Assembly (NCBI GenBank): GCA_018268595.1
Contig: JAFDWH010000001.1
Location: forward strand, 124,001-188,000
DNA length: 64,000 nt
Source: Actinomycetota bacterium
Lineage (GTDB): Bacteria > Actinomycetota > Thermoleophilia > Solirubrobacterales > Solirubrobacteraceae
Direction of reading: 5' to 3'
The notes under the pieces: model-generated
What the model was told of the DNA's origin: nothing
Database searches by the model: none
The model's input: the letters and a program-made list of their open reading frames with translations, nothing else
Part shown: positions 1-64,000 of the stretch, piece after piece
Layout of the letters: each line of letters begins with the position of its first letter
How positions within the stretch are numbered: position 1 is the first letter of the stretch
Position numbers and translations under genes: made by a program

Positions 1-182
1 CCGACGCGGCCATCGGTCAGCAGGCCCGCGTACTTCTTCTTCGCGCGCGGAAGGCCCCAGCGCGCCGCGAGCAGGTTCGCGACCTCGAAGCCGACGTTGT
101 GGCGCGTGCCGGCGTACTCCGCGCCCGGGTTGCCGAGCCCGACGATCAGCCAGTCCACGCGCGCCGCTCCGGGCAGGCGCAC
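1..182 (-). CDS. pth: Peptidyl-tRNA hydrolase, N-terminal part (runs off the window)
   Basis: The reverse strand encodes about 60 residues that start [20 protein letters not shown] and continue with the family hallmark TRHNVGF. This identifies peptidyl-tRNA hydrolase, which frees tRNA from prematurely released peptidyl-tRNAs. The His of TRHN is the known catalytic base. The rest of the gene lies beyond the left edge. The start is either GTG at 182 or GTG at 158, which would begin just before [10 protein letters not shown]. It follows rplY by about a dozen bases, the common rplY-pth pairing, so the two are probably one transcript. Confidence 0.9.
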
Positions 183-194
183 GGCGCGGTGCCG

Positions 195-863
195 CTACTC
201 GCCGCCCTCGGAGGACTCGCCGTCGCCGGCGGCCTCGGACTCCGCGGCGGCCTCGCCGACGACCTCGGTCTCCGTCTCGATCTCGTCGCTCGGTTCGGTC
301 GAGAGCCGCGGCGGGGTGACCGTCGCGACGACCGTCTCGGCGTCGTCGAGCAGCTCCACGCCCTCGGGCGCGGTGACCGCGTCGAGCGTGATCGTGTCGC
401 CGATCTGGGCGGCCGACACGTCCAGCTCGATCGTGTCGGGGATCGCCGTCGGCAGCGCCTCGATGTTGAGCTCGCGCGTGACCTGCTCGAGCACGCCGCC
501 GGCCTTCACGCCGGGAGCGTCGTCGGCGCCGGTCAGCTCCAGCACGACGACGGCGCCGATCTTCTGTCTGAGGTCGACGCGCAGCAGGTCGACGTGCAGC
601 GTGTCGCCGGTGACCGGGTGGCGCTGCTGGTCCTTGAGCACGACGGGCGTCTCGCCGCCGCCGTCCACGGTGAGCGAGATCACGGCGCCGCCGTGGGCGA
701 GCGCCTGGCGGAGCGTGCGCGCGTCAACCTCGAAGGCGATCGGCTCGCCCTCCCCGCCGTAGACGACGCCGGGCACGAGCCCGGAGCGGCGCAGGCGGCG
801 GTTGGCGCGGGACCCCTCGACGGTGCGGGGGGAGACGGTGAGCGTTGTGGTGTCGTCGGCCAT
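195..863 (-). CDS. rplY: 50S ribosomal protein L25 (CTC/TL5 long form)
   Basis: The 222-residue product begins MADDTTTLTVSPR and contains SRANRRLRRSGLVPGVVYGG and VVLKDQQRHPVTGDTLHVDLLRV, typical of the L25 domain that binds 5S rRNA. The C-terminal half (about 100-190) is the TL5/CTC beta domain, and the last 35 residues form an acidic Glu/Ser/Ala tail, as in the long actinobacterial form. It is 12 bases upstream of pth on the same strand. ATG at 863 matches the conserved N-terminus of the family. Confidence 0.95.
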   Translation of the reverse strand: MADDTTTLTVSPRTVEGSRANRRLRRSGLVPGVVYGGEGEPIAFEVDARTLRQALAHGGAVISLTVDGGGETPVVLKDQQRHPVTGDTLHVDLLRVDLRQKIGAVVVLELTGADDAPGVKAGGVLEQVTRELNIEALPTAIPDTIELDVSAAQIGDTITLDAVTAPEGVELLDDAETVVATVTPPRLSTEPSDEIETETEVVGEAAAESEAAGDGESSEGGE

Positions 864-925
864 GAGCGGCGAGGGAGCTTAGCGCAATTCGTGCGCAGCC
901 CTGCGTGTGACGCTACGCTGAGCTC

Positions 926-1264
926 ATGGGAGACGAGACACTTCTCGTCGCACTGCTGGGCGGTCTCCATCTGCTCGGCTTCGGCTTCGCCGCTGTGCTG
1001 CTGCTCCCGCTGTTGCGCGACGAACGGATCGTCCCAGCGCGCCGCGGCGAGGACGAGGACGAAGGCGGCGGCGGCAACGACCGCGTCGGGCCGACGCCGC
1101 GCCCCGGCCCGCGCGGCGGCGGCATCCCGCTGCCGGACGCGGTGCCCGCGCGCGTGCGCCTGCGCGAGCCCGCCCGCCTCGCCGACCTCCTGCCCGCGCC
1201 GCGCCGTCGTCGCGAGCATGCGCCCGCGCCGCTGCCGACGCGCACGCCGGCGCGGACGCGTTAG
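926..1264 (+). CDS. Small membrane-anchored hypothetical protein
   Basis: The 112-residue protein has one hydrophobic segment near residues 6-27 (LVALLGGLHLLGFGFAAVLL), then an acidic/Gly stretch and a Pro/Arg-rich tail of low complexity. I do not recognise a family. A -10-like TACGCT lies at 914-919, only 6 bases before the ATG, so the mRNA may be leaderless. It overlaps the 3' end of the convergent GH2 gene by 4 bases. It is likely a single-pass membrane protein with a cytoplasmic basic tail. Function is unknown. Confidence 0.6.
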   Translation: MGDETLLVALLGGLHLLGFGFAAVLLLPLLRDERIVPARRGEDEDEGGGGNDRVGPTPRPGPRGGGIPLPDAVPARVRLREPARLADLLPAPRRRREHAPAPLPTRTPARTR

Positions 1265-3198
1265 CGGCCGGCCCGCAGCGGCACGTACTGGCGCACCTTC
1301 GCCTGCCCGTCGGCGAGCGTCGCGAACGCCGGCTTGCGCGACCAGTCGAGCCGCACGAGCCCCTTCTGGTGCAGCGGCGGCGCACCCCACGGGTTGCCGC
1401 CGCCCCAGAACGGCCGCACGCGGAACTCCTGCAGCGCCCAGTAGACGCTGCCGGTGAGCCACGGCTTGCTCGCGAACACGCCGAGGTGGAAGCGCACGAA
1501 GTCCTCCTGGAAGGCGTAGGTGCCCTTCTCCTCCACCGGGCCGTCGCGGTTGGCCTCGGCGCCGTACTCGGTCACCGCGATCGCCTTGTGCGGGTAGCAG
1601 CGGCGCAGCGCGTCGAGGAAGCCGGAGAGCTGGTCGCGGTCGGCGATGTTCCCGCCGAAGCCGGTGTACCAGCCGAAGTAGTCGTTCATGCCGAGCAGCT
1701 CGATCGGCGCGTAGGCGGCCTGGCACGGCGTCTCGGGATGGCCGGCGAACGCGAGCGCGACCGGTCGCGTCGGGTCGAGCTGCTTCGCCAGCGCGGCGGC
1801 CGCTCTGAGGTACGACGCCTGGTTGCGCCCGGCGGCGCTCGCCATCTCGTTGCCGACCGACCAGGCCGCGACCGACGGGTGGTTGCGGTTGGCGAGGATG
1901 TTCGCTCTGAGCTGGTCGAGCGCGACGGTGCGGAACAGCGGGCGTCCGAGGTCCGCCTCGGGGAGCTGGTACGTCGCCGGGATCTCCGACCACAGCAGGA
2001 TGCCGTTCTGGTCGGCGAGGTCCTGGAAGTCCGGGTCGAGCGGGTAGTGGGCGCGCAGGAAGGTCGAGTGCGATGCCTTCAGCAGCGCGATCACGCGCAG
2101 GCGGTCGGCGTGGCTCATCACCGGTCCGTTGCTCAACGTGTCCTCGTGCAGCGCCACGCCGCGGAAGTGCACGACCGTGTTGCCGTTGAGGATCAGCCGG
2201 CCGCTGCGGTCGACCGCGAGCGTGCGAATCCCCGCCCGCAGCGAGTAGCCGGCGGCGGGCGTGGCTCTCGCTCTGCCGGTCGCCGCGCTCGCGGCGAGCC
2301 GCACGCCGTAGAGGCTCGGGTGCGCCGGCGACCACAGCTTCGGACGCTTCACCACGAGCTGCCCGGCGAAGGTCGCGGTCGCGCGCGCGGGGATCGCCTG
2401 CGTGCCGAGCGCGACGGGCGCTCTGCCGAAGCGTGCGGTCAGCCGCACGCGCTGGGTGGCGTGCGAGAGGTTGCGCACGTTCGCGCGCAGCGTCACGGTC
2501 GCCGCGCAGCGCGGGCAACGCAGCTGCGGCTGCACCTGCACCTGCTCGACGTCGACGCGGTCGACCGCCCGCAGTGAGACCTCGCGCAGGATCCCGCCGT
2601 AGTTCCACCAGCCGCCGGGCGGCGCCGGCTGCTCGCCGGGCGCGCCGCTCGGGTCGCTCGACGGGCGGCGGTTGTCGACCCGCACGACGAGCCGGTTGAC
2701 GCCGCTCCGCACGACGTTCGGGAGGTCGAGCTCGAACGGCACGTAGCCGCTCACGTGGTCGCCCAGCCGGCGGCCGTTGAGCCATACGGTCGCGCGGTAG
2801 TTGACCGACTCGAAGCGCGCGATCCAGACGAGCGTCCGCTTGCGCGAGGGCAGGCGGAAGTCCTTGCGGTACCAGGCGACCGAGCCGAGGAAGCTCGCCT
2901 GGCTCTCGTCGCCGGCGTTCCAGGCGCTGGGGACGGTGGTCGCCGTCCAGCCGGCGGTCGAGCGCTGGGCGTAGAGCCGTTGCGCGAGGCCCGCGTCGGC
3001 CGGGTCGAGGCGCATCAGCCAGCTGCCACCGAGCAAGTAGCGGCCGTCCTGACCCTCGATCGCGTGCGGTCTCGCGCTCGGCGTCTCGGCGACGTACGGG
3101 GCGGCCGTGCCGCCGGGCACGCTCGCCGCGCGCGCGGACGCCGGCACGGCGAGGGCGAGCACGACGAGGGTGAGGAACGGCAGACGGCGACGGCGCAT
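1261..3198 (-). CDS. Secreted glycoside hydrolase family 2 (beta-galactosidase/glucuronidase type)
   Basis: The 645-residue protein has an N-terminal signal peptide (MRRRRLPFLTLVVLALAVPASARA). It then shows the GH2 order: sugar-binding jelly roll (about 50-210), Ig-like domain (210-320) and TIM barrel (320-640). The acid/base Glu is in AWSVGNE (E451) and the nucleophile Glu in AVTEYGAEA (E544), so both catalytic residues are present. Known members cleave terminal beta-galactosides, glucuronides or mannosides; I cannot tell which substrate applies. It probably acts outside the membrane. ATG at 3198 begins the signal peptide. Confidence 0.88.
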   Translation of the reverse strand: MRRRRLPFLTLVVLALAVPASARAASVPGGTAAPYVAETPSARPHAIEGQDGRYLLGGSWLMRLDPADAGLAQRLYAQRSTAGWTATTVPSAWNAGDESQASFLGSVAWYRKDFRLPSRKRTLVWIARFESVNYRATVWLNGRRLGDHVSGYVPFELDLPNVVRSGVNRLVVRVDNRRPSSDPSGAPGEQPAPPGGWWNYGGILREVSLRAVDRVDVEQVQVQPQLRCPRCAATVTLRANVRNLSHATQRVRLTARFGRAPVALGTQAIPARATATFAGQLVVKRPKLWSPAHPSLYGVRLAASAATGRARATPAAGYSLRAGIRTLAVDRSGRLILNGNTVVHFRGVALHEDTLSNGPVMSHADRLRVIALLKASHSTFLRAHYPLDPDFQDLADQNGILLWSEIPATYQLPEADLGRPLFRTVALDQLRANILANRNHPSVAAWSVGNEMASAAGRNQASYLRAAAALAKQLDPTRPVALAFAGHPETPCQAAYAPIELLGMNDYFGWYTGFGGNIADRDQLSGFLDALRRCYPHKAIAVTEYGAEANRDGPVEEKGTYAFQEDFVRFHLGVFASKPWLTGSVYWALQEFRVRPFWGGGNPWGAPPLHQKGLVRLDWSRKPAFATLADGQAKVRQYVPLRAGR

Positions 3199-3238
3199 CC
3201 CTGCGGCAGGGTACGACAGGGCCGGGACGGGCGGCCGG

Positions 3239-3697
3239 TCAGGAGGCTGACGGGCAGGCGGACTGATGGCCGATCGGCCGGCTCAGCGCACGCAGCAGGA
3301 CCGACAGGCCGCCGATCACGTCGCCGCCGCGACGGACGGACACGCACTGGACGACAGTCTCGCGCGACGGCGTCTTCCACACCACGCGCGCGACGCCGCT
3401 CGTGCCGCCGAGCGAGAAGCTCGTGGAGGCGTCGAGCCGCACCAGCTCGACGCGCCCCGGCGCGCGCAGCCCGGCGGCGTTCGCGCGGGCGCTCGCGACG
3501 CAGTCCGGGCGCCGCGCGCAGCCGTCGATGCGCGCGACCATCGCGGGCGCGTCGCCGCGCGCCTGGGCCTCGATCAGCGCGACGATCGCCGAGCGCTCCG
3601 CGCCGTTCGCGTTGAGCACGCGCGCGAGGCCGACGCTGACGGCGAGGAAGGCGACCAGCGCCAGCGCGAGCAGGAGGATCCGCACGGAGCGCCGCAT
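3239..3697 (-). CDS. Membrane-anchored hypothetical protein (152 aa)
   Basis: Starting at ATG 3697, the protein is MRRSVRILLLALALVAFLAVSVGL and onward: one N-terminal membrane anchor, then an extracytoplasmic domain of about 125 residues. That domain has a helical segment (SAIVALIEAQARGDAPAMVARI) and two Cys (CARRPDC) that could form a disulfide, followed by beta-rich sequence. The pattern resembles small exported actinobacterial proteins of the NTF2-like/lumazine-like type, but I cannot name a family. It lies just upstream of the GH2 gene on the same strand. Confidence 0.7.
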   Translation of the reverse strand: MRRSVRILLLALALVAFLAVSVGLARVLNANGAERSAIVALIEAQARGDAPAMVARIDGCARRPDCVASARANAAGLRAPGRVELVRLDASTSFSLGGTSGVARVVWKTPSRETVVQCVSVRRGGDVIGGLSVLLRALSRPIGHQSACPSAS

Positions 3698-3729
3698 CGC
3701 GGCGGGATCATCGCCGATCGCCCGGCGCG

Positions 3730-4461
3730 TCAGTGCAGCGGCGGCGACGGCGGCTCGTCGCCGCTCAGCTCGAGGAAGCGTTCGACCGACGCCTCCTGGC
3801 GCTCGAGCTGCTGCGCCAGCTCGTGCGCGTGCTCGGCGACCAGCTCCTCGAACTCGGCGAGGCAGCGCTCGGGGTCGTCCGGCAGTGGATAGATGCGCGC
3901 GAGGTCCTGCTGCGCGCAGGCGATCCCCAGCGGCGGCTTGCCCGCGGCGAGCGTGCGCGCGCCGCAGACGGGCGCGACGACGAGCCGGCGCTCGGGCGCG
4001 ACGAGCGCGACCGGCAGCAGCCGGTGCGCCGGCAGCGGCGTGCGCAGCTGGAGCGAGCGCACGACCGCGACGTCGCCTTCCGCCAAGGCTTCGAGCGGCT
4101 CGCGCCAGACGCCGAGGACCGTGTCGGCGCCGACGAGCGCCTCGCGCAGCGACGCCGCCTGCTCGGCGTAGAGCTGCGCGGCCTCGTCGCGGTCGCTCGC
4201 GTCGCCGAGGTCGAGGTCGCACGGGACGCGCAGCAGCTCGCGCGCGGCGATCGTCTCCCCCGCGCCGCGATGGCCGCGCGCGACGTACGTCTGGATCGTG
4301 CCGAGGTCGCGGCGACCGTGGAAGACGACCGTCACGGCCTCGCTGACCGGCAGCCCGTCGACCGCGAGCGAGACGGCAGCCGCGTCGGAGGCGTCGAGCA
4401 GCGCCCGGCGCAGCAGCTCCTCGGCCGCGTCGTCGTCGCCGATGCGCTCGCGCTCGCTCAT
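3730..4461 (-). CDS. Hypothetical cytoplasmic protein (243 aa)
   Basis: The chosen start is ATG 4461, preceded by a GAGGGAG Shine-Dalgarno sequence in an AT-richer leader. The product begins MSERERIGDDDAAEELLRRALLDASDAAAVSLAVDG and has no signal or membrane segment. It contains alternating beta strands (VTVVFHGRRDLGTIQTYV, HRLLPVALVAPERRLVVAPV) and ends in a long charged helix (FEELVAEHAHELAQQLERQ). I recognise no domain. It precedes the membrane-anchored 152-residue protein by 32 bases on the same strand and may be cotranscribed with it. Confidence 0.7.
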   Translation of the reverse strand: MSERERIGDDDAAEELLRRALLDASDAAAVSLAVDGLPVSEAVTVVFHGRRDLGTIQTYVARGHRGAGETIAARELLRVPCDLDLGDASDRDEAAQLYAEQAASLREALVGADTVLGVWREPLEALAEGDVAVVRSLQLRTPLPAHRLLPVALVAPERRLVVAPVCGARTLAAGKPPLGIACAQQDLARIYPLPDDPERCLAEFEELVAEHAHELAQQLERQEASVERFLELSGDEPPSPPLH

Positions 4462-4530
4462 CTCCCTCGGGAGATTTTCCCGCGCCTGGCAAGCGCATGC
4501 GCGGGGGCGCGCGGGGTAGGCTCCCGGGCG

Positions 4531-4806
4531 ATGAAGCTCCTCTACAAGCCGTTCGGGCTGCTCGCCGGAATCGTCAGCGGCCTGCTCGCGCGCCGCCTCT
4601 TCACCGTCGTGTGGGGCGCGATCGACGACGAGGAGCCGCCGGAGGCGAAGACCGAGCGCGCGAGCTGGCCGAGAGTGCTGGCCGCCGCCGCGATCCAGGG
4701 CGCCGTCTTCTCGGGGACGCGCGCCGCCGTCGACCGCGTCGGGGCGAGAACCTTCCAGCACCTGTTCGGCGTCTGGCCGGGCGAGCGCAAGCCGGACAAG
4801 GCGTAG
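4531..4806 (+). CDS. DUF4235 family membrane protein
   Basis: The 91-residue protein begins MKLLYKPFGLLAGIVSGLLARRLFTVVWG, the typical DUF4235 start (LYKP..hh.G..aG..a...f..vW). A second hydrophobic segment (VLAAAAIQGAVFSGTRAAVDRVGA) ends in an Arg-rich face. DUF4235 proteins are small two-helix membrane proteins of unknown function in actinobacteria. A -10-like TAGGCT sits at 4517-4522, 8 bases before the ATG, with no Shine-Dalgarno sequence, suggesting a leaderless transcript. Confidence 0.85.
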   Translation: MKLLYKPFGLLAGIVSGLLARRLFTVVWGAIDDEEPPEAKTERASWPRVLAAAAIQGAVFSGTRAAVDRVGARTFQHLFGVWPGERKPDKA

Positions 4807-4881
4807 TGCGCGGGCGCGTCGGGGCTGACCGACGCACGACCCAGCGCCGACTGACACGCCTGATTTTGGTATGGATAGGCG

Positions 4882-7356
4882 ATGGCCAGTCGCTCCCACC
4901 GGGGGAGACGAGCGGCGGTCACGGCGATATCGGGGGGCGGCCGACCCGCAGCGCTGCTTGCCAGCCGAGCGGGGCGTGCCGCAACGGCCCATCCGCACCG
5001 CGCCGCCGCCGGACTCTTCGCGCTGCTCGTACTCGTTTATCTGTGGCCGGCGCTCGTCGGCGGCGGGCTGCTGTCGCCGACGGCGCTGCTCTACACGCAG
5101 CCCCCGTTCCAGGCGGCCGCGCGCAGAGGCGTCGAACACTGGATCAATGGCGACCTTGGCGATGTCCCATTCGCGTACTACCCGTGGGATGCGCTCGCGC
5201 GCAGACTGATCCGCGCAGGGACGTTCCCGGCCTGGAACCCATACGCGTTTGCTGGCACGCCGCTCTTCGCCAACTCGCAGATCGGATGGCTCTCGCCGTT
5301 CAGCCTCCCTCTCTGGCTGCTGCCGCTGAACTACGGCCTCGGAGTTGCCGCCGCGCTCAAACTGTGGTTCGCCGGCTTCGGCACATACCTGCTCGCACGC
5401 GAGCTGCGACTCGGGTTCTGGCCCGCGATGACGGCCGGCACCGCCTTCGCGCTTTGCTCGTTCAACATAGTGTGGCTCAGCTATGGGGTGTTCGTGTCGG
5501 TGGCGGCGCTGCTGCCCTGGGCGTTGTGGCTGGTCGAGCGGATCGTGCAGCGTGGCGAGCCGGCCTACGGGCTCGCCCTGGCGGGCGTGGTCGCGTGCGC
5601 GCTGGCGGGCGGCCACCCTGGCACGGAGGTCCACGCGCTCGCGGCGACGGTGCTGTACGGGCTCGTGCGCGTCGCGACGATCCGCGACGCGGACCGGCGG
5701 GACCGGTTGGCGCGGTTCGCGCTCGTCGCAGGCGGAATCGCCGTCGGTGCGCTTGTGACCGCGGTCGTCCTCCTGCCCGCACAGCAGGCAGCGGTTGGGA
5801 CGGTCGGCGCGGCCGCGCGCGCAAACGGGTCACCGGGTTTCGGCGGCTCGAGGATGCCGGCCGGGGTGCTGCGCACGGCGCTGTTCCCCGATTGGTGGGG
5901 ACGGCCGAGCGAGGGAGTGGTCGCGGGGCCGGTGTTCGTCGGTTATCGCGAGCGGACGTTCTACGCCGGCGTCGCGACGCTCTTGCTCGCCGCCGTCGCG
6001 CTCGCAACGCGGGGTGGTTGGCGGCGCAAAGCGCCCTTCGCACTGCTCGGTGCTCTGGGGTTGGCGATCGCGTTGCGGCTCCCGGGCATGTATCAGCTCG
6101 CCATCCACGCGCCCGGCTTCGATCGCGTTCAGAATTCCCGCGTCTACCTGTGGTTCCTGCTTGCGATCGCCGTGCTCGCCGGCTTCGGCCTCGAGCAGGT
6201 ACTGCAGCGCGGCGCGCAACTCGGCCGGGTTTGGCTCGTACCGGTCGCGGGGTTGCTCGCCGCCGTCGTGGCGGTCGTAGCGATCTCACCACATCCCGAC
6301 GCGTGGTCGCTGGCACTCAGCCGCTTCGTCCGGCGATCACGCTCTGCCGACCTCGGCGCATTGGCACTGGCGAGTGTGCTGTGGTGGCTGCTGTTCGCAG
6401 TCGCATTCGCAGCGCTCCTCTTGCTGGTGCGTCGGCGACCCGCCCTGCGGAACCTCGCAGCGGCGGCGGTGACGCTTCTCGTCGCGCTTGACTTGCTTCA
6501 CTTCGCACACGGCTTCCAGCCGATCGGACCGGTGTCGGCCGTGGTCCCCCCGCCCACTCCGGCAATCACCTATCTCGAGCGCCACCGCGACGCTGGACGC
6601 ATAGCGGGCATCGAAGCGATGAACGCCGACTGGGGCACCCTCTACGGGCTGCGCGACGTGCGTGGCTCGGACGCGCCGCTCCCGACCGAGCGCTTCTTCC
6701 GACTCTGGCGGCTGATGGATCCGGTCGCAGACCCGTACTCCCTAGCCCACTTCACCGCGCTGTCCCCACGTGTCCTCGGGCTGCTCGGCGCGCGCTACCT
6801 GCTGCTGCCTCCAGGAGTGCAGGTGGCGGGAGCGGTCTCCGCGGTCTACCAGGGTCCCGACGCAACCGTCTACGAGAACCGGCTCGTTGCACCACGAGCG
6901 TTCGTGGCGAGCGCCGTGCGCCCCGTGTCCGGCGGCGATGACGAGTTGGCCGCGATCGGGGAAGCGGGCTTTGATCCGCGGCGCGACGCAACCGTGCGTA
7001 CGGACGAGGCCACGGGCCCGATGCCGACCGGAAGTCACGGAACCGCACGCGTCGTGGCGGAAGCGAATGCCTCGGTCGTACTTCACGCCACGCTCGCACA
7101 ACGCGGCCTTGTGGTGCTCGATGACACCTGGGCACCGGGCTGGTCTGTCGAGGTGGATGGAACAGCCGCACGTACGATCCCTGCGAGCTCAGTTCTGCGA
7201 GGTGTCGTGGTCACCGCAGGACACCACCAGATTGTCTGGCGCTATCGCGTCCCCGGGCTGCGGCTGGGCATGGCGCTGAGCATGGTGGGGCTGCTCGCAG
7301 CGGCCGTGTGGGGAAGCGCGCTCGTGGCGCGCTCGCGGCGAGCGCGCCGGCGCTGA
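4882..7356 (+). CDS. YfhO-family polytopic membrane protein, copy 1
   Basis: The 824-residue protein has about 12 hydrophobic segments, with a large soluble C-terminal part (about 550-790) before a last helix (LGMALSMVGLLAAAVWGSALV). Motifs include NGDLGDVPFAYYPWDAL, FPAWNPYAFAGTPLFANSQ and DWWGRP, as in YfhO/GT-C-like proteins that act on envelope glycopolymers in Bacillus and Listeria. The Asp-rich extracellular loop (GDVPF..YYPWD) is where GT-C catalytic acids usually lie. It is followed after 39 bases by a close paralogue. Its DNA is visibly less GC-rich in third positions than the paralogue. Confidence 0.85.
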   Translation: MASRSHRGRRAAVTAISGGGRPAALLASRAGRAATAHPHRAAAGLFALLVLVYLWPALVGGGLLSPTALLYTQPPFQAAARRGVEHWINGDLGDVPFAYYPWDALARRLIRAGTFPAWNPYAFAGTPLFANSQIGWLSPFSLPLWLLPLNYGLGVAAALKLWFAGFGTYLLARELRLGFWPAMTAGTAFALCSFNIVWLSYGVFVSVAALLPWALWLVERIVQRGEPAYGLALAGVVACALAGGHPGTEVHALAATVLYGLVRVATIRDADRRDRLARFALVAGGIAVGALVTAVVLLPAQQAAVGTVGAAARANGSPGFGGSRMPAGVLRTALFPDWWGRPSEGVVAGPVFVGYRERTFYAGVATLLLAAVALATRGGWRRKAPFALLGALGLAIALRLPGMYQLAIHAPGFDRVQNSRVYLWFLLAIAVLAGFGLEQVLQRGAQLGRVWLVPVAGLLAAVVAVVAISPHPDAWSLALSRFVRRSRSADLGALALASVLWWLLFAVAFAALLLLVRRRPALRNLAAAAVTLLVALDLLHFAHGFQPIGPVSAVVPPPTPAITYLERHRDAGRIAGIEAMNADWGTLYGLRDVRGSDAPLPTERFFRLWRLMDPVADPYSLAHFTALSPRVLGLLGARYLLLPPGVQVAGAVSAVYQGPDATVYENRLVAPRAFVASAVRPVSGGDDELAAIGEAGFDPRRDATVRTDEATGPMPTGSHGTARVVAEANASVVLHATLAQRGLVVLDDTWAPGWSVEVDGTAARTIPASSVLRGVVVTAGHHQIVWRYRVPGLRLGMALSMVGLLAAAVWGSALVARSRRARRR

Positions 7357-7395
7357 CCCGCCGGCGCCCGACCGACTTTCTGGTAGGAATCGACC

Positions 7396-9930
7396 ATGGT
7401 CAGTCGCTCCCTCAGGGGGAGACGGGCGACGGCCGCATCCGCAGCGCGAGGGGGAGCAAGGCTGCACACGCTCCGCCGCAGCCGTGTCGCGCGCGCGTTG
7501 GTCGCCCACGAGCACCGCACCGCCGCCGGCCTCTTCGCGCTGCTCGTGCTCGCGTACCTGTGGCCGGCGCTGCTGCCCGGCCATGCGCTCGCGCCGACCG
7601 CGCTGTTGCAGCTCGAAGTGCCGTGGGCGGCGAGCGCACCGGCGGGCGCCGCCCACTACGTCAACGGCGACCTCGCCGACGTGCCGCTGTCCTACTACCC
7701 ATGGACGGTGCTGGCGCGCGCGTTCGTGCACGCCGGCACGTTCCCCGCCTGGAACCCCTACGCGTTCGGCGGCACGCCGCTGTTCGCGAACCTGCAGATG
7801 GCGTGGGCGAGCCCGTTCAGCGTTCCGCTGTGGCTGCTGCCGCTGCCGTACGCGTTCGGGGTGGCGGCCGCGCTCAAGCTGTGGGTGGCCGCTTTCGGGA
7901 CCTACCTGCTCGTGCGCGAGCTGCGGCTCGGCTTCTGGGCCGGCGTCGTGTCCGGCGTCAGCTTCGCGCTGTGCGCGTTCGACGTCGTGTGGCTCAGCCA
8001 CGGCGTGTTCGTGTCGGTCGCCGCGTTGCTGCCGTGGTCGATCTGGCTGACGGAGCGGGTCGTGCGGCGCGGCCGTGGGACGGACGGGCTCGGACTGGCG
8101 CTGGTCGTCGCGATCGCGCTGACGGGCGGGCATCCCGGGACGCAGGCGCACCTGCTGGCGGCGACGGCGCTGTACGCGCTGGTGCGCGTCGCGCTCGGCG
8201 CCGGCGGTGGCGCCGGCGGGCGCTCGGCGCGGGCGCGGCTGGCGCGGCTCGGGCTCGTCGGCGCAGCGCTGCTCGTCGGCGCGCTGGTGACGGCGGTGCT
8301 GCTGCTGCCGGGCGAGCAGGCGGCGCAGGGCACCGTCGGCGCGCTCGCGCGCCGGCACGGCAGCCCGGGCTTCTTCAGCTCGACGCTCACGCCCGGCGCG
8401 CTGCGCAGCGCGCTGTTCCCGGACTGGTGGGGCCGCCCGAGCGAGCGCTTCACGGGCGGGCCGGCGGCGTATCGGGAGCGGACCTTCTACGCCGGCGCGG
8501 TCGCGCTCGTGCTCGCCGCCCTGGCGCTCGCCGCGCGCGGCGGTTGGCGGCGCAAGGCGCCGTTCGCGCTGCTCGGCGTGCTCGGCGCCGCCGTCGCACT
8601 GCGCACGCCCGGCCTGTGGGACCTCGTGATCCGCCTGCCCGTCTTCGAATGGATCCAGAACGGGCGCGCACTGCTGCTGTTCATGTTCGCCGTCGCGGTG
8701 CTGGCCGGCTTCGGCGTGCAGGCGCTGGTGGACGCGACCGTGCCGCGGCAACGGGTCCTCGCGGTGCTGGCGGTCGCGCTGCTCGCCGGCCTCGTCGGGA
8801 TCGCGTCGCTGCCGCCTGGCGGCGACGCGCTCGGCGGCGCGCTGGCGGAGATGGTGCGGCGCGGGCGCGCGGCCTCCACGCCCGCGGCCGTGGCGCTGGC
8901 GAGCGTCGGCTGGTGGCTCGTGCTGGCGGGCGCAACCGGCGCCGTCGCGCTCGCGGCCGTCCGGCATGCCGAACGGCGCCGGTTGCTCGGCGGCGCGCTC
9001 GCGCTGCTCGCCGCGCTCGACATGCTGCACTTCGCGCACGCCTTCCAGCCGATGGGCCCAACGCGCACGATCGTGCCCGGACGGACGCCGGCGATCGCGT
9101 TCCTCCAGCGGCACGCGGGCGACGGGCGGATAGCCGGCGTCGCGGCCCGGCCGGAGGACTGGACGCTGCCGGCCGACTGGTCGGCGACGTACGGGCTGCG
9201 GGACATACGCGGCTACGACCAGCCGTATCCGACGCAGCGCTACTTCCGCCTCTGGAGAGTGCTCGACCCGACCTCCGTCACGCCCTACCAGCTCGCGTCG
9301 CTCTCGCCCGGCGCGGCGAGGGTGCTCGGCGTGCTCGGCGCGCGCTACCTGGTCGCGCCGCCGCGGACGCAGCTCGGGCTGCCGCATTTGGACGTCGCCT
9401 ACGACGGGCGCGACGCGCGCGTCTTCGCCAACGAGCTTGCGATGCCGCGCGCGATCGTCGCGCGGCGGGTGCACGTCGCGAGCGACGAGGACGGCGAGGC
9501 GGCCGCGATCGGGGCGGCGTCGTTCGACCCGCGCCGCGACGCGGTCGTGCGTCGCGAGCAGATGCCGCGCGCGGCGGGCGCGCTGGGCGCGGGCGGCGGC
9601 AGCGTGCGCGTCGTCGCCGAGCGGAACGCGCGCGTGACGCTGCGGGCGACGCTGCCGCGGGCCGGGCTCGTCGTGCTCGGCGACCAGTGGGCGCCGGGCT
9701 GGCGCGTCGCGGTCGACGGCCGCCCCGCGCGCGCTGTGCAGGCCGACATGCTGCTGCGCGGCGTCGTCGTGCCGGCGGGCGCGCACGAGATCGTGTGGAG
9801 CTACCGCGTGCCGGGGCTGCGGGCGGGCGCGGCGCTGAGCGCGCTCGGACTGCTCGCCGCGCTCGCGTGGGCGGCGGCGCTGGCGCTGCGGGCTAGCAGC
9901 CGCCGCGCAGCACGAAGCCGCGCCCTCTGA
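7396..9930 (+). CDS. YfhO-family polytopic membrane protein, copy 2
   Basis: The 844-residue protein is collinear with the preceding gene over its whole length (MVSRSLRGRRA versus MASRSHRGRRA, NGDLADVPLSYYPW, FPAWNPYAFGGTPLFAN, DWWGRPSERF). It has the same arrangement of roughly 12 membrane segments plus a soluble beta-rich region near the end (LVVLGDQWAPGWRVAVDGRPA). It is more GC-rich than copy 1. The start codon and about 30 surrounding bases match copy 1 closely, so the duplication included the translation start. A role in moving or attaching sugars at the cell surface is inferred from the family. Confidence 0.87.
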   Translation: MVSRSLRGRRATAASAARGGARLHTLRRSRVARALVAHEHRTAAGLFALLVLAYLWPALLPGHALAPTALLQLEVPWAASAPAGAAHYVNGDLADVPLSYYPWTVLARAFVHAGTFPAWNPYAFGGTPLFANLQMAWASPFSVPLWLLPLPYAFGVAAALKLWVAAFGTYLLVRELRLGFWAGVVSGVSFALCAFDVVWLSHGVFVSVAALLPWSIWLTERVVRRGRGTDGLGLALVVAIALTGGHPGTQAHLLAATALYALVRVALGAGGGAGGRSARARLARLGLVGAALLVGALVTAVLLLPGEQAAQGTVGALARRHGSPGFFSSTLTPGALRSALFPDWWGRPSERFTGGPAAYRERTFYAGAVALVLAALALAARGGWRRKAPFALLGVLGAAVALRTPGLWDLVIRLPVFEWIQNGRALLLFMFAVAVLAGFGVQALVDATVPRQRVLAVLAVALLAGLVGIASLPPGGDALGGALAEMVRRGRAASTPAAVALASVGWWLVLAGATGAVALAAVRHAERRRLLGGALALLAALDMLHFAHAFQPMGPTRTIVPGRTPAIAFLQRHAGDGRIAGVAARPEDWTLPADWSATYGLRDIRGYDQPYPTQRYFRLWRVLDPTSVTPYQLASLSPGAARVLGVLGARYLVAPPRTQLGLPHLDVAYDGRDARVFANELAMPRAIVARRVHVASDEDGEAAAIGAASFDPRRDAVVRREQMPRAAGALGAGGGSVRVVAERNARVTLRATLPRAGLVVLGDQWAPGWRVAVDGRPARAVQADMLLRGVVVPAGAHEIVWSYRVPGLRAGAALSALGLLAALAWAAALALRASSRRAARSRAL

Positions 9931-10213
9931 GCTCTGCGACCTGGTCCTCGAAGGTCGCGAAGTCGCGCCGCAGCAGCGCGTCGAGCGGGCGCCCGACGGG
10001 GCCGCGGACGCGCACCCAGCGGCGCAGCACCGCGGCGCCGACCTGCTCCTCCGCCTCCGCCAACAGGTCGAGCAGGATCCCCAGCTCGGGCCGGTGGTCG
10101 AGCTGGCCCGACAGGAGCTCGAGCGGGTCCGCGGCGAGCGCCGTGCACAGCTCCTCCTCGGTGAGGCCGAGCAGGTCCATCAGGCGGGCGGCGCGGTCGG
10201 CGGCGTGCGCCAT
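9893..10213 (-). CDS. Hypothetical protein (106 aa)
   Basis: The protein MAHAADRAARLMDLLGLTEEELCTALAADPLELLSG is wholly soluble and mostly helical. Its N-terminal third resembles a small helix-turn-helix-like bundle (LGLTEEELCTALAADPLEL), then a helix LGILLDLLAEAEEQ and an Arg-rich stretch. It may be a small regulator, but no family is recognised. It lies 13 bases downstream of prs on the same strand. It overlaps the convergent 3' end of the second YfhO-type gene by 38 bases, which lowers confidence a little. Confidence 0.6.
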   Translation of the reverse strand: MAHAADRAARLMDLLGLTEEELCTALAADPLELLSGQLDHRPELGILLDLLAEAEEQVGAAVLRRWVRVRGPVGRPLDALLRRDFATFEDQVAELRGRGFVLRGGC

Positions 10214-10226
10214 CGCGAGCGGCGGC

Positions 10227-11249
10227 TCAGAACAGCTGGTTCTCGCCGCGGAAGACCTCGGACACCGAGCCGTCCGTGAAGATCTGGCGGATCGAGCTGG
10301 TCAGCAGCTCCGCGCACGGCAGCACGGTGATGTTGTCCGGCGCGCCGTCGCGCAGCGGGATCGTGTCGGTCACGACGATCTCGTCGAACGCCGCCGCCGC
10401 GAGGTTCTCCCACGCGTTGCCGGAGAAGACGGCGTGCGTCGCGGCCGCCAGCACGCGCGTCGCGCCCGCGTCGCGGACCGTCTGGGCGGCCGCCTTCAAG
10501 GTTCCCGCCGTGTCGATGATGTCGTCGACGATCACCGCCGTCTTGCCCTTCACGTCGCCGATCACGTAGCCGATCTCGGCGACCTGCTGGGCGGGGCGCT
10601 CCTTGTTGAGGATCGCCAGCTCGGCGCCGATGTGGGCGGCGAACTTCTTGTTCAGCTTCACGCGCCCGGCGTCCGGCGAGACGACCACGAGGTCCTCGAG
10701 GCCCTGGTCGGCGAAGTACTTCTCCAGCATGAACATCGCCGTCATGTGGTCGCACGGCTTCTGGAAGAAGCCCTGGATCTGGCCGGAGTGGAGGTCCATC
10801 GTGAGGATGCGGTCGATACCGGCGGTCTCCAGCATGCGCGCAACCAGGCGGGCGCTGATCGGCTCGCGCGGCGCGGACTTCTTGTCCTGGCGCGAGTAGC
10901 CGTACCACGGGCAGACGGCGATCACGCGGTGCGCCGAGCCGCCGACGGCCGCGTCGACCATCTCCAGCAGCTCCATCAGCGCGTCGTTCGCCGACAGGCC
11001 CATGCGCGGGTTGCCGCAGATCGGCTGCACGATGAAGATGTCGGCGCCGCGGATCGACTCGTCGTAGCGGCAGTAGACCTCGCCGTTGGAGAAGGTCTTG
11101 AGCGTCACTCCGCCGAGATCGATCCCGAGCTTGCCGGCGATGTCGTTCGCGAGCGCCGGATGGGCGCGACCGCTGAACAGCATGAGGCGCTTGTCGTAGC
11201 CGATGTCCAACTGGGTGCTCAGACGCTCCTGCGGCTCGGCGGCGCTCAT
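10227..11249 (-). CDS. prs: Ribose-phosphate pyrophosphokinase (PRPP synthetase)
   Basis: The 340-residue enzyme makes 5-phosphoribosyl 1-diphosphate from ribose 5-phosphate and ATP for nucleotide, His and Trp synthesis. Visible motifs: the RPPK flexible loop region CPWYGYSRQDKKSAPREPISA, the metal/ATP motif DLHSGQIQGFF and the PRPP-binding loop VVIVDDIIDTAGT. The first residues after MSAAEPQERLSTQ (GYDKRLMLFSGRAHPALA) match the usual N-terminus. I chose ATG 11249; an alternative ATG at 11294 overlaps the glmU stop (ATGA) and adds 15 residues. glmU-prs is a conserved bacterial gene pair. Confidence 0.95.
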   Translation of the reverse strand: MSAAEPQERLSTQLDIGYDKRLMLFSGRAHPALANDIAGKLGIDLGGVTLKTFSNGEVYCRYDESIRGADIFIVQPICGNPRMGLSANDALMELLEMVDAAVGGSAHRVIAVCPWYGYSRQDKKSAPREPISARLVARMLETAGIDRILTMDLHSGQIQGFFQKPCDHMTAMFMLEKYFADQGLEDLVVVSPDAGRVKLNKKFAAHIGAELAILNKERPAQQVAEIGYVIGDVKGKTAVIVDDIIDTAGTLKAAAQTVRDAGATRVLAAATHAVFSGNAWENLAAAAFDEIVVTDTIPLRDGAPDNITVLPCAELLTSSIRQIFTDGSVSEVFRGENQLF

Positions 11250-11290
11250 CTCGGGTGCGAGTGTACGCCTAGGGGGCGACGAGACCGGGC

Positions 11291-12685
11291 TCATCTGTCG
11301 GCGCGCTCCCTCAGCCGCTCGTCGTAGCCCTCGAGGTTCCGCTGGCGCGCACGCGCGATCCCCAGCGCGCCGTCGGGGACCTCGTCCGTGATGACCGAGC
11401 CGGCGCCGATCCACGCGTCGTCGCCGACGGTGACGGGGGCGACGAGCGACGTGTGCACGCCGCCGTGGACGTTGGCCCCGATCGTCGTGCGGTGCTTCTC
11501 GCGCCCGTCGTAGTTGGCGGTGATCGTGCTGGCGCCGAGGTTCGTGCCGGCGCCGACGTCGGCGTCGCCGACGTACGAGAGGTGCGGCACCTTCGCGCCC
11601 TCGCCGATGTCGGAGTTCTTGATCTCGACGAACGTGCCGGCCTTGCTGCGCTCGCGCAGCAGCGCGTTCGGCCGCAGGTAGGCGAACGGGCCGACCGACG
11701 CGCCGTCGCGCACCTCGGCGCCGGTCGCGTAGGAGTGCGGGATGCGCACGCCGGCGCCGAGCGTCGTGTCGACGAGGGTGGTGAGCGGGCCGACCTCGCA
11801 CCCGGGGCCGATGCGGGTGGCGCCTTGGATGCTCGTGAACGGGTGGACGGTCGTGTCCGCGTCGATCTCGACGTCGGCGTCGATCACGGTCGAGCCGGGG
11901 TCGACGATCGTGACGCCGGCCGCCATGTGACGCGCGTGGATGCGCTGCTGGGCGAGCGCGCGGACCTTCGCGAGGTCGCCGCGGTCGTTGATGCCGAGCG
12001 CGAGCGTCGGGTCGTCGACGACGTGCGCGGCGACGACCTTGTCCTGTGAGCGCAGGATCGGCAGCACGTCGGGCAGGTACAGCTCGCCCTGCGCGTTGTC
12101 GGCTCTGACCTGCTGAAGCGCGTCGAGCAGGTCGCCGCCGGCGAACGCGTAGACGCCGCCGTTGACCTCGCGGATCTCCAGCTCGCCGGGGGTCGCGTCG
12201 CCCGGCTTCTTCGTCTCGACGACGCGCTCGACGGCGCCGTCCGGGCCGCGCACGACGCGCCCGTAGCCGGACGGGTCGTCGAGCACCATCGTCAGCATCG
12301 TGGCGCTCGCTCTGTGGCCCGCATGGGCCTGCGCGAGCGCGCGCAGCGCTTCGCCGGTCATCAGCGGCACGTCACCGCAGATCACGAGGACCGGAGCGTC
12401 GCGCTCGACGTGCTCGCGCGCGCTGGCGACGGCGTCGGCGGTGCCGCGCGCCTCCTGCTGGACGGCCAGGACGACAGTCGGGTCGTCGAGCTGCGCGACC
12501 GCCGGCTCGAGCGCCCGGTCGGGGCCGCCGACGACGACGACCCTCTGCGCGCCGGCGGCGCGCGCCGCCGCGATCGACCACGCGATCACGGGGCGACCGC
12601 ACAGCGGGTGCAGCAGCTTGGGCGTCGCGGAGCGCATGCGCGTTCCCTGCCCCGCGGCGAGGATGACGACGACCGGCGCGGCCAC
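11291..12685 (-). CDS. glmU: Bifunctional GlmU: GlcN-1-P acetyltransferase / UDP-GlcNAc pyrophosphorylase
   Basis: From GTG 12685 the protein is 464 residues and starts VAAPVVVILAAGQGTRMRSATPK, the nucleotidyltransferase signature of GlmU. The N-terminal half carries CGDVPLMTGEALRAL and GYGRVVR. The C-terminal half is a left-handed beta-helix with repeated hexapeptides and the acetyltransferase region FVEIKNSDIGEGAKVPHLSYVGDADVG. It makes UDP-GlcNAc for peptidoglycan. The frame stays open further upstream, but that region is the tRNA/glmU intergenic spacer, so the GTG giving the standard N-terminus is preferred. Cotranscribed with prs. Confidence 0.95.
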   Translation of the reverse strand: MAAPVVVILAAGQGTRMRSATPKLLHPLCGRPVIAWSIAAARAAGAQRVVVVGGPDRALEPAVAQLDDPTVVLAVQQEARGTADAVASAREHVERDAPVLVICGDVPLMTGEALRALAQAHAGHRASATMLTMVLDDPSGYGRVVRGPDGAVERVVETKKPGDATPGELEIREVNGGVYAFAGGDLLDALQQVRADNAQGELYLPDVLPILRSQDKVVAAHVVDDPTLALGINDRGDLAKVRALAQQRIHARHMAAGVTIVDPGSTVIDADVEIDADTTVHPFTSIQGATRIGPGCEVGPLTTLVDTTLGAGVRIPHSYATGAEVRDGASVGPFAYLRPNALLRERSKAGTFVEIKNSDIGEGAKVPHLSYVGDADVGAGTNLGASTITANYDGREKHRTTIGANVHGGVHTSLVAPVTVGDDAWIGAGSVITDEVPDGALGIARARQRNLEGYDERLRERADR

Positions 12686-12775
12686 GCGCGCATGGTAGCC
12701 GCGCGCGGCGCATCCCGCCTCGCCGGCCGGCCGCCGGGCCGCCGCCGACCCGCCGAGCGCGCTTGGCGCGGCCCC

Positions 12776-12781
12776 TAGAAT
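12776..12781 (+). promoter_or_regulatory. -10 box of the tRNA-Gln promoter
   Basis: TAGAAT sits 13 bases before the first tRNA base, which would put transcription start about 7 bases upstream of the mature 5' end. No clear -35 hexamer is visible at the right distance. Confidence 0.5.
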
Positions 12782-12794
12782 CGACCGCACCCGT

Positions 12795-12865
12795 TGGGGG
12801 GTCGTCTAATGGCAAGACTCCGGCCTTTGGAGCCGGCTATCCGGGTTCGAGTCCCGGCCCCCCAG
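12795..12865 (+). tRNA. tRNA-Gln (anticodon TTG)
   Basis: The sequence folds into a full cloverleaf. The acceptor stem TGGGGGG pairs with CCCCCCA, with discriminator G. The D arm is GTCT/AGAC. The anticodon arm CCGGC-CTTTGGA-GCCGG has TTG at positions 34-36. The T arm is CCGGG-TTCGAGT-CCCGG. The 3' CCA is not encoded. The tRNA is 71 nt. Immediately 3' of it lies a vanX fragment on the opposite strand. Confidence 0.97.
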
Positions 12866-12881
12866 TCGCCCGGACGCTTAA

Positions 12882-12954
12882 GCCGTCCCACAGCAGCAGG
12901 CCGAAGCCGAGGGACGCGGCCTCGTCGCGTGCTCGAAGACGAACCTTCGTTCAC
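12882..12954 (-). pseudogene. vanX: vanX remnant (D-Ala-D-Ala dipeptidase, mostly deleted)
   Basis: On the reverse strand a GTG at 12954 overlaps the stop of the vanA remnant as GTGA, the usual vanA-vanX junction. It is followed by AACGAAGGTTCGTCTTC, close to the expected codons for MN(D/E)xFVF but one base out of frame. Right after this the frame changes and encodes ARDEAASLGFGLLLWDG, which matches the internal VanX segment before the YRP motif. About 50 codons between these points are missing, and everything after WDG is gone. The zinc-binding and catalytic residues of VanX are absent, so it cannot encode a dipeptidase. Confidence 0.8.
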
Positions 12955-14046
12955 CGCCCGCCGCCCGTCAGCGCCAGCGACACCAGCCGGTCGATCACCT
13001 CGGCGAGCGGCAGTCCTGCGGCCGCCATCATCCGCGGATAGCGGCTGTACGAGGTCAAGCCGGGCAACGTGTTGACCTCGTTGAGCACGACCGTTCCGTC
13101 CTCGGTGAGGAACATGTCGACCCGCGCCAGCCCGCTGCATCCCAACGCGCGGTCGACGCGCTTCGCCGCCTCCGGGACGCGCCGGCGCGACGCTTCCGAG
13201 ATGTCGGCGGGAACGATCGGCGTCGCGTTGTCGGACCCGCGCTCCGGCTCGTCCTCCTGATGGATCCGGAAGCCTTCGAGGACGTCCAGCGCCGCGCCGC
13301 CTAGGCTGCCGCGCTCCAACGCCGAGACGAGCGCCTCGGTGTCGAGCAGCGCGCCGCGTGCGGTGTTGACGAGCACCGCCCCCGGCTTCATCCGCTCGAT
13401 GCGGCGGCGATCGAGCAGGTGGCGCGTCTCGGCGGTGAGCGGCGTGTGGAGCGTCACGACGTCGCTCTGCTCCAGCAGCTCGCCGAGCGGCACGTGACCG
13501 GCGGCGGGCTCGGGCCGCGCGTCGCAGGCGAGGATGCGGCAGCCGAACCCCCGCAGCCGGTCGATCACCGCGGCGCCGATGCGTCCCGTCCCGACCACGC
13601 CGACGGTCAGGTCGCGCAGCTCCCGCCCGCGCACGTCGTGCAAGCGGTAGTCGTGGACGTCCGTGCGCCTGACGGTGCACTTGGCGTGCCGCAGCGCCAT
13701 CAGCATCAGCATCAGCGTGTAGTCGGCGAGCGCTGTCGGGCGAGTAGGCGACGGTCTCGACGGCGATGCCGGCGCGCTGCGCGCAGTCCACGTCGACGTG
13801 GTTGCAGCCGACGCTGCGCGTGGAGATGTACGTCACGCCGGCTTCGCCGAGTGCGCGAAGGGTGGCGTTCGCGACGCGCGTCTTGTGACCGATGCTGATG
13901 CAGCGGTTCCCGCGCGCCAGTCCCACGTTGGCCTCGCTCACCGCCGCCTCGGTGATCGTCGGCACGACGCCGAAGCGCGGCGCCAGCGCCCGGAGCACGG
14001 CGGCCTCGTCCCGCCCGCACCCGTAGATCGTGATCCCCATCGTCAT
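12951..14046 (-). pseudogene. vanH/vanA: vanH-vanA deletion fusion with frameshift (D-lactate dehydrogenase / D-Ala-D-Lac ligase remnant)
   Basis: Reading from ATG 14046, the product is VanH-like (MGITIYGCGRDEA, STRSVGCNHVDV, VAYSPDS). At about 13731 one extra base shifts the frame; in the next frame VanH continues (LMLMALRHAK, GVVGTGRIGAAV, LGGAALDVLEG). At about 13272 the reading passes in frame into the C-terminal third of VanA (FRIHQEDEPERGSDNA, ALGCSGLARVDMFL, VLNEVNTLPGLTSYSRYPRM). The last roughly 60 residues of VanH and the first roughly 230 of VanA are lost. The start overlaps the upstream carboxypeptidase stop (ATGA), so the original operon was dacA-vanH-vanA-vanX. The product is expected to be inactive. 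Confidence 0.88.
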
Positions 14047-14984
14047 GGTCGCAAGCGCTCAACCAGTTGCTTGGCGGCCGACAGCCCCGCGTCGATCAGG
14101 TCGTCGCCCCGCTGCCCGAGCACGACGCCGATCACCTCTCTGCCGCCGCTCTCCGTGGACCACACCGCCCGGAATATCAAGCAGCCGCCGGCCGCCGCGT
14201 GCGAGCCGGTCTTCATGCCGACGAACCCGTCGTGGCCGAGCAGCGCGTTGGTGTTCGTCACCTCGCCGGCGACCGGCAGCGAGTAGCTGCGGGTGGCCAT
14301 CATCGCCGCCAGCGTCCGGTCCCGCGCGACCGCCTGCGCGAGGCGCAACTGATCGAGCGCCGTCGAGACCGTGCCGTCGTCGTATCCGCTCGGATCGGTG
14401 TAGGTCGTGTGGGACATCCCCAGCGCCCGCGCCGTGCGGTTCATCTCCGCGACGAAGGCGGGAACGCTGCCGGCGACCTCACGCGCGACGAGCAGCGAGA
14501 CGTTGTTCGCCGACGGCAGCAGGATCGCCATCAGGGCGTCGCGCTCGGTGAGCTGCTCGCCGGCGCGGACGTCGACCACTGACTGCCCTCCGCGGCGCCG
14601 CGCGTCGGTGTCGACGACGTCGTCCTGGGAGACCGTGAACAGGGGTCCGCTCTCGCCCGCGCGCAGCGGATGGTGCTTGAGCACGACGTAGGCGGTCATC
14701 ACCTTCGCCACGCTGGCGATCGGGACCGGGCGCTGGTGCGGGCTCGCCGCCGGCCGGCCGCCGTCGAGCACGTATGCCCCCTGTCCGCGACGCGGCCACC
14801 CGTCCGTCGACAGGTAGCTGCGGTCGCGGCCGTCGAGCGGGTGGCGGAGCCCTGGGAACGCCGTGGCCGCGAGCAGCAGGACGAGCGCCGCGCCGAGCAG
14901 CGCGCGGCGACGCCGACGGCGATGCAGGGTCGCCGTGCGGTGGACACGGCTGGGTGCCGTTCCTGTCCGATCGCCGGAGGTCAC
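14043..14984 (-). CDS. D-alanyl-D-alanine carboxypeptidase (peptidase S11, DacA/PBP5-like)
   Basis: The 313-residue protein starts at GTG 14984 and has an Arg-rich N-terminus followed by a membrane segment (ALLGAALVLLLAATAFPGL), so the domain lies outside the membrane. All three penicillin-binding motifs are present: SVAK (S91-K94), SAN (158-160) and KTG (258-260). Such enzymes remove the terminal D-Ala from stem pentapeptides, which also removes the vancomycin target. It is translationally coupled to the vanH remnant and divergent from vanRS, which suggests it belongs to the van regulon and may be the only effector left. Confidence 0.9.
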   Translation of the reverse strand: MTSGDRTGTAPSRVHRTATLHRRRRRRALLGAALVLLLAATAFPGLRHPLDGRDRSYLSTDGWPRRGQGAYVLDGGRPAASPHQRPVPIASVAKVMTAYVVLKHHPLRAGESGPLFTVSQDDVVDTDARRRGGQSVVDVRAGEQLTERDALMAILLPSANNVSLLVAREVAGSVPAFVAEMNRTARALGMSHTTYTDPSGYDDGTVSTALDQLRLAQAVARDRTLAAMMATRSYSLPVAGEVTNTNALLGHDGFVGMKTGSHAAAGGCLIFRAVWSTESGGREVIGVVLGQRGDDLIDAGLSAAKQLVERLRP

Positions 14985-15071
14985 GCCGCCATTTCAGGCG
15001 GCGCGGCGTTGCCGGCGGGTATGCGGATTTCGATATGCCGGCGATACGCCCCGGCTCGTACCATCCGAGCG
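14985..15071 (+). promoter_or_regulatory. Divergent dacA/vanR promoter region with inverted sequence
   Basis: This 87-base region separates two divergent operons. On the plus strand TACCAT at 15059-15064 lies 7 bases before the vanR GTG, consistent with a leaderless vanRS mRNA. Two GCCGGC-centred segments (GCGTTGCCGGCGGGTATGC and GATATGCCGGCGATACGC) are imperfectly inverted around about 15033, a possible VanR-binding site. Operator function is an inference. Confidence 0.45.
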
Positions 15072-15767
15072 GTGCGCGTCTTGGTCGTCGAGGACGAGCC
15101 CTACCTGGCCGAAGCGATCCGCGACGGCCTCCGCCTGGAGGCGATCGCGGCCGACCTCGCCGGCGACGGCGACACCGCGCTGAGGCTGCTGAACGTCAAC
15201 GCGTACGACATCGCCGTCCTCGACCGCGACGTCCCCGGCCCCTCCGGCGACGAGATCGCCAAGCGCATCGTCGCCTCTGGCAGCGGCGTGCCGATCCTGA
15301 TGCTCACCGCCGCCGACCGGCTCGACGACAAGGTCACCGGGTTCGAGCTCGGCGCCGACGACTACCTCACGAAGCCGTTCGAGCTGCGGGAGCTGGTGCT
15401 GCGCCTGCGCGCGCTCGACCGCCGCCGCGCTCACAGCAGGCCGCCCGTGCGGGAGCTCGCCGGCCTGCGTCTCGATCCGTTCCGGCGCGAGGTCTACCGC
15501 GACGGCCGCTACGTCGCGCTGACCCGCAAGCAGTTCGCGGTGCTCGAAGTGCTCGTCGCGGCCGAGGGCGGCGTCGTCAGCGCTGAGGAGCTGCTGCAAC
15601 GGGCGTGGGACGAGCACGCGGACCCGTTCACCAACGCCGTGCGCATCACGGTCTCGGCGCTGCGCAGACGGCTCGGGGAACCGTGGGTCATCGCCACCGT
15701 CGCCGGTGCCGGCTACCGCATCGACACGACGCCGGACAGCGGCCGTGCGGGAGACGAGCGTGGATAG
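15072..15767 (+). CDS. vanR: VanR-type two-component response regulator
   Basis: The 231-residue OmpR-family regulator starts at GTG 15072 with VRVLVVEDEPYLAEAIRDGL. The receiver domain holds the phospho-acceptor Asp in IAVLDRDVPG (D51) and the Lys in YLTKPFE. The C-terminal winged helix includes LTRKQFAVLEVLVAAEGGVV and VRITVSALRRRLGEPW. Both ends closely match, from memory, the VanR of Streptomyces coelicolor, which turns on vanHAX in response to glycopeptides. All key residues are intact. It overlaps vanS by 8 bases. Confidence 0.92.
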   Translation: MRVLVVEDEPYLAEAIRDGLRLEAIAADLAGDGDTALRLLNVNAYDIAVLDRDVPGPSGDEIAKRIVASGSGVPILMLTAADRLDDKVTGFELGADDYLTKPFELRELVLRLRALDRRRAHSRPPVRELAGLRLDPFRREVYRDGRYVALTRKQFAVLEVLVAAEGGVVSAEELLQRAWDEHADPFTNAVRITVSALRRRLGEPWVIATVAGAGYRIDTTPDSGRAGDERG

Positions 15768-16857
15768 GGCGAGCGGCCTGAGCGTCCGCCTGAAGCTCAC
15801 GCTCAGCTACGCCGGCTTCCTCATGCTCGCCGGCGCCGTGCTGCTCGCCGCCGGGTACTTCTCGCTTTCGCGCGGGGCCCACCCGGGCGTGATCTTCCTG
15901 GTCCGCAGCCACGCCGACCTCCTGCGCAGCTTCGCTCCGATCGCGGCCGTCGTCATGGCATTCCTGCTGGTGTTCGGTCTGGTCGGAGGGTGGCTGCTGG
16001 CCGGCCGGATGCTCGCTCCCTTGGAGCGCATCACCGACGCCACGCGCACGGCCGCGACGGGATCGCTCGGCCACCGGATCCGGCTGCGGGGCCGCAGAGA
16101 CGAGTTCCGCGAGCTCGCCGACGCGTTCGACGCGATGCTCGCGCGGCTGGAGGCGCACGTCGGCGAGCAGCAGCGCTTCGCGGCCAACGCCTCCCACGAG
16201 CTGCGCACGCCGCTGGCGGTCACGCAGACGCTGCTCGAGGTGGCTCGCAACGATCCCGACCGCGGCGACGACGAGCTCGTCGAGCGTCTCCGTCACGTCA
16301 ACACGCGAGCGATCGACCTGACCGAAGCGCTGCTGCTGCTCAGCCGCGCGGATCAGCGGTCCTTCGTGCGGGAGCAGGTCGACCTGTCGCTGCTGGCGGA
16401 AGAGGCCACCGAGACGCTGCTCCCGCTCGCCGAGCAGCGCGGCGTCACCGTCGAGACCGCCGGCGACGTGGCCCACACCGTCGGCTCGTCCGCCCTCCTG
16501 CTGCAGATGACGACGAACCTCGTGCACAACGCGATCGTCCACAACGTGCCCGAGCAGGGCCTCGTGCGGGTCGTGACCGGCGTTCGCCCGGAGACGGTGG
16601 TGCTGGACGTCGAGAACACCGGCGAGCAGCTCAGCCCGCGGCTGGTTGCCACGCTCGTCGAGCCGTTTCAGCGCGGCTCCAGGCGCATCCGCGCCGAGCA
16701 CGCCGGCGTCGGCCTCGGCCTGGCGATCGTCAAGCGCATCGCCGAAGCGCACGACGGGACCCTGACCCTCACCCCGCGGGCCGCCGGCGGCCTCTTCGTC
16801 ACGGTGCGGCTGCCCGCCGCGACCGCGGCCTCCACCGGCCGGCGCTCCGGCTCGTGA
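15760..16857 (+). CDS. vanS: VanS-type sensor histidine kinase
   Basis: From GTG 15760 the protein has 365 residues: two membrane segments (about 12-35 and 58-82) flanking a very short extracytoplasmic loop, a HAMP region (AGRMLAPLERITDATRTAATGSL), the phospho-acceptor His in NASHELRTPLAV (H146), an N box (NLVHNAIVHN) and the G box (GVGLGLAIVKRI). The short sensor loop fits actinobacterial VanS, which binds the glycopeptide itself. It overlaps vanR by 8 bases, so the pair is coupled. No damage is visible. Confidence 0.9.
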   Translation: MDRASGLSVRLKLTLSYAGFLMLAGAVLLAAGYFSLSRGAHPGVIFLVRSHADLLRSFAPIAAVVMAFLLVFGLVGGWLLAGRMLAPLERITDATRTAATGSLGHRIRLRGRRDEFRELADAFDAMLARLEAHVGEQQRFAANASHELRTPLAVTQTLLEVARNDPDRGDDELVERLRHVNTRAIDLTEALLLLSRADQRSFVREQVDLSLLAEEATETLLPLAEQRGVTVETAGDVAHTVGSSALLLQMTTNLVHNAIVHNVPEQGLVRVVTGVRPETVVLDVENTGEQLSPRLVATLVEPFQRGSRRIRAEHAGVGLGLAIVKRIAEAHDGTLTLTPRAAGGLFVTVRLPAATAASTGRRSGS

Positions 16858-16927
16858 GCTGTCGCAACCGCACACGCCCGCGCGCCAACCCGTACCATCT
16901 CCCGCTCCCCGCCGAGAGGAGGGCAGG

Positions 16928-17104
16928 ATGAAGCAGTTCCGCTGCGCGGACGTGGTTCCGGACTGCACGGCGCGCTTCGAGGCAGAGAGCGAGGCCGGGC
17001 TGCTCGCACAGGTCGTGCGTCACGCGCGCGACGACCACGGGATGGAGCACGTCCCCCACGACGTGCTCGACGCCGTGCGCGCGCACATCGAGGACGTCGA
17101 ATAG
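16928..17104 (+). CDS. DUF1059 family small protein
   Basis: The 58-residue protein MKQFRCADVVPDCTARFEAE matches DUF1059 (hC.dlh..C.f...a.t..Eh...h..H...Hg). Two conserved Cys (C6, C13) and C-terminal His residues (HARDDHGMEHVP) suggest a metal site. A strong Shine-Dalgarno GAGAGGAGGG lies 6 bases before the ATG, and TACCAT about 25 bases further upstream may be the -10. Function is unknown. It is convergent with the EAL gene. Confidence 0.85.
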   Translation: MKQFRCADVVPDCTARFEAESEAGLLAQVVRHARDDHGMEHVPHDVLDAVRAHIEDVE

Positions 17105-17117
17105 CCAGCGGCGCCGG

Positions 17118-18197
17118 TCAACCGTCCGCGGGACGGTCGGCCGCGCGCACGAGCGCCTCGACGAGGCGCTCGAACGGCACGATCCCGGCGTGGTCGCCGT
17201 TCGCGTCGCGGCACACGAGCGGCGCGAAGCGCCGCTCCGGCGGGCGCAGCAGCGCCCGCTGCACCGCCGCCGCGAGCCCGTCGGTCACGCGGAACGCGTC
17301 GACGGCGGAGGCGGACTCGGGCGCGCGCGCCGGCTCCCCGGATGCCGCCGGCCCGCGCTCCACCAGCCCCGCGAGCGAGCCGGGCTCCAGCATCGCGGCG
17401 CCGCGCTCGCGCACGAAGCGGCTGAGCGCGAACGCGACCGGCGTCAGCGTCTTCGCGCGCACGCCGATCAGCGGCCCCTGCGCGAGCGGGACGCGCAGCC
17501 GCAGCAGCGCTTCCAGCTCCTCGACGCGTCTGACGCCTCTCGCGACGAGCGTCGTGCCGAAGCGACCCGCGAGCCGCTCGATCTCGTACAGCAGCGCTCG
17601 CTTCGCCGGCAGCCGGTCGAGCTCCTCGACCAGAGTCCCCTCCAGCTTCGCCAGCTCCGGCCGCACCAGCGCCGCGTGGCGCAGCACGCCGTCCTCGCCA
17701 CCGACGTGATCGACCGCGATGCGCGCGCCGGCCTCGCGCAGCTCCGCCACGCATGCGACGAGGCGCGGCTCGTCGCGTCTCGCGACGCGCGGCACCAGCT
17801 CGATCACGAGCCGGTCGAGCGCGTCGGCGCGCGCGAGGACGCGCCGCACCGGCTCGCGCAGCAGCGTCGCCGGGCGGATGTTGAACGCGAGGAAGCAGCC
17901 ATCCGGCAGGCTCTCGCGCGCGTGCAGGATCGAGCCGACTACGAACGCGTCGTAGTCCGGCTCGAGCCCGCGGCGCAGGGCCTCGGCGTGCCACTGCTCC
18001 GCGGTCAGCACGCCGGGGAAGCGCTCGAGCGCCTCGAAGCCGCAGATCGTCCCGCGCGCGAGGTCGGCGATCGGCTCGTAGATGAGGCGGCAGCGCGCGC
18101 GACGGTCGAGCAGGTGCGCGACGGGCGGATGCCCCGGCGGGTCGGCCGCAGGCTCCGGTTCGCCCGCGTCGCCCGCGTCCGCCGCCGCCCCGGTCAC
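17118..18197 (-). CDS. Degenerate EAL-domain protein with C-terminal CBS-like region
   Basis: The 359-residue soluble protein starts at GTG 18197. An EAL fold covers about residues 35-270: FEALER (EAL motif), FNIRP (Asn motif), VIELVPR, AVDHVGGE (normally DDFG), LAKLEG (Lys), LVARGVRR (normally EGVE) and LAQGPLIG (Gln). The second metal-binding Asp is His and the catalytic Glu of EGVE is Arg, so c-di-GMP hydrolysis is unlikely. The remainder (about 285-355) looks like a CBS-type pair end (FAPLVCRDANGDHAGIVP). It follows the PucR gene by 7 bases, so the two form an operon. Confidence 0.78.
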   Translation of the reverse strand: MTGAAADAGDAGEPEPAADPPGHPPVAHLLDRRARCRLIYEPIADLARGTICGFEALERFPGVLTAEQWHAEALRRGLEPDYDAFVVGSILHARESLPDGCFLAFNIRPATLLREPVRRVLARADALDRLVIELVPRVARRDEPRLVACVAELREAGARIAVDHVGGEDGVLRHAALVRPELAKLEGTLVEELDRLPAKRALLYEIERLAGRFGTTLVARGVRRVEELEALLRLRVPLAQGPLIGVRAKTLTPVAFALSRFVRERGAAMLEPGSLAGLVERGPAASGEPARAPESASAVDAFRVTDGLAAAVQRALLRPPERRFAPLVCRDANGDHAGIVPFERLVEALVRAADRPADG

Positions 18198-18204
18198 GCG
18201 TCCC

Positions 18205-19473
18205 TCATGCGCCCGGCCGTCGCGGCGCCGTCCCCCGCTCGGGCGTCTCGCGCCGCACGCGGCCGGCCGCCACGCCGCGCTCCGACGCCGGCCCGCGCGG
18301 CGCGGCGATGCCGAGCACGCGCATCGCCTTGAGGCCGAAGGAGAGCTTCTCGCGCCCGTCCGTCGAGTTGACGTCGAGCCCGGTGATCTCGCGCACGCGC
18401 TCGAAGCGGTAGCGGACCGTGTGGCGGTGCGTGATCAGCCGCGCCGCGGTCGCGTTCACGTTGCCGTCGCACTCGAGGAACGTCTCGAGCGTTCCGACGA
18501 GGTCGGACGTCTCGTACTGCTCGTCGTAGGCGACGAGCTTCGAGACCGTCTCGTCGTAGAAGCGCCGCAGTTCGGCCGGGTCGCTCATGTGCGGCAGCAG
18601 CAGCTGGTAGGTGCCGGTGTCGTCGTAGGCGAGCAGCGCTTCGTCCTGGTCGCCCTCGACGACGTTCGCGGCCAGCAGCGCCTCGTTGCCGGCGCGGTGC
18701 AGGTCGACCGGGTCGCGCGCGACGCGGCTGCGGCCGACCGCGAAGGCGAAGCCGCTGAGGTTCGCCTCCAGCTCGCGCAGGACGGTCGCCGCGACGCGCC
18801 GCCCGCCCTCGCCGTCGGGGTCGGGAGCCAGCACGACGACCTCGTCGCCGTCGCTCCCGCGCGTGGCGGCGGCGATCGCGCCCGGCGCGATCGAGCGCGC
18901 GGCGCGCTCGGACAGCGCCAGCAGGCGCGCCCGCCAGTCGTCCTCGACGGTCGTGCGAGGGTGCGCACGCACGACGACGACGCTGCCGCCGCGGTCGAGC
19001 GCGATGCCGAGCTCCTTGCCGCGCGCGACGAGGTCGTCGCGGTCGCGCACCTCGCGCGCCAGCACGGCGTGCACGAACTCGGCGGCGGCCGCCTCCGAGG
19101 CGCGCTCCGGGCCGCGCACGCGCTCCACCTCGGAGGCGACGAGCGTCGTCACGAGCCGCAGCAGCGCGGGATCGGGCGAGCCCTCGCGCCCGCGCAGCCG
19201 CAGCTCCCCGACGACCGCGTCGGCGACGCGCAGCTCGACGCGCTCGACCCCCTCCGCGTCGCGCAACAGCGCGCGCTCCTCGGCCGGCGAGCGCGCGGCG
19301 ACCGCCAGCACGACGCTCGTGCGGTCGATCAGCACGAGGCTCGCGTCGAGCGCGCGCGCGGCGGCGCGCACGATCTCCGGGAGGCCGGCGCCCGCCGCGA
19401 CCGCGTCCGTGATCGCCCCGAGCGCGCCCAGGTCCGGCGTCGACGCCGTCTCGTCGCGCGCGTGGGGGGACAT
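18205..19473 (-). CDS. PucR/CdaR-family transcriptional regulator
   Basis: The 422-residue protein has an N-terminal GAF-like sensor (about 15-115), a middle GGDEF-like module (about 150-290) and a C-terminal PucR helix-turn-helix: LVGTLETFLECDGNVNATAA then HRHTVRYRFERVREITGLD. PucR-type factors sense small metabolites such as purines, sugar acids or amino acids. It is divergent from the GlcD-like oxidase, with only 36 bases between them. By analogy with CdaR/GlcC arrangements it probably controls that gene, with a glycolate or D-lactate-type hydroxyacid as a possible ligand. Confidence 0.88.
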   Translation of the reverse strand: MSPHARDETASTPDLGALGAITDAVAAGAGLPEIVRAAARALDASLVLIDRTSVVLAVAARSPAEERALLRDAEGVERVELRVADAVVGELRLRGREGSPDPALLRLVTTLVASEVERVRGPERASEAAAAEFVHAVLAREVRDRDDLVARGKELGIALDRGGSVVVVRAHPRTTVEDDWRARLLALSERAARSIAPGAIAAATRGSDGDEVVVLAPDPDGEGGRRVAATVLRELEANLSGFAFAVGRSRVARDPVDLHRAGNEALLAANVVEGDQDEALLAYDDTGTYQLLLPHMSDPAELRRFYDETVSKLVAYDEQYETSDLVGTLETFLECDGNVNATAARLITHRHTVRYRFERVREITGLDVNSTDGREKLSFGLKAMRVLGIAAPRGPASERGVAAGRVRRETPERGTAPRRPGA

Positions 19474-19509
19474 CGCCCGATTGTACGGCGCGGACTATCG
19501 TGATCCGCC

Positions 19510-20877
19510 ATGCGCACGCTGCCGGAGCTGCGGTCGATCGTCGGCGAGGCGGGGCTTCGCGACGCCGACGACGCGCGCTTCTGGCGCGACGCGACCGAGG
19601 CGCAGGGGCTGAGCGGCCGGCCCGACGCGGTCGTGCTGCCGGCCACGCGCGAGGAGGTCGCCGCGGTCGTCGCGTGGTGCTACGCGCACGACGTCGCGAT
19701 CGTGCCGCGTGGCGGCGGCTCGGGCTTCTCCGGCGGCTGCGTGCCGGTCGACGGCGGCGTTGTCGTCGCGCTCGACCGCATGACGCGGGTGCGCGCGTTC
19801 GACCCGCTGCTGTGGCGCATCCACGTCGAGGCCGGCCTGCGCACGAGCGAGCTGCGCCGGCTCGCGCGCGAGAACGGTCTCCTCTTCCCGCCCGACCCGG
19901 GCGCCGCCGAGCAGTCGCAGATCGGCGGGAACGTCGCGACGAACGCCGGCGGCCCGCACGCCTTCAAGTACGGCGTCACCGGACGCTGGGTGACCGGCCT
20001 CGAGGCGGTCGTCGCGCCCGGCGAGCTGATCGAGGTCGGCGGTCCGCTGCGCAAGGACGTCGCCGGCTACGACCTGAAAGGCCTGCTGATCGGCTCCGAG
20101 GGGACGCTCGGAATCGTCACCGCCGCCTGGCTGCGGCTGGTGCCGGCGCCCGCGGCGGCGATCCCGGTCGCCGCCGTCTACCGCCACGCGCGCGACGGCT
20201 GCGCCGCGCTCGAGCGGGTGCTCGGCAGCGGGCTGGAGCCGGCCGCGCTCGAGTTCCTCGACGCCGGCGCGCTCGCGGCCGCGCGCGACGCGTTCCCGTC
20301 CGCGCTGCCCGGCGACGCCGCGTTCATGCTGCTGACGGAGGCCGACGGATCCGCCGAGGAGGCCGCGCGGCTCGCCGGCGAGCTGCGCGAGGCGCTCGCC
20401 GAGGGAGCGCTCGCCGTTCACGCCCCCAAGGGGCCGGCCGAGACGGCGGCGCTGTGGCGCTGGCGCGACGGCGTCTCGATCGCCGTGACGGCGCAGCGCG
20501 GCGGCAAGATGAGCGAGGACGTCGCGGTGCCGCTCGACCGCCTCGCCGAGGCGATCGAGGCGACGCTGGAGATCGGCGCGCGCCACGACCTCGACGCCTG
20601 CAGCTGGGGCCACGCCGGCGACGGCAACCTGCACGCGACGTTCCTGCTCGACCGGCGCGACCCGGCGCAGGTCGCGCGCGCGGAGGCCGCGGCCGTCGAG
20701 CTGTTCCAACTGGCCGGCCGGCTCGGCGGGACGATCAGCGGCGAGCACGGCCTCGGCTGGGTCAAGCGCGGGCACCTCGGCGAGCAGTGGAGCCCCGCCG
20801 CGCTGCGGCTGCACGCGGCGATCAAGCGGACGCTCGACCCGAAGAACCTGCTGAACCCGGGCAAGAAGACGGGCTGA
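19510..20877 (+). CDS. FAD-linked oxidase, GlcD / D-lactate dehydrogenase type
   Basis: The 455-residue enzyme has the VAO/PCMH FAD-binding domain (VPRGGGSGFSGGCVPVDGGV; PPDPGAAEQSQIGGNVATNAGG) and the C-terminal FAD-oxidase cap with WGHAGDGNLHATF and SGEHGLGWVKR. Family members oxidise D-2-hydroxyacids such as glycolate or D-lactate to 2-oxoacids. No GlcE or GlcF partner is adjacent, so it may act alone or with distant subunits. TATCGT at 19496-19501 is 8 bases before the ATG. Divergent PucR regulator next door. Confidence 0.88.
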   Translation: MRTLPELRSIVGEAGLRDADDARFWRDATEAQGLSGRPDAVVLPATREEVAAVVAWCYAHDVAIVPRGGGSGFSGGCVPVDGGVVVALDRMTRVRAFDPLLWRIHVEAGLRTSELRRLARENGLLFPPDPGAAEQSQIGGNVATNAGGPHAFKYGVTGRWVTGLEAVVAPGELIEVGGPLRKDVAGYDLKGLLIGSEGTLGIVTAAWLRLVPAPAAAIPVAAVYRHARDGCAALERVLGSGLEPAALEFLDAGALAAARDAFPSALPGDAAFMLLTEADGSAEEAARLAGELREALAEGALAVHAPKGPAETAALWRWRDGVSIAVTAQRGGKMSEDVAVPLDRLAEAIEATLEIGARHDLDACSWGHAGDGNLHATFLLDRRDPAQVARAEAAAVELFQLAGRLGGTISGEHGLGWVKRGHLGEQWSPAALRLHAAIKRTLDPKNLLNPGKKTG

Positions 20878-20889
20878 CGCCCGCCGCGC

Positions 20890-21111
20890 TCAGAAGTAGC
20901 GCGGCCAGAGATAGATGACGGCGGCGCCGGCGAGGACCCCCACGCCGACGAACGCGCCGAGCACCCACAGCGACAGCAGTCCGGCGACGACCCGCTCCCA
21001 CGCGCGCTCGTAGGAGGAGACGACCGGCACGAGCACGAGGCCGACGAACGTCGCGAGGCCGGCGACGCCGGCGCAGATCGCGACGAGCTGGGTGATCGCG
21101 TCGTGGCTCAT
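20890..21111 (-). CDS. Small two-helix membrane protein (73 aa)
   Basis: The protein MSHDAITQLVAICAGVAGLA has two hydrophobic segments (about 8-30 and 40-68) and a short charged turn (SSYERAWERV). Its ATG overlaps the ispE stop codon as ATGA, so it is the last gene of the metG-tatD-rsmA-ispE run. No family is recognised. Small membrane proteins at this position recur in related actinobacteria to my recollection, but the function is unknown. Confidence 0.75.
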   Translation of the reverse strand: MSHDAITQLVAICAGVAGLATFVGLVLVPVVSSYERAWERVVAGLLSLWVLGAFVGVGVLAGAAVIYLWPRYF

Positions 21112-22070
21112 GCGCTCTGCGGATCGTCCCACACCCCGCGGACCGCCGCGAACGCGGCGTCGACCGGGTGGGCGCCGGTCGCGCCCGGGAAGCGGTCGCG
21201 CAGCTCGCGCGCCGCGTCCTCCGCCGCCGCCGGCCCGTCCGGCCCGAGGAAGAGGCCGACGACAGTCGGGCCGGAGCCGGACACCAGCGCGTGGTCGGCG
21301 CCGGCCGCGCGCGCCGCCGCGAGCGCCGCGTCGATCGACGGGCACAGCGAGCGGGCGGCCGGCTCGAGATCGTTGACGAGCAGCGCGGCGGGCAGCTCGC
21401 CGCGCGCGAGCGCCGCCTCGACCTCGGCGCGCCGCGCCGCCAGCTCCGCGGCGCTGCGCGGCAGCCCGAGCCGGTCGGCCGCGCGGAACACGTCGGGCGT
21501 GGAGAGCGCATGCGGCGAGGGCAGCACGAGCGCGCCGTGCGGCGGCAGCGGCGGGAGCGGTCGCACGTCCTCGCCGGCGCCGCCGACAAGCACCGGCCCG
21601 GGCGCGACCTGCGACGGGACGTCGGCGCCGAGGAGCGGCGCGAGCTGCGCGAGCAGGGGATCGCCCGCACCGCGGCCGGCCGCGTGCGCGACGAGCCGCA
21701 GCGCGGCGGCGGCGTCGCCCGAGCCGCCACCCATGCCGGCCGCGACCGGCACGCGCTTGGCGATCGTCAGCCGCAGCGGCGGCCCCTCCCAGCCGCTCAC
21801 GGCGCGGAACGCGGCGAGCGCCTCGCCGGCGAGGTTCGGCCCCTCGACGCCGGCGCACACGACCTCGTCCTCGCCCGCGGCGCAGCCCATGTCGCCCGCC
21901 CCCACCGCGGCGGCGAGCGGCGCCCCGCCGGGCAGCGGCTCGAGCGTCAGCTCGTCCGCCAGCGACAGCGGCTCGATCACGCTGACCAGCTCGTGCAGCC
22001 CGTCGGCGCGCGTCTCGCCGAGGAACAGGCAGAGGTTCGTCTTGCCGGGCGCGAGCGCGGTGAGCGTCAT
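21108..22070 (-). CDS. ispE: 4-diphosphocytidyl-2-C-methyl-D-erythritol kinase
   Basis: The 320-residue GHMP kinase starts MTLTALAPGKTNLCLFLGE and carries the ATP-binding loop PVAAGMGGGSGDAAAALR and the third motif LVSGSGPTVVGLF. It phosphorylates CDP-ME in the non-mevalonate isoprenoid pathway. The usual AKINL start is AKTNL-like here (APGKTNL). ATG 22070 overlaps the rsmA stop (ATGA). ispE next to rsmA is a conserved actinobacterial arrangement. Confidence 0.93.
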   Translation of the reverse strand: MTLTALAPGKTNLCLFLGETRADGLHELVSVIEPLSLADELTLEPLPGGAPLAAAVGAGDMGCAAGEDEVVCAGVEGPNLAGEALAAFRAVSGWEGPPLRLTIAKRVPVAAGMGGGSGDAAAALRLVAHAAGRGAGDPLLAQLAPLLGADVPSQVAPGPVLVGGAGEDVRPLPPLPPHGALVLPSPHALSTPDVFRAADRLGLPRSAAELAARRAEVEAALARGELPAALLVNDLEPAARSLCPSIDAALAAARAAGADHALVSGSGPTVVGLFLGPDGPAAAEDAARELRDRFPGATGAHPVDAAFAAVRGVWDDPQSA

Positions 22071-22948
22071 GCGCCCGGCTCCGGCTCCCCAGCTGCGCCG
22101 CCGCGCGCACGCGGCGCCTCCGCCACGGCCTCCCACAGCTCGCGCAGCCGCTCCGGCGCGAGCCGCTCGGCGCGCACGTCGAGCGGCTCGCCGAGCGCCT
22201 CCAGCGCCGTGCGCACGGCGTCGCGGTCGGCCGCGCCCGCGAGCGCGAGCGAGCGCGCGAGCGCCTTGCGGCGGTGCGCGAACGCGCCCTGCACGAACGC
22301 GCGCAGCGCCGGCGGCACCGGCTCGGCGCCGGCCCGCCGCGCAAGCCCGACGAGCACCGAGTCGACGTTCGGCACCGGGAAGAACACCTGCCGCGAGATG
22401 CCCCGCAGCACGCGCACCTCGCAGGCAAGCTGGGCGAGCACCGACGGCACCCCGTACGCGCCCGTCCCGGCTTGCGCGGCGAAGCGCTCGCCGACCTCCT
22501 TCTGCACCATCGCGACCCAGCGTGTCACGGTCGGGAGCTGCTCGACCGTGCGCAGGATCGCGCCGGCTGCGATCCCATACGGCAGGTTCGCGACGACCTT
22601 GGTGGGCGCGGGCGCCAACGCCGCCAGATCGAGGGTCATCGCGTCCGCCAGCCACAGCGTCGCGCGCTCGCCGAACGGGTCGAGCGCGTCGCGCAGCGCC
22701 GGCTCCAGCGAGCGATCCACCTCCACGACGTGCACGTGCGCGACGCGCGCCGCCAGGTGCTCGGACAGCACGCCGACGCCGCCGCCGATCTCCAGCACGA
22801 CGTCGTCGGGCGTCAGCTCCGCCGCGCGCGCGATCACGTCGAGGATGTTCGAGTCGATCAGGAAGTTCTGGCCGAGGTCGCGCTTCGGCCGCACCCCGAA
22901 CCGCCGCACGCGGCGCAGCGTCGGCTGAGTCGGCTCGGGCGCGCTCAC
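22067..22948 (-). CDS. rsmA: 16S rRNA (adenine1518/1519-N6)-dimethyltransferase
   Basis: The 293-residue protein begins VSAPEPTQP, then KRDLGQNFLIDSNIL, the KsgA signature, with the SAM motif VLEIGGGVGVLSEHL and the catalytic NLPY (VVANLPYGIAAG). It dimethylates two adenines in the 3' hairpin of 16S rRNA. GTG 22948 overlaps the tatD stop as GTGA, and the stop overlaps the ispE ATG, so the genes are translationally chained. Confidence 0.94.
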   Translation of the reverse strand: MSAPEPTQPTLRRVRRFGVRPKRDLGQNFLIDSNILDVIARAAELTPDDVVLEIGGGVGVLSEHLAARVAHVHVVEVDRSLEPALRDALDPFGERATLWLADAMTLDLAALAPAPTKVVANLPYGIAAGAILRTVEQLPTVTRWVAMVQKEVGERFAAQAGTGAYGVPSVLAQLACEVRVLRGISRQVFFPVPNVDSVLVGLARRAGAEPVPPALRAFVQGAFAHRRKALARSLALAGAADRDAVRTALEALGEPLDVRAERLAPERLRELWEAVAEAPRARGGAAGEPEPGA

Positions 22949-23700
22949 CAGCCGAACAGCTCGGCGGCGTTGCGCTCGACCTGCGCCTCGAGCGCCTCGT
23001 AGGCGACGCCGCGCTCGGCCGCGAGCGCCTCCGCCGTGAGCGTCACATTCGCCGGCTGGTTGCGCTCCTTGCGCACCGCCTGCGGCGTCAGGTACGGCGC
23101 GTCGGTCTCGACCAGCAGCTTGTCGTCGGGGACCCGCTTCGCCGCCTCGCGCAGCGCGCCGTTCGGCGGGTAGGTGACGTTGCCGGCGAACGAGATCCAA
23201 TACCCGCGCGCGACGCACTCCTCGACGCGGTCGGCCATCGAGAAGCAGTGCAGGATCACGCGCACGCCGTGCGGGTCGGCCTCGGCCGCGAGCTGGTCGA
23301 GCGTCTGCTGGTCGGCCGTGCGCGTGTGGATCACGAGCGGCTTGCCGGTCGCGCGCGCGAGGCCGATCTGCGCGCTGAACGCGCGCGCCTGGTCGCTCGC
23401 CGGGGCCCAGTCGCGGTGGAAGTCGAGGCCGGTCTCGCCGATCGCGCGGCAGCGCGGGTGCGCCGCGAGCGCCTCCAGCTCGGCGAGGTCGGCGGCGTCG
23501 AAGCCGGTCGCGTGGTTCGGGTGGCGGCCGATCGCGACGTACACCTGCGGGAAGTCCTCCGCGAGCGCGAGCGCGGCGCGGCACGAGTCGCCGTCGGTCC
23601 CGACCGTCAGCATCCGCCGCACGCCGACCCGCTCCGCCGCGCGGACCAGCTCCTCCGGCGAGGGCGCGCACGACGTCAGGTGGGTGTGGCTGTCGATCAC
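22945..23700 (-). CDS. TatD-family metal-dependent DNase
   Basis: The 251-residue TIM-barrel hydrolase shows MIDSHTHL (HxH), AIGETGLDFH (metal-bridging Glu), VIHTRTAD, ILHCFSM and LVETDAPYL, the full set of metal ligands of TatD/YcfH proteins. TatD enzymes are 3'-5' DNases; the YcfH type in a metG-tatD-rsmA operon is typical and its exact role is unsettled. The GTG start at 23700 overlaps the metG stop. Confidence 0.92.
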   Translation of the reverse strand: MIDSHTHLTSCAPSPEELVRAAERVGVRRMLTVGTDGDSCRAALALAEDFPQVYVAIGRHPNHATGFDAADLAELEALAAHPRCRAIGETGLDFHRDWAPASDQARAFSAQIGLARATGKPLVIHTRTADQQTLDQLAAEADPHGVRVILHCFSMADRVEECVARGYWISFAGNVTYPPNGALREAAKRVPDDKLLVETDAPYLTPQAVRKERNQPANVTLTAEALAAERGVAYEALEAQVERNAAELFGW

Positions 23701-25199
23701 TGCGGCTTCGGGAACAGCGGCTCGAGCGCGCCGACCGCGCCGCCCCAGCCGGTCGCGGCGAGCGCTGCGCCGTCATAGGACAGCTCGGGCCGGCCCAGCG
23801 CGTCGAGCAGCTTGTGCGTGCTGAGCGGCATGTAGGGGTGCAGCAGCACGGTGATCGCGCGCAGCCCCTCGGCGAGCGTCGCCAGCGTGACGTCGAGCGC
23901 GTCCGCCTGCGCCGCGTCCTTCGCCTGCACCCACGGCGCGCGCTCCTCGACGTAGCGGTTGAGCCGCCGCACGCGCTGCCAGATCGCCTCGAGCGCCTGC
24001 GACAGCTCGACGCGGTCGAGCAGCGCCGCGACCTCGCCGGCGAGCCCGTCGAAGTCGGCCGCCAGCTCGGCGTCGAGCGCCGCCTGCGGCACGACGCCGC
24101 CCCGATAGCGCGCGATCATCGCGAGCGTGCGGCTCGCAAGGTTGCCGTACTCGTTCGCCAGCTCGTTCGCGTAGCGCGCCTCGAAGCCGGCCGTCGAGAC
24201 CGAGCCGTCCTGCCCGAACGAGACCTCGCGGAAGCAGTAGTAGCGCAGCGCGTCGGTGCCGAACTGCTCCATCACCGCGAACGGGTCGAGCACGTTGCCG
24301 AGCGACTTGCTCATCTTCTCGCCGTCCATCAGCAGGAAGCCGTGCACGAACAGCCGTCGCGGCAGCTCGAGCCCGGCCGCCATCAGCAGCGCCGGCCAGT
24401 AGATCGCGTGGAACTTGAGGATGTCCTTGCCGATCAGGTGCACGTCGGCCGGCCAGAACGTGCCGGTGAGGTCCTTCCCCTCACGCGCGAAGCCGAGCGC
24501 GGTGACGTAGTTGAGCAGCGCGTCGAACCACACGTAGAAGACGTGGTCCGGGTCCCACGGCACCGGCACGCCCCAGCTCAGCTTCCCGCGCGAGAGCGAG
24601 ACGTCGCGCAGGCCCTGCTCGACGAACGAGCGCGCCTCGTTGAGCCGCGCGACGGGCGCGACGAACGGCGACCCCTGGGCCAGCAGCCGCTCGAGCGGCT
24701 CCTGGAAGGCGGACAGGCGGAAGAACCAGTTCTCCTCCTGCTCGCGGTCGAGCGGGATGTGGTGGATCGGGCAGGTGTTGCCCGCGGCGATCTCGCTGTC
24801 GGACTTGAAGTCGGCGCAGCGCGGGCAGTACCAGCCCTCGTACGTGCCGAGGTACGTGTGCCCGTTGTCGTGCACGCGCTGCATCACCTCCTGCACGCGC
24901 GCGCCGTGACGCGGGTCGGAGGTGCGGATGAAGAAGTCGTTGCTCGCCTCGAGCTGCGGCATCAGCGCCTCGAAGCGGGCGGCGTTCTCGTCCGCGAGCT
25001 GCTTCGGCGTCGTGCCCGCTCTCTCGGCCGCGAGCGCGACCGGCTCGCCGTGCTCGTCGGTGCCGGTGAGGAAGAAGACGTCCTCGCCGCGCTGGCGCAT
25101 GTGCCGCGCGAGCACGTCGGCGGCGATCGTCGTGTACGCGTGCCCCATGTGGGGCTGCGCGTTGACGTAGTAGATCGGGGTGGTGACGTAGTAGCCCAC
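23697..25199 (-). CDS. metG: Methionyl-tRNA synthetase
   Basis: From GTG 25199 the enzyme has 500 residues: VGYYVTTPIYYVNAQPHMGHAYTT (HIGH-like HMGH), an insertion with CPRC...CPIH as a probable Zn knuckle, and KMSKS in LLMDGEKMSKSLGN. The anticodon-binding helix bundle occupies the last 150 residues, and there is no C-terminal tRNA-binding EMAP domain. It charges Met onto tRNA for both initiation and elongation. It is the first gene of the coupled run to ispE and is preceded by rsmI on the same strand. Confidence 0.95.
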   Translation of the reverse strand: MGYYVTTPIYYVNAQPHMGHAYTTIAADVLARHMRQRGEDVFFLTGTDEHGEPVALAAERAGTTPKQLADENAARFEALMPQLEASNDFFIRTSDPRHGARVQEVMQRVHDNGHTYLGTYEGWYCPRCADFKSDSEIAAGNTCPIHHIPLDREQEENWFFRLSAFQEPLERLLAQGSPFVAPVARLNEARSFVEQGLRDVSLSRGKLSWGVPVPWDPDHVFYVWFDALLNYVTALGFAREGKDLTGTFWPADVHLIGKDILKFHAIYWPALLMAAGLELPRRLFVHGFLLMDGEKMSKSLGNVLDPFAVMEQFGTDALRYYCFREVSFGQDGSVSTAGFEARYANELANEYGNLASRTLAMIARYRGGVVPQAALDAELAADFDGLAGEVAALLDRVELSQALEAIWQRVRRLNRYVEERAPWVQAKDAAQADALDVTLATLAEGLRAITVLLHPYMPLSTHKLLDALGRPELSYDGAALAATGWGGAVGALEPLFPKPQ

Positions 25200-25213
25200 G
25201 GCGGAGCAGAAGC

Positions 25214-26029
25214 CTAGTCGGCCGCCCCGTCCGTCAGCGCGCGGTAGAGCGCGTTCGCCGGCACGCCCGTCAACTCGGCCACGACGCCGGCCGCCGGACG
25301 CGGCTTCGCGCCGGCCTCGACGAGGCGGCGCAGCGCGTCGAGCGCCGGCTCGAGCGGCGCCTCGACCGTGGGCGCGGCGCCGACGACCAGCACGACCTCG
25401 CCCTTCGGCGCCTGCGCGGCATAGCGCTCGGCCAGCTCGGCGGCGCTGCCGCGCACGACCTCCTCGTGCAGCTTCGTCAGCTCGCGGCAGACGGCGACCG
25501 GCCGCTCCGCGTCGGCCTCGGCCAGGACCGCGAGCGAGGCCGCCACGCGATGCGGCGACTCGAACGCGACGAGCGTCTCCGGCGTCGCGAACGCGCGCTC
25601 CAGCTCGCCCTTCTTGCGCGGGAGGAAGCCGGCGAAGCGCCAGCGCTCGGCCGGCAGCGCGCTCGCGACGAGCGCGGCGAGCGCGGCGCTCGGACCCGGC
25701 AGCACCTCGACCGCGAGCCCGGCGGCGACGCACGCCTGCACGAGCAGGAAGCCGGGGTCGGACACGAGCGGCATGCCGGCGTCGGAGACGAGCGCGACGT
25801 TCGCGCCCGCCTGCATCCGTCTCACCAGCTCGGCGGCGCGCTCACGCTCGTTGTGCTCGTGGTAGCTGAGCAGCTCTGAGGACACCCCGTAACGGTCGAG
25901 CAGCGTGCGCGTGCGGCGCGTGTCCTCGCAGGCGATCAGGTCGGCCTCGCGCAGCGCCGACAGCACGCGCAGCGTGACGTCCTCCAGGTTGCCGATCGGC
26001 GTCGGGCAGACGATCAGGCGGCCGGGCAT
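25214..26029 (-). CDS. rsmI: 16S rRNA (cytidine1402-2'-O)-methyltransferase
   Basis: The 271-residue protein starts MPGRLIVCPTPIGNLEDVTLRVL, the RsmI hallmark, and contains CEDTRRTRTLLDRYG, VALVSDAGMPLVSDPG and LPGPSAALAALVASALP. This tetrapyrrole-methylase-fold enzyme methylates the ribose of C1402 in 16S rRNA. A longer reading begins upstream, but ATG 26029 gives the family N-terminus. It ends 14 bases before metG. Confidence 0.94.
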   Translation of the reverse strand: MPGRLIVCPTPIGNLEDVTLRVLSALREADLIACEDTRRTRTLLDRYGVSSELLSYHEHNERERAAELVRRMQAGANVALVSDAGMPLVSDPGFLLVQACVAAGLAVEVLPGPSAALAALVASALPAERWRFAGFLPRKKGELERAFATPETLVAFESPHRVAASLAVLAEADAERPVAVCRELTKLHEEVVRGSAAELAERYAAQAPKGEVVLVVGAAPTVEAPLEPALDALRRLVEAGAKPRPAAGVVAELTGVPANALYRALTDGAAD

Positions 26030-26195
26030 CAGTGGTTCGTCCTCGGATGTGGCGGTTCGAACGGCGAGGTCCGGGGGTTGCCAGGCAAGGACGCAGGGAG
26101 GGTGTAATGGCAGAGCCATTGCCCCGACCGAGGACGCCGCATGGCGACCATCCGGGCCCGCTGTTCGGGGCGCGACATCCGGGGGCGGGCCACCA
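26030..26195. other. Intergenic region between glucokinase-type gene and rsmI
   Basis: This 166-base spacer contains no supported gene. Apart from the hairpin at 26101-26125, I see nothing definite. Confidence 0.5.
26101..26125 (-). terminator. Hairpin downstream of the ROK kinase gene
   Basis: GGTGTAATGGC and GCCATTGCCCC pair around an AGA loop with a perfect 6-bp core (AATGGC/GCCATT) extended by G-C pairs. It lies 71 bases past the ROK kinase stop, in the direction of that transcript. No U tract follows, so it may stop or stabilise the 3' end rather than act as a classic terminator. Confidence 0.45.
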
Positions 26196-27164
26196 TCAGT
26201 GCACCGCGCCCCGCGCGCCCTCGAACGCCAGCGCCGCCGCGCCCACGAGCCCGGCCTCGACGCCGAACTGCGCCGGCACGATCCGCGCGTGCCGCGACAT
26301 CGTCGGCAGCGCGCGCCGCACCGCCTCCGCGCGCGCCGGCGCGAGCAGCAACTCGCCGGCCGCGATCACGCCGCCGCCGATCACTACGACGTCGGGGTTG
26401 AAGATGTTCAGGTAGCTGGCGATGCCGACGCCGAGGCGCGTGCCGATCAGCGTCAGCGCCTCGACCGCCGCCGTGTCGCCGTCGTGCGCGAGCTCGGTGA
26501 TCAGCGCCCCGGTCACCGCGCGGCCGTCCGCGAGCGCGCGGCCGAGCGCGGAGTCCGGCTGCTCGCCGGCGATCCGCCGTCCCTCGCGCGCGAGCGCGGT
26601 GCCGGACGCGAGCGTCTCGAGGCAGCCGTTGTTGGGGCAGTGCCCCTGGCACGGCGGCCCGTCGACGTCGATCGTGATGTGGCCCAGCTCGGCGCCGGCG
26701 CCGATCGCGCCGCGGTACGGGGCGCCACCGAGGACCAGGCCGCCGCCGATGCCGGTGCCGATCGTCAGCAGCACGACGTCGCTCGCGCCGCGCGCGGCGC
26801 CCGCGCGCCACTCGGCGAGGGCGGCCACGTTGGCGTCGTTGTCGACCTCGACCGGCAGGCCCAGCCGCTCCGCCATCAGGTCGCGGAACGGCACGTCTCT
26901 GAGCGGCAGGTTCACCGCCATCGTCGCCATCCCGCGGCGCTGGTCGATCAGGCAGGGGATGCCGAAGCCGACCGCGACGACCTCGTGCGTCGTCGCCGCG
27001 CGCGCCTCCTCGACCGCCTCGACGGCGGCGTCGAGCAGCTCGTGCTGGGTCAGCCCGTGCACCGCGCGGTGGACGCGGTGGTGGACGCCCCACTCGCCGT
27101 CGACGACCCCGGCGAGCAGCTTCGTGCCGCCGAGATCGACCCCGATAACGCACTCCAGCGACAT
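26196..27164 (-). CDS. ROK-family glucokinase
   Basis: The 322-residue protein starts MSLECVIGVDLGGTKLLAGVVD, the phosphate-1 motif. It carries LTIGTGIGGGLVLGG, AGAELGHITID (catalytic region with conserved EhGH) and a zinc motif GHCPNNGCLETLASG, which keeps Cys, Cys and Cys plus the Glu. ROK kinases of this type phosphorylate glucose or other hexoses; the specificity cannot be read directly. It is divergent from the LCP gene, with 20 bases between starts. Confidence 0.88.
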   Translation of the reverse strand: MSLECVIGVDLGGTKLLAGVVDGEWGVHHRVHRAVHGLTQHELLDAAVEAVEEARAATTHEVVAVGFGIPCLIDQRRGMATMAVNLPLRDVPFRDLMAERLGLPVEVDNDANVAALAEWRAGAARGASDVVLLTIGTGIGGGLVLGGAPYRGAIGAGAELGHITIDVDGPPCQGHCPNNGCLETLASGTALAREGRRIAGEQPDSALGRALADGRAVTGALITELAHDGDTAAVEALTLIGTRLGVGIASYLNIFNPDVVVIGGGVIAAGELLLAPARAEAVRRALPTMSRHARIVPAQFGVEAGLVGAAALAFEGARGAVH

Positions 27165-27172
27165 CTCGGCCA

Positions 27173-27179
27173 CTATAGA
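27173..27179. promoter_or_regulatory. Shared symmetrical -10 element between divergent ROK kinase and LCP genes
   Basis: The 20-base gap between the two start codons contains CTATAG, a palindrome that reads TATAGA (27174-27179) toward the LCP gene and TATAGT (27173-27178) toward the kinase gene. It is 5 bases from one ATG and 8 bases from the other. Both transcripts would be leaderless and would compete for the same box. Confidence 0.55.
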
Positions 27180-27184
27180 ACGGC

Positions 27185-28303
27185 ATGGCTGACGACCGGG
27201 GACCCGTCCCCTACACCCGCTATCGGTCGAAGCCGCCGGGTCTGCGCGAGCGGCTGCGCGGCGAGGAGGCCGGCCTCGACGAGCTGCGCGAGCGCGAAGC
27301 GCCGCCGCCGGGACGGCGCGGCGGCGCACCGCTCGGGCGCGGCGGCGGCGGCCGCCTGCCGCGCCGCATCCGCCCCCGCCGCGTGCTGCTGTGGGTCGTG
27401 CTGGCGCTCGGCGCGTGGCTCGTGCTCTCGCTCGTGCTGTTCCTCGTCAGCGCGCAGATCGAGCGCGGCAAGGTCTCGAGCGAGGCGAAGGCGGCGCTCA
27501 GATCGGCGGGCTTCCCGCTCACCTCGGCCAACACGATCCTGCTGCTCGGCTCCGACGCGCGTCCCGCCGGCTCGAAGGAGCCGGGCGCGAACCCGGGCGG
27601 TCCGAGCCGCTCGGACACGATCATGCTGTGGCGCGTCGGCGGCGGGCACGCGGCGCGCCTCTCGATCCCGCGCGACACGGTCGTCGACATCCCCGGCCAC
27701 GGGCAGGCGAAGATCAACGCGGCCTACGCGTACGGCGGCGCGGCCCTGTCGATCCGGACGATCGAGCAGTACCTCGGCATCCCGATCAACCACCTGGTCG
27801 AGGTCGACTTCACGAACTTCCCGAAGCTCGTCGACGCGCTCGGCGGGGTCGACGTGAAGACCGGCCGCATCTGCTCGAAGATCAACGGCGGCCGCGAGAA
27901 CGGCGGCGTGACGCTCGACCTGTCCGCCGGCACGAACCACCTCAACGGCAGACAGGCGCTCGCGCTCGCGCGCACGCGCAAGAACTCCTGCAACCCCGCG
28001 GAGGATGACCTCACGCGCGCGAAGCGCCAGCAGCAGATCCTGTCGGCGATGAAGGGCAGCCTGCTGTCGCCGATGAGCTTCGTGCGGCTGCCGTGGATCT
28101 CGTGGTACACGCCGAAGACGCTGCACACCGACATGGGCGGCCCGACGCTGCTCGGCTTCTTCGCCGCCGCGGCGGCGAGCGGCTCGCCGCCGGTCGAGGT
28201 GCTCAAGCCCTCGGCGTACGTGACGCTGCCCGACGGCGAGTCGGCGCTGCAGGTCTCCGACGCCGAGAAGCAGGCGGCGGTGCGGCGCTTCCTCGACGGC
28301 TGA
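27185..28303 (+). CDS. LytR-CpsA-Psr (LCP) family cell-wall glycopolymer transferase
   Basis: The 372-residue protein has an 80-residue Arg/Gly/Pro-rich cytoplasmic N-terminus, one membrane helix (VLLWVVLALGAWLVLSLVLFLV) and an extracytoplasmic LCP domain. LCP motifs are seen: ILLLGSDARP, SRSDTIMLWRV, LSIPRDTVVDIPGHGQAKINAAYAYGG, NHLVEVDFTNFPKLVDALGGVDV and LARTRKN...DLTRAKRQQQIL. The conserved Asp and Arg residues that bind the lipid pyrophosphate are present. LCP enzymes attach teichoic-acid-like or arabinogalactan-type polymers to peptidoglycan. Confidence 0.92.
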   Translation: MADDRGPVPYTRYRSKPPGLRERLRGEEAGLDELREREAPPPGRRGGAPLGRGGGGRLPRRIRPRRVLLWVVLALGAWLVLSLVLFLVSAQIERGKVSSEAKAALRSAGFPLTSANTILLLGSDARPAGSKEPGANPGGPSRSDTIMLWRVGGGHAARLSIPRDTVVDIPGHGQAKINAAYAYGGAALSIRTIEQYLGIPINHLVEVDFTNFPKLVDALGGVDVKTGRICSKINGGRENGGVTLDLSAGTNHLNGRQALALARTRKNSCNPAEDDLTRAKRQQQILSAMKGSLLSPMSFVRLPWISWYTPKTLHTDMGGPTLLGFFAAAAASGSPPVEVLKPSAYVTLPDGESALQVSDAEKQAAVRRFLDG

Positions 28304-28309
28304 GCGGCG

Positions 28310-28759
28310 TCAGCCGGCGACGACGACGAAGCGCCAGCGCGCGACGACCGCGCCGTCGACCCGCCAGCCGACGACGTAGCTGCCGCGCGGGAAGCGCAGC
28401 GGCGTGACGGTGGCCGTGCCGGCGGCGCCGGTCGTGACGGTGAAGCAGGTGCGGACGCGCGCGCCGTCGCGGCGGCGCACGCAGGTTCGCACCTTCGTGC
28501 CGTCGCGCTCGGCGTCGGTGAAGAGGAGGTCGGCCGCCGCACGGTGGTCCGCGCCGCTCGTGGCGAGGCGGTGCGTCGGGTTGCGCAGCGCGTCGGTGAC
28601 CTCGCCGCTGAAGCGCGCGCGGCCGGTGGCGCCGGCGGACGCCGGCAGCAGCGCGAGCGCGAGCAGGCCGAGCGCGGCGCTACGCCGCGCTGCTCGCGGT
28701 GCCGGCGTCGGCCTTCTTCGCGCCGGCGTCGGACTTGCCGGTGTCGCTCTTCGCCCCAT
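28310..28759 (-). CDS. Exported hypothetical protein
   Basis: From ATG 28759 the 149-residue product has an Arg/Pro-rich N-terminus, a hydrophobic signal-like segment (SAALGLLALALLPASAGATG) and a small beta-rich domain (SGEVTDALRNPTH; TCVRRRDGARVRTCF with two Cys; GSYVVGWRVDGAVVARWRFVVV). The start overlaps the FmdB gene by about 80 bases, which is unusual, so translation may begin nearer the signal segment at a non-standard codon. No family is recognised. Confidence 0.5.
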   Translation of the reverse strand: MGRRATPASPTPARRRPTPAPRAARRSAALGLLALALLPASAGATGRARFSGEVTDALRNPTHRLATSGADHRAAADLLFTDAERDGTKVRTCVRRRDGARVRTCFTVTTGAAGTATVTPLRFPRGSYVVGWRVDGAVVARWRFVVVAG

Positions 28760-28997
28760 CGCCGCTCTTCGCTCTGCTGTCCCCCGTACCCTCGCCGGCG
28801 CTCTTCTCACGCGCCCGCTTCTTCGTGCCGTAGTCGGTGTTGTAGAAGCCCGAGCCCTTGAAGTGGACCGCGGGCGCGTGCAGCACGCGCACGGCGGGCG
28901 CCGCGCAGACCTCGCAGGAGTCGAGCGCGTCGTCGCTCATGCGCTGGATCACCTCGAAGGTGTGCCCCTTCTCGCAGCGGTACTCGTAGATCGGCAT
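28680..28997 (-). CDS. FmdB-family zinc-ribbon protein
   Basis: The 105-residue protein starts MPIYEYRCEKGHTFEVIQRMSDD and continues CEVCAAPAVRVL and FKGSGFYNTDYG, the FmdB/CxxC_CXXC_SSSS signature. The first Cys pair is reduced to C..GH here. The C-terminal 40 residues are Lys/Ser/Gly/Ala low-complexity sequence. FmdB-type zinc ribbons are thought to be small regulators, with no settled function. A CIRCE-like operator lies directly upstream, with TATGAT (29008-29013, reverse strand) as a -10. Confidence 0.88.
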   Translation of the reverse strand: MPIYEYRCEKGHTFEVIQRMSDDALDSCEVCAAPAVRVLHAPAVHFKGSGFYNTDYGTKKRAREKSAGEGTGDSRAKSGDGAKSDTGKSDAGAKKADAGTASSAA

Positions 28998-29007
28998 GGC
29001 CGCGGAG

Positions 29008-29013
29008 ATCATA
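29008..29013 (-). promoter_or_regulatory. -10 box for the FmdB gene
   Basis: On the reverse strand this reads TATGAT, 10 bases before the ATG. The region where the -35 would lie overlaps the CIRCE element, as expected for repression by HrcA. Confidence 0.55.
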
Positions 29014-29022
29014 GCCGACGCG

Positions 29023-29049
29023 TTGGCACTCTCGTGGTGCGAGTGCCAA
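29023..29049. promoter_or_regulatory. CIRCE-like operator (HrcA binding site)
   Basis: TTGGCACTC-N9-GAGTGCCAA is a perfect 9-bp inverted repeat with exactly the 9-base spacing of CIRCE. It differs from the consensus TTAGCACTC-N9-GAGTGCTAA by one symmetrical change in each arm. It sits between the divergent fmdB-like gene and glyS, nearer the former. Confidence 0.8.
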
Positions 29050-29101
29050 GGGCCGCCTCGGCGGCGCGGCCGGCGCCGTGCCGGGTAGAGTCCGGCGTCC
29101 G

Positions 29102-30469
29102 ATGGGCGACGTCGTCACGATGGACAAGATCGTCTCGCTGTGCAAGCGGCGCGGCTTCATCTTCCCCTCCTCCGAGATCTACGGCGGAGTCGGCTCGACG
29201 TACGACTACGGGCACTACGGCGTGCTGCTCAAGACGAACGTCAAGAACGAGTGGTGGCGCGCGATGCTGCAGGACCGCGACGACGTCGTCGCGCTCGACA
29301 GCGCGATCATCCAGAACCCGAAGGTATGGGAGGCGTCCGGCCACCTCGCCGGCTTCACCGACCCGCTCGTCGACTGCCGCACCTGCAAGCAGCGCTTCCG
29401 CGCCGACCACCTCGACCAGCTCGCGTGCGGCCTGAAGCCCTCCAAGCACCCCGGCGAGGGGCCTGACTGCGACCTGACCGAGGCGCGCGACTTCAACCTG
29501 ATGTTCGAGACGACCGTCGGGCCGGTGAAGGAGTCCGGCGCGACTGTCTACCTGCGCCCCGAGACGGCCCAGGGCATCTTCATCAACTTCAAGAACGTCC
29601 TGCAGTTCAGCCGTAGAAAGCCGCCGTTCGGGATCGCGCAGATCGGCAAGTCGTTCCGCAACGAGATCACGCCCGGCAACTTCGTCTTCCGCACGCGCGA
29701 GTTCGAGCAGATGGAGATGGAGTTCTTCGTGCCGCCGGACGACGCCAAGAGATGGTTCGAGCACTGGCTGGCCGAGCGCGAACGCTGGTACGTCGAGCTG
29801 GGGATCCGCCCCGACCACCTGCGCCTGCGCGCGCACGACGCCGACGAGCTGTCGCACTACTCGTCCGGCACGAGCGACGTCGAGTACCTCTTCCCGATCG
29901 GGTGGTCCGAGCTGGAGGGGATCGCCGACCGCGGCGACTTCGACCTCTCGAGACACGCCGAGCACGCGAACGAGAAGCTCGAGTACGTCGACACGGCGAC
30001 GAGAGAGCGCTACGTCCCGCACGTGATCGAGCCGGCCGCCGGCGCCGACCGCGCGACGCTCGCGTTCCTCGTCGACGCCTACGACGAGGAGCAGGTCGAG
30101 GGCGAGACGCGCACGCTGCTGCGGCTGCACCCGCGCCTCGCGCCGGTGAAGGTCGCCGTGATGCCGCTCGTGAAGAAGGACGGCCAGCCGGAGGTCGCGC
30201 GCGAGGTCTACGCCGACCTGCGCCGCCGCATGCAGGCCGAGTACGACGAGGGCGGCTCGATCGGCAAGCGCTACCGCCGCCAGGACGAGATCGGCACGCC
30301 CTGGGGCGTGACCGTCGACCACCAGACGCTCGAGGACCGGACCGTGACGCTGCGCGACCGCGACTCGCTGGAGCAGGTCCGCATCCCGATCGACGAGCTC
30401 GGCGACGAGCTCGAGCGGCGCCTGCGGGCGCCGTGGACGACGCCGAAGCTCGCGACCGCGAGCTCGTAG
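29102..30469 (+). CDS. glyS: Glycyl-tRNA synthetase (dimeric, bacterial/archaeal type)
   Basis: The 455-residue class II enzyme starts MGDVVTMDKIVSLCKRRGFIFPSSEIYGG. It carries motif 1/2 sequences (LRPETAQGIFINFKNVL; FRNEITPGNFVFRTREFEQMEMEFF), motif 3 (VIEPAAGADRATLAFLVDAYDEE) and a C-terminal anticodon-binding domain (LAPVKVAVMPLVKKDGQPEVAREVY). It charges glycine onto tRNA-Gly. A -10-like TAGAGT lies at 29086-29091. A second ATG at 29120 is possible. Confidence 0.95.
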   Translation: MGDVVTMDKIVSLCKRRGFIFPSSEIYGGVGSTYDYGHYGVLLKTNVKNEWWRAMLQDRDDVVALDSAIIQNPKVWEASGHLAGFTDPLVDCRTCKQRFRADHLDQLACGLKPSKHPGEGPDCDLTEARDFNLMFETTVGPVKESGATVYLRPETAQGIFINFKNVLQFSRRKPPFGIAQIGKSFRNEITPGNFVFRTREFEQMEMEFFVPPDDAKRWFEHWLAERERWYVELGIRPDHLRLRAHDADELSHYSSGTSDVEYLFPIGWSELEGIADRGDFDLSRHAEHANEKLEYVDTATRERYVPHVIEPAAGADRATLAFLVDAYDEEQVEGETRTLLRLHPRLAPVKVAVMPLVKKDGQPEVAREVYADLRRRMQAEYDEGGSIGKRYRRQDEIGTPWGVTVDHQTLEDRTVTLRDRDSLEQVRIPIDELGDELERRLRAPWTTPKLATASS

Positions 30470-30476
30470 CCGGGCG

Positions 30477-31112
30477 CTACCGCGCGTCGGCGATCAGCGC
30501 ATGGGCGGCCGCGACGGCGGCGGCCAGCAGCGGGCGCGGATCGAGGTCCGGCTCGGTCAGGAAGCGCAGCGCCAGCCCGTCGGCGAGCGCGAGCAGCACG
30601 CCCGCGACCGCGTCGGGATCGTCGCCCAGCCGCACGACGCCCTCGTCCTGCTTGGACTTCAGCGACGTCGCGAGGTCGCTGCGCGCGGCGCGCCCGAGCG
30701 CCGCCAGCTCGCCGGCGATCTCGTCGTTGCGACGCGAGAGCGTGAACAGCTCGTGCATCAGCACGACGAAGCCGGGGTCGCGCCCGACGAGCTGCTCGAG
30801 GCTGCGCACCATCGCGTCGATGAAGTCGTCGGCCGTCTGCGCGTCGCCGAGCGACGCCGCGAGCGCGGCGAGCCGGATCTCCGAGTCGCGCCGCACGACC
30901 TCGACGAGCAGCCGCTCCTTCGTGCCGAAGTAGTAGTGCAGCAGCCCGCGCGAGACGCCCGCCTCGCGCGCGACGTGGTCGAACGTCGAGCCGGCGGCGC
31001 CACGCGCGGCGACGCTCTCGCGCATCGCGTCGACGATCCGCTTCGCCTTGTCGCTCTCGAGCGGCCGCGCGGCCCCGGAGGGCGTGCCGCTGGCGGGTGT
31101 GGTGACTGCCAT
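30477..31112 (-). CDS. TetR-family transcriptional regulator
   Basis: The 211-residue protein has the TetR helix-turn-helix at about residues 22-68 (AKRIVDAMRESVAARGAAGSTFDHVAREAGVSRGLLHYYFGTKERLL). A C-terminal ligand domain follows (DDFIDAMVRSLEQLVGRDPGF; LADGLALRFLTEPDLDPRPLL), similar to BetI/AcrR-like proteins. The target is unknown; no operon partner is adjacent. The start ATG 31112 is 7 bases from TACGAT (31120-31125, reverse strand), consistent with a leaderless message. Confidence 0.88.
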   Translation of the reverse strand: MAVTTPASGTPSGAARPLESDKAKRIVDAMRESVAARGAAGSTFDHVAREAGVSRGLLHYYFGTKERLLVEVVRRDSEIRLAALAASLGDAQTADDFIDAMVRSLEQLVGRDPGFVVLMHELFTLSRRNDEIAGELAALGRAARSDLATSLKSKQDEGVVRLGDDPDAVAGVLLALADGLALRFLTEPDLDPRPLLAAAVAAAHALIADAR

Positions 31113-31182
31113 CGTGCCGATCGTAGTCGGTTGGCCGGCCGGCGGGCGTCCCACCGGCCGGCGACGTCGACGGCGCCGTCGC

Positions 31183-31623
31183 TCAGGCGGACGGCGGTTC
31201 CGTGGCCGGCGCGGTGGAGCCGTAGTCGAACTCCTCCTCCTTGCCGAACAGGGTGTCGAGCACCTTGGTGCGCAGGTCCTCGCTGACGGCCAGCGCGACC
31301 GCCGCGCCGACCAGCAGGAGCAGCAGCTTGCGACCGACGCCGGCCTTGCGCCGCTTGCGCTTGGGACCCTCCTTGAGCGCGCTCCCGGCGTCTTTGAGCG
31401 CCTCCGCAGCCTGCTTGATGTCCTTCTGGACCTTCTTGTCGTTGACCGCGTCGCGCGGGCTCTTGCTGTCGGTGATGCGGTCGTACGCGTCCTTGGCCGC
31501 CTCGAACGCGACGCGGAAGTTGTCGCGCAGCTCCTCGTCCTCGGCGAGCCGCTGGACCCACGGGCTGGTCGTCGCCGCGGCCGCGCTCGCCGCTTTCCTG
31601 GCCTGCTTCGTGCGTGCTGCCAT
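31183..31623 (-). CDS. Basic membrane-associated hypothetical protein
   Basis: The 146-residue protein MAARTKQARKAASAAAATTSP has a helical charged middle section (LAEDEELRDNFRVAFEAAKDAYDRI, KVQKDIKQAAEALKDAGSALKEG), a Lys/Arg patch (PKRKRRKAGVGRK) and one membrane helix (LLLLLVGAAVALAV). The overall look recalls small actinobacterial proteins that bind DNA or phospholipid. A Shine-Dalgarno AAGGGAG precedes the ATG, and TATGCT about 45 bases further upstream may be its -10. Function is unknown. Confidence 0.7.
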   Translation of the reverse strand: MAARTKQARKAASAAAATTSPWVQRLAEDEELRDNFRVAFEAAKDAYDRITDSKSPRDAVNDKKVQKDIKQAAEALKDAGSALKEGPKRKRRKAGVGRKLLLLLVGAAVALAVSEDLRTKVLDTLFGKEEEFDYGSTAPATEPPSA

Positions 31624-31700
31624 GCGGGGTGCTCCCTTGCGCTCGCTTGCTCGGATGTGCGGCGAGCATACCCAGTGCCCGATGGGGCGACGCGCGTTGC

Positions 31701-31943
31701 TCAGGCGCGCCGGCGCTGCTCGTCGTAGAGCGCCAGCAGCTCGCTCGGGAGCAGCTCTAGGCCGTCGGCGATCTGCAGCAGCGTCGTCAGGCGCACGTCG
31801 CGGTTGGCCCGCTCGATCTCGCTGACGTGCTTGGCGGCGAGGCCGGCCGCCTGCGCCAGCGCCTCCTGGCTCATGTCGCGGTCTCGGCGCGCACGACGGA
31901 CCACGCGCCCGAAGTCGACCAGCCTGGCGTCGGGCGTCCGCAT
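31701..31943 (-). CDS. Small XRE-type helix-turn-helix regulator A
   Basis: The 80-residue protein is a single HTH_3 domain: FGRVVRRARRDRDMSQEALAQAAGLAAKHVSEIERANRDVRLTTLLQIADGLEL. The C-terminus LLPSELLALYDEQ matches that of the second XRE protein upstream (LTGTELMALYEQQ), so they are paralogues. Such single-domain factors usually dimerise on short palindromes. Partner or target genes are not evident. Confidence 0.85.
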   Translation of the reverse strand: MRTPDARLVDFGRVVRRARRDRDMSQEALAQAAGLAAKHVSEIERANRDVRLTTLLQIADGLELLPSELLALYDEQRRRA

Positions 31944-32128
31944 GTGCGGTGGAAGCCTTGACCTCCGATCGGCGTATTTCCACCCATCATCGTTGGAGTT
32001 TCGCTATTGATGCGTGGACTTCTCGGTCAGTTTGTAGGAGTATCGAAGCGGGGACAGGAGGCGTCCCGGCAGGGGGCCGGGACGCCTCCCCGGCGTGCCC
32101 GCGGCCGCGCGCGCCGCCGCGAGCTCCC
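31944..32128. other. AT-richer spacer between the two XRE genes
   Basis: This spacer contains a visibly AT-richer stretch (about 31970-32045) and the strong hairpin at 32057-32089. No gene is supported. It probably carries the promoter of regulator A and the terminator of regulator B. Confidence 0.45.
32057..32089 (-). terminator. Strong 14-bp hairpin downstream of XRE regulator B
   Basis: GGAGGCGTCCCGGC pairs perfectly with GCCGGGACGCCTCC around a 5-base loop, 40 bases beyond the stop of regulator B. No long U tract follows on the reverse strand, so it is a likely terminator of the GC-rich, U-poor kind. Confidence 0.6.
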
Positions 32129-32368
32129 TCAGCCGGCCTCCGACTGCTGCTCGTAGAGCGCCATCAGCTCGGTCCCGGTGAGGCCCAGGCCGGCGGCGAG
32201 GCGCATGAAGGTGGCGAGGCCCGGGTCCTTGTTGCCGCGTTCCAGCTCGCTCACGTGCTTCGAACCGATCCGCGCCCTCCGCGCGAGCGCGTCCTGGCTC
32301 AGGTCGCGCTCGCGGCGCGCGCGTCTCAGCGTTCTGCCGAACGCGCCGGTTGGCCTGTCGCCTCCCAT
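32129..32368 (-). CDS. Small XRE-type helix-turn-helix regulator B
   Basis: From ATG 32368 the 79-residue protein is MGGDRPTGAFGRTLRRARRERDLSQDALARRARIGSKHVSELERGNKDPGLATFMRLAAGLGLTGTELM, a lone HTH_3 domain like regulator A. It lies downstream of lon on the same strand, with a 104-base spacer holding hairpins. It may autoregulate. Its target is unknown. Confidence 0.85.
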   Translation of the reverse strand: MGGDRPTGAFGRTLRRARRERDLSQDALARRARIGSKHVSELERGNKDPGLATFMRLAAGLGLTGTELMALYEQQSEAG

Positions 32369-32431
32369 CACGCAGAAATCCTGCGCCACCCCTGGCTGGC
32401 ATTCCACCGTCCGTGGGGTGAGATTGGCTGC

Positions 32432-32458
32432 CCATGGGAGGAGGTTCTCCCTCCATGG
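32432..32458. repeat. Imperfect inverted repeat between lon and XRE regulator B
   Basis: CCATGGGAGGAG-N3-CTCCCTCCATGG is a near-palindrome 15 bases beyond the lon stop. It may be the lon terminator stem or an operator for the small XRE gene. A further inverted pair (CACCCC about 32388, GGGGTG about 32415) lies next to it. Confidence 0.4.
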
Positions 32459-32472
32459 CGTGAACCGTCGCC

Positions 32473-34881
32473 TCAGGCCGCGGCGCGGCGGCGTGCGCGG
32501 CGCGGGCCAAGCGCCTGCTCGAGCACCTCGTCGATGCGCTCGACGAAGTGCAGCTCGAGGTCTCTGCGCAGGTGCGCGGGGATCTCGTCGGCGTCCTGCG
32601 CGTTGCGCGCCGGCGCGATCACGTGGCGGATGCCGCTGCGCTGCGCGGCCAGCGCCTTCTCCTTCAGCCCGCCGATCGGCAGCACCTGGCCGGTCAGCGT
32701 GATCTCGCCCGTCATCGCGACGTCGGAGCGCACCGGCCGTCCGCTCAGCAGCGACCACAGCGCGGTCGCCATCGTCACGCCGGCGCTCGGGCCGTCCTTC
32801 GGGATCGCGCCCGCCGGCACGTGCACGTGCAGGTCGTGTCTGGCGAACCAGTCGTCGGCGACGCCGTCGGGCGGGTGACTGCGCACCCACGACAGCGCCG
32901 CCTGCGCCGACTCGCGCATCACGTCGCCGAGCTGCCCGGTGATCGTCAGCTTGCCGGAGCCCGGCATCGCGGTCGCCTCGACGAACAGCACGTCGCCGCC
33001 GGCCGGCGTCCATGCGAGCCCGGTCGCGACGCCCGGCTCGGACGTGCGCCGGCGTGTCTCGCTGAAGACTCTGCGCTTGCCGAGCAGCTCGCGCGCCCGC
33101 GCGGCGCCGATCGCGACCTTTCTTCTCGCCTTGCCCTCGGCGACCTGGCGCGCGACCTTGCGGCAGATCGAGCCGATCTCGCGCTCGAGCCCGCGCACGC
33201 CCGCCTCGCGCGTGTACTCCGCGATGACCACCTTGAGCGCCGCGTCGCTGAACGCGATCTGGCTCGGCCGCAGACCGTTGCGCTCGACCTGGCGCGGCAC
33301 GAGGTAGCGGCGCGCGATCTCGAGCTTCTCCGCCTCCGTGTAGCCGGCGAGCTGGATCGTCTCCATGCGGTCGCGCAGCGGCCCGGGGATCGTCTCCAGC
33401 GTGTTCGCGGTCGTCACGAACATCACCTCGGAGAGGTCGAACGGCAGGTCGAGGTAGTGGTCGCGGAAGGTCGCGTTCTGCTCGGGGTCGAGCACCTCGA
33501 GCATCGCGCTCGCCGGGTCCCCGCGGAAGTCGGCGCCCATCTTGTCGATCTCGTCGATCATGAACAGCGGGTTCCTCGTGCCGGCGTCGCGCAGCGCGCG
33601 CACGATCACGCCCGGCATCGCGCCGATGTAGGTGCGGCGGTGGCCGCGGATCTCCGCCTCGTCGCGCACGCCGCCGACGCTGATGCGCTCGAATCTGCGT
33701 CCGAGCGCCCGCGCGATCGATCTGCCGAGCGACGTCTTGCCGACGCCCGGCGGGCCGACCAGGCACAGGATCGAGGAGCGCGCCGGGACGTCCTCTCTCT
33801 CCGCCATCAGCTTGCGCACGGCGAGGAACTCGAGGATGCGGTCCTTCACCTGCTCGATGTCGTAGTGGTCCTCGTCGAGCACTCTGCGCGCGTGGCGCAG
33901 GTTGAGGTTGTCCTGCGTGCGGGCGCTCCACGGCATCGAAGCGATCCACTCCAGGTAGCTGCGGATCACGCCGTGCTCGGCCGCCGCCGGCGGCAGCCGC
34001 TCGAGCCGCGCCAGCTCGCGGTCGACCTGCTTGCGCACCGCCTCGGGCAGCTCGAGCGCGTCGAGCTGCTCGCGCAGCTCGTTCGCCTCCGCCTGCATCT
34101 CGTCGCCCTCGCCCAGCTCGTCCTGGATCGCTCTGAGCTGCTGGCGCAGGAAGTACTCGCGCTGCGTTCTGTCGAGCTCGGACTGGACCTGCGACTGGAT
34201 CTTCGAGCCGAGCGCGACGACCTCCAGCTCGCGCGCGAGCATCTCCGACAGGCGCCGCAGCCGCTTGGCGACGTCGCGCTCCTCCAGCAGCGCCTGCTTC
34301 TCCTCGGTTCTGAGCCGCAGCGCGCCGGCGATCAGGTGGCTCAGCGCGCCGGGGTCGTCGAGGTTCGCGACCGCGACGTGCAGCTCCTCCGGCAGGTAGG
34401 GGACCTGCTCGACGATGTTCGTGAACGTCGCCTGCACGTTGCGGACGAGCGCGAGCAGCTCCGGCGTCTCGGTCGTCGATATGTCCGGCAGCTCCTCGAC
34501 CTGCGCGACGAGGTACGGGTCGGTGTGCGCGTAGCCGGTGACGCGGATTCGCTGCGTCGCCTGCACGAGGATCCGCAGCGTCCCGTCGGGCACCTTCAGC
34601 ATCCGCGCCACGACCCCGACGACGCCGACGTCGTAGAGGTGCTCCGGGCCGGGCGCCTCGATCTCGGGGTCGCGGCTGGCGACCATCGCGATCAGGCGGT
34701 CGCCGCCGAGCGCGTCGTTGATCAGCGCCATCGAGCGCTCCTGCCCGACCGCGAGCGGGACGAGCGTCTCGGGGAACGTGACGGTGTCACGCAGCGGCAG
34801 GACCGGCAGCGTCGCGGGCAGCCCGCGCTGCGTCGGCACCTCGATCTCGCGCGCGCCGCCGGGTCTGCCGACCTCGATCAT
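32473..34881 (-). CDS. lon: ATP-dependent protease Lon
   Basis: The 802-residue protein has the Lon substrate-binding domain (about 20-215), a coiled linker, the AAA+ module with Walker A GPPGVGKT (376-383), and the protease domain with catalytic Ser in PKDGPSAGVTM (S699) and Lys in GGLKEKALAA (K742). It degrades misfolded and regulatory proteins. The ATG shares one base with the hsp20 stop (TGATG), so chaperone and protease are cotranslated, a heat-stress pairing. Confidence 0.96.
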   Translation of the reverse strand: MIEVGRPGGAREIEVPTQRGLPATLPVLPLRDTVTFPETLVPLAVGQERSMALINDALGGDRLIAMVASRDPEIEAPGPEHLYDVGVVGVVARMLKVPDGTLRILVQATQRIRVTGYAHTDPYLVAQVEELPDISTTETPELLALVRNVQATFTNIVEQVPYLPEELHVAVANLDDPGALSHLIAGALRLRTEEKQALLEERDVAKRLRRLSEMLARELEVVALGSKIQSQVQSELDRTQREYFLRQQLRAIQDELGEGDEMQAEANELREQLDALELPEAVRKQVDRELARLERLPPAAAEHGVIRSYLEWIASMPWSARTQDNLNLRHARRVLDEDHYDIEQVKDRILEFLAVRKLMAEREDVPARSSILCLVGPPGVGKTSLGRSIARALGRRFERISVGGVRDEAEIRGHRRTYIGAMPGVIVRALRDAGTRNPLFMIDEIDKMGADFRGDPASAMLEVLDPEQNATFRDHYLDLPFDLSEVMFVTTANTLETIPGPLRDRMETIQLAGYTEAEKLEIARRYLVPRQVERNGLRPSQIAFSDAALKVVIAEYTREAGVRGLEREIGSICRKVARQVAEGKARRKVAIGAARARELLGKRRVFSETRRRTSEPGVATGLAWTPAGGDVLFVEATAMPGSGKLTITGQLGDVMRESAQAALSWVRSHPPDGVADDWFARHDLHVHVPAGAIPKDGPSAGVTMATALWSLLSGRPVRSDVAMTGEITLTGQVLPIGGLKEKALAAQRSGIRHVIAPARNAQDADEIPAHLRRDLELHFVERIDEVLEQALGPRRARRRAAA

Positions 34882-35369
34882 CAGGCCGGCGCGTCCGCGT
34901 CGGGAGCGTCGGCGGCGTCCGCGTGGGAGACCTCGATCGGCACGCTGTGGCGGCGCGACTCGGGCTGCGCGAGCGGCAGCTCGACGCGCAGCAGCCCGTC
35001 CTCGTAGACGGCTCTCGCCTCCTCCGCGCGGACGTCCGCGCCGAGCTGCACGACGCGCCGGAAGGGACCGTGCTCGATCTCCACCTGCTGGTAGACGCGC
35101 CCCTCCCGCTCGGTCGCGCGGCGCTCGCCGCTCAGCACCAGCTCGCGGCCCTGGATCTCGAGCCCGAGGCGGTCGGCGTCGATGCCGGCCAGCTCGGCCG
35201 TCACGATCGCGCGCGGCGGGTCGTCCGCGTAGGAGACGTCGACCGCGGGCGAGAAGCCGGCGCGCTTGCGCGGCGCGATCCCCGAGCGGTGGAAGACGTC
35301 GCCGAACAGCTCGTCCATCTCGCGCCGCATGCGCTCGAAGTTGGCGAACAGGTCCCGCTCGGGAGGCAC
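34881..35369 (-). CDS. Hsp20/alpha-crystallin small heat-shock protein
   Basis: The 162-residue protein starts at GTG 35369 (VPPERDLFANFERMRREMDELF) and has the alpha-crystallin domain at about 45-140: FSPAVDVSYADDPPRAIVTAELAGID, LGLEIQGRELVLSGERR, and the C-terminal strand RVELPLAQPES. Small heat-shock proteins hold unfolded clients. TAGATT (35376-35381, reverse strand) is 6 bases from the GTG, so the hsp20-lon mRNA is probably leaderless. No CIRCE or HAIR-like repeat is seen here. Confidence 0.92.
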   Translation of the reverse strand: MPPERDLFANFERMRREMDELFGDVFHRSGIAPRKRAGFSPAVDVSYADDPPRAIVTAELAGIDADRLGLEIQGRELVLSGERRATEREGRVYQQVEIEHGPFRRVVQLGADVRAEEARAVYEDGLLRVELPLAQPESRRHSVPIEVSHADAADAPDADAPA

Positions 35370-35436
35370 GGCTGCAATCTACCCGCTTCGCGCGGCGTGG
35401 CCGGCCCCGCCGCGCCGCCGCGCGCGAGCGGCGTCG

Positions 35437-36195
35437 TCAGATCTCGTAGACCGCGCCCTCGCGCGCCAGCTCGACCGGCCCGCCGAACTCGCGCTCGGCC
35501 TCGCCCACCGCCCAGGCGGCGTCGTGGTCGGCCGAGATGTGCGTCAGCACGAGCCGCCGCGCGGCCGCGCGCCGCGCGTGCTCGCCGGCCTCCGCCGGGG
35601 TGAGGTGCCCGCGCTGCTGCTCGCCTTCCGGCTGCTCGAGCGTCGCCTCGAGCATCAGCAGGTCGGTGTCGCGCGCGAGCTGCACGATCGCGTCGTTGGG
35701 GCGGCAGTCGGCGCCGTAGGTGAAGCTCGCGCCGCCGGCGCTCACCTGCACCGCGTGCGTGCGGATGAAGTGAGGGACCTCGTGGAAGCGCACGCGCAGC
35801 GGGTCGAGCGCGAGCTCGGCCGCGGGGTCGTACTCGTGCACCTCGAACGACTGCTCGATCAGCTCCTCCGCCTGCCACGCTCCGGTGATGCGGCGCAGCG
35901 TCTCGCGGCCGCCCGGCGGGACGTGGAGCTGCGGCCGGCTGCCGGCGGCGCGCGCCTGGTGCGAGTACGCGAGCGCGTACGCGTACGGGATCAGGTCCAT
36001 GAAGTGATCCGCGTGCAGGTGAGAGATCACGACCGCGCACACGTCGGTGAACGCGCGCGCCGCGCGCAGCTTCGCGAACACGCCGTTGCCGCAGTCGAGC
36101 AGCAGGCAGCGACCGCCCGCCTCCACCAGATAGCCGCTGCACGCGCCACCCGGGTCCTGCCAGGCCGGTGACTTGCCGAGCACGGTGATCCTCAT
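35437..36195 (-). CDS. MBL-fold metallohydrolase (RNase Z-like)
   Basis: The 252-residue protein starts MRITVLGKSPAWQDPGGACSGYLVE and has the metal motif SHLHADHFMDL (HxHxDH), LLLDCGNGVF, and the later ligands YGADCRPND and LTHISADHD. This is the RNase Z/arylsulfatase-like branch of the beta-lactamase fold. It lacks an obvious exosite typical of tRNase Z, so it may hydrolyse another phosphodiester or ester. Cytoplasmic; substrate unknown. Confidence 0.85.
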   Translation of the reverse strand: MRITVLGKSPAWQDPGGACSGYLVEAGGRCLLLDCGNGVFAKLRAARAFTDVCAVVISHLHADHFMDLIPYAYALAYSHQARAAGSRPQLHVPPGGRETLRRITGAWQAEELIEQSFEVHEYDPAAELALDPLRVRFHEVPHFIRTHAVQVSAGGASFTYGADCRPNDAIVQLARDTDLLMLEATLEQPEGEQQRGHLTPAEAGEHARRAAARRLVLTHISADHDAAWAVGEAEREFGGPVELAREGAVYEI

Positions 36196-36298
36196 GAGCG
36201 CGGAGCTCCCACGACGGGCGGGATCGTAGCCGCACGCGAGGAGACCCGACTCCGCCGGCACCCGGGGCGCCTCCGGCGCGCGCGGCGTGAGCGCGCGC

Positions 36299-36529
36299 TC
36301 ACGTGTGCAAGGCGGCCTGTTCCTGAGCCGTGGGGAACGCCCACACGGCCTGCGTGCGGCGCTCCTGGCGGAACTGGAAGCGCAGCTGCCGGGGCGGCCG
36401 CAGGCCGTCGGGATGCGCCGGGCGAAACGTCGCGCACGGCTCGTCGTCGGGCAAGGCACAGAGCAGGTTCCTGCTGAAGAAGCAGTCCTCGCAACTCACC
36501 TTGCGCGCGCTCCCACGACCCTTCGCCAT
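36299..36529 (-). CDS. Small cysteine-containing hypothetical protein
   Basis: The 76-residue protein MAKGRGSARKVSCEDCFFSR has five Cys in a CxxC...C...C arrangement (CEDCFFSRNLLCALPDDEPCATFRP), which suggests a zinc or iron-sulfur site, followed by an Arg/Gln-rich tail. I recall similar short proteins in other actinobacteria but know no function. A GTG four codons upstream (36541) is an alternative start. GAGGAGG lies 12 bases before the chosen ATG. Confidence 0.65.
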   Translation of the reverse strand: MAKGRGSARKVSCEDCFFSRNLLCALPDDEPCATFRPAHPDGLRPPRQLRFQFRQERRTQAVWAFPTAQEQAALHT

Positions 36530-36578
36530 CCTCCCGCTCACCCTCCTCGATCCGTTCGCCGTGCCTCAGGAGGCGGCA

Positions 36579-36665
36579 ATGAAAGCGGACGCGGCGGGGA
36601 CCCTCAACGCCGTTTTTCGCAAATCGCAGGAACTTTCCGTCGCGAGCGAAAAAGCCTGCAAATGA
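36579..36665 (+). CDS. Candidate 28-aa peptide or leader
   Basis: ATG 36579 is preceded by AGGAGG with a 6-base spacer, the best Shine-Dalgarno sequence in the neighbourhood. It opens a 28-codon frame (MKADAAGTLNAVFRKSQELS...SEKACK) that closes 28 bases before an intrinsic terminator. The stretch is AT-richer than its surroundings, and TTTTTCGC and GCGAAAAA within it can pair. It could be a small protein, a leader peptide or an sRNA. Not recognised. Confidence 0.4.
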   Translation: MKADAAGTLNAVFRKSQELSVASEKACK

Positions 36666-36693
36666 CCACTTTCTGAGCCCGTCTGACATAAAC

Positions 36694-36715
36694 GGCCCGC
36701 ATTTTGCGGGTCTTT
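36694..36715 (+). terminator. Intrinsic terminator
   Basis: GGCCCGC-ATTTT-GCGGGTC followed by TTT forms a 7-bp GC-rich stem with a U-containing tail on the plus strand. It would end any transcript from the small reading frame before the SDR gene. Confidence 0.7.
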
Positions 36716-36746
36716 CCCGGCGGCGGCTGCGCGGAGGGCGGCCGTC

Positions 36747-37691
36747 ATGCTACGGGCACCCATGCGGATCCTCGTCACCGGCGTGAGCGGCTTTGTCGGC
36801 GCGCGGCTCGTCCCACGCCTGCAGCGCGACGGCCACGAGCTGCGCGGCTTCGCGCGCGACCCCCGGCGCGTCGCCCTCGACGTGCCGCTCGTGACCGGCG
36901 ACGCCGTCAGCGGCACGGGCCTGGACGCGGCGCTCGAGCGGATCGACGTCGCGTACTTCCTGATCCACTCGATGGAGCCCGCGACGGACGTCACGGCCGC
37001 CGCCGACTTTCGCGCGCGCGAGCGCACCGCCGCCGAGAACTTCGCCACCGCCGCCCGCGCCGCCGGCGTGCGGCGGATCGTCTACCTCGGCGGCCTCGTG
37101 CCGCGGGACGCGCCGGCGTCCCCGCATCTCGCGAGCCGGCTCGCGGTCGAGCAGGTCCTGCTCGACGCGCTGCCGGACTCGACGGCGCTGCGCGCGTCGA
37201 TCGTGATCGGGGCCGGCTCGCGCTCGTTCCGCTTCCTCGTGCGCCTGGTCGAGCGCCTCCCGCTCGTCGCGCTGCCCGAGTGGCGGACGCGTCGCACGCA
37301 GCCGATCGACGAGCGCGACGTGATCGAGGCGCTCGCCCGCGCGGCGAGCGTCGAGGCGGTCGCCGGCCGCTCGCTCGACGTCGCCGGGCCCGACGTCGTC
37401 AGCTACGGCGAGCTGATCGAGCGCATCCGCGACGCGCTGCTGCTGCGGCGCCCGCTCTGGCGCCTGCGCCGCACGCCCGCGCCGGCGTCCGTCGCCAGCC
37501 GCGTCGCCGCGGCGGTCGCGGGCGAGCGGCCGGAGCTGGTCGGCCCGCTGATGGCGGGGCTCGCCAGCGACCTGCTGCCACGCGACGACAGCGCCGCCGC
37601 GCTGCTCGGCATGCGCCTGCACACGCTCGACGCGGCGATCGAGCACGCGCTCGGCGAGTGGGAGCGCAGCGAGCCGCTGGCCGCGCGCTGA
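36747..37691 (+). CDS. NAD(P)-binding SDR / NmrA-like epimerase family protein
   Basis: The 314-residue protein has the Rossmann motif MRILVTGVSGFVGARLVPRL, a strand GDAVSGTGLDAALERIDVAYFL and RRIVYLGGL, as in atypical extended SDRs of the NmrA/YbjT type. The classical YxxxK is not obvious, so it may be a redox sensor or complex I assembly-like factor rather than an epimerase. GGAGGG 8 bases upstream supports ATG 36747; ATG 36762 is the alternative. Confidence 0.82.
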   Translation: MLRAPMRILVTGVSGFVGARLVPRLQRDGHELRGFARDPRRVALDVPLVTGDAVSGTGLDAALERIDVAYFLIHSMEPATDVTAAADFRARERTAAENFATAARAAGVRRIVYLGGLVPRDAPASPHLASRLAVEQVLLDALPDSTALRASIVIGAGSRSFRFLVRLVERLPLVALPEWRTRRTQPIDERDVIEALARAASVEAVAGRSLDVAGPDVVSYGELIERIRDALLLRRPLWRLRRTPAPASVASRVAAAVAGERPELVGPLMAGLASDLLPRDDSAAALLGMRLHTLDAAIEHALGEWERSEPLAAR

Positions 37692-37746
37692 GCGCGACGC
37701 GCGCGCGGCCGGCTCCGGCTGCGCGCGCCCCGGGTAGGGTGCGCGC

Positions 37747-38193
37747 ATGACGCGCGTGCACTGCGCAATCGAGATCGGCGCACCGCCCGCGCGCGTCTGG
37801 GAGGTGGTGATGGATCCGCGGCGGCTTGCCGACTGGGTGACGATCCACCGTCACCTCGGACCGGTTCCGGAACGCCTCAGACGCGGCGCGACGTTCGAGC
37901 AGACGCTCAATCTGCGCGGCGCGCCCCTGCACGTGGCGTGGACCGTCGTCGACGTCGATCCACCTCACCGCGCGCTGTGGGAGGGACAGGGCCCCGCTCA
38001 CTCACGCGCCTCGATCGTCTACGAGCTGAGACCCGACGGTGAGAACCGAACGATCTTCGACTACACGAACGAATTCAAACCGCCAGGAGGTGCGCTCGGC
38101 GCGGTCGCCGGCCGGGTGCTCGTAGGTGGTCTTTCGCAACGTGAGGCACAGCGCTCGCTCCAGCGGCTGAAAATGTTGATCGAGAATGAGTAA
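37747..38193 (+). CDS. SRPBCC (START-like) family protein
   Basis: The 148-residue protein MTRVHCAIEIGAPPARVWEVVMDPRRLADWVTIHRHLG has the helix-grip fold pattern of polyketide cyclase/dehydrase-like proteins: a hydrophobic cavity lined by beta strands and a long C-terminal helix (SQREAQRSLQRLKMLIEN). Members bind lipids or hydrophobic small molecules. TAGGGT at 37735-37740 is 6 bases before the ATG, consistent with a leaderless mRNA. Confidence 0.82.
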   Translation: MTRVHCAIEIGAPPARVWEVVMDPRRLADWVTIHRHLGPVPERLRRGATFEQTLNLRGAPLHVAWTVVDVDPPHRALWEGQGPAHSRASIVYELRPDGENRTIFDYTNEFKPPGGALGAVAGRVLVGGLSQREAQRSLQRLKMLIENE

Positions 38194-38431
38194 GAACCCG
38201 TCGCTTGCCCTTGCGGCGCGGCGATGCTCCGCTAGGATGCGAAATGGTCGGGGCGCCAGCCATGGTGAGGCGCCGTCGGGCGTCGGAGCCAAGGCAAAAT
38301 GAACCGCAATTCGCGCTGCGCCACTCATACGCTGAACGTTCAAACATTCGTCAAGGACAGGATCACGTGTCCTGACCGCCCGTTAGGCTATCGATGGATT
38401 AGCGGAGAACCACAGGGGACCGGAGGCACAC
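38194..38431. other. Regulatory spacer upstream of the wHTH gene
   Basis: This 238-base spacer is AT-richer than the genome. It holds TAGGAT near 38234, the palindrome TGAACGTTCA near 38333, an inverted repeat AGGACA-N8-TGTCCT (38354-38373) and TAGGCT at 38384-38389, the likely -10 of the downstream gene. The inverted repeat overlaps the -35 position and may be an operator. No gene is supported. Confidence 0.5.
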
Positions 38432-38812
38432 GTGGCGGACTTTCTTGAGGCGAAAGTGCGGGAGATCGAGGAGCGACTGCAGCAGCTGCGCCCCTTGATC
38501 GAGGAGTTCCACCGGCTCGAGGCCGCCTCCGCGGCGCTCGGCGCCGTCGGCAGCGCGGGAATCGGCGCACGCCGCCGCCCCGCGGCCGCCGTCAACGGCG
38601 CCGCCCGGCGCGGCCGTCCGCGCGGCGGACGCAGGAGCGACAACACCCGTGCCACGCAGACGGTCGAGCTCGTGCGAGCCCACCCCGGCATCACGATCCC
38701 CGAGCTGGCCAGCCACATGGGGATCAAGCCGAACTACCTGTACCGCGTGCTGCCGCAGCTCGCCGACGAGGGCAAGGTGCGCAGGGACGGGAAGGGCTGG
38801 CACCCGGCCTGA
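38432..38812 (+). CDS. Coiled-coil plus winged-helix DNA-binding protein
   Basis: The 126-residue protein starts at GTG 38432, after CGGAGG with 5-base spacing. Residues 1-32 form a coiled coil (ADFLEAKVREIEERLQQLRPLIEEFHRLEAA). A basic Arg/Gly linker follows (RRRPAAAVNGAARRGRPRGGRRS, AT-hook-like GRPRGGR), then a winged helix (TVELVRAHPGITIPELASHMGIKPNYLYRVLPQLADEGKVRRDG). It looks like an abundant nucleoid-associated or regulatory factor. Target unknown. Confidence 0.8.
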   Translation: MADFLEAKVREIEERLQQLRPLIEEFHRLEAASAALGAVGSAGIGARRRPAAAVNGAARRGRPRGGRRSDNTRATQTVELVRAHPGITIPELASHMGIKPNYLYRVLPQLADEGKVRRDGKGWHPA

Positions 38813-38819
38813 GCGCCGG

Positions 38820-38867
38820 ACGGCGCCGGTTCCGCGCGCGGTCGCGCGCGCGGGGTCCCGGCGCCGT
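38820..38867. terminator. Bidirectional hairpin between the wHTH gene and mdh
   Basis: ACGGCGCCGG and CCGGCGCCGT are perfect 10-bp arms with an inner CGCGCGCG/CGCGCGCG stem, located between two convergent stop codons. It is suited to ending both transcripts. No U tract is visible. Confidence 0.65.
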
Positions 38868-38882
38868 GCACCTCCGGTCGCG

Positions 38883-41229
<2,347 letters not shown>

Positions 41230-41280
41230 CCAGCCAGCAAGCTGCGCGCAGGCGGCGCGCGGCGTGCTTCACTCTGAGGC

Positions 41281-42918
41281 ATGGCCGTCGCGCCGCCACG
41301 CGCGTCGCACGCGACGCACACCGTCACCAACCAGCCGCCGCCGCTCGAGGGGCTGAACCTGTTCGAGTGCAACCGGCCGCTGGTCGAGGCGCTCGAGCGC
41401 GAGGGCGCCGGCTGGGGCGCGGCGAACGCCTCGGCCGTCGGCGAGCTGGCGGGCTCGGAGGGGATCCGCCTCGGCTTCGAGGCGAACGACAACCCGCCGA
41501 GACTGAAGACGCACGACCGCTTCGGCAACCGCGTCGACCAGGTCGAGTTCCACCCGTCGTGGCACCGGCTGATGGAGAGCAGCGTCGCGCACGAGGCGCA
41601 CGCGCTGCCGTGGCGCACCGAGCGCCCCGGCGCGCACGCGGTGCGGGTCGCGATGTCGCTCACCGGCGGTCAGGTCGAGGCCGGCCACGGCTGCCCGATC
41701 ACGATGACGTTCGCGGCGATCCCGGCGCTGCGCGCGGAGCCGGACGTGCTGGACGTGTGGCAGCCGCGCCTGACGTCGACGACGTACGACCCGCGCGACG
41801 TGCCGGCCGACGAGAAGGCCGGCGCGCTGTGCGGCATGGGCATGACGGAGAAGCAGGGCGGCTCCGACGTGCGCACGAACGCGACCGTCGCGACGCAGGT
41901 CGGCGACGGCTGGGAGCTGGTCGGCCACAAGTGGTTCACCTCGGCGCCGATGTGCGACCTCTTCCTCGTCCTCGCGCAGGTCGAGGGCGCGGGGATCTCG
42001 TGCTTCGCGATGCCGCGCTGGCGGCCGGACGGCGAGCGCAACGCGTTCCAGCTCCAGCGCCTGAAGGACAAGCTCGGCAACCGCTCGAACGCGTCGAGCG
42101 AGATCGAGTTCCGCGGCGCCTGGGCGCAGCCGGTCGGCGAGCCGGGGCGCGGCGTGCCGACGATCATCGAGATGGTCAACCACACACGGCTCGACTGCGT
42201 CGCCGGCTCGGCCGCCGGGATGCGCTGGGCCGTGTCGCTCGCGACCCACCACGCCGCCTACCGCAGCGCGTTCGGCAAGCTGCTGATCGAGCAGCCGCTG
42301 ATGACGAACGTGCTCGCCGACCTGTGCGTCGAGTCGGAGGCCGCGACGCTCTCCGCGATGCGCCTCGCGCGCGCGTACGACGAGCGTGACGACGCCTTCA
42401 AGCGGATCGCGACGGCGGTGCTGAAGTACTGGGTCTGCAAGCGCACCGCGCCGCACGCGGCCGAGGCGCTGGAGGTGCTGGGCGGCAACGGCTACGTCGA
42501 GGAGTCGGGCATGCCGCGGCTCTACCGCGAGGCGCCGCTGAACTCGGTGTGGGAGGGCTCGGGGAACGTCATGTGCCTCGACGTGCTGCGCGCGCTGATC
42601 AAGGAGCCGGAGACAGGCGCCGCATTGTTCGCCGAGCTGGACGAGTCGGCCGGCGCGGATCCGCGGCTGGACGCGCACGTCTCGAAGCTCCGCGCGGAGC
42701 TGGCGGACCTGGCCGCCATCGAGGCACGGGCGCGGCGGATCGTCGAGGCGATCGCGCTGGCGCTGCAGGGCTCGCTGGTCGTCCGCCATTCACCACGCGA
42801 GGTCGCAGAGGCGTTCTGCGCCTCGCGCCTCGCCGGCGACGCCGGGCACGCGTTCGGCACGCTCCCGCCTCGCGTGGACTTCCGCGCGATCGTGGAGCGG
42901 CATCGGCCTTCGCTGTAG
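41281..42918 (+). CDS. aidB: AidB-type acyl-CoA dehydrogenase homologue
   Basis: The 545-residue flavoprotein parallels E. coli AidB along its length: THTVTNQPPPLEGLNLF, GAGWGAANASAVGELAGS, CPITMTFAAIPALR, GMGMTEKQGGSDVRTNAT, LKDKLGNRSNASSEIEF, LGGNGYVEESGMPRLYREAPLNSVWEGSGNVMCLDVLR. The catalytic Glu of the family lies in WEGSGN. AidB binds DNA and is linked to alkylation damage. Whether this one is induced by alkylation cannot be read here; no Ada site is seen. Confidence 0.92.
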   Translation: MAVAPPRASHATHTVTNQPPPLEGLNLFECNRPLVEALEREGAGWGAANASAVGELAGSEGIRLGFEANDNPPRLKTHDRFGNRVDQVEFHPSWHRLMESSVAHEAHALPWRTERPGAHAVRVAMSLTGGQVEAGHGCPITMTFAAIPALRAEPDVLDVWQPRLTSTTYDPRDVPADEKAGALCGMGMTEKQGGSDVRTNATVATQVGDGWELVGHKWFTSAPMCDLFLVLAQVEGAGISCFAMPRWRPDGERNAFQLQRLKDKLGNRSNASSEIEFRGAWAQPVGEPGRGVPTIIEMVNHTRLDCVAGSAAGMRWAVSLATHHAAYRSAFGKLLIEQPLMTNVLADLCVESEAATLSAMRLARAYDERDDAFKRIATAVLKYWVCKRTAPHAAEALEVLGGNGYVEESGMPRLYREAPLNSVWEGSGNVMCLDVLRALIKEPETGAALFAELDESAGADPRLDAHVSKLRAELADLAAIEARARRIVEAIALALQGSLVVRHSPREVAEAFCASRLAGDAGHAFGTLPPRVDFRAIVERHRPSL

Positions 42919-43116
42919 GCGCTCCGCTCGGGCGTACGACCACTGCGGATCTGTGCATCGCATGGATGCACAGATCCGCATTCGTAAATCCGGTGCATGA
43001 CAGAGCGGGGATCGGGACCGGCCGGGCGGGGGCGCGGTCGGGGCGCGGCAGCCGCCGCACTCCCCCTCGACGCCCGAACGGCGGCGCGGCGCGCCCGGCC
43101 CCGGCCGGGGCGGCGC
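42919..43116. other. Spacer between convergent aidB and M32 carboxypeptidase genes
   Basis: The 198-base gap carries the perfect 15-bp hairpin at 42945-42979. The rest is GC-rich sequence with no supported gene. Confidence 0.5.
42945..42979. terminator. Perfect 15-bp inverted repeat after aidB
   Basis: GCGGATCTGTGCATC and GATGCACAGATCCGC are exact reverse complements around GCATG, 27 bases after the aidB stop and between convergent genes. It is most simply a bidirectional terminator, but its length and perfection also allow an operator or a mobile-element end. Confidence 0.6.
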
Positions 43117-44610
43117 TCAGTCCAGCCCGTAGATCGGGCGCAGCTTCGCGTTGAGATACGCGAGGAAGGGCTCGACGCGAATCGCCGAACCGGTCGCGCG
43201 GAGGACCAGCTCGCGCGGCGGGTAGGTGCGGCCGAAGCGGTGCACGTGCTCGCCGAGCCATCCCCGCAGCGCGTTGCCGTCGCCGGCAGCCAACGCGGAG
43301 TCCAGGTCGGGCAGGTCGGCGCGCGCCCGCTCCCACAGCTGCGCGGCGATCAGGTTGCCGAGCGCGTACGTCGCGAAGTAGCCGATGTCGCCGCCGGACC
43401 AGTGGACGTCCTGCAGGACCCCGACCGCGTCGTTCGGCACCTCGACGCCGAGGTACTGCCGCATCCGCGCGTTCCACGCCTCGGGCAGGTCCTCCAACGC
43501 GACCGTGCCGGCGATCATCGCCCGCTCCAGCTCGAAGCGCAGGATGATGTGGAGGCCGTAGGTCGCCTCGTCGGCCTCGACGCGGATCAGCGACGGCTGG
43601 ACCTTGTTGACCGCACGGTAGAACGCCTCCTCCCCGACCGCGCCGAAGCGCTCGGGGAAGACCTCGCGCAACTGCCCGTGCAACCAGCCGGCGAACGGGC
43701 GACCGCGGGCGACGACGTTCTCCCACAGGCGCGACTGCGACTCGTGCACGCCGAGCGAGACGCCCTCGCCGAGCGGCGTGCGCGCGAGCGCCGGATCGAC
43801 CTGGGACTCGTACAGGCCGTGGCCGAACTCGTGGATCGCGCCGTACAGCGCCATCCCGACGTACGCCGGGTCGTAGCGCGTCGTGAGCCGCACGTCGCCG
43901 GGGCCGAAGCTGGTGGCGAACGGATGCGCCGCGTCGTCGAGCCGCCAGCCGTCGGCGCTCCAGCCGAGCCGCTCGACGACGCGCCGCACGAGCGCGCGCT
44001 GCCCCTCGACCGGGAAGTCGCCGTGCAGGACCGACGCGTCCACCGCGTCCGCGCGCTCGGCGATCGCGGCGATCAGCGGCACGAGGCCGGCTCGCAGCTC
44101 GGTGAAGAGGGCGTCGACCTCGGCGCTCGTCATGCCCTCCTCGTAGTCGTCGAGCAGGACGTCGTAGGGGTCGTCGTAGCCGTCGAAGCACTCGACGTAG
44201 CGCAGCTTCAGCTCGACATTGCGGCGCAGGGACGGCAGGAAGGCGCCGAAGTCGGCGCGCTCGCGCGCCTCGACCCACGCCTGGTGCCCGAGCGCGCCGG
44301 CGCGCGCCAGCTCGGCCGCCAGCTCGCTCGGCACGCGCCGCGCCTTCTTCCAGTCGCGGCGCGTCACGCGCACGAGCGCGGCGTCGCTCGAGCCCGGCGC
44401 CGGCTTCGCGGCGTCGAGCAGCCGGCCGATCGCGTCGTCGGTGAAGCGCTCGTGCACCAGCTTGCCGAGCGTGCCGAGCTGCTCGGCGCGGCTCTCCGCG
44501 GCGCGCACGGGCATCATCGTCTGCTGGTCCCAGCCGAGCAGACCGCCGGCCGCGTTGAGGTCTGAGATCTCCGCGAGCCGCACGTGCAGCTCGGTCAGGG
44601 CGTCGCTCAT
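43117..44610 (-). CDS. M32 family metallocarboxypeptidase (Taq type)
   Basis: The 497-residue protein MSDALTELHVRLAEISDLNAAGGLLGWDQQTMMP shows the M32 motif set: DPALARTPLGEGVSLGVHESQSRLWEN, the zinc site AIHEFGHGLYESQVD (HExxH), IRVEADEATYGLHIILRFELE and the C-terminal GTYPPRELV-like region (FGRTYPPRELVLRATG). It removes C-terminal amino acids from peptides in the cytoplasm. No signal peptide is present. Confidence 0.92.
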   Translation of the reverse strand: MSDALTELHVRLAEISDLNAAGGLLGWDQQTMMPVRAAESRAEQLGTLGKLVHERFTDDAIGRLLDAAKPAPGSSDAALVRVTRRDWKKARRVPSELAAELARAGALGHQAWVEARERADFGAFLPSLRRNVELKLRYVECFDGYDDPYDVLLDDYEEGMTSAEVDALFTELRAGLVPLIAAIAERADAVDASVLHGDFPVEGQRALVRRVVERLGWSADGWRLDDAAHPFATSFGPGDVRLTTRYDPAYVGMALYGAIHEFGHGLYESQVDPALARTPLGEGVSLGVHESQSRLWENVVARGRPFAGWLHGQLREVFPERFGAVGEEAFYRAVNKVQPSLIRVEADEATYGLHIILRFELERAMIAGTVALEDLPEAWNARMRQYLGVEVPNDAVGVLQDVHWSGGDIGYFATYALGNLIAAQLWERARADLPDLDSALAAGDGNALRGWLGEHVHRFGRTYPPRELVLRATGSAIRVEPFLAYLNAKLRPIYGLD

Positions 44611-44687
44611 TTGGTCCCTATCGGATCGAGTGGCCGGATGGTGGAGCGGCGCGAGAGCGGTTGCGCACGCTGTGCGACCATTCCACC

Positions 44688-45860
44688 ATGTTCGGGCGCT
44701 CCGGATCGATCCAGCTCGCGCGCGTCTTCGGCATCCGCGTGGGCGTCGACTTCAGCTGGTTCGTCGTCCTGTTCCTCGTGATCTTCTGGCTGTCGCACTC
44801 CTTCCAGGAGACGCTCGGCAGCTCGGACACGACCGCCTACCTGACGGCGGTAGCGAGCGCCCTGCTGCTGTTCGCCTCGATCGTCGTGCACGAGCTGGGG
44901 CACGCGCTCGCGGCGCGGCGGCACGGGATCGAGGTCGCCGGCATCACGATCTCCCCGCTCGGCGGGTTCGCGCTGATGAGCCGCGAGAGCCGCACCGCGC
45001 GCGAGGAGCTGACGGTCGCCGCCGCCGGACCGCTCGCGACGCTCGCGATCGTCGTCGTGAGCGTGCTGGTCGGCGTCGCGCTCGTCGGCGCGCACCGCTT
45101 CGTCGACGCGGCGCTGCTCGCGACGGGCGCGCACGTCACGCCGGTGCTGCTGACGATCGGGTTCCTCGTGACGATGAACGTGATCGTCCTGCTGTTCAAC
45201 CTGGTCCCGGCGTACCCGCTCGACGGCGGTCGGATGGTGCGCGCGATCGTGTGGCAGCTCAGCGGCGACCGCAACCGCGGGACGCGCGTCGCCGCGCGCC
45301 TCGGGCAGGCGTTCTCGATCGTGCTGATCGGCGGCGGCCTGTGGCTGACGATCGGGCTTGGCAGCCTCGTCGGCATCTGGTTCGTGCTCGTCGGCCTGAT
45401 GATCGGCGGCTCCTCGCGCGCGCTGCTGGCGCAGACGGCGCTGACCGAGCAGCTCGAGGACGTGCGCGTCGGCGACATCATGGACGCCGACCCGGTGAGC
45501 GTGCCGGAGGAGCTGCCAGCCGCGCAGGCGCTCGACGAGTTCTTCCTGCGCTACCGCTGGCCGTGGTTCCCGGTCGTCGACGCGGCCGGGCGCTTCGTCG
45601 GGGTGCTGCGCGAGGAGGGCGCGCGCCACGCCGTCGAGGGCGGGCGGCCGGTGCAGCTGGTGCGCGAGCTGATGGAGCAGGACGAGACGGGCCGCTGGCG
45701 GATCGACGAGGACCAGTCGCTGCGGGCGCTGCTCGACGCCGACGGCCTGCGCACGCTCGGCGCGATGATGGTGCTGGACGGCGGCGGCGTGCTGCGCGGC
45801 GTCGTGACGCTCGGCCGTCTGCGCCGCGCGCTGCGCGCGGCGCTCGGCGGGCGACCGTAG
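44688..45860 (+). CDS. Site-2 protease (M50B) with C-terminal CBS domains
   Basis: The 390-residue membrane protein starts MFGRSGSIQLARVFGIRVGVDFSWF. It has five to six membrane helices, the zinc motif VHELGHALAARRHG (HExxH) and the third ligand region NLVPAYPLDGGRMVRA (NxxPxxPLDGG). Residues from about 265 to the end hold two CBS domains (DVRVGDIMDADPVSVPEEL; LRALLDADGLRTLGAMMVLDGGGVLRGVV). Such enzymes cut membrane-embedded anti-sigma factors or small proteins; CBS domains may gate it by nucleotide binding. Divergent from the M32 gene. Confidence 0.92.
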   Translation: MFGRSGSIQLARVFGIRVGVDFSWFVVLFLVIFWLSHSFQETLGSSDTTAYLTAVASALLLFASIVVHELGHALAARRHGIEVAGITISPLGGFALMSRESRTAREELTVAAAGPLATLAIVVVSVLVGVALVGAHRFVDAALLATGAHVTPVLLTIGFLVTMNVIVLLFNLVPAYPLDGGRMVRAIVWQLSGDRNRGTRVAARLGQAFSIVLIGGGLWLTIGLGSLVGIWFVLVGLMIGGSSRALLAQTALTEQLEDVRVGDIMDADPVSVPEELPAAQALDEFFLRYRWPWFPVVDAAGRFVGVLREEGARHAVEGGRPVQLVRELMEQDETGRWRIDEDQSLRALLDADGLRTLGAMMVLDGGGVLRGVVTLGRLRRALRAALGGRP

Positions 45861-45881
45861 CCGCCCGCCGCGGCGCGCCGC

Positions 45882-47285
45882 TCAGGCGGTGCTGCTGTTG
45901 GTGATCAGGCCGTATTCGGCCAGCACCGTCAGCAGGCTCGCGAGCGCCGCGTTGCCACCGCGCGAGCCGGTGACCGTCTGCCTCGCGATCGGCGTCCTGT
46001 TGAAGAAGGCGATTCTGTTGTCTTCCCTCGTGCGCAGCACGTGGGCGCCTTCGTTGGTGCGGGCTCTGACTTCGTACGCGATGACGCCGCCGAATTCGTG
46101 CGTGCGCGACCAGCCGACGGGCGAGGCCGCTGCGAATTCTTCTCTGCCGTTGTCGATCAGGATCGTGTAGTCGCTCGTGAATTCGAGGTGCACTTCGCCT
46201 TCGATCGGCTTCACGCCGCCTTCTTCGATGATCAGGTGGAACATCGACTGGCCGCCGTCGTGGAGGACGTTGAAGTCGGCTCTCGTCGCCTGGCCGCAGC
46301 GCGTCTGCAGCATCGTGCGTCTCGGCAGGGCGCCCGTCGTTTCGCCGAGTCTGATCGCGTACGAGCCTGAGTTGTTGGCGAAGTAGTTGCCGCCGAAAAT
46401 CACGCAGTCGCTCGTCTTGATGTGCAGTTGCGATTCGCTCGCGCCCTCGCCCGAGCACTGCGTCAGGAACGCGCCCTGTTCGAGCTCCCACGCCTTCGTG
46501 CCGCCGCCCCACACGTGCGTGTTGAGGAACATCGTCCCGGCGCCACCGTAGCCGCCTCTGACGCTGCCCGTGCCGCCGCGCACGCGGATGCCCGTGCCTG
46601 CGCAGCGGATCGCGTGGACGTTGACGAACACCGAGTCGTGCGGGCCACGCCAGTCGATCCCGTCGCCGCCGCAGTCGCGCACGACGAGCCCCGAGACCTG
46701 TGCCTCCATCTGTTCGCCGCCGATCCCGCGCTCGCTCGAGATCCCCTTCTCGGCGCAGTAGGAGATCGTCGCGTTGCGGACGACCAGGCACCGGCCGTAG
46801 TGCTTGAGCCCCGTGCCCGAGGTGTTTTCTCTGCTGTTGCCTTCGAGCGTGAGGTCGATCAGCCCGGCGAACTCGATCCCTCTTTCGATCAGGCCGGTGC
46901 CGACGGCTTCGTCGTAGCCGGAGGACTTGACGAGGTCGGTGTTCGCTCTCGCCCTCAGCCGCAACCTGGTCGCGTCGACGCCGGCGCCGACCAGGTAGAT
47001 CCTCGAGTAAAGCGTCAGCGTCGTGCCGACGACGTACGTCCCGGCGGGGAAGTAGACGATCCCGCCGCCGGCGCCGTTGGCGGCGTTGATCGCTTCCTGT
47101 ATCGCTCTCGCGTCGTCGGTGCTGCCGTCGCCCCTCGCTTCGTACGGAGCGGACTGCACGTTGTACTGCGCCAGCGTCGCCGCCTCGGCGACGCCTGGCA
47201 GGGCAAGCCCCACCCCGAGACCGGCGGCCGTCATGCCGATCAGCGCGCGCCGTCGCGACACGCCCTCGTGGGTGCTCTCATGCAT
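45882..47285 (-). CDS. Tat-exported right-handed beta-helix protein (pectate-lyase-like)
   Basis: The 467-residue protein has a twin-arginine signal (SRRRALIGMTAAGLGVGLALPGVAEA), then a pectate-lyase superfamily opening (YEARGDGSTDDARAIQEAINAANGAGGGIVYFPAGTYVV). Repeated beta-helix coils follow (VRNATISYCAEKGISSE, VVRDCGGDGIDWRGPHDSVF). The C-terminus (IAFFNRTPIARQTVTGSRGGNAALASLLTVLAEYGLI) is a tail I associate with phage tail-fibre or surface proteins. Glu is largely GAA and Arg often AGA, unlike neighbours. It may be a cell-surface glycan lyase or adhesin. Enzymatic activity is uncertain. Confidence 0.82.
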   Translation of the reverse strand: MHESTHEGVSRRRALIGMTAAGLGVGLALPGVAEAATLAQYNVQSAPYEARGDGSTDDARAIQEAINAANGAGGGIVYFPAGTYVVGTTLTLYSRIYLVGAGVDATRLRLRARANTDLVKSSGYDEAVGTGLIERGIEFAGLIDLTLEGNSRENTSGTGLKHYGRCLVVRNATISYCAEKGISSERGIGGEQMEAQVSGLVVRDCGGDGIDWRGPHDSVFVNVHAIRCAGTGIRVRGGTGSVRGGYGGAGTMFLNTHVWGGGTKAWELEQGAFLTQCSGEGASESQLHIKTSDCVIFGGNYFANNSGSYAIRLGETTGALPRRTMLQTRCGQATRADFNVLHDGGQSMFHLIIEEGGVKPIEGEVHLEFTSDYTILIDNGREEFAAASPVGWSRTHEFGGVIAYEVRARTNEGAHVLRTREDNRIAFFNRTPIARQTVTGSRGGNAALASLLTVLAEYGLITNSSTA

Positions 47286-47400
47286 GGGTTCCCCCTGTCG
47301 ATCGTTGGCGCGCGGCAGCCGGCCGCGCGCACCCCCGCGGCGAATCTAGCCGCGGCGCGGCAGGGCTACAACGACCTATGCGACGTGACGCCGGCGGGGG

Positions 47401-49551
47401 TCACGTGTAGAACCAGACGAGCGTCACGAGCTGGCCGCCGACGCTCCACGCGACGAAGGCGGCGACCATCGCGACGCCGACGGCGCGGCCCCAGCGCTCT
47501 CCCGCCCCACGCGCGGCGATCGCGATCAGCACGCCGAACAGCGGCAGCAGCGGCAGCAGGTAGCGGCCCTGCACGATGTGCAGGATGTCGCGTCTGAGGT
47601 CTGCCGACAGCCCAACCAGCAGCAGCAGGCAGATCGCCATCGCGCCGTAGCCGAGCAGCTCGCGCCGGCGCCAGCGCAGCTCGCGCGGTTCGGCCGCGAG
47701 GAAGCGCAGCGCGAGCGCCGCGAACGCCAGCAGCGCGACCAAGGCGGCCCTGTACGCCCACGGCGGCAGCCACACCACCATCCAGCCGAACGTCCCGACG
47801 AACGACTTGAACAGCTGTTCGTAGCCGGGATGCGTGAGCGTCGTCGGCGACTGGAACGGCAGCCTCGGCAGGAACACCTGCCAGATGTAGCTGAGGTGAC
47901 CCCACAGCCCCACGTGGCTTTCGGGCGCCGCCGGCCGACCGACCGCGAACGGCCGGTGCCACACGAGCGTCTCGAAGCCGACGCCGAGCGCGACCAGCAG
48001 ACCGGCGGCCGCGGCGGCGGCGCCGACGAGACCCAGCAGACGACGGTCCCACGCGAGCGTCGTGCGGCGCGCGGCGAGCAGCAGCCCGAGCGCCGCCCCG
48101 GGCACGAGCCCGAAGAAGTTGACCTTCGTCAAGGCGCCGGCGGCGATCAGCGCGCCGGCGGTCAGCGCGAGACGCGTCGTGAGGCCGCGGCGCCACGCGC
48201 ACGCGACGCACAGGAACAGACCGGCCGAGAGCGCGTACAGCAGCGCGTCCGGGTTGACCCCGCCGGAGATGAAGCCGAGCATCGGCGCGAACGCGACGCC
48301 GAGGCCGCCGACCGTCCACGCCCACGGCCGCCCCGGCAGGCACTCGCGCACGAACAGGAAGCACAGCAGCGCCGTCGCGCCCGCGAGCAGCGCGGACAGC
48401 AGCCGCATCGCGACGATGCGGTCGAGCAGCGTCGATCCCCTCGCCACGCGATACGGGATCGACTCGAGCGCGTAGTAGAGCGGCGGCTCGGGCTCGCGTT
48501 CGCCGGCCGGGATCGTCGCCTGGCGCGAGCTCGGCTGCCGGCCGTCGAGCGCGAGCTGGCGCTGCTGCACCGGCGTCCACGCCGCGGCGTGCAGCGTTCT
48601 GGCGGCCATGTCGCCAAAGCGCGCGTCGGCCATCGCGACCGTCTGCTCCTGCGAGAGCACGATCTCGCGCGGCTGGCTCGGCGGCTTGCCGGTCTCGCCC
48701 ATGCTCTGCACGTAGGCGACGTGCGCGACCTCGTCCGGGACCTGGAACGGCGGCGTGATGAACGACCACGCGCCCGCGTTGAGCGCCGCCACGCCGGCGA
48801 CCGCGACCGCCGCCCAGCGGTGCTGCCCGTCCGTGACGAGCGTGCGCAGCACGAGGCCGCCGGCGAGCAGCAGCGCGGCGCCGACGAGCACGACGATCGC
48901 CCACGCGTTCCAGCACGGGTCCCAGAAGCCTGTGTGTCCCTGGCACGTGCGTCGCGCGACGAGCGGCACGGACGCCCACCACGTCCTGCGGCCGCCTTCC
49001 ATGTAGTCGACCGGGAGCGAGCTGCCGCCCGCCTGGCCGTCGATCGTCAGCGCCCCGGTCCCCGGCGGCGTCGGGCCGACCAGGAGGTCTGCCGGGGAGC
49101 GCATCGCGAGGCAGAGCTGGACGTCGACGCGTTCGCGCACGCTGCGCCCGACGGGTGCGCGGATCAGGCCCTGGGCGTCGCTCGCCACCACGCGCTCGAC
49201 CAAGCGGCCGTCCTGACGCAACGTGACGACCGGCGGGGCCCTCGTGCTGCCGGGTATCTGCAGCAGCGCGGCGCCGGCCGGCAGCAGCTCCCATTCCTGG
49301 CACGCGGTGCTGCCGGCGGCGACCTGCTGGTCGCCCTGCACCCACACGCCGTTCGTGCCGGCGCGGCGGAGGCCGGCGTGCGAGAGCAGCAGCGCGAGGC
49401 TCGCCGACAGTGCGAGCACCGCGAGCAGAGCGCAGATCAGCGCGGGGCGATCCCACCGCGGCGCTGCCCGCGGCGGCCGTCGCAGCGGCACACGCAGGAG
49501 TTGTCGCACCGCCTCGCGGCGGCTGCCGAGAACGGCCAAGCTTTCCCCCAT
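47401..49551 (-). CDS. DUF2142 family polytopic membrane protein
   Basis: The 716-residue protein has an Arg-rich cytoplasmic start, one membrane helix, an extracytoplasmic domain of about 170 residues (four Cys, QGDQQVAAGSTACQEWELLPAG), then about 10 helices. The DUF2142 signature FITPPFQVPDEVAHVAYVQSMGETGKPP and EPPLYYALESIPYRV are clear; the DExxH motif resembles GT-C glycosyltransferases of the PMT type. A role in surface polysaccharide transfer is likely but unproved. The ACGTGAC/GTCACGT repeat at 47383-47406 overlaps its stop codon. Confidence 0.85.
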   Translation of the reverse strand: MGESLAVLGSRREAVRQLLRVPLRRPPRAAPRWDRPALICALLAVLALSASLALLLSHAGLRRAGTNGVWVQGDQQVAAGSTACQEWELLPAGAALLQIPGSTRAPPVVTLRQDGRLVERVVASDAQGLIRAPVGRSVRERVDVQLCLAMRSPADLLVGPTPPGTGALTIDGQAGGSSLPVDYMEGGRRTWWASVPLVARRTCQGHTGFWDPCWNAWAIVVLVGAALLLAGGLVLRTLVTDGQHRWAAVAVAGVAALNAGAWSFITPPFQVPDEVAHVAYVQSMGETGKPPSQPREIVLSQEQTVAMADARFGDMAARTLHAAAWTPVQQRQLALDGRQPSSRQATIPAGEREPEPPLYYALESIPYRVARGSTLLDRIVAMRLLSALLAGATALLCFLFVRECLPGRPWAWTVGGLGVAFAPMLGFISGGVNPDALLYALSAGLFLCVACAWRRGLTTRLALTAGALIAAGALTKVNFFGLVPGAALGLLLAARRTTLAWDRRLLGLVGAAAAAAGLLVALGVGFETLVWHRPFAVGRPAAPESHVGLWGHLSYIWQVFLPRLPFQSPTTLTHPGYEQLFKSFVGTFGWMVVWLPPWAYRAALVALLAFAALALRFLAAEPRELRWRRRELLGYGAMAICLLLLVGLSADLRRDILHIVQGRYLLPLLPLFGVLIAIAARGAGERWGRAVGVAMVAAFVAWSVGGQLVTLVWFYT

Positions 49552-49645
49552 CCGTTGCTGACACCTGCGGGCCCACGCGCGGTCCGTCGCGTGCGACGCG
49601 CCCTACGCCGTACCCCGATGAGGAAGCGATCCTAGCGACGTCAGC

Positions 49646-50410
49646 TCAATGACGCAAAACGTTTCGAGTCGGTTTGCGCCAAAACCAGCGCTCGGCAAGT
49701 TCCCCCGTCAGAGCGGGTGCCATCGCCTGGTCAGGAAGCGTGAGTCCGTCGATCGAGCGCACGGGCTCGATGCCGCGCACCGCGTTCGTCGCGAACGCCT
49801 CGCGCGCGTGAGAAAGCTCGGCGAGCGACAGCGGCGCCTCGCGCACCGCCACCCCCAGCTCGCGCGCGAGCGCGATCAGCTCCGCCCGTCCCACGCCCGG
49901 CAGGATCGAGCCGTCGGCCGGCGGCGTGCGCAGGGCCCCGTCGGCACCGAGCACGAACAGGTTCCCGCGGATCGTCTCGCGCACCGCGCCGTCGCGACCG
50001 ACGAGCAGCGGAAGCGCCGGCGCGGTCTGCTCGTGCGCGGCGGCCAAGACGGCGCGGTCGACCCACTTGTGCGCCGCGGGCCAGTCGTCGAGCGTCACCG
50101 TCGTGAGGTCGATCGCGCCGGCCGCGCCCGGCAGCACCTCGGCGCGCTCGACCGGCTCGACGCGCGCGTCCACGCGCACGCGGCCGGCGTCGTCCGGCTG
50201 CGCGGTCACGCGCAGGCGCCCGAGCGCATGCCCGTGCGCGCGCTCGCGCGCGAGCCGGTGCGTCGCCGCCGGCAGCTCCGCCCCGTGCAGCGCGCGCACG
50301 CTGGCGGCGAGCCGCGCGAGGTGGGCGTCGAGCGCGATCGGGGCGCCGTCGACCACGAGCATCGTCGAGAAGACGCCCTGCCGGGGGTCTGGCGTGCGGC
50401 GGTTGCACAT
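49646..50410 (-). CDS. pabC: Aminotransferase class IV, probable 4-amino-4-deoxychorismate lyase
   Basis: The 254-residue PLP enzyme shows the class IV pattern: QGVFSTMLVVDGAPIALDAHLARLAASV, the PLP Lys in DDWPAAHKWVDRAV, GAVRETIRGNLFVLGADGALRTPPADGSILPGVGR and EAFATNAVRGIEPVRSIDG. It would release pyruvate from aminodeoxychorismate to give 4-aminobenzoate. The assignment is supported by the divergent fused pabAB gene, 32 bases away. D-amino-acid or branched-chain aminotransferase activity cannot be excluded by sequence alone. Confidence 0.87.
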   Translation of the reverse strand: MCNRRTPDPRQGVFSTMLVVDGAPIALDAHLARLAASVRALHGAELPAATHRLARERAHGHALGRLRVTAQPDDAGRVRVDARVEPVERAEVLPGAAGAIDLTTVTLDDWPAAHKWVDRAVLAAAHEQTAPALPLLVGRDGAVRETIRGNLFVLGADGALRTPPADGSILPGVGRAELIALARELGVAVREAPLSLAELSHAREAFATNAVRGIEPVRSIDGLTLPDQAMAPALTGELAERWFWRKPTRNVLRH

Positions 50411-50442
50411 ACGCTGCGGGAGTATCCCGTCCGCGAGCCGCG

Positions 50443-52566
50443 ATGAAGACGCTGCTGATCGACAACCACGACTCGTTCACCTACAACCTCGCGCAGTTGC
50501 TGGCGCAGGTCAACGGCGAGCAGCCGCACGTCGTGCGCAACGACGAGGCGAGCTGGGAGCAGATCGCGCGGCTGCCGTTCGACAACGTGGTCCTCTCCCC
50601 CGGTCCCGGCCGGCCGGAGCGCACACGCGACTTCGGCGTCTGCGCACAGGCGATCGCCGCGGCGGAGGTCCCGTTGCTCGGCGTCTGCCTCGGCCACCAG
50701 GGGATCGGCTGGCTGCACGGGGCGCGCGTCGTGCACGCGCCCGAGCCGATGCACGGCCGTATCAGCGCGGTGCTGCACGACGACGCGCCGCTGTTCGCCG
50801 GCATCCCACGCGAGTTCCAGGCGGTCCGCTACCACTCGCTGTGCGTCGAGCAGCCGCTGCCGGACGCGCTCCGGCCGCTTGCGTGGACGAGCGACGGCGT
50901 GCTGATGGCGCTCGCGCACCGCACGCGGCCGCTGTGGGGGGTGCAGTTCCACCCGGAGTCGGTCTGCGCCGAGCACGGCCGGCGGCTGCTGGAGAACTTC
51001 CGCGACCTGACGGCGGCGCACGGCGGCCGGGGCCGCCCGGCGACGGCGCGCGCGCCGCGCTCGCCCGCGCCGCCGCCGCAGCCGGCCGCCGCCGCGGAGC
51101 CGCGCCTGCGCCTGCTGCACGAGCGGATCGACGCGCCGGTCGACGCGGAGCGCGCGTTCGCCCACCTCTACGGCGGGCACCCGCAGGCGTTCTGGCTCGA
51201 CAGCAGCCTGCGCGACGAGCGCGCGCGCTTCTCGTTCGCCGGCGCGACCGGCGGCCCGCTGTCGGCGCTCGTCACGTACGACGTCGAGGCGGGGCGCGTG
51301 CGCGTCGAGCGCGACGGCGCAGTGGAGACGCACGGGGAGTCGATCTTCGACCACCTCGCGCGCGAGCTGCGGCGCCTGCGCACGCCCGCCGGCGCCGACG
51401 AGCTGCCGTTCGCGTTCGACGCCGGCTTCGTCGGCTACCTCGGCTACGAGTGCAAGGCCGACTGCGGCGGCGCGGCGGCGCACGTCTCGCCGCTTCCGGA
51501 CGCGGCGTTCGTGCTGGCCGATCGCCTGCTCGCGTTCGACAACCGCGAGCGCGCGACCTACGCGGTCTGCCTCGTCGCCGACGAGCCGGACGCCGTCGCC
51601 GAGGGAGCGCGCTGGCTGCGCGAGACGCGCGCGCAGCTGCTCGCGCTGCCGCCGCTCGGGCCGCCCGACGCCGCTCCCGCGGGCGAGCCGGCGCGCTTCG
51701 CGCTGCGCCGCCCGCGCGAGCGCTACCTCGAGCAGATCGCCGACTGCAAGCGGCACCTCGCCGACGGCGAGACGTACGAGCTGTGCCTCACGAACGCGAT
51801 CGACGCCGACGCCGGCGAGGACCCGTTGACGCTCTACCGCCGGCTGCGCCGCGTCAACCCCGCCCCCTTCTCGGCCTACCTGCGCTTCGGCGACGTGGCC
51901 GTGCTGAGCTCCTCGCCCGAGCGCTTCGTGTCGGTCGGGCGCGACCGCTGGGCGGAGGCGAAGCCGATCAAGGGGACGACGCCGCGGGGCGCGACGCCGG
52001 CGCAGGACGCGCAGCTCGCCGAAGCGCTGCGCACGAGCGAGAAGACGCGCGCCGAGAACCTGATGATCGCCGACCTGCTGCGCAACGACCTCGGGAGCGT
52101 GTGCGAGACCGGCACCGTGCACGTGCCCGACCTGATGCACGTCGAGCGCTACGAGACGCTCCACCAGCTCGTCACGACCGTGCGCGGGCTGCTGCGCGAG
52201 GGGCTCGACGCGGCCGACTGCGTGCGCGCGTGCTTCCCGCCCGGCTCGATGACGGGCGCGCCCAAGCAGCGCACGATGGAGCTGATCGACGCGCTGGAGG
52301 GCGAGGCGCGCGGCGTCTACGCCGGCGCGATCGGCTACTTCGGGCTCGGCGGCGGCTGCGACCTGAGCGTCGTGATCCGCACGATCGTGCTGGACGGCGC
52401 GCACGCGACGATCGGCGTCGGCGGAGCGATCGTGACGCAGTCGGACGCCGACGACGAGTTCGAGGAGATCGTCCTGAAGGGGCTGGCGCCGCTGCGCGCG
52501 ATCGACGAGCGGGTCGACGCGCGCGCGGCGTTGGCGGGGGCGACCGTTAGGCTGTCCGCCCCGTGA
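50443..52566 (+). CDS. pabAB: Fused aminodeoxychorismate synthase (PabA-PabB)
   Basis: The 707-residue protein joins a glutamine amidotransferase (about 1-195; DNHDSFTYNLAQLL, SPGPGRPE, nucleophile in LGVCLGHQGIG, FHPESV) to a chorismate-binding synthase (about 220-700; AKPIKGTTPRGATP, RAENLMIADLLRNDLGSVC, PGSMTGAPKQRTMELI, GAIGYFGLGGGCDLSVVIRTI). The linker is Pro/Ala-rich (about 195-220). It turns chorismate plus glutamine into aminodeoxychorismate for folate. The KGT..RG motif fits PabB better than TrpE. Overlaps the next gene by 4 bases. Confidence 0.93.
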   Translation: MKTLLIDNHDSFTYNLAQLLAQVNGEQPHVVRNDEASWEQIARLPFDNVVLSPGPGRPERTRDFGVCAQAIAAAEVPLLGVCLGHQGIGWLHGARVVHAPEPMHGRISAVLHDDAPLFAGIPREFQAVRYHSLCVEQPLPDALRPLAWTSDGVLMALAHRTRPLWGVQFHPESVCAEHGRRLLENFRDLTAAHGGRGRPATARAPRSPAPPPQPAAAAEPRLRLLHERIDAPVDAERAFAHLYGGHPQAFWLDSSLRDERARFSFAGATGGPLSALVTYDVEAGRVRVERDGAVETHGESIFDHLARELRRLRTPAGADELPFAFDAGFVGYLGYECKADCGGAAAHVSPLPDAAFVLADRLLAFDNRERATYAVCLVADEPDAVAEGARWLRETRAQLLALPPLGPPDAAPAGEPARFALRRPRERYLEQIADCKRHLADGETYELCLTNAIDADAGEDPLTLYRRLRRVNPAPFSAYLRFGDVAVLSSSPERFVSVGRDRWAEAKPIKGTTPRGATPAQDAQLAEALRTSEKTRAENLMIADLLRNDLGSVCETGTVHVPDLMHVERYETLHQLVTTVRGLLREGLDAADCVRACFPPGSMTGAPKQRTMELIDALEGEARGVYAGAIGYFGLGGGCDLSVVIRTIVLDGAHATIGVGGAIVTQSDADDEFEEIVLKGLAPLRAIDERVDARAALAGATVRLSAP

Positions 52567-53507
52567 CTGCGCTCGTGACCGGCGGGGCCGGCTTCATCGG
52601 CTCGAACCTCGTCGACGCGCTGCTCGCGCAGGGCGAGCGCGTCGCCGTCGTCGACGACCTCTCGACCGGCCGCCGCGAGAACCTCGACGGCGCGCTCGCG
52701 GCGGGCGCCGTGCTGCACGAGCTCGACGTGACCGACGCGGCCGCGCTGCGCACGCTGATGGAGGCCGAGCGGCCGCAGGTCGTCTTCCACCTCGCCGCGC
52801 AGATCGACGTGCGGCGCTCCGTCGAGGATCCCGTCGCCGACGCGCGCATCAACGTCGAGGGCACGATCAACGTGCTGGCGGCGGCGCACGCGGCGGGCGT
52901 GCGGCGGGTCGTCTACTCGGCGACCGGCGGCGCCGTCTACGGCGAGGCCGAGCAGGTGCCGACGCCGGAGGACGCGCCCGAGCGCCCGCTCGCCCCCTAC
53001 GGCCAGTCGAAGCTGGCGGGCGAGGGCTACTGCGGGCTGTTCGCGCGCCTGCACGGCCTCTCGACGATCGCGCTGCGCTACGCGAACGTCTACGGCCCGC
53101 GCCAGGACCCGCTCGGCGAGGGCGGCGTGATCGCGATCTTCTGCGGCTGCGTCGCCGAAGGGCGCACGCCGACGATCTTCGGCGACGGCGAGCAGACGCG
53201 CGACTTCGTCTACGTCGGCGACGTCGTCGCGGCGAACCTCGCCGCGGCCGCCTCGACGTTGACGGGCTCCTACAACGTCGGGACCGGCGTCGAGACGTCG
53301 GTCCTCGAGCTGGTGGAGACGCTCGACGCGCTCGAGCTGGGGCCGCCGCTCGCGCCCTGCCACGCGGACGAGCGCGCCGGCGAGGTGCGCCGCAGCTGCC
53401 TCGACGCGACGCGGCTGCGCGACGCGCTCGGCTGGTCGGCGGCGACGTCGCTGGCCGACGGGCTGCGCCAGACGGTCGCCGCTATAGTGCCCGCCGGACC
53501 GTGCTAG
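52563..53507 (+). CDS. galE: NAD-dependent sugar epimerase (UDP-glucose 4-epimerase-like)
   Basis: The 314-residue extended SDR starts at GTG 52563 (VTALVTGGAGFIGSNLVDALL). It has VFHLAAQIDVRRSVEDPVADARINVEGTINVL, the Ser/Tyr/Lys triad in YSATGGAVYGE and PLAPYGQSKLAGEGYC, and RYANVYGPRQDPLGEGGVIAIF. It probably interconverts UDP-glucose and UDP-galactose or related sugars for surface glycans. It overlaps pabAB as GTGA, and its last bases overlap the SRP RNA gene, whose promoter lies inside it. Confidence 0.9.
   Translation: MTALVTGGAGFIGSNLVDALLAQGERVAVVDDLSTGRRENLDGALAAGAVLHELDVTDAAALRTLMEAERPQVVFHLAAQIDVRRSVEDPVADARINVEGTINVLAAAHAAGVRRVVYSATGGAVYGEAEQVPTPEDAPERPLAPYGQSKLAGEGYCGLFARLHGLSTIALRYANVYGPRQDPLGEGGVIAIFCGCVAEGRTPTIFGDGEQTRDFVYVGDVVAANLAAAASTLTGSYNVGTGVETSVLELVETLDALELGPPLAPCHADERAGEVRRSCLDATRLRDALGWSAATSLADGLRQTVAAIVPAGPC
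53483..53488 (+). promoter_or_regulatory. -10 box of the SRP RNA gene
   Basis: TATAGT lies 7 bases before the predicted 5' end of the SRP RNA and within the last codons of the epimerase gene. Confidence 0.65.
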
Positions 53508-53768
53508 GCGGGGAGGTAGCGGTGCCCTGTACCTGCAATCCGCTCTAGCAGGGCTGAATCCCCTCTCGAGGGGCGCCGGCTTCCGAGGCGGCGCGCTGCG
53601 TGGAGGCGTTGACGGCGAGGTCCCGCGCGGTGACGGCCCGCGAACCAGGTCAGGTCCGGAAGGAAGCAGCCTTAAACGGTCTCCGTCACGCGTAGCGGGA
53701 GTGCCTCGCCCGAGCCGAAGCCGGTGGCGCGCTCGGGAACCCGCCTCGACGGAGGGTGCACGGTCCGA
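53496..53768 (+). ncRNA. ffs: Signal recognition particle RNA, large (Alu-domain) type
   Basis: The 5' part GTGCTAGGCGGGGAGGTAGC and the following GTGCCCTGTACC...GCAATCCGCTCTAGC match the Alu domain of long bacterial SRP RNAs. The S-domain core CAGGTCCGGAAGGAAGCAGCC with its GGAA tetraloop is at about 53652. The ends pair: GGACCGTGC (53496-53504) with GCACGGTCC (53758-53766), and GGCGGG with CCCGCC. The RNA is about 270 nt. It scaffolds Ffh in targeting membrane proteins. GAGCTTT follows the closing stem. Confidence 0.93.
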
Positions 53769-53878
53769 GCTTTGTCGCGCCATAGTGGGCCCGCGCCATA
53801 GGCGTGACGCCGCCCACGCACGTATGACATGGTGCCGGTTGAAGGAATCCCCGTGTCCGGTCGATAGTAGGACGGAAG
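53769..53878. promoter_or_regulatory. Promoter region of the carrier-protein operon
   Basis: This 110-base gap has an inverted repeat GTGGGC...GCCCAC (53785-53817), which may end the SRP RNA, and a promoter TTGAAG (53839-53844) - 18 bases - GATAGT (53863-53868). The start codon follows 10 bases later, with GGACGGAAG between as a weak ribosome site. The same GATAGT hexamer appears in the promoter candidate at 63584-63612. Confidence 0.6.
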
Positions 53879-54124
53879 ATGAGCTCAGAGATCCGGAAGA
53901 TCATCGCCGAGCACGCGCACCTCTCGGTCGACGTCGACTCGCTCGCCGATGACGCGAACCTCTACCAGGCCGGGATGACCTCGCACGCGAGCGTCAACCT
54001 GATGCTCGCGCTGGAGGACGCGTTCGACATCGAGTTTCCCGACAGCATGCTGACGCGCAGCGTGTTCGAGAGCGTCGCGGCGATCGAGGCGGCGCTGACC
54101 CAGCTGCAGGCGGCGGCGGCATGA
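53879..54124 (+). CDS. Acyl-carrier-type protein (substrate of the amino acid ligase)
   Basis: The 81-residue helical protein MSSEIRKIIAEHAHLSVDVDSLADDANLYQAGMTSHASVNLML has the phosphopantetheine site in AGMTSHASV, with Ser35 as the attachment residue instead of the fatty-acid DSL motif. It continues ALEDAFDIEFPDSMLTRSVFES. The TS(H/F)A site and the neighbouring ligase gene fit the small carrier proteins charged with amino acids by SerRS-like ligases. It is the first gene of the operon, and the stop overlaps the next ATG (ATGA). Confidence 0.9.
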   Translation: MSSEIRKIIAEHAHLSVDVDSLADDANLYQAGMTSHASVNLMLALEDAFDIEFPDSMLTRSVFESVAAIEAALTQLQAAAA

Positions 54125-55293
54125 GCGTCGCGGTCGAGGCCGACCAGGCGTTCCTCGACGCGATCCGCCGGATCGCCGACGAGGCCGCCGCGCCGAACGC
54201 CGACTCCGTCGACCGCGAGGCCCGCTTCCCCGTCGAGGCGGTCGACGCGCTGCGCGCCGAGCGCGCGCTGTCCGCGCTGATCCCGACCGAGCTGGGCGGC
54301 GGCGGCATCTCGTTCGAGGCGGTCGCGCAAGCGTGCTTCGAGCTCGGTCGCCGCTGCGGCGCGAGCGCGATGGTGTTCGCGATGCACCAGATCCAGGTCG
54401 CGACGATCGTGCGCCACCTCGACGGCTCCGACTGGTTCGAGGGCTACCTGCGCAGCGTCGCCGACGAGCAGCGCCTGATCGCGTCGGTCACCTCGGAGGT
54501 CGGCACGGGCGGCGACATGGCCCGCTCGATCGCCGCCGTCGAGCCGAACGGCGACGGCCTCGGCCGCTTCGAGAAGCAGGCCCCCACGGTCAGCTACGGC
54601 CACCACGCCGACGACCTGCTGACGACGCTGCGCCGCTCGCCGGACGCCGAGCCCGGCGACCAGGTCTGCGTGCTCACGAGCAGAGACCAGCACGCGCTGG
54701 AGCCGACCGGCACGTGGGACCCGCTCGGGATGCGCGGGACCTGCTCGCCCGGCAACGTGGTGCGCGCCGAGTTCCCGCTCGAGCAGGTTCTGAGCGCTCC
54801 GTTCGCACAGCAGATGAACGAGTCGATGGTGCCGATCTCGCACGTCCTGTGGTCGCAGCTGTGGCTCGGGATCGCGACCGACGCGTTCGACCGCGCGCGC
54901 GCCTTCGTGCGCGCCGCCGCGAAGAGAACGCCGGGCGAGACGCCGCCGTCGGCGATCCGCCTGTCGGAGCTGATGAGCGAGCTGTCGCTGCTGCGCGCCG
55001 AGGTCGCGACCGGCCTGCGCGACTTCTGCGACGTGCCCGAGGACGACCGCGCCCGGCTGTCGGAGATGAAGACGATCCTGCGCTTCAACAACCTCAAGAT
55101 CGCCGCGTCCGAGCAGGCGCCGCGCGTCTGCCAGAAGGCGATGGCGGTGTGCGGCATCGTCGGCTTCAAGAACGACACGCCGTTCAGCGTCGGCCGCCAT
55201 CTGCGCGACACGATGTCCGCCTGTCTGATGGTCGCCAACGAGCGCATCCACAAGACGGACGCGACCCTGCTGCTGATCGCCAAGGACGTCTAG
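54121..55293 (+). CDS. Acyl-CoA-dehydrogenase-like flavoprotein
   Basis: The 390-residue protein follows the ACAD layout: helical N-domain (FPVEAVDALRAERALSALIPTELGGGGISFEAVAQACFELGRRCG), a beta middle domain (IASVTSEVGTGGDMARSIAAVE) and a C-terminal helix bundle. The usual C-terminal catalytic Glu motif (YEGTSQI-like) is replaced by ACLMVANERIHKTDATLLL, so the base may differ. Coupled to the carrier protein gene, it plausibly oxidises a carrier-bound acyl or aminoacyl group with FAD. The true substrate is unknown. Confidence 0.85.
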   Translation: MSVAVEADQAFLDAIRRIADEAAAPNADSVDREARFPVEAVDALRAERALSALIPTELGGGGISFEAVAQACFELGRRCGASAMVFAMHQIQVATIVRHLDGSDWFEGYLRSVADEQRLIASVTSEVGTGGDMARSIAAVEPNGDGLGRFEKQAPTVSYGHHADDLLTTLRRSPDAEPGDQVCVLTSRDQHALEPTGTWDPLGMRGTCSPGNVVRAEFPLEQVLSAPFAQQMNESMVPISHVLWSQLWLGIATDAFDRARAFVRAAAKRTPGETPPSAIRLSELMSELSLLRAEVATGLRDFCDVPEDDRARLSEMKTILRFNNLKIAASEQAPRVCQKAMAVCGIVGFKNDTPFSVGRHLRDTMSACLMVANERIHKTDATLLLIAKDV

Positions 55294-55295
55294 CC

Positions 55296-56240
55296 GTGGC
55301 GGAGTACCGGCCGGGCGACGCGGAGCAGACCGCCTTCCTGCAGGAGCTGGTCGGCGCCGGCCTGCTGATCGAGAGCGGCATCCCGGGCGTCTACGGCCGC
55401 GGCGAGCAGTTCGAGCGCGTGCGCTGGGCGTTCGACCGGCTCGTGACGCGCGCCGGCGACGGCGACGCGCCCGAGCGGATGGCGTTCCCGCCGGTGCTGC
55501 CGCGCAGACAGCTCGAGCGGATCGGCTACCTCAACTCGTTCCCGCATCTCGCCGGCTCGCTGTTCTCGTTCGACGGCGACGAGGACCAGGCGGCCGAGCA
55601 GGCGGCGCGCGCGAGCCGCCACGAGGACTGGAGCGGGTTCCAGTCGCAGACCGACCTCGTGCTGACGCCGGCCGCCTGCTACCCGGTCTACCCGGCGGTC
55701 GCCGCGCGCGGCCCGCTGCCGCCCGGCGGCGTCACGGTCGACGCCGGCGGCTCGTACGTCTTTCGCAACGAGCCGAGCGGCGATCCGGCGCGCCTGCAGA
55801 TGTTCCACCAGCGCGAGATCGTGCGGATCGGCGAGCCGGACGCGGTCGCCGCCTGGCGCGACACGTGGCGCGACCGCGCCGTCGCGCTGCTCCGCTCGGT
55901 CGGGCTCGACGCCGGCTTCGACGTCGCCAACGACCCGTTCTTCGGCCGCAGCGGCCGGCTGCTCGCGCGCAGCCAGCGCTCGCAGGAGCTGAAGTTCGAG
56001 GTGCTCGTGCAGATCGCCGGCCCGGAGCCGACCGCGGTGGCCTCCTTCAACTATCACCAGGACCACTTCTCCGGCACGTACGGGATCACGGTGCGCAACG
56101 GCGGCGGCGAGCCGCAGCCCGCGCACACCGCGTGCCTCGGCTTCGGCCTCGAGCGGATCACGCTCGCGCTGCTGCGCACGCACGGGCTCGACGTCGACGC
56201 GTGGCCGGCGACGGTGCGGGAGGAGCTGGCGCTCGCATGA
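55296..56240 (+). CDS. Amino acid:[carrier protein] ligase (SerRS-like, class II)
   Basis: The 314-residue protein starts at GTG 55296. Class II motifs are visible: motif 2 SYVFRNEPSGD (R157, E159) and motif 3 CLGFGLERITLALL. The zinc ligands fall at C128 (TPAACYPVYP), E174 (HQREIVRIG) and C280 (HTACLGFG), at spacings like those of atypical SerRS and Bradyrhizobium Bll0957. No tRNA-binding domain is present. Known homologues activate glycine or alanine with ATP and load it on the phosphopantetheine of a small carrier protein, which here is the first gene of the operon. Confidence 0.92.
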   Translation: MAEYRPGDAEQTAFLQELVGAGLLIESGIPGVYGRGEQFERVRWAFDRLVTRAGDGDAPERMAFPPVLPRRQLERIGYLNSFPHLAGSLFSFDGDEDQAAEQAARASRHEDWSGFQSQTDLVLTPAACYPVYPAVAARGPLPPGGVTVDAGGSYVFRNEPSGDPARLQMFHQREIVRIGEPDAVAAWRDTWRDRAVALLRSVGLDAGFDVANDPFFGRSGRLLARSQRSQELKFEVLVQIAGPEPTAVASFNYHQDHFSGTYGITVRNGGGEPQPAHTACLGFGLERITLALLRTHGLDVDAWPATVREELALA

Positions 56241-57214
56241 GCAGCGTGGCCGGCACCGGCCTCGTCAGCCTGCTCGGCCTCGACCCGGCCGCCTACCGGC
56301 CGCACGCGCTGCACGCGACCGACCGCACCTACCTCGAGACGAACTGCTACACGGACATCCTCATCGAGTTCCTGCACGCGCGCGGGGACGAGCCGCTGGC
56401 GATGATGGGGTGCGTGCTGCGGGTCGACTTCGAGGGCGACCAGTGGACCTTCTTCAAGCCGCTGCCGGAGGACGTCGAGCGGCTCTACGGCGTCGACGTC
56501 CACGAGATGCAGCCGTACCGGCCGCTGCCGGACCAGATCGCCGAGCAGATCGCGCGGGGGCGCACGCTCATCGTCGAGCTGGACTCGTTCTACATGCCCG
56601 ACGTGGCGGCGACCTCCTACCGCACCGCGCACGTCAAGAGCAGCGTCGTGGCCGAGGCGATCGACCGCGACGGCGAGCGCTTCCGCTACTTCCACGGCCC
56701 CGGCTACTTCGAGCTGTCGGGCGAGGACTACCGCGAGATCTTCCGCCTCGGGCGCGAGTTCTCGCCCGACGTGCTGCCGCCCTACACCGAGATCGTGCGG
56801 CTCGACGCCGGCCCGCGCCTGCGCGGCGAGGAGCTGCGCGCCGCCGCGCGCGAGCTGCTCGCGCGCCACGTCGCGCGGCGGCCTGAGCCGAACCCGTTCC
56901 TGCGCTTCGGCGCGCAGCTCGCGGAGGACCTGCCGCGGCTCGCGCAGGGCGACGCGCAGGGCTTCCACGACTACGCGTTCGCGACCGTGCGGATGGTCGG
57001 CTCGGCGTTCGAGGTCGGCGCCTCGCACGTCGACTGGGTGCTCGGCGCCGAGGGCGCGGCGGCGTCGGACGCGATGACGCGGATCGTCGAGGGCTGCAAG
57101 CTGCTCGGCTTCAAGCTCGCGCGCCGCCGCCCCTTCGACGCCGAGCCGGCGGTCGCCGAGCTGGCCGCCGCCTGGGAGGACGCGTTCGCGGCGCTGGACG
57201 GTGCGCTTGGCTGA
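56237..57214 (+). CDS. DUF1839 family protein, candidate aminoacyl transferase
   Basis: The 325-residue protein opens SSVAGTGLVSLLGLDPAAYRPHALH and has ETNCYTDILIEFLHARGDEPLAMMGC, ELDSFYMPDV and YRTAHVKSSVV. The order Cys37, Asp116, His132 and the spacing resemble the papain-like BtrH N-terminal family, which moves an acyl group from a carrier protein to an amine. The last 120 residues are helical (LRFGAQLAEDLPRLAQGD). The function of DUF1839 is not established. Its ATG overlaps the ligase stop, which supports a shared pathway. Confidence 0.85.
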   Translation: MSSVAGTGLVSLLGLDPAAYRPHALHATDRTYLETNCYTDILIEFLHARGDEPLAMMGCVLRVDFEGDQWTFFKPLPEDVERLYGVDVHEMQPYRPLPDQIAEQIARGRTLIVELDSFYMPDVAATSYRTAHVKSSVVAEAIDRDGERFRYFHGPGYFELSGEDYREIFRLGREFSPDVLPPYTEIVRLDAGPRLRGEELRAAARELLARHVARRPEPNPFLRFGAQLAEDLPRLAQGDAQGFHDYAFATVRMVGSAFEVGASHVDWVLGAEGAAASDAMTRIVEGCKLLGFKLARRRPFDAEPAVAELAAAWEDAFAALDGALG

Positions 57215-59825
57215 GGCGGCCGCGCCGCCCGCCCGCGTGCGCGTGGACGGGCATCTGCGGCAGCCGTTGGAGGAGGGCTGGGAGGCCGCCTCCTGCGCGC
57301 CCGACGCGCACGCCGATCCCGCCGCGGCCGGCGCGACGCTCGCGTGGCACCCGGCGCGGGTTCCGGGCACCGCCGCCGCCGTCCTGCGCGACGCCGGCGC
57401 GTGGCGCCCCGGCGAGCCGGCGCCCGACCTCGACGCGCACGACTGGTGGTTCCGCACGCGCTTCGACGCCGCGCCGGCCGCCGACGGCGAGCAGGTCGTG
57501 CTCGCGCTCGACGGGATCGCGACGGTGGCGGAGGTCTTCCTCAACGGCGAGCGCGTGCTGGAGAGCGAGTCGATGTTCACCGCCCACGCGCTCGACGTCG
57601 GCGGGCTGCTGCGCGCCGGCGCGCCGAACGAGCTGGCGATCCGCTGTCGCGCGCTCGCGCCGCTGCTGACGGTGCGGCGCAGACCACGCGCGCGCTGGCG
57701 CACGAAGCTGGTGGACGGCAACCTGCGCTGGTTCCGCACGATGCTGCTGGGCCGCGCGCCCGGCTTCGCCCCGGGGCCGGCCGCGGTCGGGCCGTGGCGG
57801 CCGGTGCGCCTGGAGCGGCGCCGCGCGCTCGCGGTCGAGGTGGGGGCGCTCGCCCCGTGGCTCGACGGCGACGTTGGCGTGCTGGCGCTGCGCGCGAGGC
57901 TGCGCGCGCTCGACGGCGTCGCGCTGGAGGCGGCCGAGCTGGAGCTGGCGGGGCCGTCCGGCGCGCACCGCGCGCAGCTCGCGCTCGCGCCGGCCGGCGC
58001 CGTCGGCACGGTCGAGCTGCACGGCGAGCTGCGCGTCGCGGACGTCGCGCGCTGGTGGCCGCACACGCACGGCGAGCCGGCGCTGCACGACGTGCGCGTG
58101 CACGTGACGCGCGCGGGCGGCGGCGCGCCGCTGACGGTCGCGCTCGGCCGCACCGGCTTCCGCACGCTCTCCCCCGGCCCGTCGCCTGACCACGACGTCG
58201 AGCGCGACGGGCTCTCGCTGCACGTCAACGGCGTGCCGCTGTTCGCGCGCGGCGCGATCTGGACGCCGGCCGACTTCGTCACGCTCGCGCCGGACGAGGC
58301 CACGCTGCGCCGCGCGCTCGAGCAGGTGTGCGACGCCGGCATGAACGTCGTGCGGATCCCCGGCACCGGCGCGTACGAGTCGCCCGCCTTCCACGACCTC
58401 TGCGACGAGCTGGGGATCCTCGTGTGGCAGGACATGGCGTTCGCCAACCTCGACTATCCGATCGCCGACGAGCGCTTCCGCGCGACGGTCGCGGCGGAGG
58501 TCGCGCAGGTGCTCGGCGAGGCCGGCGGACGCCCCAGCCTCGCGGTCGTGTGCGGCAACAGCGAGGTCGAGCAGCAGGTCGCGATGCTGGGGCTCGACCC
58601 CGCGCTCGGCCGCGGCGAGCTGTTCGGCGAGCTGCTGCCGGACGCGGTCGCCGCGGCGCCCGGCGTGGACGCGGTCTACGTGCCCTCCGCGCCGAGCGGC
58701 GGCGAGCTGCCGTTCCGCAACGACCGCGGCGTCGCCCACTACTTCGGCGTCGGCGGCTACCGCCGCCCGCTCGACGACGCGCGCCGCGCCGGCGTCCGCT
58801 TCGCGGCCGAGTGCCTCGCCTTCTCGAACGTCCCCGACGAGGCCGGCGTGACGGCGGCGCTGCCGCAGGCGCCCGCCGGCGTCGGTCACGACCCGCGCTG
58901 GAAGGCGGGGGTCCCGCGCGACGCCGCCACGAGCTGGGACTTCGAGGACGTGCGCGACCACTACCTGCACGAGCTGTTCGGCGTCGACCCGCTCGCGCTG
59001 CGCGCGGCCGACCCGGAGCGCTGGCTGGAGCTGGGGCGCGCCGTCACCGGCGAGGCGATGGCGGAGGTCTTCGGCGAGTGGCGCCGCGCCGACTCGCCGT
59101 GCGCCGGCGGGATCGTGCTGTGGCTGCGCGACCTCGTGCCGGGCGCCGGCTGGGGGCTGGTCGACCACGCCGGGACGCCGAAGGCCGCCTACCACCACCT
59201 GCGTCGCGCGCTCGCGCCGGTCGCGGTGTGGACGACGGACGAGGGCCTCAACGGCATCCGCGTGCACGTCGCCAACGACCGCGCGGAGCCGCTGCGCGCG
59301 CAGCTGCGCGTCGCGCTCTACCGCGACGGCGAGCAGCGCGTCGCCGAGGCGAGCGCGACGCTCGAGCTGGGACCGCACGCGACCGCCGAGCGCGACGTCG
59401 AGGCGCTGCTCGGGCGCTTCGCCGACGCCTCCTACGCGTACCGCTTCGGGCCGCCGCCGCACGACGCGATCGTCGCGAGCCTCGAGCGGGACGACGGCGC
59501 GCCGCTCGCCCGGACGCTCCGGTTTCCGGCTGGAAGGCCGCTGACCGTCGAGCCACCGGAGCGGCTCGGGCTCGAAGCGCACGTCTCCGCACAGGACGCC
59601 GACGCGCCGACGGTCGTTGTGCGCAGCACGCGAGTCGCGTACGGTGTCCGCGTGCATGCAGGCGGGTTCGACGCAGAGGACGATGCGTTCACGCTGGAGC
59701 CTGGGATCGCGCACAGCGTGCGGCTGCGTCCGCGCGCGCCGGGGGCGACCTTCGCGGGGGCGGCGTTGAGCGCGCTCAACGCGCGCGGCCTGGTGCGCGT
59801 CGAGACGGCGCCGGAGGAGCGCTGA
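57201..59825 (+). CDS. Glycoside hydrolase family 2, beta-mannosidase-like
   Basis: The 874-residue protein starts at GTG 57201, overlapping DUF1839 by 14 bases. It has a sugar-binding domain (HDWWFRTRFDA, DGIATVAEVFLNGERVLESESMF), Ig-like domains and a TIM barrel with FARGAIWTPAD, the acid/base in VVCGNSEVEQQ (usual GNNE or GNSE) and the nucleophile region RFAAECLAFSNVP. No signal peptide is present, so it acts in the cytoplasm or is modified otherwise. In this operon it may trim or transfer a glycan that receives the amino acid. Confidence 0.85.
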   Translation: MRLAEAAAPPARVRVDGHLRQPLEEGWEAASCAPDAHADPAAAGATLAWHPARVPGTAAAVLRDAGAWRPGEPAPDLDAHDWWFRTRFDAAPAADGEQVVLALDGIATVAEVFLNGERVLESESMFTAHALDVGGLLRAGAPNELAIRCRALAPLLTVRRRPRARWRTKLVDGNLRWFRTMLLGRAPGFAPGPAAVGPWRPVRLERRRALAVEVGALAPWLDGDVGVLALRARLRALDGVALEAAELELAGPSGAHRAQLALAPAGAVGTVELHGELRVADVARWWPHTHGEPALHDVRVHVTRAGGGAPLTVALGRTGFRTLSPGPSPDHDVERDGLSLHVNGVPLFARGAIWTPADFVTLAPDEATLRRALEQVCDAGMNVVRIPGTGAYESPAFHDLCDELGILVWQDMAFANLDYPIADERFRATVAAEVAQVLGEAGGRPSLAVVCGNSEVEQQVAMLGLDPALGRGELFGELLPDAVAAAPGVDAVYVPSAPSGGELPFRNDRGVAHYFGVGGYRRPLDDARRAGVRFAAECLAFSNVPDEAGVTAALPQAPAGVGHDPRWKAGVPRDAATSWDFEDVRDHYLHELFGVDPLALRAADPERWLELGRAVTGEAMAEVFGEWRRADSPCAGGIVLWLRDLVPGAGWGLVDHAGTPKAAYHHLRRALAPVAVWTTDEGLNGIRVHVANDRAEPLRAQLRVALYRDGEQRVAEASATLELGPHATAERDVEALLGRFADASYAYRFGPPPHDAIVASLERDDGAPLARTLRFPAGRPLTVEPPERLGLEAHVSAQDADAPTVVVRSTRVAYGVRVHAGGFDAEDDAFTLEPGIAHSVRLRPRAPGATFAGAALSALNARGLVRVETAPEER

Positions 59826-59826
59826 G

Positions 59827-60636
59827 GTGAGCGCCCCGGCCGAGCCCGGCGCGAGCGACGGCACCACGGCGCAGGCGCTCGTCGGCGAGGAGCTGTGGGC
59901 GCACGGCGACAACGTCGCCGAGTACGCGAACCGCGAGCTGCGGCCGGTCGAGGTGCTGCTGCTCGTGCGCTACCGCGACGTGCTGTCCGGTCGCGTGCTC
60001 GAGCTCGGCTGCGGCGGCGGACGCCTGACCGGCTACCTCGCCGAGATCGGGACGGTCGAGGCGATCGACGTCTCGCCGGCGATGGTCGAGTACACGAACC
60101 GCCGCTATCCGCGCACGCGCTGCCGGCAGGGCGACATGCGCGACCTGTCGGCGTGGGAGAGCGGCTCGCTGGACGCGATCGTCGCCGGAGCGAACGTGCT
60201 CGACGTGCTCGACCACGCGGGCCGTCACGCAGTCCTCGACGAGCTGCGCCGGCTGCTGGCGCCCGACGGCCTGCTGATCTTCTCCGCGCACAACGCCGGC
60301 TCCAAGGACTCGATCCCCTCGCCCTTCGGCGTCGTCAAGTCGCGCAATCCGGCGCGGATGGCGCGCAACGTCGTCCTGCTGCCGCGTCGCGTCGGCAACC
60401 GCCGGCGCCTGCGCCGCTTCGAGCAGGTCGAGGGCGACCACGCGATCCTCAACGACGAGGCGCACGACTTCTCGATCCTGCACTACTACATCGAGCGCGA
60501 CGCCCAGGCTGCCCAGCTCGCCGAGCATGGGCTGAAGCTGGTCGAGTGCCTCGACCTCGACGGCGCCGTCGTCGCGCCCGGCGAGCACGCACCGCACACG
60601 CACGAGCTGCATTACGTGGCGCGGCACGGACCGTAG
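59827..60636 (+). CDS. SAM-dependent methyltransferase
   Basis: The 269-residue class I methyltransferase starts at GTG 59827. SAM motif I is VLELGCGGGRLTGYL, followed by VEAIDVSPAMVEYTNRRYPRT and motif IV SLDAIVAGANVLDVLDHAG. The last 100 residues are specific (RRFEQVEGDHAILNDEAHDFSILHYYIERDAQAAQL). It may methylate a sugar, amine or carrier-bound group in this pathway. The gene follows the GH2 stop by one base. Substrate unknown. Confidence 0.87.
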   Translation: MSAPAEPGASDGTTAQALVGEELWAHGDNVAEYANRELRPVEVLLLVRYRDVLSGRVLELGCGGGRLTGYLAEIGTVEAIDVSPAMVEYTNRRYPRTRCRQGDMRDLSAWESGSLDAIVAGANVLDVLDHAGRHAVLDELRRLLAPDGLLIFSAHNAGSKDSIPSPFGVVKSRNPARMARNVVLLPRRVGNRRRLRRFEQVEGDHAILNDEAHDFSILHYYIERDAQAAQLAEHGLKLVECLDLDGAVVAPGEHAPHTHELHYVARHGP

Positions 60637-60684
60637 GGGACAGCGGTCCCGCAGAGAGAGCGACAGGGAAGGGACACACGGAAG

Positions 60685-62508
60685 ATGACGAAGGTTGCAG
60701 GGGCCCGCGCCCAGTACCTCGGGGGGACGCCGGGCGATCGCAGCTTCGCGCTGCTGCACGAGCCGGACGCGGCGGCGCCCGCGCGCGACGTGGCGGTGTT
60801 GCTGTGCTCGCCGTTCGGCAACGACGACCTGTGCACGTACCGGGTGCGGCGGGAGTGGGCGCAGCAGCTCGCGGCCGCCGGCTTCGCGACGCTGCGCGTC
60901 GACCTGCCGGGCTGCGGCGACGGCGAGGGCGGTCCGCGCGACCCCGGCCGCGCGGCGGCCTGGACGCAGGCGCTCGACGGCGCGGCGCGCTGGCTGCGCG
61001 CGCAGACCGGCTGCGCGCGCGTCGCCGCGCTCGGCATCGGCCTCGGGGGCCTGCTCGCATGCGAGGCCGCGAGCGCCGGGGCGCCGATCGACGACCTCGT
61101 GCTGTGGGCCGTGCCGGCGCGCGGCCGCACGTTCGTGCGCGAGCTGCGCGCGCTCGCGCGGCTCGAGGCGGCCAACGACACGGCGGCGGCGGCGCAGTCG
61201 GACGACGGCGCGCTGGCGAGCGCCGGCTACGTGCTGTCGGCCGAGACGCTCGCCGCGCTCGAGGCGCTCGACCTCGCGCAGCGAACGCTGCCGGACGGCA
61301 CCGCCCGCCGCGCGCTGCTGCTGGAGCGCGACGGGCTCGCGCCCGACCCGCGCCTGCGCACGATGCTCGACGAGGCCGGCGTCGCGGTGACGGTCGCCCC
61401 CGGCCCCGGCTACGGCACGATGGTCGCCGAGCCGCACCGCGCGCTGGCGCCGCGCGAGGTGTTCGAGACGGTCGCCGCGTGGCTCGCCGAGCCGGCCCCG
61501 GCGTCCGCGCCGCACACGGACGCGGACGCGGCCGCTCCCCCGCCGGCCGAGGAGGCGCTGGAGCTGGTCGTCGACGGGACGCCCGTCCGCGAGACGCCGT
61601 TCGCGATCGCGCGGCCGTCGGGCGAGCTGTTCGCGCTGCTGAGCGAGCCGGCGGAGGGGGAGCGCGCGCCGCTCACGCTGCTGCTGCTGAACGCCGGCGC
61701 CCAGCGCCACATCGGACCGAACCGCATGTGGGTCGAGATCGCCCGCCGCTGGGCCGCGCGCGGCGTGCCGGTCGTGCGCGTCGACCTGCCCGGCATCGGC
61801 GACGCGCAGGGCGAGGACGACGCGTGGGGCGACGACGAGGGCTTCTACGTCGAACGCTTCACCGACGACACGCTCGCAGTGCTCGACGCGCTCCAGGCGC
61901 GCGGGCTGCCGCCGCGCTTCGTGCTCGGCGGCCTCTGCTCCGGGGCGTACTGGTCCTTCCACGCCGCGCTGCGCGACGAGCGCGTCGCGAGCGCGCTGAT
62001 GCTGAACTCGCGCGCGCTGTTCTGGGACCACGGGCTCGACGCGCGGCGCGAGGCGCGCAACGTCAGCAAGGTCGTCAACCCCGTCACGTGGCTGAAGCTG
62101 CTGCGCGGCCGCATCACGCGCGAGCGTGCGCGGCTCGTGCTGCGCTCGGCGCTCGACGCGCTGCTCGGCCTGCCGGCGCGGCTCGCCGCGCATCGCCGCA
62201 GGCGCGTCGCCGGCGACGAGCTGGCGCACGCGCTCGACGTGCTGGAGGCGCGGGCGACGGCGCTCGTCGCCGTCTTCACGGCCTCCGAGCCGCTGCTCGA
62301 CGAGCTGGAGCGCAGCGGCAAGCTCGCGCGCATGCGCGAGCGGACGCACGTGTGGGTGGAGGCGATCCCCGGTCCGCTCAGCTCGCACACGCTCGAGCCG
62401 CTGCCGTTGCAGGGGGCCGTCCACGGGATCGTCGACGACGCGCTCGAGCGGGAGCTGGCGCGCGCAGGCGGACCGGCGGACGCGCGCGCGCAGGAGGCGC
62501 TGCGATGA
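60685..62508 (+). CDS. Double alpha/beta-hydrolase, exosortase-system-hydrolase-like
   Basis: The 607-residue protein contains two alpha/beta-hydrolase domains. In domain 1 (about 1-275; AVLLCSPFGNDDLCTYRVRREWAQQL) the nucleophile elbow is GIGLGG, with Gly where Ser should be. In domain 2 (about 290-590; LNAGAQRHIGPNRMWVEIARRWA, RVDLPGIGD) it is GGLCSGAYWS, with Cys as possible nucleophile. The pattern resembles the paired hydrolases found with exopolysaccharide and exosortase loci. It may hydrolyse or transfer a carrier-bound thioester. The stop overlaps the deacetylase ATG. Confidence 0.8.
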   Translation: MTKVAGARAQYLGGTPGDRSFALLHEPDAAAPARDVAVLLCSPFGNDDLCTYRVRREWAQQLAAAGFATLRVDLPGCGDGEGGPRDPGRAAAWTQALDGAARWLRAQTGCARVAALGIGLGGLLACEAASAGAPIDDLVLWAVPARGRTFVRELRALARLEAANDTAAAAQSDDGALASAGYVLSAETLAALEALDLAQRTLPDGTARRALLLERDGLAPDPRLRTMLDEAGVAVTVAPGPGYGTMVAEPHRALAPREVFETVAAWLAEPAPASAPHTDADAAAPPPAEEALELVVDGTPVRETPFAIARPSGELFALLSEPAEGERAPLTLLLLNAGAQRHIGPNRMWVEIARRWAARGVPVVRVDLPGIGDAQGEDDAWGDDEGFYVERFTDDTLAVLDALQARGLPPRFVLGGLCSGAYWSFHAALRDERVASALMLNSRALFWDHGLDARREARNVSKVVNPVTWLKLLRGRITRERARLVLRSALDALLGLPARLAAHRRRRVAGDELAHALDVLEARATALVAVFTASEPLLDELERSGKLARMRERTHVWVEAIPGPLSSHTLEPLPLQGAVHGIVDDALERELARAGGPADARAQEALR

Positions 62509-63515
62509 GCCGCCGCGACCGGGCCGCCGGGCTGCTGGCGGCGCCCGTCGCGCGCTACGTGGTGCGGCGCCTGCCGCGCTGGCGCGGGGTGCTCGTGCTC
62601 AACTACCACCGCGTCGGCGACCTGTCCGCGTCGCAGTGGGACCGCGACCTGTGGAGCGCGACCGGCGAGGCGCTCGACGCGCAGCTCGCCGTTCTGGCGC
62701 GCGAGGCGGAGGTGATCGGACCGGACGACGTCGCGGCGGCGCAACGCGAGCGACGCGCCGGGCGACGCGTGTTGCTGACGTTCGACGACGGCTACCGCGA
62801 CAACTACGAGATCGCCTACCCGCTGCTGCGGCGCCACGGCGTGACGGCGACCTTCTTCCCGGTGTCGGGGTACCTCGACGACCCCTGCGTCCCGTGGTGG
62901 GACGAGGTCTCGTGGATGGTCCGCAACGCGAGCGCGCGCGAGTTGCCCCCGAGCGAGTGGATGCCGGAGGCGCTCGCGCTCGGCGACGACGGCGCGCGCG
63001 ACGCCGCGATCAAGCGTCTGCTGACGCGCTACAAGCAGTTGGAGAGCCCCGCGACGGAGCGCTTCCTGGAGGCGCTTGCGGACGCGACCGGCAGTGGCCG
63101 CTGCCCGGCCGAGCTGGCCTCCGAGCAGTGGATGACATGGGAGATGGCGCGCGAGATGCGCGACGGCGGGATGGCGTTCGGCGGTCACACGGTCACGCAT
63201 CCGGTGCTCTCGAAGGTCACCGCCGAGCGCCGCGCCGAGGAGGTCGGCGGCTGCGCGCGACGCCATCGCGAGGAGCTGGGCGCGCCGATGCGCTGGTTCG
63301 CGTATCCCGTCGGCTCGCGCGAGATCGTCACCGCGCCGGTCAAGCGCTCGGTCGGCGACGCGGGCGTCGAGCTGGCCTTCAGCTTCTACGGCGGGTGGGG
63401 CGGCTTCGCCGGCTGGGATCCGCTCGACGTGCCGCGTGTGCACGTCGGCCCGAGTTACAGCGTGGAGCTGCTGCGCGCAGCGCTCGCCTTCCCGCGCGCG
63501 TTCGGTCGCTGGTGA
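62505..63515 (+). CDS. Polysaccharide deacetylase (carbohydrate esterase 4)
   Basis: The 336-residue protein MSRRDRAAGLLAAPVARYVV has the NodB fold: LVLNYHRVGD, the catalytic/metal motif TFDDGYRDNYEIAYPLL (the first Asp is the base and the second binds metal), FGGHTVTHPVLSKV (HxxxH zinc ligands) and the later FAYPVGS. It probably removes N-acetyl groups from a surface polysaccharide, giving free amines. The next gene on the strand is preceded by a 274-base spacer, so the transcript may end here. Confidence 0.9.
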   Translation: MSRRDRAAGLLAAPVARYVVRRLPRWRGVLVLNYHRVGDLSASQWDRDLWSATGEALDAQLAVLAREAEVIGPDDVAAAQRERRAGRRVLLTFDDGYRDNYEIAYPLLRRHGVTATFFPVSGYLDDPCVPWWDEVSWMVRNASARELPPSEWMPEALALGDDGARDAAIKRLLTRYKQLESPATERFLEALADATGSGRCPAELASEQWMTWEMAREMRDGGMAFGGHTVTHPVLSKVTAERRAEEVGGCARRHREELGAPMRWFAYPVGSREIVTAPVKRSVGDAGVELAFSFYGGWGGFAGWDPLDVPRVHVGPSYSVELLRAALAFPRAFGRW

Positions 63516-63789
63516 AGCTACGCCAGGAAGCCTTCTCAGTCGGCCGCAGATGACGTACGATGGGTTGACCCGAGAACTGGATGTTCGACGCATGCGGGTT
63601 TGCATGGATAGTCTTGGACGTGTGGGGTGCGGTGCAGCGGCGCCGTACGCAAGGCAGGCGGGGCAGGAAGCGCGGACGCAGGCGTCCTCGGAGGTCCGAC
63701 GACGCCGGATGCGTTCAAGGACTGCGTGAGTTCTGCCGATCTCTCACGCGACGACACGTGTCGTCGCAGATGACAGCTCGAAGCGAACG
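63516..63789 (+). promoter_or_regulatory. Promoter and leader before the last gene, with 20-bp palindrome
   Basis: The spacer holds a promoter candidate TTCGAC (63584-63589) - 17 bases - GATAGT (63607-63612). A hairpin CGTGAG...CTCACG lies at about 63724-63748. A perfect 20-base palindrome GCGACGACACGTGTCGTCGC is at 63748-63767. This leaves a leader of about 170 bases before the ATG at 63790. The palindrome is a likely operator. Confidence 0.55.
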
Positions 63790-64000
63790 ATGATCAACGG
63801 GATGGAATCCAACGGCCACGACCCCCATGCGACGGGCACGACGCGGGGCATCGAGGACGCCTCGGCGCGCTCGTTGCACCTGATCGGCCTGTGGGCGATC
63901 GGGGCGCTGCTCACACTTGGCGCGGCGACGCTCGCGTCGCCGTGGCTGGCGATTGTCGTCGCCGCCGCCGGCGCCGGCGTGATCGCGATGCGCCTGCGCC
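63790..64000 (+). CDS. Membrane protein, N-terminal part (runs off the window)
   Basis: ATG 63790 opens a frame that reads MINGMESNGHDPHATGTTRGIEDASARS, then two adjoining hydrophobic segments (LHLIGLWAIGALLTLGAATLA and LAIVVAAAGAGVIAMRLR) before the edge. The short soluble start followed by helices fits an O-antigen ligase, flippase or polymerase-like protein at the end of a polysaccharide locus, but the visible part is too short to decide. Confidence 0.6.
   Translation, partial: MINGMESNGHDPHATGTTRGIEDASARSLHLIGLWAIGALLTLGAATLASPWLAIVVAAAGAGVIAMRLR

Follow-up and report, generated by a model that had tools for sequence, protein, structure and literature searches.

The closest described relatives of the locus analysed here are the ligase Bll0957 and the Atu2571 carrier protein (PDB 3mey, 4h2w). 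In 2022, the biological function that amino acids serve on such carrier proteins was still called unknown (PMC9437257), which agreed with the statement in an earlier, sequence-only reading of this DNA that no end product had been established. The gene neighbourhood was described in a 2010 note in proof, which predicted that Atu2574 forms an amide on a surface sugar (PMC2922099). The gene set (ACP, redox enzyme, conserved uncharacterised protein, and glycosidase) and the proposed chemistry were the same as those considered here. However, that prediction rested on neighbourhoods only, and the present analysis added structural evidence on the proposed transferase, the conservation of active sites, the whole operon, and the exchange of the loading enzyme. 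Three other systems are comparable. CcbC/CcbZ/CcbD (LmbC/LmbN/LmbD) follow the same logic, in which an adenylating enzyme, a carrier protein, and a Cys-dependent condensing enzyme couple an amino acid with an amino sugar; the lincosamide synthetase CcbD moves the carrier-bound amino acid via a cysteine onto the sugar amine. However, their sequences were unrelated to ours at search level, the order of catalytic residues differed, the Ccb condensing step uses no flavoprotein or GH2 enzyme, and an adenylation domain takes the place of the SerRS-like ligase. The Dlt system (DltA/DltC/DltB/DltD) likewise places a small amino acid on a small carrier protein, for envelope decoration. However, DltB (MBOAT) and DltD were absent from our module, with a proposed cytoplasmic Cys transferase in their stead. 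EPS loci of the Exosortase A (XrtA/PEP-CTERM) type, which contain ligase_PEP_1 and hydrolases 1 and 2, have related double hydrolases next to a carrier protein and an adenylating enzyme; however, our hydrolase scored under the TIGR cut-offs, and no exosortase was seen in the window, by which we mean the whole stretch of 64,000 nucleotides analysed.

The operon in the window was composed of the following genes.

53879..54124, + strand: small carrier protein (CP) with attachment Ser35 (PF00550, NF005480)
54121..55293, + strand: flavoprotein of the acyl-CoA-dehydrogenase fold without the canonical catalytic Glu (PF02771/PF00441)
55296..56240, + strand: SerRS-derived amino acid:[carrier protein] ligase, GTG start (NF005479, Bll0957 match)
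56237..57214, + strand: DUF1839 protein, proposed CP-to-amine aminoacyltransferase with Cys37/His153 (PF08893)
57201..59825, + strand: GH2 beta-mannosidase-like protein, catalytic E455 and E537 kept (6byc match)
59827..60636, + strand: SAM methyltransferase, optional member (PF13649)
60685..62508, + strand: fused double alpha/beta-hydrolase (TIGR03101 and TIGR03100, below cut-off)

The four genes at 53879-57214 were joined as the sequence-only reading had described, with an ATGA overlap between CP and flavoprotein, a 2-base gap (bases 55294-55295) between flavoprotein and ligase, and an ATGA overlap between ligase and DUF1839. That reading had called the four genes a complete pathway, a description that the data did not support as worded. 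The operon extended to 62508 with three more genes, the GH2, methyltransferase, and double hydrolase genes, and a phosphopantetheinyl transferase, present in the operons of relatives, was not found within the window. A dedicated AcpS-like transferase was observed in 34 of about 90 loci. No flavin reductase or ETF gene was found in the operon.

Sequence, fold, and neighbourhood together suggested that the operon encodes carrier-protein-dependent aminoacyl transfer, with loading, modification, and DUF1839-mediated transfer to an amine, and we give this reading a probability of about 60%. The SerRS-derived ligase would activate a small amino acid with ATP, possibly Gly or Ala by analogy, and load it onto the phosphopantetheine of the CP. 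The flavoprotein would then alter the tethered aminoacyl group, probably by oxidation. DUF1839 would accept the acyl group on Cys37 and then, as CcbD does, form an amide with an amine that is probably carried by a sugar. The GH2 enzyme and the Cys-type hydrolase may act on the resulting glycoside or acyl product, trimming it or processing it further. The sequence-only reading had envisaged activation, possible oxidation, and transfer of an amino acid; the analysis supported aminoacyl loading on the CP, the presence of an oxidation-type enzyme, and a transfer reaction. Both the gene association and the prediction of amide transfer date from 2010, so the operon is a further case of that predicted pathway. 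The new elements are the structural evidence on DUF1839 and the finding that the loading enzyme has been replaced more than once.

Conservation was counted in 47 well-covered (full) DUF1839 loci. The CP was present in 46 of these loci, the flavoprotein in 44, the ligase in 43, GH2 in 46, and the hydrolase in 36, and the gene set spanned at least eight bacterial phyla. In a Burkholderiales sample, DUF1839 was found in 6 of 250 genomes, and all six had an adjacent ligase (p 2e-11 for co-occurrence). In Hyphomicrobiales, CP, flavoprotein, and DUF1839 were present at 29 of the best 30 ligase loci. The association of CP, flavoprotein, ligase, and DUF1839 is not due to chance. Its absence from related genomes had been named as a refutation of the sequence-only reading, and the association survived this test in both orders.

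The CP scored 116.6 bits against NCBIfam NF005480 (cut-off 72) and also matched PF00550, and the nearest solved structures were 4h2w_C and 2jq4 (Atu2571), with E 1e-19. The ligase scored 399.5 bits against NF005479, 'amino acid--[acyl-carrier-protein] ligase' (curated cut-off 357), and matched Bll0957 (4h2w) with E 5e-77 to 8e-79. It shared with the Bll0957 system the ligase family, the zinc triad, and the type of CP partner; however, its sequence was far from identical to those of the characterised enzymes. The residues picked out from the sequence were borne out in relatives. Ser35 was kept in 80/80 CP relatives, and the zinc triad, which aligned with that of Bll0957, was kept at C128 (77/77), E174 (74/77), and C280 (77/77). 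Of type-2 SerRS, the 314-aa ligase aligned with the catalytic part alone (residues 311-508 of 3w3s). This meant that the ligase had no tRNA-binding domain, again as had been read from the sequence.

The loading enzyme has been repeatedly replaced. A stand-alone DltA-like amino-acid adenylation protein was found in 5/5 genomes with a ligase-less module and in 0/30 ligase-bearing genomes (p 3e-6). With the protein from the Reinekea genome of locus L091, encoded at 18768-20315 of that locus on the minus strand, as query, copies of 56-57% identity were found in the other four ligase-less genomes, and the best match in the 30 ligase-bearing genomes reached 38% and 313 bits. In an independent sample of 313 genomes, the adenylation protein occurred in two; both also had DUF1839, and one of the two was new. 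The exchange between the SerRS-like ligase and this orthologous protein required four or more changes on the tree; the sign test alone was not significant because there were only four independent tree pairs. In three of the five ligase-less genomes, the adenylation gene lay far from the module. Four of the five were MAGs, and the genome-wide check of ligase absence was made without G1113. Incompleteness of the MAGs was rejected as the reason for the missing ligase, since the flavoprotein and DUF1839 genes lay side by side in these genomes and the same substitute appeared in every case. The specificity positions, read by eye at what we take to be the GrsA positions, were identical in all six adenylation proteins (D-N-F-F-L/I-A-M-V-D-K) and matched no specificity code that we could name. 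The amino acid specificity of this protein should match that of the ligase. If the proposed pathway is correct, the exchange is a natural experiment on which amino acid the system uses.

DUF1839 scored 320.9 bits against PF08893 (Pfam gathering score 22.5), the only Pfam family at E<=0.001, and BtrH_N (PF14399) was not matched. Sequence searches of the PDB, single and profile, gave no matches, and only the fold search succeeded. With the predicted model (pLDDT 95), AziU3, CtaG, and CcbD were the only Foldseek matches in the PDB with E<1e-3, and CcbD was matched at 16% identity and a TM of about 0.6. C37 was kept in 88/89 relatives and H153 in 90/90. The Cys-His-Glu order of the CcbD triad was not found; instead, Cys37, Thr/Ser135-136, and His153 were present, as in PMC10318531. 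This residue order and the low identity to CcbD speak against the proposed role. The fold matches and the conserved residues led us to propose DUF1839 as a CP-to-amine aminoacyltransferase acting via Cys37. The 2010 sugar-amide prediction is now testable with the CcbD template, Cys37/His153, and a second, independent loading enzyme.

The fold and flavin-binding domains of the flavoprotein were of the acyl-CoA dehydrogenase type (Pfam PF02771/PF00441, AlphaFold model with pLDDT 95.6, Foldseek). We judge it rather unlikely that the protein works as a normal dehydrogenase, in which case the pathway would end in a dehydroamino or imino acyl group, comparable to the chemistry of prolyl-carrier-protein dehydrogenases. 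Profile matches did include acyl-CoA dehydrogenases, among them a prolyl-ACP dehydrogenase (4irn), and the structure matches contained both dehydrogenases and flavin monooxygenases. However, the position presumed to correspond to MCAD Glu376 (371) was always Val/Ile, so that the dehydrogenase Glu was lost, and the alternative position, which we take to be that of IVD Glu254 (240-241), was Ser/His, with His241 in 79/81. The best single-sequence PDB match was the sugar N-oxygenase KijD3, which also argues against a dehydrogenase. TdsC, KijD3, DnmZ, and dehydrogenases scored alike, and neither sequence profile nor fold told an oxygenase from a dehydrogenase. Oxygenation of the tethered aminoacyl group, possibly on nitrogen, seemed more likely than classical alpha,beta-dehydrogenation.

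The GH2 protein matched the beta-mannosidase 6byc with E 1e-45. Its acid/base and nucleophile Glu were kept in relatives (E455 in 68/72, the rest Asp; E537 in 72/72). The sequence-only reading had also linked the operon to glycan genes. As written, this was not supported by the window, where a search for an EPS or glycan cluster around the operon revealed, besides GH2, only an upstream epimerase (52563-53507) and scattered envelope genes, and the link came mainly from relatives. EPS-type genes were located within 10 kb of 18/47 full loci, a raw count without a control rate at random loci, and an XrtA/PEP-CTERM FemAB gene was present in one locus (L152). A literature search for an EPS role of this gene set gave no hits. 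We considered it unlikely that the product of the module is a small diffusible molecule, either an aminoacylated glycoside or another secondary metabolite, on which GH2 and the hydrolase act, rather than a cell-surface glycan. CcbD, CtaG, and AziU3 all come from antibiotic pathways, the GH2 sequence has no obvious signal peptide, and a Priestia plasmid cluster pairs the CP-flavoprotein-ligase trio with exporter, alanine racemase, D-Ala-D-Ala-ligase-like, and ATP-grasp genes, as would fit a small metabolite. However, the conserved spread over eight phyla and the EPS-type neighbours look more like structural modification. Tentatively, and with less confidence than in aminoacyl transfer itself, we suggest a pathway in at least eight phyla that places an oxidised aminoacyl amide on a sugar, in which a class-II aaRS-derived ligase and one particular DltA-like adenylation protein have replaced each other at the loading step four or more times. 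If so, it would be a widespread amino-acid decoration of bacterial glycans or glycosides.

It is improbable that DUF1839 is a thioesterase or peptidase releasing the amino acid and the Cys-type hydrolase the true acyltransferase: papain-like proteins do include peptidases (PMC10318531) and the hydrolase Cys is fully conserved, but the nearest folds of DUF1839 were all CP-dependent acyltransferase-like biosynthetic enzymes, with peptidases far below, and the hydrolase was missing near 11/47 full loci. Domain 1 of the hydrolase had no nucleophile, and domain 2 carried a Cys nucleophile (GLCSG, Cys418); Cys418 and Asp367 were each kept in 51/51 relatives and His568 in 47/47 of the filled positions. 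The methyltransferase had a homologue in only 6/47 full loci.

The sequence-only reading had placed at 53879-57214 a four-gene operon loading an amino acid onto a small carrier protein (CP). The four genes and their ATGA, 2-base and ATGA junctions were located exactly at the claimed coordinates. The end at 57214 did not hold, as GH2, methyltransferase and hydrolase genes continued on the same strand to 62508.

Genes of the operon in the window
53879-54124, + strand: CP, with PF00550 and NF005480 matches
54121-55293, + strand: acyl-CoA-dehydrogenase-like flavoprotein, ATGA junction with CP
55296-56240, + strand: SerRS-like ligase, NF005479 above cut-off, 2-base junction with the flavoprotein
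56237-57214, + strand: DUF1839 protein (PF08893, 321 bits), ATGA junction with the ligase
57201-59825, + strand: GH2 protein, overlapping DUF1839
59827-60636, + strand: methyltransferase, downstream of GH2
60685-62508, + strand: hydrolase of 607 aa with two alpha/beta-hydrolase domains, last of the run

Against the Bll0957 structures, the ligase scored E about 1e-78. The residues that had been singled out were confirmed and were kept among relatives: CP Ser35 in 80/80, and ligase C128, E174 and C280 in 77/77, 74/77 and 77/77, respectively. Directly upstream of the operon, a bacterial large SRP RNA gene was detected (53499-53763, + strand, 178.9 bits), overlapping the end of an epimerase gene by 9 bases. 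Elsewhere in the window were a fused GATase and chorismate-binding protein with the amidotransferase at its N-terminus (50443-52566, +; anthranilate/aminodeoxychorismate-synthase-like), a second, distant GH2-family relative (1261-3198, -; scoring 67 bits against the GH2 profile of the module) and an AidB-type protein of acyl-CoA-dehydrogenase fold with no relation to the operon (41281-42918, +).

The annotated order CP-flavoprotein-ligase-DUF1839-GH2-hydrolase was the same in Azospirillum and Mycetohabitans plasmids. The DUF1839 loci collected spanned Actinomycetota, Acidobacteriota, Pseudomonadota, Myxococcota, Planctomycetota, Verrucomicrobiota, Gemmatimonadota and Abditibacteriota; in 47 of them, both flanks covered 7 kb or more. 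These 47 carried CP (46), flavoprotein (44), ligase (43), GH2 (46), hydrolase (36) and methyltransferase (6). An AcpS-like phosphopantetheinyl transferase was present in 34 of roughly 90 loci; none was found within the window. Since the search for these 47 had started from DUF1839 or the ligase itself, two additional samples were drawn, and the expected association of the four genes in related genomes was upheld. Among 250 Burkholderiales genomes, 6 carried DUF1839 and 7 carried a ligase scoring over cut-off; the ligase adjoined DUF1839 in 6/6 (Fisher p 2e-11), in a sample centred on one module-bearing genome, itself among the 6. In Hyphomicrobiales, where 48/249 genomes had the ligase over cut-off, CP, flavoprotein and DUF1839 lay alongside in 29 of the best-scoring 30 ligase loci, and the remaining one showed flavoprotein and ligase only in the stretch read. 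Ligases scoring below these 30 may have other neighbours. The family was rare in the window's own phylum (3/296 genomes).

Five loci (L062, L065, L081, L088 and L091) had no ligase gene between flavoprotein and DUF1839, and genome-wide searches found none elsewhere in these genomes, four of which are MAGs. All five contained an orthologous stand-alone amino-acid adenylation protein; with L091's own copy as query, the other four were 56-57% identical. The two that were scanned were DltA-like and above the TIGR01733 cut-off. In 30 genomes that have both the module and the ligase, the best match reached 38% identity (p 3e-6), and the 250 Burkholderiales gave no match at E<=1e-110. L091's host belongs to an order from which 313 genomes were sampled; two of them, that host and the new genome G1113, encoded the adenylation protein. 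Both carried DUF1839, and the third DUF1839 genome had the ligase in place of the adenylation protein. The adenylation gene lay far from the module in 3/5 ligase-less genomes; in G1113 it was about 11 kb from DUF1839, with an XrtA/PEP-CTERM FemAB gene nearby. Mapped onto the tree of DUF1839, the switch between loading enzymes took five steps, and supported branches make no fewer than four of them unavoidable. There were four independent pairs, too few for a sign test by itself to reach 0.05. Rows from truncated contigs were scored ligase-bearing by default in the larger tree, and the smaller tree held tested genomes only, plus G1113 and G1083. We read this as one loading enzyme repeatedly giving way to a second that does the same work; this is independent support that the module needs aminoacyl loading.

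The ligase and CP were clear family members by sequence, and their putative activity is carried over from the literature. For the flavoprotein, the predicted acyl-CoA-dehydrogenase-like fold was certain from the model (pLDDT 95.6). Its dehydrogenase Glu position was Val/Ile in nearly all relatives, and its nearest structures were a mixture of dehydrogenases, flavin monooxygenases and sugar N-oxygenases. The AlphaFold model of DUF1839 (pLDDT 95) matched only AziU3, CtaG and CcbD in the PDB at E<1e-3. CcbD transfers CP-bound proline to its own cysteine and from there to a sugar's amino group (PMC12945683). Cys37 and His153 of DUF1839 were kept in practically all relatives, and the active site showed the C(T/S)H order reported in PMC10318531, a paper that also guessed at a glycan role from context. 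The GH2 protein was beta-mannosidase-like with both catalytic Glu kept. The first hydrolase domain lacked a nucleophile; the second had a Cys nucleophile, which would fit thioester chemistry. In the Cupriavidus type, the in-operon DUF1839 (L009:20394-21374, -; L095:2410-3396, +) had lost the cysteine (ANRH vs TNCY). A second copy with the Cys adjoined the hydrolase gene in L009, and another DUF1839 lay elsewhere in G461, the genome of L095; these pairs look as if one copy had stayed an active enzyme and the other had become a pseudoenzyme.

The proposed link to glycan genes comes mainly from relatives, where 18/47 loci had members of one or more of four EPS-type gene families within about 10 kb (a raw count). 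In the window, GH2 and the upstream NAD-dependent epimerase were the only pointers to it. A 2010 note in proof (PMC2922099) had described an ACP, a redox enzyme, a conserved uncharacterised protein and a glycosidase around this ligase. Its prediction was that Atu2574 links the amino acid through an amide to the amine of a cell-surface sugar, and that the redox enzyme works by monooxygenation. From that description and the locus numbering (CP is Atu2571), we infer that Atu2574 is the DUF1839 protein. Our reading, arrived at independently, agrees with this prediction. The window thus adds a new member to a predicted system whose role a 2022 review (PMC9437257) still called unknown. As far as the searchable literature shows, the additions made here are the structural support for DUF1839 and the exchange of one loading enzyme for another.

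Other contexts were also observed. On a Priestia aryabhattai plasmid (L010, 2805-18692), CP, flavoprotein and ligase occurred as a trio, with no DUF1839, in what is likely a biosynthetic cluster. Its other genes were those for AcpS, a DMT exporter, DdaF-like ATP-grasp and D-Ala-D-Ala-ligase-like genes, cysteine desulfurase, alanine permease and alanine racemase, which suggests an alanine-derived product with self-protection. Flavoprotein-ligase pairs without DUF1839, in L113 (G456, 5695-8585; with a divergent CP, and an esterase and acyl-CoA ligases adjoining) and L147, are a second context for the ligase. An Exosortase-A-like stretch adjoins the module in L064 (378-7182). It contains a stand-alone adenylation domain together with separate hydrolase genes and two acyl-CoA-dehydrogenase-like genes, one of them RedW-like, and is a possible parallel CP system.
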